Shown here: piece by piece, positions 1 through 28,936 of the stretch
Position numbering within the stretch: the stretch's first letter is position 1
Layout of the letters: each line of letters begins with the position of its first letter
Virus record (IMG/VR): IMGVR_UViG_3300014720_000133
Location: 1 to 28,936 of that record
Reading direction: 5' to 3' (one strand)
Source of the DNA: a virus
DNA length: 28,936 bases
Program-made: the position numbers and the translations under genes
Notes under the pieces: model-generated
The model's database searches: none
What the model was told of the DNA's origin: nothing
What the model saw: the letters and a program-made list of their open reading frames with translations, nothing else

Positions 1-90
1 ACATTCTATTAAGAATCTACAAAACCCTTGGACTTAAATTGAACGAAGAGAAGTTTGCAATGACTAAGTTGATGGATTCTGATATCACCG
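1..90 (+). repeat. Terminal direct repeat, left copy
   Basis: Bases 1-90 align without gaps to 28847-28936 with 79 of 90 identical. Both copies encode the N-terminus of the scaffold-like protein in the same frame. At all 11 mismatches the right copy has A, while this copy has C (9) or T (2). Confidence 0.9.
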
Positions 91-776
91 TTACCAACAA
101 TAAGGAAACGGATTTTGAGATTGGAGAACAAATCTACGTTATGAAGAACGGACAAGAATTAGAATTAGCACCTCCAGGGATGCATGTTTTGTCAGATGGA
201 AGAAAAATCCGTTTGGACGAAGCATCAAAATTAGAAGAAGTTATGGAAACCACTGAGGATTCAAGAGTCGCAACTGCTGACGATGAAGTTAAAAACCTCA
301 AAGAAGAACTTACCAAAGTTGAGGATACCAAAGGTCAAATCTTGGAATCAGACACTTTTGATGTTGGTGAAAAGGTATTTGTAATGGATGGTGACGAAGC
401 TAAACCTGCTCCTGATGGTGAGTATGAGTTTGAACTTCGTGACACATCAGGAAATGAAAATAAAATCAAAATTTTCGTTAAAGATGGTGTTATCACCGAA
501 AGAGAAAATGTGGAGATGATGAAAGTCAATCCTCCTACCATTGACGAACTCATGGGCATGAAAGAAGATATTTCAATGATGAAAGTCGCAATGGAGGAGA
601 TGTTGGGTTATCTTCGCACAAGAGAAGAATCAATGTCAAAAGAAATGTCAGACATTCGTAAAGATTTTGAAAACTTCAAAAAATCGCCTGCTGCAGCTCC
701 AATCAAGCAGGAGAAAAATGTTCATCAAACTTTTGCAGATTGGAGATTTGAGCAATTAAAAGCTTTAAGAAACTAA
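1..776 (+). CDS. Capsid scaffold-like protein, 5' end cut by window
   Basis: Probable head-assembly scaffold. The frame is open from base 3, so the TTG at 39 is not the likely start. The near-identical copy at 28837 begins ATGGAATCA, which puts the true start about 10 nt before the window. The protein is acidic and Lys/Glu-rich. It contains two related segments, FEIGEQIYVMKNGQELELAP and FDVGEKVFVMDGDEAKPAPD, the second followed by an APDGEYEF...VKDGVITE stretch. Residues about 165-215 (from the TTG) look like coiled coil. A basic/aromatic tail (FADWRFEQLKALRN) resembles capsid-binding ends of scaffolds. It lies 21 nt upstream of the major capsid gene, and the prohead protease precedes the other copy. 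The scaffold role is inferred from position and composition; it could be another capsid accessory protein. Confidence 0.65.
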   Translation, partial: ILLRIYKTLGLKLNEEKFAMTKLMDSDITVTNNKETDFEIGEQIYVMKNGQELELAPPGMHVLSDGRKIRLDEASKLEEVMETTEDSRVATADDEVKNLKEELTKVEDTKGQILESDTFDVGEKVFVMDGDEAKPAPDGEYEFELRDTSGNENKIKIFVKDGVITERENVEMMKVNPPTIDELMGMKEDISMMKVAMEEMLGYLRTREESMSKEMSDIRKDFENFKKSPAAAPIKQEKNVHQTFADWRFEQLKALRN

Positions 777-797
777 AAATAAAATAAAAATAAAATC

Positions 798-1751
798 ATG
801 AAAAAAAGATTTGAATTTTCATATGACCTTTCTCAATTGCAGACTTGGTCTTTGGAAAATGCGAACGAGATGTTCATCAAGACCATTCTTGGTGAAACTC
901 TTCCAAGATACGGAACAATCCGTGCAAACATCCGTGGAACGGAGCAAGTGGGTGTAATGACCAACGACGTTATCTTCCAAGATGGAGACCTTTGTGGGTT
1001 CAATCCGTCAGGAGACACCACCATATCTCAGGTGACAATTGAAACGTGTAGTAAGAGAATTAATCAAAGTTTGTGCCCCTACACGCTTTATGACTACTAC
1101 TTAACTCAGCGTTTGTCTAACTCAAACTTCCAAGAGGAAGTTCCGTTTGCTGAATTGTTGACTCAAGACGTGTCAAACAGAGCTGCTGACCAAATCGAGA
1201 AGCAACTTTGGAGAAACACAAAGGCTACAGGTGCTACTATCTACAACTCAGCTTGTTTTGATGGTGTATTGGCATTGGTTACCACTGGTAACGGAGCTAC
1301 GCAGATTTCTTACACTGCAACCACTCCTTCAAACGCACTTCAGGTGTTCTCAACCCTTTACTCAAACCTTCCTGTAAACGTTGTACACAGAGACGACATC
1401 GTTATCTTCTGTTCATATGCAGACTACAGAAACCTTATCCAAGATATGACCTTGAAGTCATACGTGAACTTGTTCACTGTTGATTCTCGTGGTGCTGCTC
1501 AAGGAGAGATTTGGGCTGTTCAACTTCCTTCAACTAACGTTCTCGTAGTTCCAACACAAGGTTTGGATGGTCAAAACGCAATGATTATCGGTCCTTCTTC
1601 ATACTACCAAATCGGTTTCAACGCAACTGAAAACGGTGGTATCGAACTCAAGCAAGTTTACGACCCATATGAGGACATAGTGAAGGTTATGGCTCGTATG
1701 GTATACGGACTAGGAATTTTTGATGTCGGTGCATTCGCAATCGCAAGATAA
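798..1751 (+). CDS. Major capsid protein (HK97-fold type)
   Basis: 317 residues, predicted to form the capsid shell. Reasons: it sits directly after the scaffold-like gene, has a typical major-capsid length, and carries the block CPYTLYDYYLTQRL...PFAELLTQDVSNRAADQIEKQLW (residues about 94-136). I associate that block with capsid proteins of uncultured Bacteroidota phages. Codon use differs from its neighbours, with many C-ending codons (TTC, AAC, TAC, GAC), as expected for a very highly expressed gene. The ATG at 798 follows an A-rich leader (AAAATAAAAATAAAATC) with no Shine-Dalgarno sequence, typical of strongly translated Bacteroidota genes. The downstream tube-like gene and strong terminator complete a compact high-expression unit. 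Confidence 0.8.
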   Translation: MKKRFEFSYDLSQLQTWSLENANEMFIKTILGETLPRYGTIRANIRGTEQVGVMTNDVIFQDGDLCGFNPSGDTTISQVTIETCSKRINQSLCPYTLYDYYLTQRLSNSNFQEEVPFAELLTQDVSNRAADQIEKQLWRNTKATGATIYNSACFDGVLALVTTGNGATQISYTATTPSNALQVFSTLYSNLPVNVVHRDDIVIFCSYADYRNLIQDMTLKSYVNLFTVDSRGAAQGEIWAVQLPSTNVLVVPTQGLDGQNAMIIGPSSYYQIGFNATENGGIELKQVYDPYEDIVKVMARMVYGLGIFDVGAFAIAR

Positions 1752-1775
1752 ACTAACTTAATATACTAAAATAAA

Positions 1776-2324
1776 ATGAGTTGTTATTTAGACCAAGATT
1801 TCGTCTTAGATTGTAGAACTGGTTCTACCGGCGGATTGAAACAAGTATGGATACTTGGTTCAACAGGATACACCATTTCTGGTTACACCACAAATGCTAA
1901 TGATGAAATCCTAAGTGTAAGCGGAGTAGGAACATGGTTCTCTTTCCAATTACCAAAGCAGTCGGCTTCATTGACCGAAACCATTGCAGTTAACGATACT
2001 GCGATGTCAGTTACTTTCCAACCGTCTGTAACTCTTAACCTTCCTAAGTTGGATTATCAATTGCGTAAAGCGTTTGTAGATGTTGTTTCTTTGAATGACA
2101 TTTACTTGGTGGCACTTGACAATAACGATAGATATTGGATGGTATTCCTCGAAAATGGAGGAGTAGTTATGGAGGGAACCCTTCAGTCAGGTCAAGCTTA
2201 TTCTGACCTTAACGGTGCAACATTGGTAATCAATGGTGGTGAACCAACTTCAATCCGTGAGATTGACGTTACAACCTCTATCGATGCAGTTTTCACTGGC
2301 GGTGGATTCACTTGGAACCCCTAA
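1776..2324 (+). CDS. Probable major tail tube protein
   Basis: 182 residues, beginning MSCYLDQDFVLDCRTGSTGG. The pattern is an N-terminal Cys-containing segment, then FSFQLPKQSASLTETIAV, a LNLPKLDYQLRKAF stretch, YWMVFLENGGVVMEGTLQSG and a C-terminal LVINGGEPTSIREID. I recognise this layout from abundant tail-tube-type proteins of Bacteroidota phages. It lies 24 nt after the capsid gene behind an A-rich leader, uses similarly optimised codons, and is followed at once by a strong terminator, so high expression is expected. The tube role is inferred from family memory and position; a head decoration protein is the main alternative. Confidence 0.55.
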   Translation: MSCYLDQDFVLDCRTGSTGGLKQVWILGSTGYTISGYTTNANDEILSVSGVGTWFSFQLPKQSASLTETIAVNDTAMSVTFQPSVTLNLPKLDYQLRKAFVDVVSLNDIYLVALDNNDRYWMVFLENGGVVMEGTLQSGQAYSDLNGATLVINGGEPTSIREIDVTTSIDAVFTGGGFTWNP

Positions 2325-2345
2325 TAATTTATAATTAAAAAAAAG

Positions 2346-2371
2346 AATGGGGTAGAAATACCCCATTTTTT
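2346..2371 (+). terminator. Rho-independent terminator after the capsid/tube unit
   Basis: AATGGGGTA (2346-2354), GAAA tetraloop, TACCCCATT (2359-2367): a perfect 9-bp stem running into six T residues. An A-run upstream can extend the stem and may let it work in both directions. It lies 21 nt after the stop codon at 2324. Confidence 0.9.
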
Positions 2372-2386
2372 AAGCCACAGAGTCAA

Positions 2387-3334
2387 ATGGGTGAGATAAT
2401 CAGAAATACACAATTCATAGATTGGTTGGGAGAACAGAGACCTTTTTATGGAAATTTTGTCGGTGCTACACCTGACAGTCCTTTACCGAGTCCTACACCT
2501 ACAATAACCCCGACAAATACTGGGACACCTAATTCAACACCAACACAGACTCCAACTCCAACACAACTTTATAGTACAGAATATCAAAATATTCTAAATT
2601 ATGCCCAAGGTCAGGGCTATACAGTTCCAAGTGATGGGCAAAAAACTTTACAAAATCAATTAATACTTGATTTAATAAGTAATAATGTATGGAACTTTTT
2701 AGATTTCTTATACATTACCGCGACTGATGGTGACGAAGATTATGCTAAAATAAATTGGATAAATCCGGGTTCATATACTCTTGTGGATTCAGGTAGTCCA
2801 ACTTTTACAACTAATAGTGGATTTACTGGTGATGGGCTAGGTGCTTACTTGGATACTAATTTCAATCCAACTACTGTATTGGGTACGCGTGTTAGAAACA
2901 GTATGGGAGCTTGGGTTGATTTAACAGGAGGAGATGCAAGATGTGTAATGGGAAGTTTTGTCACAAGAAGACAACACATTCTGCCAAAGTTTGTTGCTGT
3001 TGGGGGCGGTGCTTTTTTTGGAATAGATACTACTTCTACTGAAAATCCAACTGCTGGTGTCTTATCCCAAACAAGTGGATTATGGGAAACAGTAAATCTA
3101 TCCTCAATTAATCAAATCAAACTATATGTCAATGGTGTAGACCAAATTAGTCCAGGATTGACATATACATCAGGAACTATGGATAATGGGGATATTTTCC
3201 TACTTGCCCGAAATACATCAGGAAGTCCTAATCTATATTCTGATGCCACATTAAAAGCAGCTTATTTGGGGACTGAAGATGTATATTTGAATGATATTTA
3301 CACTCCATTGGATAATTATATCAATTCTATTTAA
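2387..3334 (+). CDS. Fibre/appendage protein with LamG-like C-terminal domain
   Basis: 315 residues. Three parts are visible: a short N-terminal anchor (residues 1-27), a Pro/Thr linker (about 28-60), and a C-terminal region (about 65-315) that reads like a concanavalin/LamG-like beta-sandwich as found in phage appendages. The supporting segments are GDGLGAYLDTNFNPTT, INQIKLYVNGVDQ and the end LKAAYLGTEDVYLNDIYTPLD. The first half of that region (YQNILNYAQGQGYTVPS) is a short helical segment often seen before LamG-like domains in these phages. It probably binds a cell-surface or extracellular glycan; this is inference. The ATG at 2387 lies just after the terminator, so the gene may have its own promoter or rely on read-through. 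Confidence 0.6.
   Translation: MGEIIRNTQFIDWLGEQRPFYGNFVGATPDSPLPSPTPTITPTNTGTPNSTPTQTPTPTQLYSTEYQNILNYAQGQGYTVPSDGQKTLQNQLILDLISNNVWNFLDFLYITATDGDEDYAKINWINPGSYTLVDSGSPTFTTNSGFTGDGLGAYLDTNFNPTTVLGTRVRNSMGAWVDLTGGDARCVMGSFVTRRQHILPKFVAVGGGAFFGIDTTSTENPTAGVLSQTSGLWETVNLSSINQIKLYVNGVDQISPGLTYTSGTMDNGDIFLLARNTSGSPNLYSDATLKAAYLGTEDVYLNDIYTPLDNYINSI
2468..2566 (+). repeat. Pro/Thr-rich linker, low-complexity repeat
   Basis: Codes for an alternating Pro/Thr/Asn segment (TPTITPTNTGTPNSTPTQTP). At DNA level it is a degenerate ACN-CCN dinucleotide-codon repeat. Similar linkers occur at 3825, 4194, 4620, 16395, 18265 and 18703. Confidence 0.85.
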
Positions 3335-3356
3335 TATTTAAGATAAAGGGTCTCAG

Positions 3357-4904
3357 ATGATAATTTTACAGCAAAACACAAATAATCAATTTCCTGCTAC
3401 GGTCTCAATGAATGTGACTATTAGCAATCCTGTTTATTTGTTTGAATTTCAACATAAATTATCAAACGAATTTTGGTATATTATACCATATAAAGTCCCA
3501 ACAGCATATTCAAAACCAAGTTATGACTTGTTTAATATGGCTGTTGACTTCAACACACCTGAGTCATTTACCAATAACACAGCAACATCGGGAAATTTGC
3601 ATTTAATTCCTGGTGAATATTTGGTCAGAGTTTTTCAACAAACTTCAACAAGCAATCTTGACCCCCTCCTTTCACAGGGGGAAATATATCAGATATTAGC
3701 CAAGGTTGACGCAACAGATATAATTTGCACTCCTGAACCTCCTTATGAAGGTGGTTTCGATGATGAATGGATTGTTTATGACGAATGTCAGCCAACTCCT
3801 GTTGTTTCTGTAAGTGCAACTGCCAGAGTAACTCCGAGTCCAACTTCTACGCCAACGGTAACACCCACAAACACACAAACTCCAACCAATACCCCTTCGA
3901 ATACTGCAACCAACACGCCAGTACCTTCACAGACTTCAACTGCTACTCAGACACCTACGAATACTCCAACTAATACTTCAACGCCATCACATACTCCTAC
4001 TCAGACAAATACTCCTACAAACTCAGCGACCGCTACTGCAACCCCCACGGAAACTCCGACAAATACACCAACGAATACAAATACCCCAACTCCATCACCT
4101 ACTTCACCACCTATCGATTGTTCTTGGAGTGGAACAACTTCTTTGTGGGAAAATAATATCAACGATTGGCCAGAATGTAGTAGATTGCCTGAACCTACAC
4201 CTTCTTCTACTCCGACCACGACTCCAAGCCCAACACCTATTCCTGTCACCCCTACTATGACCCCGACAAATACTGAGACACCAACTAACACACCAACGAA
4301 TACATTGACTCCGACTCCGAGTGTGAGTCCTGTACCAATAATTTCGTTCTTGGTAAGTAGTGGAGCTACACAAGGGGATGCTTGTGGTACTGGTGCATAT
4401 TTCTATGTTTACGCTGAGGATTTAGGTAACTGCGCTGGTTGTTTACCATCGACTTGTTGGGCTTGTTTGACAACCGCACAACAAGTTTATTCCGACCCAT
4501 TATTAACTATTCCTGTTGGAGATGGTTATTATATGAATGAAACGCAAACAGGACAATATCAAACTTGGTATATTGTTGGTGGATTCCCACAACCTGCTGG
4601 ATTTGATTCTTGTCCTTTTGGTCCGACTCCCACACAGACTTCGACAATGACAATGACTCCAACCAATACCTCAACACCCACAAACACAATAACTCCGACG
4701 CAAACCCCAAGTGGAACTAATACATTCTGTTCAACATATGTGATGGACCCTGACCCACAAGCTTCTTGGAGTTACAATAGATGTGATGGAACTTTAATTC
4801 AAAGATTTGGGGAAACAACTACTTATACAGAATGTGTAAGAAATGGTACTTTGAATATTCTATCAGGTACTTTGATAATAACAGATTTAGGTCAATGTAC
4901 GTAA
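3357..4904 (+). CDS. Modular virion protein with three Pro/Thr linkers
   Basis: 515 residues. The N-terminal domain (1-145) contains [10 protein letters not shown]-type sequence ([20 protein letters not shown]) and [20 protein letters not shown]. This matches a virion protein I know from many Bacteroidota phages, function unassigned. Pro/Thr/Asn linkers at about 157-251, 280-326 and 422-452 separate three modules. The first is short ([21 protein letters not shown]). The second is Cys-rich (about 328-420) with [18 protein letters not shown]. The third (about 457-515) has YNRCDGT...CVRNGT...LGQC. The modules look like exchangeable exposed domains on the virion surface. The gene follows the LamG-like protein by 22 nt, so both may belong to the same appendage. 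Confidence 0.6.
3825..4109 (+). repeat. Longest Pro/Thr/Asn linker (95 codons)
   Basis: Degenerate tandem of ACN, CCN and AAY codons coding TPT, TNTP and SNTA-type units at residues 157-251 of the 515-residue protein. Shorter relatives in the same gene lie at 4194-4334 and 4620-4712. The reverse strand is also open across parts of it, but that is a by-product of the repeat. Confidence 0.9.
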
Positions 4905-4922
4905 AAAAAAATTAAAAACAAA

Positions 4923-5720
4923 ATGAGTTCATTAACTTCACAACAAATCAATCAGAGCTACGCAGGATTGATTAAATTAGCAGACTCCACTACGGGAGTC
5001 ACAGATAACTTACAGACCATTCAAGATGGTCTTGGAAACGATTTGCCGTTGAAGATTAAGAACGGACAAATCCAAGGACAAAACATTTTCAGTTTTGGAT
5101 ATTTCATTCCTGATTATGAAGGAATTGGTTTCACAGCGACTGCATCTCAATTTCCCGCAAATTCACAAAATGTTTTAATAGCAATACCTTTTTATAATGC
5201 GGGTTTGAATAGTTATTCAACAATAAACTATAGAGTCCAAACCGCTACCACATCAAGTGATACCGCTGAATTGTCTTTTTATACCGCACAATTCGTAGCT
5301 GGTTATGGATTACAACCTAAAGATTTGGTGTTATCAGGTATTTCTTTGGAAACTGGAACAACAGGGCTCAAAGCAACCTCTTTACCTTCAACTTTATCAT
5401 TTTCAGGATTGGGTTCAGGAATCTATTTTGCGGTATTAAAAGTTACCAATAGTGGTGTTCAACCTACTGTTCGTTTTAGTGTAGACCCTGGTGTTGGTTT
5501 ACCAGGTATTTGGGCTGCACAACTTGGTTATCAATTCGATGCATCGGGAGCTGTAATGTTATCACCATCCAAACAAACAGGAACTGGTGCTTTCAGGAAT
5601 TATATGATTTATTCTTCCCTATCGACATATAAGACATCATTTGATGCATCTGATTTTTCAGGGGGTGTTTTGAATGCAACCTACAATGGTTTTGGTTTTA
5701 CTCTTACTGTTATAAAATAA
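4923..5720 (+). CDS. Virion appendage protein, SSLTSQQINQSYAGLIKL type
   Basis: 265 residues, beginning MSSLTSQQINQSYAGLIKLA followed by TTGVTDNLQTIQDGLGNDLPLKI. This N-terminus is an attachment-type segment that I recognise in fibre or collar proteins of uncultured phages, where it joins variable beta-rich C-terminal parts. Residues 60-265 are rich in Ser, Thr, Gly and aromatics with no membrane segment, consistent with a beta-structured exposed domain. It starts 19 nt after its neighbour behind an A-rich leader without a Shine-Dalgarno sequence. The exact role (head fibre, collar or tail fibre) cannot be read from sequence. Confidence 0.55.
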   Translation: MSSLTSQQINQSYAGLIKLADSTTGVTDNLQTIQDGLGNDLPLKIKNGQIQGQNIFSFGYFIPDYEGIGFTATASQFPANSQNVLIAIPFYNAGLNSYSTINYRVQTATTSSDTAELSFYTAQFVAGYGLQPKDLVLSGISLETGTTGLKATSLPSTLSFSGLGSGIYFAVLKVTNSGVQPTVRFSVDPGVGLPGIWAAQLGYQFDASGAVMLSPSKQTGTGAFRNYMIYSSLSTYKTSFDASDFSGGVLNATYNGFGFTLTVIK

Positions 5721-5736
5721 AATAATATTTATCAAC

Positions 5737-6828
5737 ATGGCACAAGTTAGAGCTTATAATCAAACATTCGCACAAGTAGACCCCGTTAACAGATTTGACG
5801 AGGGTATTACAAAACAACAACCCTTTGTGAGTTGGGGGATAAATAACCATTACGTAAATGGTTTATACAATAGTGTGGATTTTTCACCTATTCATAATGC
5901 ATGTTTGAGAAGTAAACAAACTAACGTTGTTGGTAGAGGTTTCACCACTGACTATAGGGTCAATGAAACTCAAACCTTAAATGACATATTCCCGTACATT
6001 GTTTATGAATACTTGGTTACGGGTAATGTTTTCTTGCAGACCGTATGGAAAAATTCGAGAATGGATGGACTTGCAAGTATCCATTACATTCCTTCAAAAT
6101 ATGTAAGGGTTGGTAAGGAACTAAATGCCAATCATTTGCCAATTAACTTTTGGTATTCGAGAAACTGGCTCGAATGGAAAAAAGAAAAAATTATTGAGTT
6201 CAAAGCATTTGACCCTGCAGATAATTTGGAAGGTTCACAAATGACTTACATTCGTCAGTACAATCCAAACTATCTTTTCTATGGAGCACCAGAGTGGTTG
6301 TCTGTATACAATGATATTTTATTGAACCACGAGATAACTCGTTTTAACTTAGCGAATATCGTAAATGGATTGACTCCTGGACTTTGGGTTCACTTCCCAA
6401 ATTCTCAACCTCAAACTCAAAGAGAAGAAGTTGAATTGCTCGAGAAGATTGAAGCTCGTTATATGGGAGCTGAAAATGCAAATAAGGTTATCCTAACATT
6501 TTCTGATGATATGGATTCCAAGCCTGATATCACCCAACTCAACAGAAATGTTTCTGAGGGGTATTTCTCTGACATCTTTGAACTAATTCAAAGACAGATT
6601 TTGGCTGGTCACAGAATCATTGATGGCTCATTGATAGGATTGCCAGCACCAGCAGGATTTTCAAATCAATCTCAACAGACCCAAGAAGCGTTCAGAATAT
6701 TTATGAATACCTGTATAGCTCCCATTCAAACCTTTTTGATAAGAGAATTAACCCCCATCATCCAACTTCTTCACCCTGACCAAGAAGTGAGGTTGGAGAT
6801 AATTGATAATCAACCCGTAAATCAATAA
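5737..6828 (+). CDS. Portal protein (HK97/PBSX-like)
   Basis: 363 residues. Predicted dodecameric portal at the capsid vertex, through which the terminase packages DNA. Segments typical of this family are the early FSPIHNACLRSKQTNVVGRGF block (residues about 49-69), IVYEYLVTGNVFLQTVW, IHYIPSKYVRVG, and the core YGAPEWLSVYNDILLNHEI followed by FNLANIVNGLTPGLWVHF. A late block near LAGHRIIDGSLIGLPAPAGF also fits. It is somewhat short for a portal. Its stop overlaps the start of the connector gene (TAATG), which fits a portal-neck pair. The position is unusual: after the capsid and appendage genes rather than beside the terminase. Confidence 0.8.
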   Translation: MAQVRAYNQTFAQVDPVNRFDEGITKQQPFVSWGINNHYVNGLYNSVDFSPIHNACLRSKQTNVVGRGFTTDYRVNETQTLNDIFPYIVYEYLVTGNVFLQTVWKNSRMDGLASIHYIPSKYVRVGKELNANHLPINFWYSRNWLEWKKEKIIEFKAFDPADNLEGSQMTYIRQYNPNYLFYGAPEWLSVYNDILLNHEITRFNLANIVNGLTPGLWVHFPNSQPQTQREEVELLEKIEARYMGAENANKVILTFSDDMDSKPDITQLNRNVSEGYFSDIFELIQRQILAGHRIIDGSLIGLPAPAGFSNQSQQTQEAFRIFMNTCIAPIQTFLIRELTPIIQLLHPDQEVRLEIIDNQPVNQ

Positions 6829-7427
6829 TGGCAAGAGTCTTATTTATTTCTGAAAACAAACTCAAAGAACAAACTGCAATCAACGAGCAGGTAGATTCTC
6901 GTGAGTTAAGAACCGCAATTCTGACGGCTCAGGACATTAATGTGCAAAATACATTGGGGGAGAGGCTATATGAACAAATCGAATACCTAATCACATCGGG
7001 AGATATCAATCTTCCTGCATTTATTCATTACAAGAATTTGCTTGATGATTACATTCAGCCACTAACAATACACTATTCTTACTTTTATGCCTTGGATAAT
7101 TTCCTGGTAAAATTTATGGCAGCAGGTTTGGTGCAAAACAGAACTGAGCAGGGTAACGGGATTGACTTCAAGATGTTTGAATACATGAAGAATTCAGCCC
7201 GTGACACTGCTCAGTGGTACGATAACTTAATCAGAAAATGGTTATGTGCAAATCAGAATCTATATCCTGAATACACCGAAGATAACGGAGATGGAAAAAT
7301 TGCTCCTGAGAGATTCAATCCTTTTGGAAAAGGAATGGCTTTACCATTCCCTGTTTATTGCAAAAACTACGACCTATTTTATTTCGGTTCTAACGCCGCA
7401 AGATTAGCTAGATACCCAAGGATATAA
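6828..7427 (+). CDS. Probable head-tail connector protein
   Basis: 199 residues, beginning MARVLFISENKLKEQTAINE, then LRTAILTAQDINVQNTLGERLYEQI and DDYIQPLTIHYSYFYALDNFLVKF. This helical layout (LKEQTAINENVD, then AQD...LG..LY, then a YI.P....Y segment) is very common next to portals of Bacteroidota phages. It resembles head completion/adaptor proteins of the gp6/gp15 type. The start codon overlaps the portal stop by one base, so the two are translationally coupled. It is the last plus-strand gene before the convergent minus-strand genes; I see no strong terminator between them. The adaptor role is inferred. Confidence 0.55.
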   Translation: MARVLFISENKLKEQTAINEQVDSRELRTAILTAQDINVQNTLGERLYEQIEYLITSGDINLPAFIHYKNLLDDYIQPLTIHYSYFYALDNFLVKFMAAGLVQNRTEQGNGIDFKMFEYMKNSARDTAQWYDNLIRKWLCANQNLYPEYTEDNGDGKIAPERFNPFGKGMALPFPVYCKNYDLFYFGSNAARLARYPRI

Positions 7428-7479
7428 CCGAAGGGGAGAAAGTCTCTTAAATCGAAGAAAAACGACCAAATTCGGGGTG

Positions 7480-7716
7480 TTATGCTTGACACTCTGTTGC
7501 GTGCAAACCAAGGTCGGTCAAAGAATAGAGATTTTTCAATCCTTCGTGTCGGATAACGGTGAGATATCCCCCCATTTCAAGATACTTAACTCTATTCCAA
7601 AATGTTTTTTCATTCATTGAAAATTCATTTCGGTTTAACCATGCAACCCTTTTACCTTGGTTTCTTAGGTTCATTAGGATTTTTATGTCGTTTCGATAAA
7701 GCTTTTTGGATTTCAT
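7480..7716 (-). CDS. Small winged-helix DNA-binding protein
   Basis: 78 residues. The order is helix (NDIKILMNLRNQGKRVAWLN), a recognition-like segment (EFSMNEKTFWNRVKYLEMGG) and a wing ending in YLTVIRHEGLKNLYSLTDLG. That matches a MarR/PadR-type winged helix. The protein is basic at the N-terminus and almost entirely this one domain, so it probably acts as a dimeric transcription regulator. The start at 7716 overlaps the end of the upstream minus-strand gene by 65 nt in another frame. A later start at 7674 would reduce the overlap but cut into the first helix. It is likely co-transcribed with its neighbour and may act on the control region at 8063-8540; the target is inference. Confidence 0.65.
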   Translation of the reverse strand: MKSKKLYRNDIKILMNLRNQGKRVAWLNRNEFSMNEKTFWNRVKYLEMGGYLTVIRHEGLKNLYSLTDLGLHATECQA

Positions 7717-8062
7717 TTTGATACTTTTTTAAGAATTGTTGATGGACATTACCTGTGGTATTATATCCCATTTGTTCCAACAAATCAATAGTATCTTTTA
7801 CATCATCTTCATCTACCTTGTTTAACTTAAGGTATGAAGTGTCAATTTTATCAAGGGAGGGGTCTTTTTTATTCCTTGGAGTCTTATGTAGGTTCTTAGC
7901 TCTTGAACACGATGAAAAGATTCCGAAGGGTCTTGTTGGTGCTTTATAAAAAGCATCATAAGGGTGGTAATCATTGCATTCACTACAGAAATACCTCCAA
8001 CCATCGTCGGTCATAATTCGTTGAACCACAAATCCTAAAAGTCTTTCTCGTGTCGATGCCAT
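7652..8062 (-). CDS. Small Cys/His (putative zinc) protein
   Basis: 136 residues from the ATG at 8062 (MASTRERLLGFVVQ). The frame is open farther upstream to 8128, but that longer start would run through a hairpin leader and adds an odd hydrophobic segment, so I reject it. Residues 24-52 hold a CSEC pair, His33 and Cys52 (FCSECNDYHPYDAFYK...FSSC), a pattern of small phage zinc-ribbon proteins. The C-terminal part (about 85-125) contains DLLEQMGYNTTGNVHQQFLK. Its GYNTTG motif recurs in the divergent regulator at 8541. The very basic tail would suit nucleic-acid binding. Function is unknown. Confidence 0.55.
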   Translation of the reverse strand: MASTRERLLGFVVQRIMTDDGWRYFCSECNDYHPYDAFYKAPTRPFGIFSSCSRAKNLHKTPRNKKDPSLDKIDTSYLKLNKVDEDDVKDTIDLLEQMGYNTTGNVHQQFLKKYQNEIQKALSKRHKNPNEPKKPR

Positions 8063-8069
8063 ATTAAAA

Positions 8070-8150
8070 AAGGAGGGGGTAGGTAAAAACCCACAATCGT
8101 TGTGGGAAAAAAAAGCAAGCAGTACCAATAAGAAAAGTTACCCCCTCCTT
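8070..8150 (-). promoter_or_regulatory. Nested-hairpin leader ahead of the minus-strand genes
   Basis: Bases 8070-8081 (AAGGAGGGGGTA) are the exact reverse complement of 8139-8150, a 12-bp outer stem. Inside, 8090-8096 and 8100-8106 form a 7-bp hairpin (CCCACAA/TTGTGGG) with a 3-nt loop. Read on the minus strand, the inner hairpin is followed by TTTTT and the outer stem by TTTTTT, ending 7 nt before the ATG at 8062. Both look like terminators or attenuators placed before the gene. The outer 5' arm also contains AAGGAGG, so pairing could affect translation too. Confidence 0.6.
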
Positions 8151-8370
8151 GAAATAAATATAAAGTTTTATAAAAAAAAACAGAATAATAAAAAAGTTGT
8201 AAAAAAAACTATTGACTTTTATTTACAAAATCTAATCATTGGGGAGGGGATAATAGGGGTGGGGCAAGAACTCACTTAAGAACTTAGATAAATAAAAAGA
8301 TTAGATACTGGTTAGTTAGTTCATTAATTAGATATAATATATCTTTTGACCAAGGTGTGCTCAACCCATT

Positions 8371-8388
8371 CGTTTTGAACAAAAAACG
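8371..8388. repeat. Short dyad CGTTTT/AAAACG
   Basis: CGTTTT (8371-8376) and AAAACG (8383-8388) with a 6-nt spacer. It directly abuts the first ATTACGACA-type site and is a possible protein-binding half-site pair. Confidence 0.4.
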
Positions 8389-8476
8389 TTTGTCGTGATA
8401 GGGGTTATCCCGTCAAAAAAAAGATACAATTACGACAAATTTACTCACTATTACGACACAATTTTTGACGGGATAA
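8389..8476. promoter_or_regulatory. Candidate operator or origin: 15-bp dyad plus three ATTACGACA sites
   Basis: TTATCCCGTCAAAAA (8405-8419) is perfectly inverted at 8462-8476 around a 42-nt centre. The centre holds ATTACGACA twice (8429-8437 and 8450-8458), 21 bp apart. A reverse-oriented relative, TTTGTCGTGAT, lies at 8389-8399, about 40 bp from the first. These spacings are close to two and four helical turns, as expected for one protein binding one face of the helix. The region lies between divergent genes and 65 nt upstream of a winged-helix gene. It could be a regulatory switch or replication iterons; sequence alone does not separate these. Confidence 0.55.
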
Positions 8477-8540
8477 TAAAAACGGCTTGTTTTGTTGAAT
8501 TTTATTCATTATGTTTTCTTCAACATTAAAAATGAAAATC

Positions 8541-8930
8541 ATGAAAACTATTACACAACTTATCCTAGAAGGATACAATACGACCGGAAAACTTGAAGAA
8601 GTCATGAAGGAGTCAAATAGAACCATTCAACGACTTTTATCTGACCTTGTTGAAAGTGGGGGTATAGTTAGAGAAGGTTCAGGACCTTCAACATTCTATA
8701 GAGTATTAAAAGCTACCCCTCAACCAATGGAAATTATAGATAAGATGAGACTGGTACACCAACAAAAATCTATGGATAGGAACTATAGAAAATTAGACAG
8801 GGAAATTAAATCTGATTTATTATTAACTTGGTACATTGATAACTTTCCTGGTATGGTTGAAGACTATGATGAGAAAAAACATCAAAAAAGTATTTACGAA
8901 GCAATCATTCAACTTGAAAAAGAACTATAA
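8541..8930 (+). CDS. Winged-helix DNA-binding protein
   Basis: 129 residues from the ATG at 8541 (MKTITQLILEGYNTTG). Upstream in-frame ATGs exist at 8532 and 8511; I chose 8541 because it begins just before the first helix. The N-terminal domain (about 1-60) reads as helix, turn, recognition helix (ESNRTIQRLLSDLVESGG) and wing (IVREGSGPSTFYRVL), a winged helix-turn-helix. The C-terminal half (65-129) is charged and helical (MDRNYRKLDREIKSDLLLTW), possibly for dimerisation. It follows the dyad-rich region at 8389-8476, so autoregulation is plausible. It shares GYNTTG with the protein encoded divergently at 7652-8062. Confidence 0.65.
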   Translation: MKTITQLILEGYNTTGKLEEVMKESNRTIQRLLSDLVESGGIVREGSGPSTFYRVLKATPQPMEIIDKMRLVHQQKSMDRNYRKLDREIKSDLLLTWYIDNFPGMVEDYDEKKHQKSIYEAIIQLEKEL

Positions 8931-8949
8931 AAAAAAAGAGCTAAATTCG

Positions 8950-8958
8950 TAGTTTTTG
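8950..8958 (+). promoter_or_regulatory. -7 box (TAGTTTTTG) abutting a start codon
   Basis: AAATTCGTAGTTTTTGCACC ends right at the ATG at 8963. It has the TTCGTA...TTTG shape of Bacteroidota promoters with one extra T. The box ends 4 nt before the ATG, which predicts a leaderless mRNA. I see no well-spaced -33 element. Confidence 0.45.
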
Positions 8959-8962
8959 CACC

Positions 8963-9205
8963 ATGAGAAAAAAAGAATTATGTATCGTTGAAGCATCCCG
9001 ATGGTTCCAAACCAGGTTCAACGAAAAACAAAAAGATTACATCTTCAACCAATTGGAAAACTCAGATAAAGCCCATACCATCCTTTTGGAATTCTATGAG
9101 CACCACAATCCTGATAACTTCAAGAGAAAACAATTTTTTTCTGTCATTGATAAAATTTACCCTTTATTCATAAAACGAAACAAGTTATATTTATATCATA
9201 GGTAA
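8963..9205 (+). CDS. Small basic protein, unknown function
   Basis: 80 residues (MRKKELCIVEASRWFQTRFN...). No domain recognised. It is rich in Lys, Phe and Tyr, with a helix-compatible pattern (EKQKDYIFNQLENSDKAHTILLEFYEHH) and no membrane segment. The start at 8963 is supported by the -7-like box 4 nt upstream. A G-rich hairpin with a T-run lies after the stop. A shorter overlapping frame at 8988-9173 is a shadow. Confidence 0.6.
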   Translation: MRKKELCIVEASRWFQTRFNEKQKDYIFNQLENSDKAHTILLEFYEHHNPDNFKRKQFFSVIDKIYPLFIKRNKLYLYHR

Positions 9206-9235
9206 TCTCCCATAGGTTACTTGTTTTAGGAGTTT

Positions 9236-9264
9236 AGGGGGGGGTTGAGAGACCCCCCTCTTTT
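9236..9264 (+). terminator. G/C-stem terminator
   Basis: AGGGGGG (9236-9242) pairs with CCCCCCT (9253-9259) around a 10-nt loop, followed by CTTTT. It lies 30 nt after the stop at 9205 and 12 nt before the next gene. The two extra G residues allow register slippage of the stem. Confidence 0.6.
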
Positions 9265-9276
9265 AATAAAAAGAGA

Positions 9277-9678
9277 ATGGAATATTTGTTTTTCGATGAC
9301 CCAATCAATTGGGATTACTTAATGAGTTTGACTCCAAAGCAGAGGACTCGCATCATGCCACAAACCGTGGAGGAGATGCATCAGTATTCAATCGACAAAG
9401 CTCGTTATTCAAATAAACAGAATAATATAAAGGGAGTTGGTTACTGGCACTTCAGAAGATTCATTCAACTCAATGAGAAGTATGAACAAGCCTTGAACAC
9501 CGAAATCCAAGAAGAGATTGATTACTTCTACAAATTGTTTATGGCTTACAAAGACCGACAAGAAAACAATTATGCAAAGTATTCACCATCTTCACATGGG
9601 TACAAACACCCATTTAGAAATACCTACGAAAGAAAGTATTCCAACAAAGACAAAAAAGAAGCTGAACAAAATGATTAA
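9277..9678 (+). CDS. Hypothetical protein, first of a coupled four-gene run
   Basis: 133 residues (MEYLFFDDPINWDYLMSLTP...). No family recognised. The first 60 residues contain PKQRTRIMPQTVEEMHQYSI and the middle is helical (YEQALNTEIQEEIDYFYKLF); the C-terminus is basic and polar. It begins a tight run of four genes (9277, 9671, 10113, 10354) with 8-nt overlaps or 1-nt gaps. That run ends with the terminase small subunit, so these are probably expressed together. Confidence 0.6.
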   Translation: MEYLFFDDPINWDYLMSLTPKQRTRIMPQTVEEMHQYSIDKARYSNKQNNIKGVGYWHFRRFIQLNEKYEQALNTEIQEEIDYFYKLFMAYKDRQENNYAKYSPSSHGYKHPFRNTYERKYSNKDKKEAEQND

Positions 9679-10120
9679 AGGAAACTCACCACAAGGTAGA
9701 ACCTTCAAGCTACTTGCAACCTACGACAATGTTGCATTCAAAGCCACAACCATCAAATACAATCCAATGAAAACTCTGACCTTAGAAGTCAGATTTTGGT
9801 ACGATAAAACTGATGTGGAGAATCCAAAGAAAGATTTGGAAACAATGTTTAGAGAAGTTAAAAGAACACTATTCTACAGAAGTGGGGACTTCTATGATGT
9901 GGATAAGTTAATCTCAATTGCAGATTGGCCCAAAGCACTATCCTTAGAAACACCCAAAGCATTCGTAATGTTTGAGTTCACCCTGTTCCCAACAAAGAAG
10001 TTTGAAAGTGATTTAGAAATATCTCAAGAGATGACAGCACTTTGTGCAAGAATTCATCAAGATACATTCAGAGACAGACACAACATAAGCAAAAGCAAAA
10101 GAGAATTATACAATGTGTAA
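9671..10120 (+). CDS. Hypothetical protein, translationally coupled
   Basis: 149 residues from the ATG at 9671 (MIKGNSPQGRTFKLLATYDN). The frame is open upstream to 9518, but that part overlaps the previous gene in another frame. The ATG at 9671 overlaps the previous stop by 8 nt (ATGATTAA), a clear coupling signal. The sequence alternates beta-like stretches (TLTLEVRFWYDK, AFVMFEFTLFP) with a polar C-terminus. I recognise no family or motif. It may be a small packaging or accessory protein given its neighbours, but nothing in the sequence shows this. Confidence 0.65.
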   Translation: MIKGNSPQGRTFKLLATYDNVAFKATTIKYNPMKTLTLEVRFWYDKTDVENPKKDLETMFREVKRTLFYRSGDFYDVDKLISIADWPKALSLETPKAFVMFEFTLFPTKKFESDLEISQEMTALCARIHQDTFRDRHNISKSKRELYNV

Positions 10121-10352
10121 TTGCAAGAAAAACAAACCCAACAACCTCGATAATAGAGTCGTTTTAGAAGACATTAGAACTGCATATAACACAATCACCA
10201 CCAAGGGGAAAGAAAATCTCTCAGAAGGGGACTGGTTATATTTATATGAGGTATATTCAAGAGCTTACCCAAGTTCAAACGGAATACCAAATAAAGACGA
10301 TTTGGTAAGTGTTTTGGAAAAAGCCAGCCAACTAAAAACAGCATATAGATAA
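10113..10352 (+). CDS. Small protein with N-terminal MCNCKKNK motif
   Basis: 79 residues. The N-terminus MCNCKKNKPN has a Cys-x-Cys pair next to basic residues. A helical region follows (VVLEDIRTAYNTITTKGKEN, then GDWLYLYEVYSRAYPSS). Small proteins with this MCNCK start are familiar to me from Bacteroidota phages, without an assigned role. It overlaps the preceding gene by 8 nt (ATGTGTAA) and ends one base before the terminase small subunit gene. Confidence 0.6.
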   Translation: MCNCKKNKPNNLDNRVVLEDIRTAYNTITTKGKENLSEGDWLYLYEVYSRAYPSSNGIPNKDDLVSVLEKASQLKTAYR

Positions 10353-10353
10353 T

Positions 10354-10746
10354 ATGTCCGCAAAAAAAACAATGGAAACACTCCCCCCAAATTGGAGAGA
10401 GATGTTAATTCAAATTGGTAGAGAAGGGGGAATGCCCGTTCATTTCGCAAATGCACTTGGTATGTCCCGTCCAACCTTAACCAGATTTGAAAACGACTAC
10501 GAAGAGTTTGCCGAAGTAATGGAAGAGGCAAAAAGATATTCCGAAGAATGGTGGATTACCAAAGCCATGGAAGCATTCGAAGGAGGTAAGAGCAAAATGT
10601 TCAATCAACATTTATGGGGTTTTATAATGAAAAACAGATTCCCAATGGATTGGAAAGATAAAACAGAAATGGATATCACATCCAATGGAAAGGAAGTCAA
10701 TCAGGCTCCCATTCAAATTGAAATTATCAAATCTCAAGACAAATAA
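10354..10746 (+). CDS. terS: Terminase small subunit
   Basis: 130 residues. Recognises phage DNA and delivers it to the large terminase subunit. The N-terminal helix-turn-helix includes GMSRPTLTRF (36-45). A helical oligomerisation region follows (FAEVMEEAKRYSEEWWITKA, 52-71), then the conserved tail MKNRFPMDWKDKTEMD (92-107). The order (HTH, EWW...A..GG, N..LW.F.MKNRF..W.DK) is typical of small terminase subunits. It is separated from the large subunit gene (14010) by about 3.3 kb of small genes and non-coding DNA, whereas the pair is usually adjacent. A strong terminator follows. The gene symbol is generic. Confidence 0.8.
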   Translation: MSAKKTMETLPPNWREMLIQIGREGGMPVHFANALGMSRPTLTRFENDYEEFAEVMEEAKRYSEEWWITKAMEAFEGGKSKMFNQHLWGFIMKNRFPMDWKDKTEMDITSNGKEVNQAPIQIEIIKSQDK

Positions 10747-10779
10747 GACATACCTAAATTGCTTCCTTATACTTGAGAT

Positions 10780-10815
10780 AATCCTCCACTCGGTCCAAAG
10801 TGGGGGATTTTTTTT
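10780..10815 (+). terminator. Rho-independent terminator after the terminase small subunit
   Basis: AATCCTCCACT (10780-10790) pairs with AGTGGGGGATT (10799-10809), 11 bp with one G-T wobble and an 8-nt loop, followed by T8. It closes the 9277-10746 operon. Confidence 0.9.
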
Positions 10816-10866
10816 GCCAGAAAATTTTGAAAAGTTCATTTTCAATTTTCATTTTTTGTCCCAAGG

Positions 10867-10901
10867 TTTGTAAAAAAAAAAGTATCAAATTCGTAATTTT
10901 G
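10867..10901 (+). promoter_or_regulatory. Bacteroidota-type promoter
   Basis: TTTG (10867-10870), 23 nt, then TAATTTTG (10894-10901), preceded by AAATTC. It fits the -33 TTTG / -7 TAnnTTTG consensus. No gene starts for 230 nt downstream, so it may drive a non-coding RNA or a long leader. Confidence 0.6.
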
Positions 10902-10905
10902 CTTG

Positions 10906-11040
10906 GTCTGAAAAAAATTTGAATAGGGTGCAAAAAATAGAATCCAGTACCTTGTATAACATAGTAGTGGGTATAGGGCAGGTTCCCTTAGAACTCCTCA
11001 GCCATCTTTTGGATACCCGCCCTTGATGTCTTAACGACCG
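10906..11040 (+). ncRNA. Candidate structured RNA in a gene-free stretch
   Basis: Start estimated 5 nt after the -7 box; the 3' end is arbitrary. GTGGGTAT (10967-10974) can pair with ATACCCGC (11013-11020), 8 bp with one wobble, closing a 38-nt loop that contains a small AGGG/CCCT hairpin. No open frame of note covers it and there is no T-run terminator. It is not a tRNA: the enclosed length is too short and there is no T arm. It could instead be an untranslated leader of the gene at 11133. Confidence 0.3.
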
Positions 11041-11081
11041 AAATTATGTAGGACAAATCTACGGCAAAAAAACTTTACAAA

Positions 11082-11128
11082 CAATAGTTGATTTACTATT
11101 GACCTGTGGTGGTTTATGATTATGTTTG
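11082..11128 (+). promoter_or_regulatory. Promoter with overlapping operator-like dyad
   Basis: TTG (11099-11101), 19 nt, then TATGTTTG (11121-11128). A perfect 7-bp inverted repeat, CAATAGT/ACTATTG (11082-11101, 6-nt spacer), covers the -33 element, so a repressor there would block it. The -7 box ends 4 nt before the ATG at 11133, predicting a leaderless mRNA. Confidence 0.65.
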
Positions 11129-11132
11129 AGGT

Positions 11133-11456
11133 ATGAAAACAATACTAATAATCATTGCCTCTTGTGTGGTGGTGTTTACCTCAATGAACTTATTGTTTTT
11201 GCTGGGTATTGCAGATTTTGGAATTGGTGAAAAACCCTGCAAATGTGATGAAGATAAAGAAGAAGATAAAAACTTCAGCAAACCTTTACTGAATTCACTC
11301 ATTAAGGCTCTTGAGACCTACAACATCAAACACAACACCAAGGGATTAGCCAAGGAGGTTATTGAAGAAAACCCCGAAGTCACCGACTTGGAACAACTAA
11401 TAAATCTAACCTTAAAAAAAATACGAGAAAAGTTCCGCCAAAAGTTGGTGGAGTAA
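11133..11456 (+). CDS. Small single-pass membrane protein
   Basis: 107 residues. Residues 3-26 form one hydrophobic segment (ILIIIASCVVVFTSMNLLFL). A short CKC pair (36-38) and an acidic stretch (DEDKEEDK) follow, then a charged helical C-terminus (LEQLINLTLKKIREKFRQKL). It probably anchors in the inner membrane with a soluble tail. An IASC sequence at 8-11 resembles a lipobox, but the preceding segment is too short for a normal lipoprotein signal. It has its own promoter and overlapping operator-like dyad. The role is unknown; superinfection or host-membrane functions are possible but unsupported. Confidence 0.65.
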   Translation: MKTILIIIASCVVVFTSMNLLFLLGIADFGIGEKPCKCDEDKEEDKNFSKPLLNSLIKALETYNIKHNTKGLAKEVIEENPEVTDLEQLINLTLKKIREKFRQKLVE

Positions 11457-11475
11457 AATATGTTTCGTATCTTTG
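11445..11475 (+). promoter_or_regulatory. Bacteroidota-type promoter
   Basis: TTG (11445-11447), 20 nt, then TATCTTTG (11468-11475), preceded by TTTCG. It overlaps the end of the 11133 gene and serves the gene at 11500 with a predicted leader of about 20 nt. Confidence 0.7.
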
Positions 11476-11499
11476 AACTAAACAAGAAAAAAACCAACT

Positions 11500-11793
11500 A
11501 TGAAAAACACATCTTTTATCAAGGACAACTTCAAGTCCTCAACACTACCAAGACTGAAGGCTGACTACGGCTATAAGTCAAATAAGGAAATCAACGAATG
11601 TCCTTATCTTACTTACTCACGTTTGTTTATGTACAACCCCACCTTTGCTCAACACCTATTGTTTGAGTATATGGAGCACTGCAAGCGCACGGGCAAGATG
11701 GCTGACCCAACAACCCTGAGAATTATACCAACCAAAACCTACACTCAAGTCTCGGAGGAACTTGATGTATTCGACCTAACCTCCACAATCTAA
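11500..11793 (+). CDS. Hypothetical protein, MKNTSFIK family A
   Basis: 97 residues (MKNTSFIKDNFKSSTLPRLK...). No known domain. The first 45 residues align with the protein at 12709: MKNT-aromatic-IK, then F-x-S, then Arg-(Leu/Ile)-Lys, a charged/aromatic Tyr, and Asn/Gln-rich residues. That suggests an old duplication within this small-gene block. Its own promoter lies 25 nt upstream and the leader is A-rich. The sequence has no membrane segment and contains two Cys (ECPYL, EHCKR). The function is not readable from sequence. Confidence 0.65.
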   Translation: MKNTSFIKDNFKSSTLPRLKADYGYKSNKEINECPYLTYSRLFMYNPTFAQHLLFEYMEHCKRTGKMADPTTLRIIPTKTYTQVSEELDVFDLTSTI

Positions 11794-11820
11794 TCTAAAC
11801 TCTAAAAACAAAAACAAACT

Positions 11821-12414
11821 ATGGAACTATCAAAACTTGAAATCAAAAACATTGACACCATTCTAAACGACTCAAACCAATATGGTGTTAGTCAACTATA
11901 TGGTCTTATGATTGACCTATGGCAAAACGGAATTAAACCCGAACAAGTCGGATGGGTCGGGAAATACCTTGAACCCCAACTAAAAACCTTTACCCATAAT
12001 CAGCAGGGGACACTGATTTACTCGGCATACCTAACCGAGAAGGTCAATTACTTCAACTCCCGCATTGTTATGAATTGGTTCAATGAAACCTATCCAGCAT
12101 TTTATGAATACCTTCAAAGCGATGCTGACGGCGACGACCCCCGATGGTCTGACATGCATATTGCAAATTACTCTGACTTTAGAGATGGGCAGATTGAAAC
12201 CTATATGGAACTATTTCATCAGAGCAACCCCTACTTTTTCAGTTTCCTAACCGAGGAGTGGCACGACGAATACTTCGCAAACCTTCCCCTTTACGACAAG
12301 ATTGCGGCAAAACAATACCTTATGGAAAACGACGAGGACTTTGATGATTATACCCAAGAACAACTCGACGAACTATTTCAACTCTCCAACTGGCAAAAAA
12401 AAATTAGAGAATAA
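11821..12414 (+). CDS. Acidic hypothetical protein
   Basis: 197 residues, strongly acidic, with clusters such as QSDADGDDPRW and MENDEDFDDYTQEQLDELFQ, and many aromatics (Tyr, Phe, Trp). No catalytic motif or membrane segment is visible. Small acidic phage proteins of this kind are sometimes DNA mimics that block host nucleases or regulators. That is a possibility raised only by composition; I do not see the ArdA or Ocr patterns. It starts 27 nt after its neighbour with an A-rich leader and is probably co-transcribed with it. A separate promoter follows its stop. Confidence 0.7.
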   Translation: MELSKLEIKNIDTILNDSNQYGVSQLYGLMIDLWQNGIKPEQVGWVGKYLEPQLKTFTHNQQGTLIYSAYLTEKVNYFNSRIVMNWFNETYPAFYEYLQSDADGDDPRWSDMHIANYSDFRDGQIETYMELFHQSNPYFFSFLTEEWHDEYFANLPLYDKIAAKQYLMENDEDFDDYTQEQLDELFQLSNWQKKIRE

Positions 12415-12446
12415 TTTGGTACTATCAATTTTATTTCTTATCTTTA
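12415..12446 (+). promoter_or_regulatory. Bacteroidota-type promoter, leaderless arrangement
   Basis: TTTG (12415-12418), 20 nt, then TATCTTTA (12439-12446). The box ends 4 nt before the ATG at 12451, the same arrangement as at 8963 and 11133. Confidence 0.65.
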
Positions 12447-12450
12447 CACT

Positions 12451-12588
12451 ATGAAAAACCAACAAACACTTCACCACCCTCTGCGGGATGCAGCGGGGGT
12501 GACCAAACTCTCAAACGAGGACACCGCAATAGTTGTCGTTATGGCAACCATTCTAATCGCATGTCTGTCCCTAATACTTTTTGTATAA
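12451..12588 (+). CDS. 45-residue membrane protein
   Basis: A short frame from ATG 12451 to TAA 12588: polar N-terminus (MKNQQTLHHPLRDAAGVTKL) and a hydrophobic segment (AIVVVMATILIACLSLILFV) reaching the C-terminus. That is a classic C-terminally anchored small membrane protein. A well-spaced promoter ends 4 nt before its ATG and a large stem-loop follows it, so it looks like its own transcription unit. It could be a holin-like, toxin-like or host-interaction peptide; nothing decides between these. Confidence 0.6.
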   Translation: MKNQQTLHHPLRDAAGVTKLSNEDTAIVVVMATILIACLSLILFV

Positions 12589-12620
12589 TGATTACCTATC
12601 TAATCAAATACTAAAAAAAC

Positions 12621-12693
12621 AGGACAAACCCCCCCAAACTTAACTTAACCAAAAGTCAAATAAGGGAAAAAGGAAAAGGGGGGTTGTCCTTTT
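12621..12693 (+). terminator. Long stem-loop with T-run (terminator or attenuator)
   Basis: AGGACAA-A-CCCCCC (from 12621) pairs with GGGGGGTTGTCCT (12678-12690), 13 bp with one bulged A, then TTT. The loop is about 43 nt. It lies between the 45-residue gene and the gene at 12709, so it may end the first transcript or attenuate the second. Confidence 0.6.
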
Positions 12694-12708
12694 ACAAAAC
12701 CAACAAAA

Positions 12709-12948
12709 ATGAAAAACACAACCTACATCAAAAAACTATTTGGTAGTGAAGCAATCCAACGCATCAAAGAAGAGTTCGAATACGACAACCAAAACCAAAT
12801 GAACCAAGACGACCACCTCTCAACTGCAGTCTTTTTACATTCAATCTATTCTGACCTTCTTATTGCACAAACAAGAGAGGAAAAGTTCAATACCTTTATA
12901 CAAGACCTCCGTCGTTGTTTCGTCAAGGAAATAGTCATAACGAAGTAA
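12709..12948 (+). CDS. Hypothetical protein, MKNTTYIK family B
   Basis: 79 residues (MKNTTYIKKLFGSEAIQRIK...). It resembles the N-terminal half of the 11500 gene product, with the same MKNT-(Ser/Thr)-aromatic-IK start and an RIKEEFEY segment matching RLKADYGY, but lacks that protein's C-terminal part. It has no motif of known function. The gene lies right after a large stem-loop and has an A-rich leader (ACAAAACCAACAAAA). It is the last gene before the 660-bp non-coding region. Confidence 0.6.
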   Translation: MKNTTYIKKLFGSEAIQRIKEEFEYDNQNQMNQDDHLSTAVFLHSIYSDLLIAQTREEKFNTFIQDLRRCFVKEIVITK

Positions 12949-12955
12949 TCTATAA

Positions 12956-13014
12956 CCCTCCCAAAAAAGGGGGGGACTAAATAAAAGGAACCCCTCAAAA
13001 AGGGGGGGACTAAA
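12956..13014 (+). repeat. Two repeated A-loop hairpins
   Basis: CCCTCCC-A6-GGGGGGG-ACTAAA (12956-12981) and CCCCTC-A5-GGGGGGG-ACTAAA (12991-13014). Each folds into a 6-7 bp stem with an all-A loop followed by the same ACTAAA. Confidence 0.7.
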
Positions 13015-13271
13015 AACCTTAAAAAGCGTGCTTTGCGGTATAACTTTTTCTCGGTCATCGCAAGAATATCCCCCCCCTTACTCGATACACTTGATTTAAC
13101 CCCCTTTTTAGACCATTTAAGACCACCAAATTATATGGGTGATATGATGAGACCTTTTTTCTTTTTGAGTCCATTAGAAGTCAAATAAATGAGTCTTTAG
13201 ATTCGTGACTACAGGGGGGGGTCAGTGAACACACAACCCCCGAGTGTTATGTACCACCCCAAATATCTAAG

Positions 13272-13363
13272 AAAATCCCCTCGAGCACTACAGGACAGAC
13301 AATGAGTTCCTTTAATTAAAATCCCTCGAGCACTACAAGAAAGACAACACAGTCCCTTATTTT
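13272..13363 (+). repeat. Two-copy 46-bp direct repeat with CTCGAGCACTACA core
   Basis: Copies begin at 13272 and 13318. Both contain CCCTCGAGCACTACA and a diverged tail (GGACAGACAA versus AGAAAGACAA). The core includes a CTCGAG palindrome. Confidence 0.75.
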
Positions 13364-13537
13364 ATCCCCCCCTTTTTTTTTAAGATTTTTTTTTATGTTG
13401 TGTTGATTGTGTGGATTTGGTTGGTTATTATTGTGGTATGGAAGGGGTTTTCATAGGTTGCCTTTCATCTTGTTGAAAAACCAGGCATTGTTGGTTTTGC
13501 TTTTCATACAAATGGGGGGGGTGTTAACCTCCTTGAA

Positions 13538-13570
13538 GGGGGTGAGTTCCTGGTCTCACTCCCTTTTTTT
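13538..13570 (+). terminator. Rho-independent terminator before the late operon
   Basis: GGGGGTGAG (13538-13546) pairs with CTCACTCCC (13555-13563), 9 bp with one wobble, extendable by two A-T pairs, followed by T7. It isolates the late operon from upstream transcripts. Confidence 0.85.
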
Positions 13571-13608
13571 ATTATTTTTTTATATTTATTGTTTGGAGAA
13601 AGGGATAT

Positions 13609-14013
13609 ATGGTACGGGAGTTATCGAGGGAGGTTATTGATGTATGTGTATCGAATGGTTTGAATGAGCCGTATTTGATGGGCATTGTTGATAGGTTGAT
13701 ATGTGGGTTATCCAAGGATGAGGATGATATTATTTTGACTTTTGGATTTTCTGAGGGCAAGGAGTTTGTGAGCATTGATATTGGTTATTTGCAGAATATT
13801 TTTGAGGTTGATTATCCCAATTTGAATTATTTTCTGATGAGTTCTGACAGTGGGTTTTACGATATGGTATTGACAAGGGACATTAGTGAGGGGGGATATC
13901 GTGAGTTAATGGATAAGATATTTGTTTATTTGGATTTGCAGTTTGATTTATTGCATTTGGGTGATGGGAAGATATCATTAAGGGATTTTGATGAGAGGTT
14001 AAAGAGGTTATGA
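13609..14013 (+). CDS. Hypothetical protein coupled to the terminase large subunit
   Basis: 134 residues (MVRELSREVIDVCVSNGLNE...). No family recognised; acidic, helical, with no membrane segment. Unusually for this genome, a purine-rich GGAGAAAGGG stretch lies 6 nt before the ATG and could act as a Shine-Dalgarno sequence. Its stop overlaps the terminase start (ATGA), so the two are coupled. Both use a very G-rich coding strand (many TTG, GGG and GTT codons) unlike the genes on either side. It may be a packaging accessory factor; this is inferred only from position. Confidence 0.65.
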   Translation: MVRELSREVIDVCVSNGLNEPYLMGIVDRLICGLSKDEDDIILTFGFSEGKEFVSIDIGYLQNIFEVDYPNLNYFLMSSDSGFYDMVLTRDISEGGYRELMDKIFVYLDLQFDLLHLGDGKISLRDFDERLKRL

Positions 14014-15155
14014 GCATTAAGACCACGGTTGTTTTCGAAAAATTGGTATCGAGCCAAAATAGGTTAAGCGTATTTCAGGGTAGTTCAAGGGCATCGAAGA
14101 CTTATAATATTTTGATATATTGGGTTTATCGGTTGTTGCAGGAGAATGGGAAGATATTGTCCATTGTCAGGAAGACTGGTCCTGCGATGAAGGGTTCCGT
14201 TCTTAGGGATTTGAAGGAGATATTGATTAGTTTTGGTGTTTATGACCCTGAGAATTGGAAGGTTGTTGATGGGGTATATCACATTGGGAATGGTTGCATG
14301 ATTGAGTGGTTTGCTTGTGATGATGAGAGCAAGGTTCGAGGTAGGAGCAGGGATTATTTGTTCATCAACGAAGCCACGGAGGTTAGCTTTGAGGAGTTTC
14401 AGCAGTTGATATTAAGAACAAGGGAGAAGATTGTTATTGATTTCAACCCCTCCCTTATGGAGAGTTATCTGTATGATTTGGAGCAGAGGGAGGATTGTGA
14501 TTATCATATTGTTACGTATAAGGACAATCCGTTTTTGCCAGATGACCAGATTAAGGAAATTGAACGGTTAAAGGATTTGGATGATAACCTTTGGTTGGTT
14601 TTCGGATTGGGGCAGAGGGGAAATCCTGAGACCTTGGTGTTTCCCAAGTTTTTGGAATATGAATCCCTTCCTGTTGGATGTGAGTTTTTGGGTAGGGGAA
14701 TGGACTTTGGCTATCACGACCCAACGACCTTGGTTGAGGTTTATCTCAGGCATGATGAGTTGTATTTGAAGGAGTTGATGTATGCCAAGGGCTTGACGGT
14801 TCCTGATATTGTTTTTAACTTAAATTTTTCCAATATTCCCAAATGGGATTATATTTGGTGTGATAGTGCCGAGCCGATGCTTATTGCCGATTTGAAGAGA
14901 AATGGATTTCTTACCAAGAAGGTGGTCAAGCAATCCATATTGTCAGGGATTGAAAAGATTAAACGACATAAGGTATTTATTCATAAGGATTCACATAATT
15001 TGAAAAAGGAGTTCCAATCTTATTCTTGGAGGAAGGACCCCAACGGAAAGATGATGGATGTCCCTGAGGATAAGAACAACCACGCAATCGATGCGGTTAG
15101 GTATGTGTTGGAGATGATGTTAAATAAACGAAAAACAGCAATTAGGGTTGTATGA
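14010..15155 (+). CDS. terL: Terminase large subunit
   Basis: 381 residues. The ATP-driven packaging motor and headful/cos nuclease. Walker A is GSSRASKT (24-31). Walker B is YLFINE with catalytic Glu121. The nuclease domain shows GMDFGYHDPTT (Asp232), CDSAEP (Asp285) and NNHAIDAVRY (Asp361), the three acidic positions of the RNase H-like fold. This order matches the SPP1/Terminase_3-type large subunits. Length is slightly short but both domains are complete. The start overlaps the upstream gene (ATGA), and its stop overlaps the next start in the same way. The coding strand is strikingly G-rich: bases 14281-14340 contain 22 G and 5 C. Confidence 0.95.
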   Translation: MSIKTTVVFEKLVSSQNRLSVFQGSSRASKTYNILIYWVYRLLQENGKILSIVRKTGPAMKGSVLRDLKEILISFGVYDPENWKVVDGVYHIGNGCMIEWFACDDESKVRGRSRDYLFINEATEVSFEEFQQLILRTREKIVIDFNPSLMESYLYDLEQREDCDYHIVTYKDNPFLPDDQIKEIERLKDLDDNLWLVFGLGQRGNPETLVFPKFLEYESLPVGCEFLGRGMDFGYHDPTTLVEVYLRHDELYLKELMYAKGLTVPDIVFNLNFSNIPKWDYIWCDSAEPMLIADLKRNGFLTKKVVKQSILSGIEKIKRHKVFIHKDSHNLKKEFQSYSWRKDPNGKMMDVPEDKNNHAIDAVRYVLEMMLNKRKTAIRVV

Positions 15156-15814
15156 ACATGCAAATTAAATTGGGGGATAAGTTGGTTGACCTCCCATTGG
15201 AATTCTCTTATTGGCAATGGAATAGAATGAAAGCTGCGGGTGATGACCTATCCCCCCTTTCAATGATATCCATTTGCTCGGGATTGGATAAAAAAGAAAT
15301 AAAGAAAGCGGATTTGTCTCATATTGAAATGGTATCAGAATATCTTGCCACAATTTATTTTAGCGCAAAACCAACCAATGATATTTTTGTTACCTTTTTT
15401 CATAAGGATGTTGAATATGGTCTACAGAAAGATTTTTCAAAACTCAAGTATGGTGCTTGGGTTGACTTGGAGGTCTATTCCTCACAGGATGTTGATAAGA
15501 ATATTCCCAAGATATTGTCTTTGATGTATTACCCAATTAAGGAATGGAAGGGGAAGAAATATATTTTGGAGGAGTATTCTGATGAATTGGTTGAGCATAC
15601 CGCATCAGAGTTTGAAGATATTCCCATGAGAATATGGTGGGGATTTTCAAGTTTTTTTTTGCTTTTCGCCGGCAGATATATCGAAAATATCAGGAGTTCT
15701 TTGACTACGAAGACAAGGATGGAGAAAATGTATCAGAGGGGGAAGAAGATTCTCCCAAAGTTTCTGCAAAAGAGGCTACCGCACGTTTTTACTTTTGGGG
15801 ATTCCAAGTTTTAA
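15152..15814 (+). CDS. Tail assembly chaperone, short (G-like) product
   Basis: 220 residues. It lies upstream of the tape measure gene, where tail assembly chaperones of the lambda gpG/gpGT type sit. Residues 1-170 look like a folded domain (LPLEFSYWQWNRMKAAGDDL, MRIWWGFSSFF). After Phe169 the frame reads through T9 and continues for about 50 residues (AGRYIENIRSSLTTKTRMEK) of low-quality, basic sequence that may be only the out-of-frame reading of the -1 product. The -1 frame opens across the same region and gives a more protein-like C-terminus. The two readings together suggest short and frameshifted forms. Confidence 0.65.
   Translation: MNMQIKLGDKLVDLPLEFSYWQWNRMKAAGDDLSPLSMISICSGLDKKEIKKADLSHIEMVSEYLATIYFSAKPTNDIFVTFFHKDVEYGLQKDFSKLKYGAWVDLEVYSSQDVDKNIPKILSLMYYPIKEWKGKKYILEEYSDELVEHTASEFEDIPMRIWWGFSSFFLLFAGRYIENIRSSLTTKTRMEKMYQRGKKILPKFLQKRLPHVFTFGDSKF
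15655..15661 (+). promoter_or_regulatory. -1 ribosomal frameshift slippery site
   Basis: T TTT TTG in the zero frame, inside a run of nine T (15652-15660). A one-base slip back re-pairs both tRNAs on TTT and joins the upstream chaperone to the downstream -1 frame. A T9 tract could also cause RNA-polymerase slippage or a sequencing length error. Confidence 0.6.
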
Positions 15815-15972
15815 CCAACAAGGATATAACCAAATGGGATAAGGTGTCAAATATGCCCTTATATTTATGTTTGAATCATCTTGCTTCGCACAAGGAAGAG
15901 GTTCTGAAAGAGAATGAACGAATTAGAAAACAAGAACTCGAATGGAAGAATATGTCTCGCTCGCGAGGATAA
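15661..15972 (+). CDS. Tail assembly chaperone, frameshift (GT-like) extension
   Basis: About 104 residues added after the slip, beginning AFRRQIYRKYQEFFDYEDKD and running through KEATARFYFWGFQVLTNKDI to MSRSRG. The frame is open upstream to an ATG at 15634, but the sensible product is a fusion with residues 1-169 of the gene at 15152. The fused protein would be about 273 residues. The extension has the mixed helical, charged character of T domains, which recruit the tape measure protein during tail assembly. It overlaps the next gene's start by 31 nt. Confidence 0.6.
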   Translation, partial: AFRRQIYRKYQEFFDYEDKDGENVSEGEEDSPKVSAKEATARFYFWGFQVLTNKDITKWDKVSNMPLYLCLNHLASHKEEVLKENERIRKQELEWKNMSRSRG

Positions 15973-16778
15973 TTAAATTATTTGAGGATTATGTATCCTC
16001 TGACCCAAGATTGCATTCTTTTGGGTTTGGTGATGTTATTGAGTTCGGATTTAATTTGGTTGACGAATATGGAAACTATGCATTTATGTTTGTCACCCCC
16101 ATTAATTCGGTTTTTGAACTTAACCTTACTCGTTATCAGTTTTCAATTATCTTTGCCGACCGCTTGAACGACGATAGAAGCAACCGCATTCAGGTTATCT
16201 CTGATATGAATTTGGTTGCACGAAGATTTGTCTCACAGATTTATATCAATCAAGGAAACTTGTTTGACTACATGAACATTATCCTTCCAACGGAAAGCAT
16301 GCCGTTTATGGAAAGATTTAATTTTGAGGTTGCAGGAGTTGTCTTGAATCTTCAGATTGAAGTATTCGAAGATATGAATGCTTGTGATTTCTATCCAACC
16401 CCCACACAAACTTCAACCCCCACTTCAACACCATCGGTTACTCCGACTCCCACTTTTACTCCAACATCAAGTTGTCCTGTGACCACTCAGTATTTGGAGG
16501 TCATCCTTCAGAGTTGTCATGCATTCAAGTTGGCTGTATGGAATGATGCAGGATTCACAAGTGCTGCAAATGCATTATGTAATTATGTCATATCAGGGAC
16601 TGCTTATGGAGATATGGGAACGGTTTATTCGGGAACCGAAACAATCTTATCGGGACAACATCAACACAACTTTAATTTGAATCCCGTTCTTCAACCCGGA
16701 GAATGTATTTCATCGTTTGTGGTGCATTCTTATTCAGCGCCATCTTGTGTTTGTCCCGTAAATCTTATCTTACCTTAA
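15942..16778 (+). CDS. Tail/neck protein with Pro/Thr linker and Cys module
   Basis: 278 residues. The N-terminal domain (1-147) includes FGFGDVIEFGFN, the segment FADRLNDDRSNRIQVISDMN and PFMERFNFEVAGVVLNLQIE. It is a family I know from Bacteroidota phages, located between chaperone and neck genes. Residues 152-176 are a Pro/Thr linker, followed by a roughly 100-residue C-terminal module with paired Cys (SCPVTTQYLEVILQSC, APSCVCP). The linker plus module looks like an appended exposed domain, as in the 515- and 713-residue proteins. The start at 15942 lies inside the end of the frameshifted chaperone. Confidence 0.55.
   Translation: MEEYVSLARIIKLFEDYVSSDPRLHSFGFGDVIEFGFNLVDEYGNYAFMFVTPINSVFELNLTRYQFSIIFADRLNDDRSNRIQVISDMNLVARRFVSQIYINQGNLFDYMNIILPTESMPFMERFNFEVAGVVLNLQIEVFEDMNACDFYPTPTQTSTPTSTPSVTPTPTFTPTSSCPVTTQYLEVILQSCHAFKLAVWNDAGFTSAANALCNYVISGTAYGDMGTVYSGTETILSGQHQHNFNLNPVLQPGECISSFVVHSYSAPSCVCPVNLILP
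16395..16469 (+). repeat. Pro/Thr linker sharing a 14-mer with another gene
   Basis: Codes [34 protein letters not shown] at 16440-16453 is identical to 18721-18734 in the 713-residue tail gene, and 12 of these bases recur at 4622-4633. Confidence 0.85.
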
Positions 16779-16786
16779 TTTAAGTT

Positions 16787-17380
16787 ATGGAAGATGAGCT
16801 CTTAAACAGGGTTGGTCAACTTATCCTCAATGAGGTAAAATCTACTTTTTCAGAACTTTATCCTTCGAGGACGTTTGGTGGACAACAAAAACCTATTTCA
16901 GGTCAACTTCCTCCCATTTTTTCAAGCAAAAATGCGACAAGAACTTATGTGAATTCTCTTCGGTACCGAATTGTTACTGATGAGGAGGACCAATCATTTA
17001 TTCAGATATTTTCAACAATCCCTGAAGAAGCTGACTACGGCAAATATATTGAATCAGGGAGAATTCCTGGATTTTGGCCAAACATCAATGCCATAAGAAT
17101 ATGGATGACAGCAAAACAGATAAAACCCCAACCTTTGCTCCAAAAAAATTCAAAGGGTGAACCTGTTTATAAAATACCAACTTTGAAGCAGTTGAATTAT
17201 TTGATATCAAGGTCTATTTTCAGGGAAGGTATTTTTCCATTTCCTTATGTGGATATCACCTATGAACGAATAAGAAAACAGCTTGTAAAAGACCTTGAAC
17301 CGGCAGTTGCCCAAAAGGTAACCAACCTTATCAGAGAGCGAGTTGTATTTATGGTTAACCCCCAAAGACAAACACGATGA
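16787..17380 (+). CDS. Probable tail-completion/neck protein (HK97 gp10-like)
   Basis: 197 residues. The segment YGKYIESGRIPG (84-95) followed by NINAIRIWMTAKQI (99-112) matches the pattern of gp10-like neck proteins, in which a Tyr-x-x-x-Ile-Glu-x-Gly-Arg loop precedes a helix. These proteins join the tail tube to the head. The C-terminal half is basic and helical (ITYERIRKQLVKDLEPAVAQ). Its stop overlaps the start of the next gene (ATGA). The assignment rests on the motif and on the position between chaperone and baseplate genes. Confidence 0.5.
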   Translation: MEDELLNRVGQLILNEVKSTFSELYPSRTFGGQQKPISGQLPPIFSSKNATRTYVNSLRYRIVTDEEDQSFIQIFSTIPEEADYGKYIESGRIPGFWPNINAIRIWMTAKQIKPQPLLQKNSKGEPVYKIPTLKQLNYLISRSIFREGIFPFPYVDITYERIRKQLVKDLEPAVAQKVTNLIRERVVFMVNPQRQTR

Positions 17381-19518
17381 ATGTAAGTATTATACAATCA
17401 CCCGAAGATTTTCAACCCGTTAAAAGTGACGGATTATTTTTTGTGGCTTCGGCCGATACCCAATCGGTTTTTAACTTTCGGTATGTGTTTGAGTTGTATA
17501 TTCAAGGGGTAAAAGTATTCACGGGCAAGTCCACCCCAAATCCTGAAGGATTGGGAGTTTTGGATGTGAGCAAAGTTATGGAAACTTATCTAACGGGTTC
17601 TCCCGTTGCATTGGATGAAAATACTGCCATATTTTGGCATACGACATTTCCTTTTTCAAGACCATATTCAAATCAAGTATTTCTCTATTATATCCAAGTG
17701 GGTGAGGAACATTCCAACACACAGACGGGTAGGGTCGAACAATATTCAGGTATAGGAAGCAATTTAGGTTTTCCTGGTGTACCTTCGTTGGATTTTAGAA
17801 CATATTTGGGGACGTTGCCAGTGAATTACATTGCAAACATCCAAGATTTTGACTATGGTCCGTTTGTTTTATCAGGAAATCCAACAAACTTTCAGCAAGG
17901 TTTGTTTTTAACAAACTCACCCCGTCAAAGAGATTTGAATGAGGATGATTGGTTTACCCTTTCATTTACCAATTATAGGATAAACAACCAAGATGTTTAT
18001 TCTGAGCCGTATTATGCAAAAATTGACTTCTACGACAATATCGGAGCATTTATAACCGCATATACCTTTACGAACATTTGGACCAACGGAGGGGGTCCTT
18101 TATCGTCTTGTACGAACAATTATCCTGTTCTTATTCCCCCCTCTTTGGATGCCACGGATTTCAACATCTTAAACTTGGGTGTTGGACCAAGGAATTTGCC
18201 GTCAATACCTAACGGAACATATTATTATAACGTTGGTTTGTATGGTGTGAGAAATAACATTTTGGTTACTCCCACACCCACTTCTTCGGTAACCCCAACA
18301 CCCTCATTCACACCTTCACCAACTCCATCATCACCTGCGTGTGATGAGTATTTGGTTGAAAACAATGCTGGTTTCACCGTTACCGAGACCTTCCCTGATT
18401 GTGATGGTAATTCAGTTACTTTGACTTTGCTCACAGGACAAACTGCTTTGGTTTGTGTAAGCACCGTTCCAATTTCACAATTCACTTGGACACTTCAAGG
18501 GGTTTGTCCTCCTGCGTGTATCTGTTTGGATGTTACTTTTACCAATACGGTTGGAAGAAGTGAAATTCTTTACTACAAAGATTGTAATGAAGTTCTTATT
18601 GGACTGACCATTGCACCATTTGGTGTTTATAACACTTGTATTTGTAATTTCTTCTCTTGGACGGGCTCAACATTCACCATTGTCAATAACGGACCATGTT
18701 CCTTTCCAACGCCAACAGCAACTCCGACTCCCACGGCAACACCAGTTCCTGGAATCAATGCTTTGCTTCGTGGTTGTTGCGACCCATCGCAGCAAATCTA
18801 TGCAAGAATACCTGGTCGTGCTGTTTTTGGAAACTCCTTTGCTTATAATGGGGAATGTTTCAACTATGTGCAATCTGCATCATTCTTTGATATTGATTTG
18901 ACTGATGGTCAAACATATTTGGAATGTCAATCTTGTATTATTGATAATCCATGTGGTCCTGAACAAGATATTTTGCCTGTAAGACCTGATATTGAACCTA
19001 TTATAAATGTTCCAAGTTTGGCTGGTGAGGGTGCTTGTGTGGCATATCAACCATGTTCAGAGGTCTTTACCTTCAAATTGGTTTGTGACGAAGGTGCACA
19101 ATTTGGTCAAAGACAAATTATGTTCCGTAATAGGTATGGGGTATATGACTACTATCGTTTTGTAAGGGGTAAGGCTGAAGGTTTGGACATTGAAAGACAA
19201 ACTTACCAACAATACAATCAAACTTGGGGACAAGCAAACATCTTGAAGACAACATATTCGAGAGGAACTTCCAACTGGCAAACTCGTATTACTGAGACCC
19301 ATGTAATCAACTCAGGATTTATATCTCAAGCTGAGATGGTTTATCTACAGGAACTCTATACATCAGATGATGTTTATGAGGTAAAACCTGATGGAACTTT
19401 ATTCCCAATCAATGTGGTGAATACTGAATTCATCATTCGTAATAAAGGAAATAAAAATTTGGTGAACTTGGAGCTTACCTATATTTACTCCAACAACATC
19501 AGAATGTTAGGATTATAA
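17377..19518 (+). CDS. Distal tail protein with inserted Cys modules
   Basis: 713 residues. The N-terminal region (1-290) begins MNVSIIQSPEDFQPVKSDGL and contains VLDVSKVMETYL. The C-terminal region (about 540-713) has FRNRYGVYDYYRFVRGKAEG, INSGFISQAEMVYLQELYTS and NLELTYIYSNNIRMLG. Together they look like a conserved Bacteroidota-phage baseplate protein. Between them lie two Pro/Thr linkers (297-322 and 443-459) and two related Cys modules (DCDGNSVTLTLLTGQTALVC; DCNEVLIGLTIAPFGVYNTC). The modules seem inserted into the parent protein and are likely exposed. It is probably next to the tail tip, ahead of the 872-residue protein and the tape measure. Confidence 0.6.
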   Translation: MNVSIIQSPEDFQPVKSDGLFFVASADTQSVFNFRYVFELYIQGVKVFTGKSTPNPEGLGVLDVSKVMETYLTGSPVALDENTAIFWHTTFPFSRPYSNQVFLYYIQVGEEHSNTQTGRVEQYSGIGSNLGFPGVPSLDFRTYLGTLPVNYIANIQDFDYGPFVLSGNPTNFQQGLFLTNSPRQRDLNEDDWFTLSFTNYRINNQDVYSEPYYAKIDFYDNIGAFITAYTFTNIWTNGGGPLSSCTNNYPVLIPPSLDATDFNILNLGVGPRNLPSIPNGTYYYNVGLYGVRNNILVTPTPTSSVTPTPSFTPSPTPSSPACDEYLVENNAGFTVTETFPDCDGNSVTLTLLTGQTALVCVSTVPISQFTWTLQGVCPPACICLDVTFTNTVGRSEILYYKDCNEVLIGLTIAPFGVYNTCICNFFSWTGSTFTIVNNGPCSFPTPTATPTPTATPVPGINALLRGCCDPSQQIYARIPGRAVFGNSFAYNGECFNYVQSASFFDIDLTDGQTYLECQSCIIDNPCGPEQDILPVRPDIEPIINVPSLAGEGACVAYQPCSEVFTFKLVCDEGAQFGQRQIMFRNRYGVYDYYRFVRGKAEGLDIERQTYQQYNQTWGQANILKTTYSRGTSNWQTRITETHVINSGFISQAEMVYLQELYTSDDVYEVKPDGTLFPINVVNTEFIIRNKGNKNLVNLELTYIYSNNIRMLGL
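18265..18342 (+). repeat. Pro/Thr linker 1 of the 713-residue tail protein
   Basis: Codes TPTPTSSVTPTPSFTPSPTP. It precedes the first Cys module. A shorter linker (18703-18753, FPTPTATPTPTATPVPG) follows the second. Confidence 0.85.
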
Positions 19519-19521
19519 AAA

Positions 19522-22140
19522 ATGTTGGATACTACCTTATTAGTTTTAACTGATAGTGGATATCAAACTTTGGATATTTTCCAAGAACTTCCCATATCAG
19601 TCAATTATTCTGAATTATCAATCACAGAGATTGACGCAAGGAGGTCTCCATATTCGTCAACTTTTACGATTCCTGGTACGGAGGGAAACAATGTAATTTT
19701 CCAACATTTTTATGAGGTTAACGGAACAGATTTCAATCCGTTAAATGAGGTAAATTGTGTTGTTCAATATAGGGGAAATGACATATTTCGAGGTAAACTA
19801 AGATTGAACAAGGTTGTTGTTTTTTATGATTATAACGAGTATGAAGTTTATATCACTTCTGAACTGCAGAATCTCTCATCTGTTCTTAAAGAAACCACTT
19901 TGCCTGATTTAGATTGGGCTGATTATTATTTTGATATGAATTATACCTCCGTGACAACCTCATGGAGTGCAAATACGCAAAATACCCAAGGGTTATTTGG
20001 TGGAGATATCTTGATGCCATTGATAAATTATGGATTACCAATTCAAAGTGGACAAACCGCTCCTGATTGGTTTTTTTCAATGGATAACGATGTTCAGTAT
20101 GGTTCAATAACATATTCAGGTAATGCAATCAACGCCCTTTATTTCAAACCATCAATCAGAATAAAAGCAGTAGTTGATAAGATATTTTCAGGAACAGGAT
20201 ATAATTATAATTCTGATTTTTTTGATACATCTTATTTCCGTTCAATTTACATGGACACAGCTCAAAATGGACAGATTGGTCCTGTTTTGGGAAGTGGGGT
20301 GACCAATGAAAACTTTTTTAAGGTTTTTTCTCCTTCACCTTTTACGCTATTACCTGTTGATTCACAGGGTAATCAAAAACTGCAATGGTCATTTCCTTTC
20401 AACAATTTGGGAAATTCGGGTTACGACCCCCTCCAAAATGTAACTTTTTGGAATGCTGCCAATCCTGAGCAAACAGGATACTTCCAAGTTCCATATTCTG
20501 GTGATTATTATTGGAATTTGCGTTTTACCTATGCCCAAAAGTATATTTATAGCAACGATACAATATTCCGTTTATTAGTTAAAGTTGCTGACAATGTCGC
20601 TGACTTGGAAAATGGGGGTAATATACTTTATCAAACTCCTGGTGCTGGTTTTGCTGCAGATAGTGGAAATAAAGGAGCCAATATATTCTTTTCAGGAACA
20701 GTTCAAGCAGGACAATATGTAAAGCCATATCTTGTCTTTGAAAGTGGTGCGATTGCGGCAGGATTATACATTCAAAGATTTCAAGGACTAACAATTTTTG
20801 ACGATGACCCAATGTGGGAACTCTATGGTTCTCCATTTATTACAAGTGCGACTACCATTGACATGAAATTGCAAATGCCCAACATCACGTGCATGAATTT
20901 CATGAGGAGTTTGGTAAATCAATTTAATTTGGTTATTACAGAAGATGTTCAACAGAATACATTCAGAATTGAACCATTACCTTGGTATTTCGATGAAGAC
21001 CAACGAACCGAAAGAGATTGGACAGATTATCTTGATATAAATTCTCCTGTTGAGATTTCTGCATTGAATTTTGATTTGCCAAAACAAATTAATTTCAAGG
21101 GATTTTACAATGAAAACGAGACACTTAATAGACAATATCTCTCAAATTATCAATTATTATTTGGAGAAAGAAGATTTTTGACTGATACAACAATCCCTGA
21201 TGGAGAATTGGTTATTGAAACCATATTCTCACCATTGCCCACTGATTTTATATCAGGTTCAACAAATGTCATAATCCCACAACTTTGGTATCTTGAAAAA
21301 GACCAAGAACCCATCGGTACTGGTAATTACCCGATACCAAGACAAAATTCTCCGCATTTATTCTTTTGGGTAGGTAATAGATACTTTTGGAAAGATTGGG
21401 GGGACTATACTGTTGGTAACCAACGTAGATGGTGGTTATTATCAGGAAATACACCAATTGCCCAAACAACTTATCCTTGCGTATCACACATCACAAGTTT
21501 GGATTCGTTGGATGCCGCACAAAACTCAGAATTGAATTTTTATCCTTCAACAGATTATTATTTTGAAGAAACAACAGACTTTTTGAAATATGTTCAAAAT
21601 ACAACCTATCGATATTTTTGGCAAACCCATATTGAAAATCTTTATTCACCAAATGCAAGGAAATATACAGGTAGATTTATAATGTCTCCTCAATATTATG
21701 CAGATTTGAAGTTGACTGATAAGATATGGATAAAAGATGCATCCTATAGAATTGATTCAATCAATAATGCAAATTTGGTTGAGCCACAATCCACAGAAAT
21801 TACCCTGGTTAAGGATTTGAACCTATACTATAGAGAAACTCTTTGGGCTCCATCAGTTGGTATTGCACCGAATTCAGCATATCCAGCTACCCCTGGTTGT
21901 GTGGTTTATTCATTTACAGCAGTTGCAAATTATGACCAATTCCTTGTTTGCACAAGAAATACTCCACTTGTGACCTTCTACAGTAGTGACCCTGCTGGTT
22001 TGGTTGAGGGTGCCAAAATTTACACCACAAACACTTGCAGCACCTTCGCTGATACGGGATTATATTTAAGATTAACGGGTTCAACCGAGAATTTCGTGAT
22101 AGATTTCTTGGGAACCGCATTGAGCAACGGACAATGTTAA
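19522..22140 (+). CDS. Tail tip/baseplate protein with C-terminal module
   Basis: 872 residues. The N-terminal domain (about 1-110) reads LPISVNYSELSITEIDARRS, YSSTFTIPGTEGNNVIFQHF, then VVQYRGNDIFRGKLRLNKVV. This is the pattern of large tail-tip proteins in Bacteroidota phages, which form the adsorption end of the tail. The middle has a conserved block (NITCMNFMRSLVNQFNLVIT). The last 75 residues (VVYSFTAVANYDQFLVCTRN to the C-terminal GQC) form a separate module with KIYTTNTCSTFADTGLYL, similar in layout to [17 protein letters not shown] in the 515-residue protein. No lytic or peptidase motif is visible. It starts 3 nt after the previous stop. Confidence 0.65.
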   Translation: MLDTTLLVLTDSGYQTLDIFQELPISVNYSELSITEIDARRSPYSSTFTIPGTEGNNVIFQHFYEVNGTDFNPLNEVNCVVQYRGNDIFRGKLRLNKVVVFYDYNEYEVYITSELQNLSSVLKETTLPDLDWADYYFDMNYTSVTTSWSANTQNTQGLFGGDILMPLINYGLPIQSGQTAPDWFFSMDNDVQYGSITYSGNAINALYFKPSIRIKAVVDKIFSGTGYNYNSDFFDTSYFRSIYMDTAQNGQIGPVLGSGVTNENFFKVFSPSPFTLLPVDSQGNQKLQWSFPFNNLGNSGYDPLQNVTFWNAANPEQTGYFQVPYSGDYYWNLRFTYAQKYIYSNDTIFRLLVKVADNVADLENGGNILYQTPGAGFAADSGNKGANIFFSGTVQAGQYVKPYLVFESGAIAAGLYIQRFQGLTIFDDDPMWELYGSPFITSATTIDMKLQMPNITCMNFMRSLVNQFNLVITEDVQQNTFRIEPLPWYFDEDQRTERDWTDYLDINSPVEISALNFDLPKQINFKGFYNENETLNRQYLSNYQLLFGERRFLTDTTIPDGELVIETIFSPLPTDFISGSTNVIIPQLWYLEKDQEPIGTGNYPIPRQNSPHLFFWVGNRYFWKDWGDYTVGNQRRWWLLSGNTPIAQTTYPCVSHITSLDSLDAAQNSELNFYPSTDYYFEETTDFLKYVQNTTYRYFWQTHIENLYSPNARKYTGRFIMSPQYYADLKLTDKIWIKDASYRIDSINNANLVEPQSTEITLVKDLNLYYRETLWAPSVGIAPNSAYPATPGCVVYSFTAVANYDQFLVCTRNTPLVTFYSSDPAGLVEGAKIYTTNTCSTFADTGLYLRLTGSTENFVIDFLGTALSNGQC

Positions 22141-22141
22141 T

Positions 22142-25100
22142 ATGGCAGAAAAAATTACATTAGATATAATCTTAAATAATAGAGGAGCAATAACCTCTTT
22201 AGAAGATTTAAGACAAGCAGTAAAACTTGCCAATGCTGAGCTCAGTACATTGGGTGAAGGTGCAAAAAACTATGGGGAATTATCAAGTTTTGTTTCCGCA
22301 GGTAATACTGAAATTCTCAGACAGCAAAAATTATTAAAAGGTCTTACCTCTGAAGAAATCGCTGGTGCATATGCACGTATTGGTGGTGGTATTTCTTCAA
22401 CATTTGCTGCAGCATCAGCTGCTTTAGCTACCTTTGGTGTAGAAAACGAATCAGTATTAAAAGCCGCTGCGGATGCACAAAATTTATTAACAATTGCCAT
22501 ATCAACTCGGCAAATTCAAGAAGGTATTCTCTCTGCAAGACAATTGTCCAATTTGGTTGCAGAAAGAGCAAGATTGGCTCTTTCAAGATTGAATAAAACT
22601 GCAACTGATGCTGAGACAATATCTGAAGTTGCAAATTCGGCGGCTTTGGATAAAAACACCTCAGCTGAAGTAAAAAATGCTGCAGCAACAGGAGCTAAAA
22701 CCGTAGCAACCGAAGGAGAAACAGTTGCAACTGTTGCTCAAACAGGTGCTCAAGGGATTTTGAACACAGTGACAACTGCGGGAACGAATATAATGAAAGC
22801 ATTTTATGCAACAGTTGCCGCTAATCCATTCGGTGCAATCATTACGGCTATTGGACTTTTGGTTACAGGTGTTATTGTACTTAAAAATGTATTGCAGGAT
22901 ACAGACAAAGCTTATAAAGCTTTTAACAATGCAGTTGATGAAAGCAGTGGACAAATTGCTGTAGAAATAAGACAACTTGATGCATTGGTTGCTATTGTAA
23001 AAGATAACAATAGAAGTCAGGCAGATAGATTATCTGCATATGAAGAATTACAAAAAGTTTTACCTGGTATAAAAGATTTGACAATAGACCAAGCTCTTGC
23101 AGAGGAAAAGCTTACCCAAGCTTATGACCTTCAAATTAAAGTTTTGAAATCCAAAGCAAAGTTGGATGCCGCACAACAAATATATTCTAAAGCATTTTCA
23201 GAGATACTCAAAGTTCAAAGAAAAGACATTGGGGATTACGCTTTCACATGGCAGTCTTTGTTGAGTGCTCTTACGCAAGGTACTTTTGCTTTCGGTGCTT
23301 TGCAGGCAAAATTTGAAGATTTAAGAGAAGCTACTGATGCATTATCAGATGCAGATAAACTTCTCAACCAATTTACTATAGAACATAATAATGACATAAT
23401 TGCTCAAAATAATTTCATAAGAGAAAATACAGAAGGAAAAGTAGATAATACTAGAGCAACGAATGAACAAGTTATTGCCAATAATAGATTAAGAGATGCT
23501 TATGCAAACTTGAGCAAATTTTTGAAAGAAACTTTAGATTTTTACAAAGAATTGGGAAAGGTTGTAGAAGTTGAAGACAAATTGCCAGAGTTTATAGAAA
23601 AAGTTAACGGGGCTTTAAGGGAAAGAAATAAGTTGGTAAAACAAGGTGGTAACGCTTTTGAAGAAGGATTAGTTAAAATTGGATTTCAAACTAAAGCTTT
23701 AGATTCAATGATGTTGGGGGCTATGAGAATGGCCAATGGTTTTCTCAATGCCAACCTTAAGACAACAGATAGTCTACTTAATCTTTCAGATGTTTTTGGA
23801 AAAGCTATTGAAGATGATTATGAATCCTTATTTTTGTCGGTCGGTAATCGAACAGAGACCTTTGACAAATACATCCGCGGGGTAAGAGAAGATTATCTTA
23901 AATTGTTTGAGGAAGGAAAAATCACTCCTGAGGCTTTAGGGAGTGTAGATGCACTTATCCAAAATTTAACAAGTATGAATAGACTTGTTAGAGAAGGTGG
24001 GGTTTCATTGTCAGAAACTTTCAATAAAGAAAATCTTAACGAATATTTAGAAGCTCAAAGAGAGGTATCAGTCGCTGAAGGGAAAATTGGTTTTGAAATA
24101 GACAAAACTACCGGTAAAGTTATTCAAGCAACTGCTGATAGAAAAAATTATAGTAAAAACCTTCAAACAATTGCAGTTTTTGAATCTGAAATATACAAAA
24201 AAACCGTTGATGGTTTAGAAGATATAAGAAGAGCAAGTAATGAAAACTTCAAAGCAACTGTTATACGAGCTCAAGAAGAAAAAAGAATAACTTCTGACCA
24301 AGCACAAACCCTACTCTCCCAAGCGGATGTACTATCAAAAAGTGAAATTGAACGTACCAATTTAATTAATAGAATTGCAGAACAAAGAGTTGAGTCCGTC
24401 AGAAAACAAGTCACTGGTACTCAGAAAGAACTTGATAGGATTAGAAAATATAATTTTGAATTCACCCGTGATATTGAAAATGCTGAAGAGATTTCTGCTG
24501 CGGCAATAACCACTCTTATAGAAAAAAATACAGGAGATTTCTTAGAGGCGATTGAAAGAAGGGCAAGATTTGCTATTACTAACTCTCAAAAAATTGCTCA
24601 AGCAGATAGATTATTGCAAGCCCGTTTATTAGATTCGACAAAATTTACAGAAGAGGAAAAAATTAGAATCTATGAGGCAACTTATCAATACCAAAAAGAA
24701 ATTAGTGACAAAAGTAGAAAAGATATCACAAAAAATATTGAAGAGTTCTTTAGAATTGCTCAACAGGCACTTAATGCATATCAAGAATATGTCGATAGAG
24801 CTCGGGAGCTTGCCATAGAAAGAATCAATATTGAGGAAACTGAAAAACTACGTCAATTAGAATTTGCATATTCTCAGGGGTTGGTATTAGAGAAAACATA
24901 TCAACAGAAAAGACTCGAATTGATAGAAGAATATACTGCTCGAAGAAATGCTGTTGAGAAGAAAAGTAGAATCAAACAACTTCAATTAGATAGACTTCAA
25001 GCAATTGCAAATGTCGCTGTAGGTGTAACCAAATCAATTGAACAAGGTGGTATCTTCGGACTTATTACAGGTGCTATTGTTGCCGCAGCAGGTGCTGCAG

Positions 25101-25477
25101 AAATAAGTATTATTTCTCAACAAATTAGTTTAGCCCAATCACTTAAAAAAGGTGGTTGGATTAAAGCTCAAGAAGGTTTGATGGTACAAGGACCAAGTCA
25201 TGAAAATGGCGGTGTAAAATTCCAAAATGGAGGTTACGAATTAGAAGGTGGAGAAGCTGTTATCAACAGGGTTTCAGCAAGAAATTATCAAGGTTTACTC
25301 TCCCAAATCAATCAGAGTGGTGGTGGAAGACCATTGGTATCGAGTTTTGACGACTCAAGGATTGTAGATGCAATTGCAAAACAGAGAATGGAACCCATCA
25401 GAGCTTATGTAATTGAACAAGATATAACAAGAAAACAGGCAATTAACAAAAAGTTGGACCAGTTGTCTCGCTTTTAA
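22142..25477 (+). CDS. Tape measure protein
   Basis: 1111 residues. Sets tail length and may help DNA cross the cell envelope. It is the longest gene, Gln/Lys/Glu-rich, with long coiled-coil stretches. Hydrophobic segments lie at about 228-250 (NPFGAIITAIGLLVTGVIVL) and 970-998 (GIFGLITGAIVAAAGAAEIS). The C-terminus carries GPSHENGGVKFQNGGYELEG followed by GEAVINRVSARNYQGLLSQI, a signature I know from tape measure proteins of Bacteroidota phages. Two frameshift-linked chaperone frames lie upstream, as expected. It begins one base after the previous stop. Confidence 0.9.
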   Translation: MAEKITLDIILNNRGAITSLEDLRQAVKLANAELSTLGEGAKNYGELSSFVSAGNTEILRQQKLLKGLTSEEIAGAYARIGGGISSTFAAASAALATFGVENESVLKAAADAQNLLTIAISTRQIQEGILSARQLSNLVAERARLALSRLNKTATDAETISEVANSAALDKNTSAEVKNAAATGAKTVATEGETVATVAQTGAQGILNTVTTAGTNIMKAFYATVAANPFGAIITAIGLLVTGVIVLKNVLQDTDKAYKAFNNAVDESSGQIAVEIRQLDALVAIVKDNNRSQADRLSAYEELQKVLPGIKDLTIDQALAEEKLTQAYDLQIKVLKSKAKLDAAQQIYSKAFSEILKVQRKDIGDYAFTWQSLLSALTQGTFAFGALQAKFEDLREATDALSDADKLLNQFTIEHNNDIIAQNNFIRENTEGKVDNTRATNEQVIANNRLRDAYANLSKFLKETLDFYKELGKVVEVEDKLPEFIEKVNGALRERNKLVKQGGNAFEEGLVKIGFQTKALDSMMLGAMRMANGFLNANLKTTDSLLNLSDVFGKAIEDDYESLFLSVGNRTETFDKYIRGVREDYLKLFEEGKITPEALGSVDALIQNLTSMNRLVREGGVSLSETFNKENLNEYLEAQREVSVAEGKIGFEIDKTTGKVIQATADRKNYSKNLQTIAVFESEIYKKTVDGLEDIRRASNENFKATVIRAQEEKRITSDQAQTLLSQADVLSKSEIERTNLINRIAEQRVESVRKQVTGTQKELDRIRKYNFEFTRDIENAEEISAAAITTLIEKNTGDFLEAIERRARFAITNSQKIAQADRLLQARLLDSTKFTEEEKIRIYEATYQYQKEISDKSRKDITKNIEEFFRIAQQALNAYQEYVDRARELAIERINIEETEKLRQLEFAYSQGLVLEKTYQQKRLELIEEYTARRNAVEKKSRIKQLQLDRLQAIANVAVGVTKSIEQGGIFGLITGAIVAAAGAAEISIISQQISLAQSLKKGGWIKAQEGLMVQGPSHENGGVKFQNGGYELEGGEAVINRVSARNYQGLLSQINQSGGGRPLVSSFDDSRIVDAIAKQRMEPIRAYVIEQDITRKQAINKKLDQLSRF

Positions 25478-25488
25478 TATTTATCATT

Positions 25489-25935
25489 ATGTTGAAAATT
25501 ATCAAATTAGACATTGACGAGAATTTATCGGGAGATACTCGCGTCGAAGAAATAGCATTAGTTTTAGAGCCAGCCGTTGAGGTAGATTTCGTGTATTTTG
25601 GTAGAGAAGATTTTGAATCTTACACAGACTATCCGAAATCTGCACAGAGAGCCGCTTGTAGAGCAAAAAAATTCTACACTGAAAAAGGTAATCCAAATGA
25701 TTGTCTTACAGCTGTAGGTGTCGCAAGAATGAATCAATTGTGTAAAGGAGACCCCCTCTCTGAAAAAACTATTTCCAGGATGGCTTCGTTTGCTCGTCAT
25801 CTCAGAGGTGAAAACATTCCATATGAAGATGGTTGTCAAGGTTTAGCTGTTGATGCTTGGGGTTCAAGAACTGGTATTGAATGGGCTCAGAAAAAATTAG
25901 AACAGATAAGAAAAGACAAGAATGGAAATAATTGA
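25489..25935 (+). CDS. Conserved head-module protein, EPAVEVDFVYF type
   Basis: 148 residues. The N-terminal EEIALVLEPAVEVDFVYFGR resembles the IS-V-(D/E)-PAIE-FxxF start of XkdF-like protease polyproteins. The second domain (46-140) runs DYPKSAQRAACRAKKFYTEK, LCKGDPLSEKTISRMASFAR, then DGCQGLAVDAWG and WAQKKL. It is a compact helical domain with Cys57, Cys72, Cys85 and Cys116 that I know from phage head-gene clusters but cannot name. In relatives these parts can occur in one polyprotein; here they are a separate gene next to it. It overlaps the following gene by 14 nt. Confidence 0.55.
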   Translation: MLKIIKLDIDENLSGDTRVEEIALVLEPAVEVDFVYFGREDFESYTDYPKSAQRAACRAKKFYTEKGNPNDCLTAVGVARMNQLCKGDPLSEKTISRMASFARHLRGENIPYEDGCQGLAVDAWGSRTGIEWAQKKLEQIRKDKNGNN

Positions 25936-26185
25936 TTGGATATTGGTAACCATTACGGGTATAAGTGGATTCTTTTTAGGAATGAGAAAAACTCAAAAAG
26001 AAACTGACTCTATATCAATTCAGAATGTTGCATCCACACTTAATGTTTATCAAGATATCATTGCGGATTTGAAAGTTCAAATCAAAGAAATGAAAGAAAA
26101 GATGGAACAGATGGATAAGACAATCCACAAACTCCAAGAAGAAAATAAAAAACTTAATGCAATGATTAAGAAAAATGGACAATAA
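25922..26185 (+). CDS. Small membrane-anchored coiled-coil protein
   Basis: 87 residues. A membrane segment (IIDWILVTITGISGFFLGM, about 3-21) is followed by a long charged coiled coil (DLKVQIKEMKEKMEQMDKTI and on to LQEENKKLNAMI). The layout resembles inner-membrane spanins and some holin-like accessory proteins. It is the only lysis-type candidate in the late operon. It overlaps both neighbours (14 nt and 11 nt), so it is tightly coupled to the head genes. Many Bacteroidota phages carry such a gene here; its role is not established to my knowledge. Confidence 0.6.
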   Translation: MEIIDWILVTITGISGFFLGMRKTQKETDSISIQNVASTLNVYQDIIADLKVQIKEMKEKMEQMDKTIHKLQEENKKLNAMIKKNGQ

Positions 26186-28811
26186 TTTAATGGATGGAGT
26201 ACCAGTATTTGAAACAATTGAAGAGGCTATCGCACAAGCACAAAAACTTGGATGTAAGGGTTATCATCCACATCAACATGAAGGAAGAGAAGTTTATATG
26301 CCATGCGAAGACCATGACCAAAGCTTAGACATTATAGATTCGAAGGGGCAAGATATTGAGGATGTCTTGGAAGATAACGTCATTGTAGGAGTTAAGATTG
26401 TAAATGACCCTGAAGAAGTGAGCAAACGTTATATGAAACGTTTAGCTAATTCAAATCTTAGTGGTCAAAAATTTTATAGAATTGTCTCCAACCCGAATGA
26501 GCCATCTCTGTTGGATAGTGCAACCAAAAGATACAGATACATTTATGCTCCTGGTGAAGGAGCACCCGATTTGATAGATACTTCAAGAAGCTTCTGCACA
26601 AGAATGATGGGTGGAGTACAAAAGGTGTATCGTTACGAGGACATATTAGATTTATCCGCTCAACTTGAAGTTGAAGATACTGCACGTAAAATTATACCAC
26701 GTCCAAAAAACTCAGGACCCGTTGATATATGGGTTTGGAAAGGTGGCGCAGGATGTCAACACCGCTTCATTGAATTAGTTTTAGAACCAAGAGGATACAT
26801 TCCAAATAACGCACAAAATGCTCAAAGAATTGCGGAATTTGAGTCTCCGGCAGGTGGTAACACAGGACAGATTAATCTACCCCCCAACTATGCAAGCGGA
26901 TTTGCTAAAGTTGGTGAAAGGGGTGGTATTGTCAAAAGTGAAAAAGCTCCCAAGTCAGATACACCAAATAGAAATCCCAAAGGAGAGGGTACCGCAAAAG
27001 GTGATGCTCGTTCAACAAGAGGTGCTGAGGTGAGTGCTCGTGTTGAAAAGATATTAGAAGATAAGGTAAAAGATTTCAACGACAGATATAAAGAAAAATT
27101 GGGTTATGGAGCAAACAAAGGTGCTTTGAAATCCGTTTATCAAAGGGGGGTTGGAGCTTATAACACTTCACATTCACCTGAAGTGAAGTCTGCAGAACAA
27201 TGGGCGTTAGCAAGAGTTAACGCATTTCTTTATCTTTTGAGAAATGGTAGACCTGAGAATAGCAAGTATGTCAACGATAATGACTTACTACCTAAAGACC
27301 ATCCGAAATATTCGAAAGAAGAATTTGATTACAATGTTTCATCACTATCCCCGTATGCGGTAACTTCAGGAGATACCGAAATAGAGGAGGTATTCATCAA
27401 CAAAAAACCTTACGAAAGAAAAGATGCATATCTTGCTCGTTGTATGGAAGCTCTTGTTGGTGAGTTTCCTGATTCCAAACAAAGATATGCGGTTTGCAAT
27501 TCAGATTGGGAAAGCTTCAATGCGATGGAATTGGACATTTATGGTTATCCAACTGAACATTTTTATATTTGCCCTGGTGCTAAAGCAACATTCATGGAGA
27601 TTATGAGTGTTGACAATGATGAAGATACTATTGGAATGATAAGGTCTGCAGCTCTTATTGCTGATAAAATTTTCGATATTGAAGAAGATGCCATCGAAGA
27701 TGGAAAAGCATCACCAAAAGATTTGGAATTAGCTAAATTATTGGTTGATGACTATAAGGATTTGATTGGGGAAATTGCAAAGATACAAGGAAAGGAATAT
27801 AATGTTGATTACATGGATGGTCACATTGATACAATATCCAAATTCGTAGTTTCAGAAATGTTCAGAAAAAATTTGGATAGGGGCATTGTTGTCGACATCG
27901 AGGGAGCTCTCATTAAAGATGGTCAACCTATTATGAAGACCATTGAATATCTTGAGGAAATGAGTGACCGATATAAGATTATTTTAATAAGTGGTCGTCC
28001 TGAAAGCAAATTACAAGAAACAATTGATGAACTTGAAGAATATGGTATCGAATATGATGAGATATACCTTCAAGATTTATCTGAAGACACAACAGGAGAC
28101 GTTGCAATGAGATTCAAGACCAACAAGGTCAAGAAACTAATGCAATCTGGTTTCAACATCTCAGAGATGATAAGTGCTGACTCAGGTACTTTGGCTGCTT
28201 TAGAACAATTGGGTATTGGTCTATACTATCCTGAAGAGTTGGATGTTTTATTTAGACCCACAGCCTTTGCAAAAGGCAAAGCCTTATTTGAAACTCAAGA
28301 GGAAGCTTTCGAGTATTCAATGTTTTGTGGATGTGGGGGATATGTTTCTGATTATATGTTCAAAGGACAGAAATTGTTTATGTCCTGTGGAGATTATAAA
28401 AAGGAGCCACAAGCTTTCTCAATGGAAGAAGATAAACGAATTATTTATGCACCTGTGATGGTGCCTGGAAAAATAATTCCACGAATGGATGAATTTGGAC
28501 AAAAATATTTTGTGACCTTCACTCCCGAAGTTATTGAGAAAATGGCTTACAAATACATGAAAGAAAAGAGGACTGACCAAGTCAACTATGAACATTCTGA
28601 CCAAAAGTTTAAGGATGTTTATATGGTTGAGAGTTGGGTAATCAATTCTGATAATGATAAGGCTTATAACTTTTTTGAGAAAGACGACTTGCCCATTGGT
28701 ACTTGGATGGCAGCATTCAAGGTAGATAGTGATGAAGTTTGGAACAATTATGTTAAAGCCAACAAAGTGAAAGGAGTTTCCTTGCAAGGAAATTTTCTAT
28801 ACACAAACTAA
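26175..28811 (+). CDS. Head polyprotein with HAD-like domain and XkdF-like protease
   Basis: 878 residues. Domains in order: (1) FETIEEA...GCKGYHPHQH...YMPCED module (11-47); (2) FYRIVSN... with SFCTRMM and GGAGCQHRFIELVLEPRGYI (about 95-220); (3) a Gly/Ser/Lys linker; (4) DUF5824-like block with LKSVYQRGVGAYNTSHSPEV and WALARVNAFLYLLRNGRP; (5) DAYLARCMEALVGEFPDSKQ, then CPGAKATFMEIMS and IRSAALIADKIFDIEEDAIE; (6) HAD-like region (568-700) with DIEGA at 574-578, SGR at 606-608 and ADSG at 668-671; (7) a second copy of module 1 (704-742); (8) prohead protease with NYEHSD (His807), VESW (Glu819) and GVSLQG (Ser869). It lies just ahead of the scaffold and capsid genes. Confidence 0.75.
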   Translation: MDNNLMDGVPVFETIEEAIAQAQKLGCKGYHPHQHEGREVYMPCEDHDQSLDIIDSKGQDIEDVLEDNVIVGVKIVNDPEEVSKRYMKRLANSNLSGQKFYRIVSNPNEPSLLDSATKRYRYIYAPGEGAPDLIDTSRSFCTRMMGGVQKVYRYEDILDLSAQLEVEDTARKIIPRPKNSGPVDIWVWKGGAGCQHRFIELVLEPRGYIPNNAQNAQRIAEFESPAGGNTGQINLPPNYASGFAKVGERGGIVKSEKAPKSDTPNRNPKGEGTAKGDARSTRGAEVSARVEKILEDKVKDFNDRYKEKLGYGANKGALKSVYQRGVGAYNTSHSPEVKSAEQWALARVNAFLYLLRNGRPENSKYVNDNDLLPKDHPKYSKEEFDYNVSSLSPYAVTSGDTEIEEVFINKKPYERKDAYLARCMEALVGEFPDSKQRYAVCNSDWESFNAMELDIYGYPTEHFYICPGAKATFMEIMSVDNDEDTIGMIRSAALIADKIFDIEEDAIEDGKASPKDLELAKLLVDDYKDLIGEIAKIQGKEYNVDYMDGHIDTISKFVVSEMFRKNLDRGIVVDIEGALIKDGQPIMKTIEYLEEMSDRYKIILISGRPESKLQETIDELEEYGIEYDEIYLQDLSEDTTGDVAMRFKTNKVKKLMQSGFNISEMISADSGTLAALEQLGIGLYYPEELDVLFRPTAFAKGKALFETQEEAFEYSMFCGCGGYVSDYMFKGQKLFMSCGDYKKEPQAFSMEEDKRIIYAPVMVPGKIIPRMDEFGQKYFVTFTPEVIEKMAYKYMKEKRTDQVNYEHSDQKFKDVYMVESWVINSDNDKAYNFFEKDDLPIGTWMAAFKVDSDEVWNNYVKANKVKGVSLQGNFLYTN

Positions 28812-28836
28812 ACACTATTTATTTGTAAATAAAATT

Positions 28837-28936
28837 ATGGAATCAAAAATTATATTAAGAATCTACAAAACAATTGGACTAAAATTGAACGAAGAGAAGT
28901 TTGAAATGAATAAGATGATGGATTCTGATATAAAAG
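28837..28936 (+). CDS. Scaffold-like protein, N-terminal part (cut by window end)
   Basis: Starts ATG 28837 with an A-rich leader and codes MESKIILRIYKTIGLKLNEE then KFEMNKMMDSDIK to the window end. It matches the truncated gene at 1-776 with six or seven conservative changes. It is either the same gene across a circular junction, represented by a variant, or a second copy in tandem. The 25-nt gap after the polyprotein gene contains a TTTATTT/AAATAAA dyad. Confidence 0.8.
   Translation, partial: MESKIILRIYKTIGLKLNEEKFEMNKMMDSDIK
28847..28936 (+). repeat. Terminal direct repeat, right copy
   Basis: Partner of bases 1-90. All 11 differing positions are A here. Confidence 0.9.

Follow-up and report, generated by a model that had tools for sequence, protein, structure and literature searches.

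The window, meaning the whole stretch of DNA analysed here, corresponds to a linear IMG/VR virus record of 28,936 bases (IMGVR_UViG_3300014720_000133). The gene under study, called the slip gene below, begins at an ATG at 15152 that shares 4 nt with the stop codon of the terminase large subunit gene. The features of the locus are as follows.

14010–15155, + strand: terminase large subunit gene (terL), the conserved upstream neighbour.
15152–15814, + strand: zero-frame product of 220 aa, consisting of a chaperone-like N-terminal part and a 50-residue zero-frame tail, based on the ORF, an AlphaFold model and relatives.
15652–15660, + strand: putative T9 slip site in the codon context AGT TTT TTT TTG, a run conserved in relatives.
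15652–15972, + strand: −1 frame extension, entered solely through a change of frame (its ORF is open from 15616), based on the ORF and relatives.
15661–15814, + strand: dual-coding overlap, read both as the zero-frame tail and in the −1 frame, marked by lowered divergence at fourfold sites.
15942–16778, + strand: next gene downstream, beginning before the −1 ORF has ended, from the ORF list.
22142–25477, + strand: likely tape measure protein of the tail, encoded by the fifth gene after the slip gene and matched by phrog_9959 and phrog_25337.

Re-reading of the ORFs confirmed the original prediction that the zero frame beginning at 15152 and a −1 frame meet at the T9 run (15652–15660). The slip gene lies in the late operon, upstream of the likely tape measure gene and on the same strand. 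The prediction had also implied a place beside that gene, which is not supported in the window, where four genes (starts 15942, 16787, 17377 and 19522) lie between the two.

Several other features of the window were observed. The intergenic region 12950–13570 contains clustered G7–G8, C7–C8 and T9 runs, and a CCCTCGAGCACTACA-like unit is repeated there at 13276 and 13322. The proteins encoded at 15942–16778, 17377–19518 and 3357–4904 share Thr/Pro-rich linkers or match phrog_15511. An 878-aa protein encoded at 26175–28811, with stretches matching portal, polynucleotide kinase and head maturation protease profiles, is possibly a fusion.

Relatives of the N-terminal part, of the zero-frame tail and of the −1 part were all found by tblastn, and loci were assembled into three sets. 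For set 1 the query against viral contigs was the protein of the adjacent terL gene, without selection for the run; it gave 80 loci from 96 relatives. Four of these (L015, L017, L019 and L020) stop short of the run and were left out; with the window counted in, the run is T9 or T10 and is followed by a −1 frame in all 77 readable loci. Set 2 was obtained with an alignment of 12 N-terminal parts and gave 80 loci, 78 of them new, from at least 570 relatives, and T9, T10 or T12 was found in 78/78. The window, L060 and L009 proteins had no tblastn match in cultured phages, which were reached solely by a BFVD structure search, with E-values of 1.1e-8 for Nonlabens phage P12024S and 4.6e-5 for Flavobacterium phage 6H. 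Set 3, seeded by P12024S, comprises 63 loci (63 used, counting P12024S itself), with T9 in 62 and T10 in 1. The Nonlabens phages P12024S and P12024L are a cultured pair having the same gene and a T9 run. Locus L225 (T9) was read for the run alone and kept out of the other counts; L010 is incomplete and was left out, and L094, L134 and L145, also incomplete, were left out of the tail tests.

Over all sets, 218 of 218 readable loci have T9 (122), T10 (95) or T12 (1), although these correspond to 161 distinct sequences, some set 2 loci being the same contigs as loci of set 1, and the counts are not independent since the loci are related. The relation of the two frames is −1 in every readable locus, and the run occurs in all three codon phases. 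Profile comparison links sets 1 and 3 both for the zero-frame products (E 7.5e-32) and for the −1 parts (E 3.8e-20). Within 3 kb on each side of the site in 91 representatives (459,788 nt), there are 10 T runs of at least nine, compared with 91/91 at the site itself; T or A runs of this length are rare, so the run at the site exceeds chance. A protein scan of genome contigs found no bacterial genome carrying the slip gene. Twelve stretches were found with a 19-base pattern, two of which contain the slip gene, L236 (binned as Euryarchaeota) and L242 (binned as Bacteroidetes); both are short contigs and could possibly be misbinned phage.

A comparison of synonymous-change rates in the overlap among relatives, pointed to in the original prediction as a check, found constraint in both frames. 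In the overlap, the fourfold third positions of −1 codons are the second positions of zero-frame codons. Fourfold differences in group A were 0.60 in the N-terminal part, 0.34 in the overlap and 0.66 past the zero-frame stop; in group C the corresponding values were 0.57, 0.29 and 0.67, and in group B they were 0.58 and 0.37, with too few sites past the zero-frame stop. Divergence in the overlap (0.29–0.37) is thus about half that in the single-coding parts of the same genes (0.57–0.67), and the constraint stops at the zero-frame stop. For pairs matched in divergence (80–90% identity) the values are 0.11 in the overlap versus 0.46 and 0.47 in the single-coding parts. The openness of the zero frame under synonymous shuffling is mildly informative, with a median of 0.04, values below 0.05 in 42/78 and a value of 1.0 for the window itself. 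Both tails are under selection and, judged by this pattern of substitution, both are real protein. The −1 frame had been described as more protein-like than the zero-frame tail; this was not borne out, and neither tail is the better protein, because the zero-frame tail is constrained too.

These results also bear on the suggestion, made in the original prediction, that a sequencing or assembly error in the homopolymer has broken one ordinary gene in two. Homopolymers are prone to such errors, and distant relatives do have a single frame. However, the −1 relation holds in 218/218 loci at run lengths of 9, 10 and 12, run length is equal in 143 of 143 pairs with at least 90% identity, and conservation and constraint are seen in the zero-frame tail as well. 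Because of the constraint in the overlap, the constant −1 relation and the equal-length pairs, homopolymer error is excluded, with a residual probability that we regard as negligible.

A second way to dispense with a change of frame would be for the −1 frame to be a separate, translationally coupled gene using its own start. The −1 ORF of the window does offer an ATG before the run, at 15634; an ATG, GTG or TTG is within reach in 50 of the 91 representatives; and in P12024S, where the layout is terL, a 175-aa gene, T9 and then the −1 ORF, the annotation shows the latter as a separate 55-aa gene. However, only 11/91 representatives have an ATG anywhere from the opening of the −1 ORF to 12 codons beyond the run, and in 12/91 a stop codon right before the run makes an upstream start impossible. 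Moreover, the annotated 55-aa gene begins downstream of conserved −1 residues, and distant relatives have both parts in one chain. Internal initiation, like a separate downstream gene, was rejected, and we consider it highly improbable. The 55-aa annotation itself, P12024S_39 (L162 23663–23830), corresponds to the end of the −1 frame extension and is probably no gene by itself.

The distant relatives were reached by searching from 6H, which gave the Duneviridae phages FPSV-F7, laban6-1 and Ingeline_1, and also Microcystis phage Mea-Yong924-1 and Polaribacter phage Leef_1. In these phages there is one continuous ORF, the first part of which aligns to the zero-frame product (hhalign 97.4%, E 1.5e-11). 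The match of its last part to the −1 domain (hhalign 65%, E 5.9e-5; hmmsearch E 2.5e-4 for Mea-Yong alone) is suggestive, not certain. At the junction between the two parts, the distant flavobacterial and other single-frame relatives have T runs of 4–6, at most 6. The existence of these one-frame relatives with T4–T6 junctions points to a single-frame counterpart of the long form and to an association of the nine-T run with the two-frame layout. Relatives with one continuous frame had been named in the original prediction as evidence that would count against it; they do occur, but in distant families alone and with runs of no more than T6, and the split is not thereby shown to be an error.

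The deposited 6H copy of the gene (L161 10044–10939) is interrupted, while the near-identical FPSV-F7 has one continuous frame of 293 aa. The interruption probably reflects an error in the sequence or a broken gene copy, and 6H was set aside as a candidate third arrangement. In gut Bacteroides phages (BT2, SJC10 and BC679P5), a gene of ∼210–230 aa in a single frame lies just after or near terL (L230 13169–13792, L229 1836–2474 and L082 2338–3030). No homology of this gene to the slip gene was detectable, its C-terminus resembling the −1 domain by eye alone; it is possibly a third version of the slip gene.

The change of frame could take place either when the RNA is copied or when it is translated. 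A −1 ribosomal frameshift at T TTT TTT or T TTT TTG within the run, as in lambda G/GT, would give the same two proteins. Because every nine-T run contains an in-phase heptamer, ribosomal frameshifting is possible at all loci; T TTT TTT is in phase in 218/218, though this is a matter of arithmetic for any run of at least nine in any phase. The length of the run is harder to reconcile with the ribosome. The T TTT TTT heptamer would require 7 T in phase 2, 8 in phase 1 and 9 in phase 0, and thus leaves room for runs below nine in two phases at least, whereas the floor among the 91 representatives is nine T in each phase (51 runs in phase 2, 34 in phase 1 and 6 in phase 0). Run length changes at least 14 times on the tree, and phase plus length at least 20 times, never to fewer than nine. 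Phase-2 runs retain both tandem heptamers, though one would suffice.

The composition of the run is equally strict. TTC makes up 36% of the Phe codons just upstream, while the first nine bases of the run never include a C, and in phase-2 runs the codon whose third base opens the run ends in T in 51/51 cases, against a usual mean share of 0.36 (these sequences are related and not independent). Preference for TTT over TTC within the run could also suit slippage of the tRNA. Some of the run follows from amino-acid constraints in both frames, but Phe-Phe alone does not force nine T, because the single-frame relatives have runs of 4–6. The +1 frame, which would be entered by a one-base deletion, is shut within 4 codons after the run in 69 of 91 representatives (controls: 0.33 upstream, 0.51 in the overlap), and this early closure may limit the products of one-base deletions.

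No stabilised RNA structure was found beside the run among the 91 representatives, the mean z being −0.06 both upstream and downstream in a calculation restricted to structures other than pseudoknots, and an Rfam search for an RNA stimulator gave one meaningless sub-threshold match. Although the missing stimulator counts against the ribosome, frameshifting of the lambda type is not known to need strong RNA structure. The lambda-type tail chaperones treated in the excerpted parts of a review shift on the ribosome (PMC5009743). The same excerpts state that runs of nine A or T slip; in part of the text of PMC3711429 the threshold for transcriptional slippage is given as T runs longer than 8, and in part of that of PMC1088944 nine is the usual run length that genomes avoid. 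The nine-T floor in every phase, the missing RNA stimulator, the invariant wobble T's and the fit to these published thresholds lead us to prefer RNA-polymerase slippage as the probable mechanism, and to regard −1 ribosomal frameshifting as the less likely of the two, though a serious candidate. Transcriptional slippage had been offered in the original prediction as an alternative; it fits the data better than ribosomal frameshifting and is the probable, not the certain, mechanism.

The identity of the product was approached through profiles and structures. Phage_TAC_7 matched 5 of 45 members (with E up to 1), the best match having E 0.0011 and 19.4 bits, below the curated cut-off of 25, and phrog_166, a 'tail protein' family, matched 10 of 45. 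Both cover the same N-terminal residues, 6–76 of L009. Likeness to Phage_TAC_7 (PF10109; E, 41 or 14) and to phrog_166 is thus weak and N-terminal, and the slip-gene protein differs in having further domains. The AlphaFold model of the zero-frame product has a mean pLDDT of 90.7, including the tail, a long helix, to about residue 205; the model of the −1 domain is helical and less certain (pLDDT 73.5). A Foldseek comparison with solved structures gave no match at E ≤ 0.001 (the best VIA Z was 2.7), and the structure search with the −1 domain gave nothing significant.

On this evidence, the slip gene is likely to encode a tail assembly chaperone of the G/GT kind, though this is unproven because the resemblance to TAC_7 and to the 'tail protein' family lies below curated cut-offs. 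It is also conceivable, if rather unlikely, that a virion or neck protein with two products employs the same recoding. The position of the gene directly after terL and five genes from the tape measure gene would suit such a protein, as would the weak TAC profile matches and the solved folds without a match. However, the TAC_7 and phrog_166 matches fall on the same N-terminal region, and in Cellulophaga phage Ingeline_1 two genes separate the relative of the slip gene from a TP901-type tape measure gene downstream of it.

Thus, the anatomy of the locus, its conservation and the dual constraint support the original prediction of a programmed −1 frame change of the gpG/gpGT kind at the T9 run of a probable tail assembly chaperone gene. 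We propose the following model, to which as a whole we assign a probability of roughly 0.58. The slip gene would be a G/GT-like tail assembly chaperone gene yielding two proteins. Unslipped messages would give the 220-aa short form. RNA polymerase would slip at T9, producing a fraction of messages with one extra U, in which normal translation would pass into the −1 frame and, stopping at 15972, give a long form whose C-terminal domain differs. If the two forms act as lambda gpG and gpGT do, the tape measure protein may be coated by the short form and tail tube subunits recruited by the long one.

In lambda the slip site is a mixed heptamer such as GGGAAAG. The slip gene resembles lambda gpG/gpGT in having one start, a short form and a −1-frame extended form, and in preceding the tape measure gene within the late tail region. 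Unlike lambda, it has a T9–T10 site rather than a mixed heptamer, and its dual-coding overlap is long (46–84 codons in 78 representatives); it also differs from the usual G/GT arrangement in lying four genes from the tape measure gene, adjacency being usual but not defining. Among known cases of slippage, the run of Shigella mxiE is also a T9. The bare A/T run of at least nine, shifting the frame and setting the ratio of products, is shared with mxiE, spa13 and dnaX, but here the gene is a structural-assembly gene of a dsDNA phage and slippage is predicted from sequence. Excerpts of PMC5009743 and PMC1088944 describe transcriptional slippage in Shigella mxiE and spa13 and at an A9 run in Thermus dnaX, and those of PMC5009743 present lambda gpG/gpGT as the model of two-product tail chaperones. 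Such chaperones are already well known; what is new is a bare T9–T10 run as the conserved signal, probably a transcriptional one, together with a long dual-coding overlap. A search of the open PMC literature, a scope outside which most subscription papers fall, turned up no tail chaperone said to use transcriptional slippage.

PHROGs keeps the zero-frame product (phrog_32199), the −1 part (phrog_38404) and the single-frame version of the slip gene (phrog_25418) as three families, all of 'unknown function'; the present analysis unites them as one recoded gene. It extends the rule of two-product tail chaperones to a large, mostly uncultured phage group. On balance, we lean towards the view that in this group, whose cultured members infect Flavobacteriaceae, the ratio of short to long chaperone is set by programmed RNA-polymerase slippage at a bare T9–T10 run, with overlapping C-termini. 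Nonlabens phage P12024S provides a cultured model for telling transcriptional from ribosomal recoding. If the model is true, a transcriptional slip takes the place of the ribosomal frameshift of lambda-like phages, and different phages would meet the same functional demand at a different molecular step.

Follow-up and report, generated by a model that had tools for sequence, protein, structure and literature searches.

Genes at the Contig Ends

The window, the whole 28,936-base stretch of viral DNA that was analyzed, is classed in its record as linear. Phages of Bacteroides, Parabacteroides, and Phocaeicola have large terminases 35-36% identical to that of the window, which also encodes a portal protein, a prohead protease, and a tape-measure protein. 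By this terminase likeness and gene complement, the virus is an ordinary tailed phage, whose host probably lies in the Bacteroidota. A search of the window for RNA families and tRNAs found none.

Joining position 28846 to position 1 restores a 261-amino acid gene that starts at 28837 and ends at 776. Its first 10 bases (28837-28846, plus strand; ATGGAATCAA) stand near the right end of the window and its remainder continues at positions 1-776 of the same strand; a sister contig, described below, reads through the whole gene. Upstream of the join, a plus-strand gene at 26175-28811 encodes an 878-amino acid protein with a C-terminal XkdF-type prohead protease (PF14550, Peptidase_S78_2; E 2.8e-14, above the curated cut-off). 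Downstream, at 798-1751 on the plus strand, lies the gene for a putative major capsid protein. A second relative, contig L016, whose DNA around the join is 74-78% identical to the window, has its protease, putative scaffold, and putative capsid genes in this order too.

The scaffold role is putatively assigned from the place of the 261-residue gene between those for the protease and the putative capsid protein, and the capsid role, also putative, from gene order and length. No family matched the putative scaffold protein above cut-off. The putative capsid protein lacks a Pfam match, weakly matches a PHROG of unknown function, and has a 90% identical counterpart in L016; no relative of it was found among deposited phages. 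A search for relatives of both proteins returned only the sister contig and L016. Besides its protease domain, the 878-residue protein matches DUF3721, DUF5824, and a HAD-phosphatase-like family. Its L016 homologue (L016 positions 6698-8584) has 628 residues and is without the large middle part.

The Terminal Near-repeat

The first and last 90 bases of the window (1-90 and 28847-28936) are near-copies in direct orientation that extend exactly to both contig ends. They correspond to about codons 4 to 33 of the putative scaffold gene, at its 5' start. The copies agree at 79 of 90 positions and differ at repeat positions 2, 6, 26, 27, 35, 58, 64, 69, 86, 88, and 89, so that the first mismatch sits one base past the start point of the contig. 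At all 11 sites the right copy has A, and the left copy has C (nine sites) or T (two sites). A recount thus bore out the match and the A-only differences listed in the first-pass annotation, together with its remark that about half of the right copy is A (44 of 90). On this strand, the changes affect 9 of the 15 C residues, 2 of the 26 T residues, and none of the 16 G residues; the contrast between changed C and spared G has a Fisher P of 2.5e-4.

That annotation had also judged the pattern unlikely by chance, and natural divergence supports this judgment. A set of 1,847 natural substitutions that separate the window from its nearest non-identical relative has A on a given side in 30-33% of cases, and under this substitution mix the probability of 11 A's in 11 differences is ∼2e-6 to 5e-6.

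Closure of the Circle

When IMG/VR was searched with the protein from the left end of the window, two contigs were recovered, L016 and the sister. The sister contig, IMGVR_UViG_3300013132_000431 (17,578 bp; labeled L003, and L015 as a whole contig), aligns to window positions 23292-28846 and then, without a gap, to positions 1-12023, with 12024-23291 lying outside the comparison. It carries the 90-base stretch once, matching the left copy at all 90 positions. Outside the terminal 90 bases, the sister contig and the window differ at 6 of 17,488 positions (two of them within 1-12023), versus 11 of 90 inside, a concentration with a binomial P of ∼3e-25. Because the sister contig runs gap-free from 28846 to 1, the window ends meet in a near-identical genome and, given the single copy, the window on this alignment closes into a circle of ∼28,846 bp in which 28846 is joined to 1. 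Further copies of either version of the repeat were sought in two collections: viral_contigs yielded the sister contig only, and genome_contigs yielded none. No other searched contig carries the A version, and a 19-base match in L005 proved to be unrelated sequence.

If the phage genome were linear, with a physical terminal repeat whose direct copies have diverged, these copies would likewise stand at the two ends of the contig and point the same way. However, the stretch belongs to the 5' part of a coding gene through which the sister contig reads uninterrupted, and the restriction of the differences to A would be left unexplained. Terminal repeats are, moreover, kept identical through concatemer replication. 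This origin is accordingly given a very low probability.

Contig end repeats often stem from short-read assembly of a circular genome (CheckV, PMC8116208). The window resembles a contig of that type in that the same stretch is directly repeated at its ends and closes to a circle, and an overlap produced by assembly is expected to reach both contig ends in direct orientation and to be joined in one copy by independent sequence, as is found here. The copies of such an overlap should also be identical; the 11 differences in 90 require either read errors or a variant. CheckV looks for repeats 20 bp or longer shared by the start and end of a contig (PMC8116208), whereas the copies in the window already differ at position 2 and at 10 further sites.

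Case against a Diversity-generating Retroelement

The lead reading of the first-pass annotation was a diversity-generating retroelement (DGR), in which the right copy would be the template repeat and the left copy the variable repeat. The likeness is that two near-repeats differ solely at adenines of one copy, 11 of 11, and adenine restriction is the only DGR feature tested that the window displays. A DGR has two separate copies in one genome, but only one spans the joined ends in the sister contig. The variable region of a DGR is C-terminal, at the 3' end of its target gene, but this repeat is at the start of the 261-residue gene, and the template adenines would have changed only to C or T, never to G. 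The annotation had itself raised the gene-start position and the missing G as objections, and both stand. So does its failure to see a reverse transcriptase, and the search now extends to related contigs: the window, the sister contig, and L016 all lack a PF00078 (RVT_1) match, and this family was detected in 3 of 14 control genomes. Finally, the C and T bases of the left copy are present in the sister contig and mostly in L016. No second TR/VR-like pair was found among the repeats shown, the other large families consisting of Thr-Pro coding repeats or of matches that are short and weak. With one real copy, no reverse transcriptase match, a gene-start locus, and no A-to-G change, the DGR was rejected, and its probability is close to negligible.

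Origin of the Adenine Differences

The near-repeat is most likely an assembly artifact with no mutation-generating element. Comparison with relatives indicates that the right copy is most likely the faulty version and the left the genuine one: the sister contig backs the left copy throughout, and at the 11 variable sites L016 has the left base at eight, the right-copy A at one, and T at two. The preferred explanation, held with high confidence, is that one stretch of a circular genome has been written twice, the second time with read errors. The assembler would have opened a circular or circularly permuted genome within the putative scaffold gene, gone once round the circle, and, back at its start point, taken a minor branch representing the same DNA misread. 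The terminal 90 bases would then repeat bases 1-90 in a second, faulty read, with A called at 9 of the 15 C and 2 of the 26 T residues. We infer that the 11 A's are base-calling errors on a branch born in the assembly graph; a first change one base after the start point is what a fork in such a graph could give.

Studies of Illumina errors lend this explanation a possible precedent. When a MiSeq miscalls C, the base reported is A in 58-61% of cases, and one laser serves for both A and C (PMC4381044); C to A has also been reported as the most frequent substitution (PMC6053417). The right copy is like these miscalls in that C to A accounts for 9 of its 11 changes and G is spared, and unlike them in its two T-to-A changes and its very high local density of 11 in 90. 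Three observations count against read errors. Reads that pass trimming and tip removal usually carry far fewer errors than 11 in 90 bases, two of the changes are T to A, and the A version keeps its reading frame open with fairly conservative changes.

The last observation is also the main attraction of a second explanation, in which the right end is a minority haplotype of the same phage, 12% divergent where the putative scaffold gene begins. A true variant would likewise give a fork in the graph, and the changes include Leu to Ile, Leu to Met, and three silent ones, in keeping with the first-pass remark that many are conservative. In random trials of C- or T-to-A changes, 33% left the frame open and 8% of the open ones were as conservative, a joint chance of ∼3%, although this is a weak test devised after the fact. 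The open frame and conservative changes thus weakly favor a real variant, but they are outweighed by the A-only pattern (∼2e-6 to 5e-6 under natural substitution). Furthermore, none of the 11 changes is a transition, compared with 44% of those between the window and its relative, and the changes fall at codon positions 1, 2, and 3 in a flat 3/3/5 pattern versus 40/26/106 in the natural divergence of the putative scaffold gene. The absence of the A version from all other contigs searched also argues against a strain variant. The circular genome joined across two strain variants that had been listed as an alternative therefore survives in part: the sister contig indicates that the ends do join, but two strain variants are less likely because the changes are to A only and, on this strand, affect C but never G. 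Overall, a strain variant is considered unlikely. A real minority haplotype that owes its one-strand C- or T-to-A changes over at least 90 bases, with the frame left open, to an unknown C-to-A mutagenic process is considered very unlikely.

Chemical damage to one template molecule, such as oxidized G, that was copied into the assembly end provides another source of C-to-A change. Oxidation of G on the complementary strand predicts the direction seen in 9 of 11 changes and the sparing of G, but it does not predict the two T-to-A changes, and damage at 9 of 15 sites in one molecule would be extreme. A C-to-A artifact had been proposed at the outset as a form of damage; as misreading it is now part of the preferred explanation, whereas damage in the chemical sense is highly improbable.

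The value of this terminal overlap is solely practical. Tests that require identical end repeats will miss a complete circular genome if its end overlap is inexact, and A-restricted mismatches at contig ends can mimic a retroelement. The window is best handled as one turn of a ∼28,846-bp circle, with its last 90 bases ignored.

Other Sequence Features

Three of the six background differences between the window and the sister contig are packed into 20 bases, at window positions 26861-26880 (C/T, C/A, C/A), adjoining a run of six C residues. L016 has the C of the window at all three. Two are C-to-A changes in the sister contig, at window positions 26877 and 26880, beside or in the C run. These changes in the sister may be miscalls, possibly of the same kind as the A's at the right end of the window.

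Runs of at least six C or G residues are more frequent than expected in this A+T-rich genome, with 18 found versus 6.5 expected and a maximum of 11 in 50 simulations. They are located at 12629-13600 and also at 7568, 9237-9258, and 15252. Seven runs of 6-8 residues fall within ∼0.9 kb that contains little coding sequence and lies ahead of the terminase genes, and a 45-base imperfect tandem repeat occupies 13268-13357 in the same region.

Four predicted proteins contain Thr-Pro-rich repeats resembling TPTPTNTPT (2387-4904, 15942-16778, and 17377-19518), which are probably linkers in virion proteins. One of these Thr-Pro regions weakly matches a "putative YapH protein" of Flavobacterium phages.
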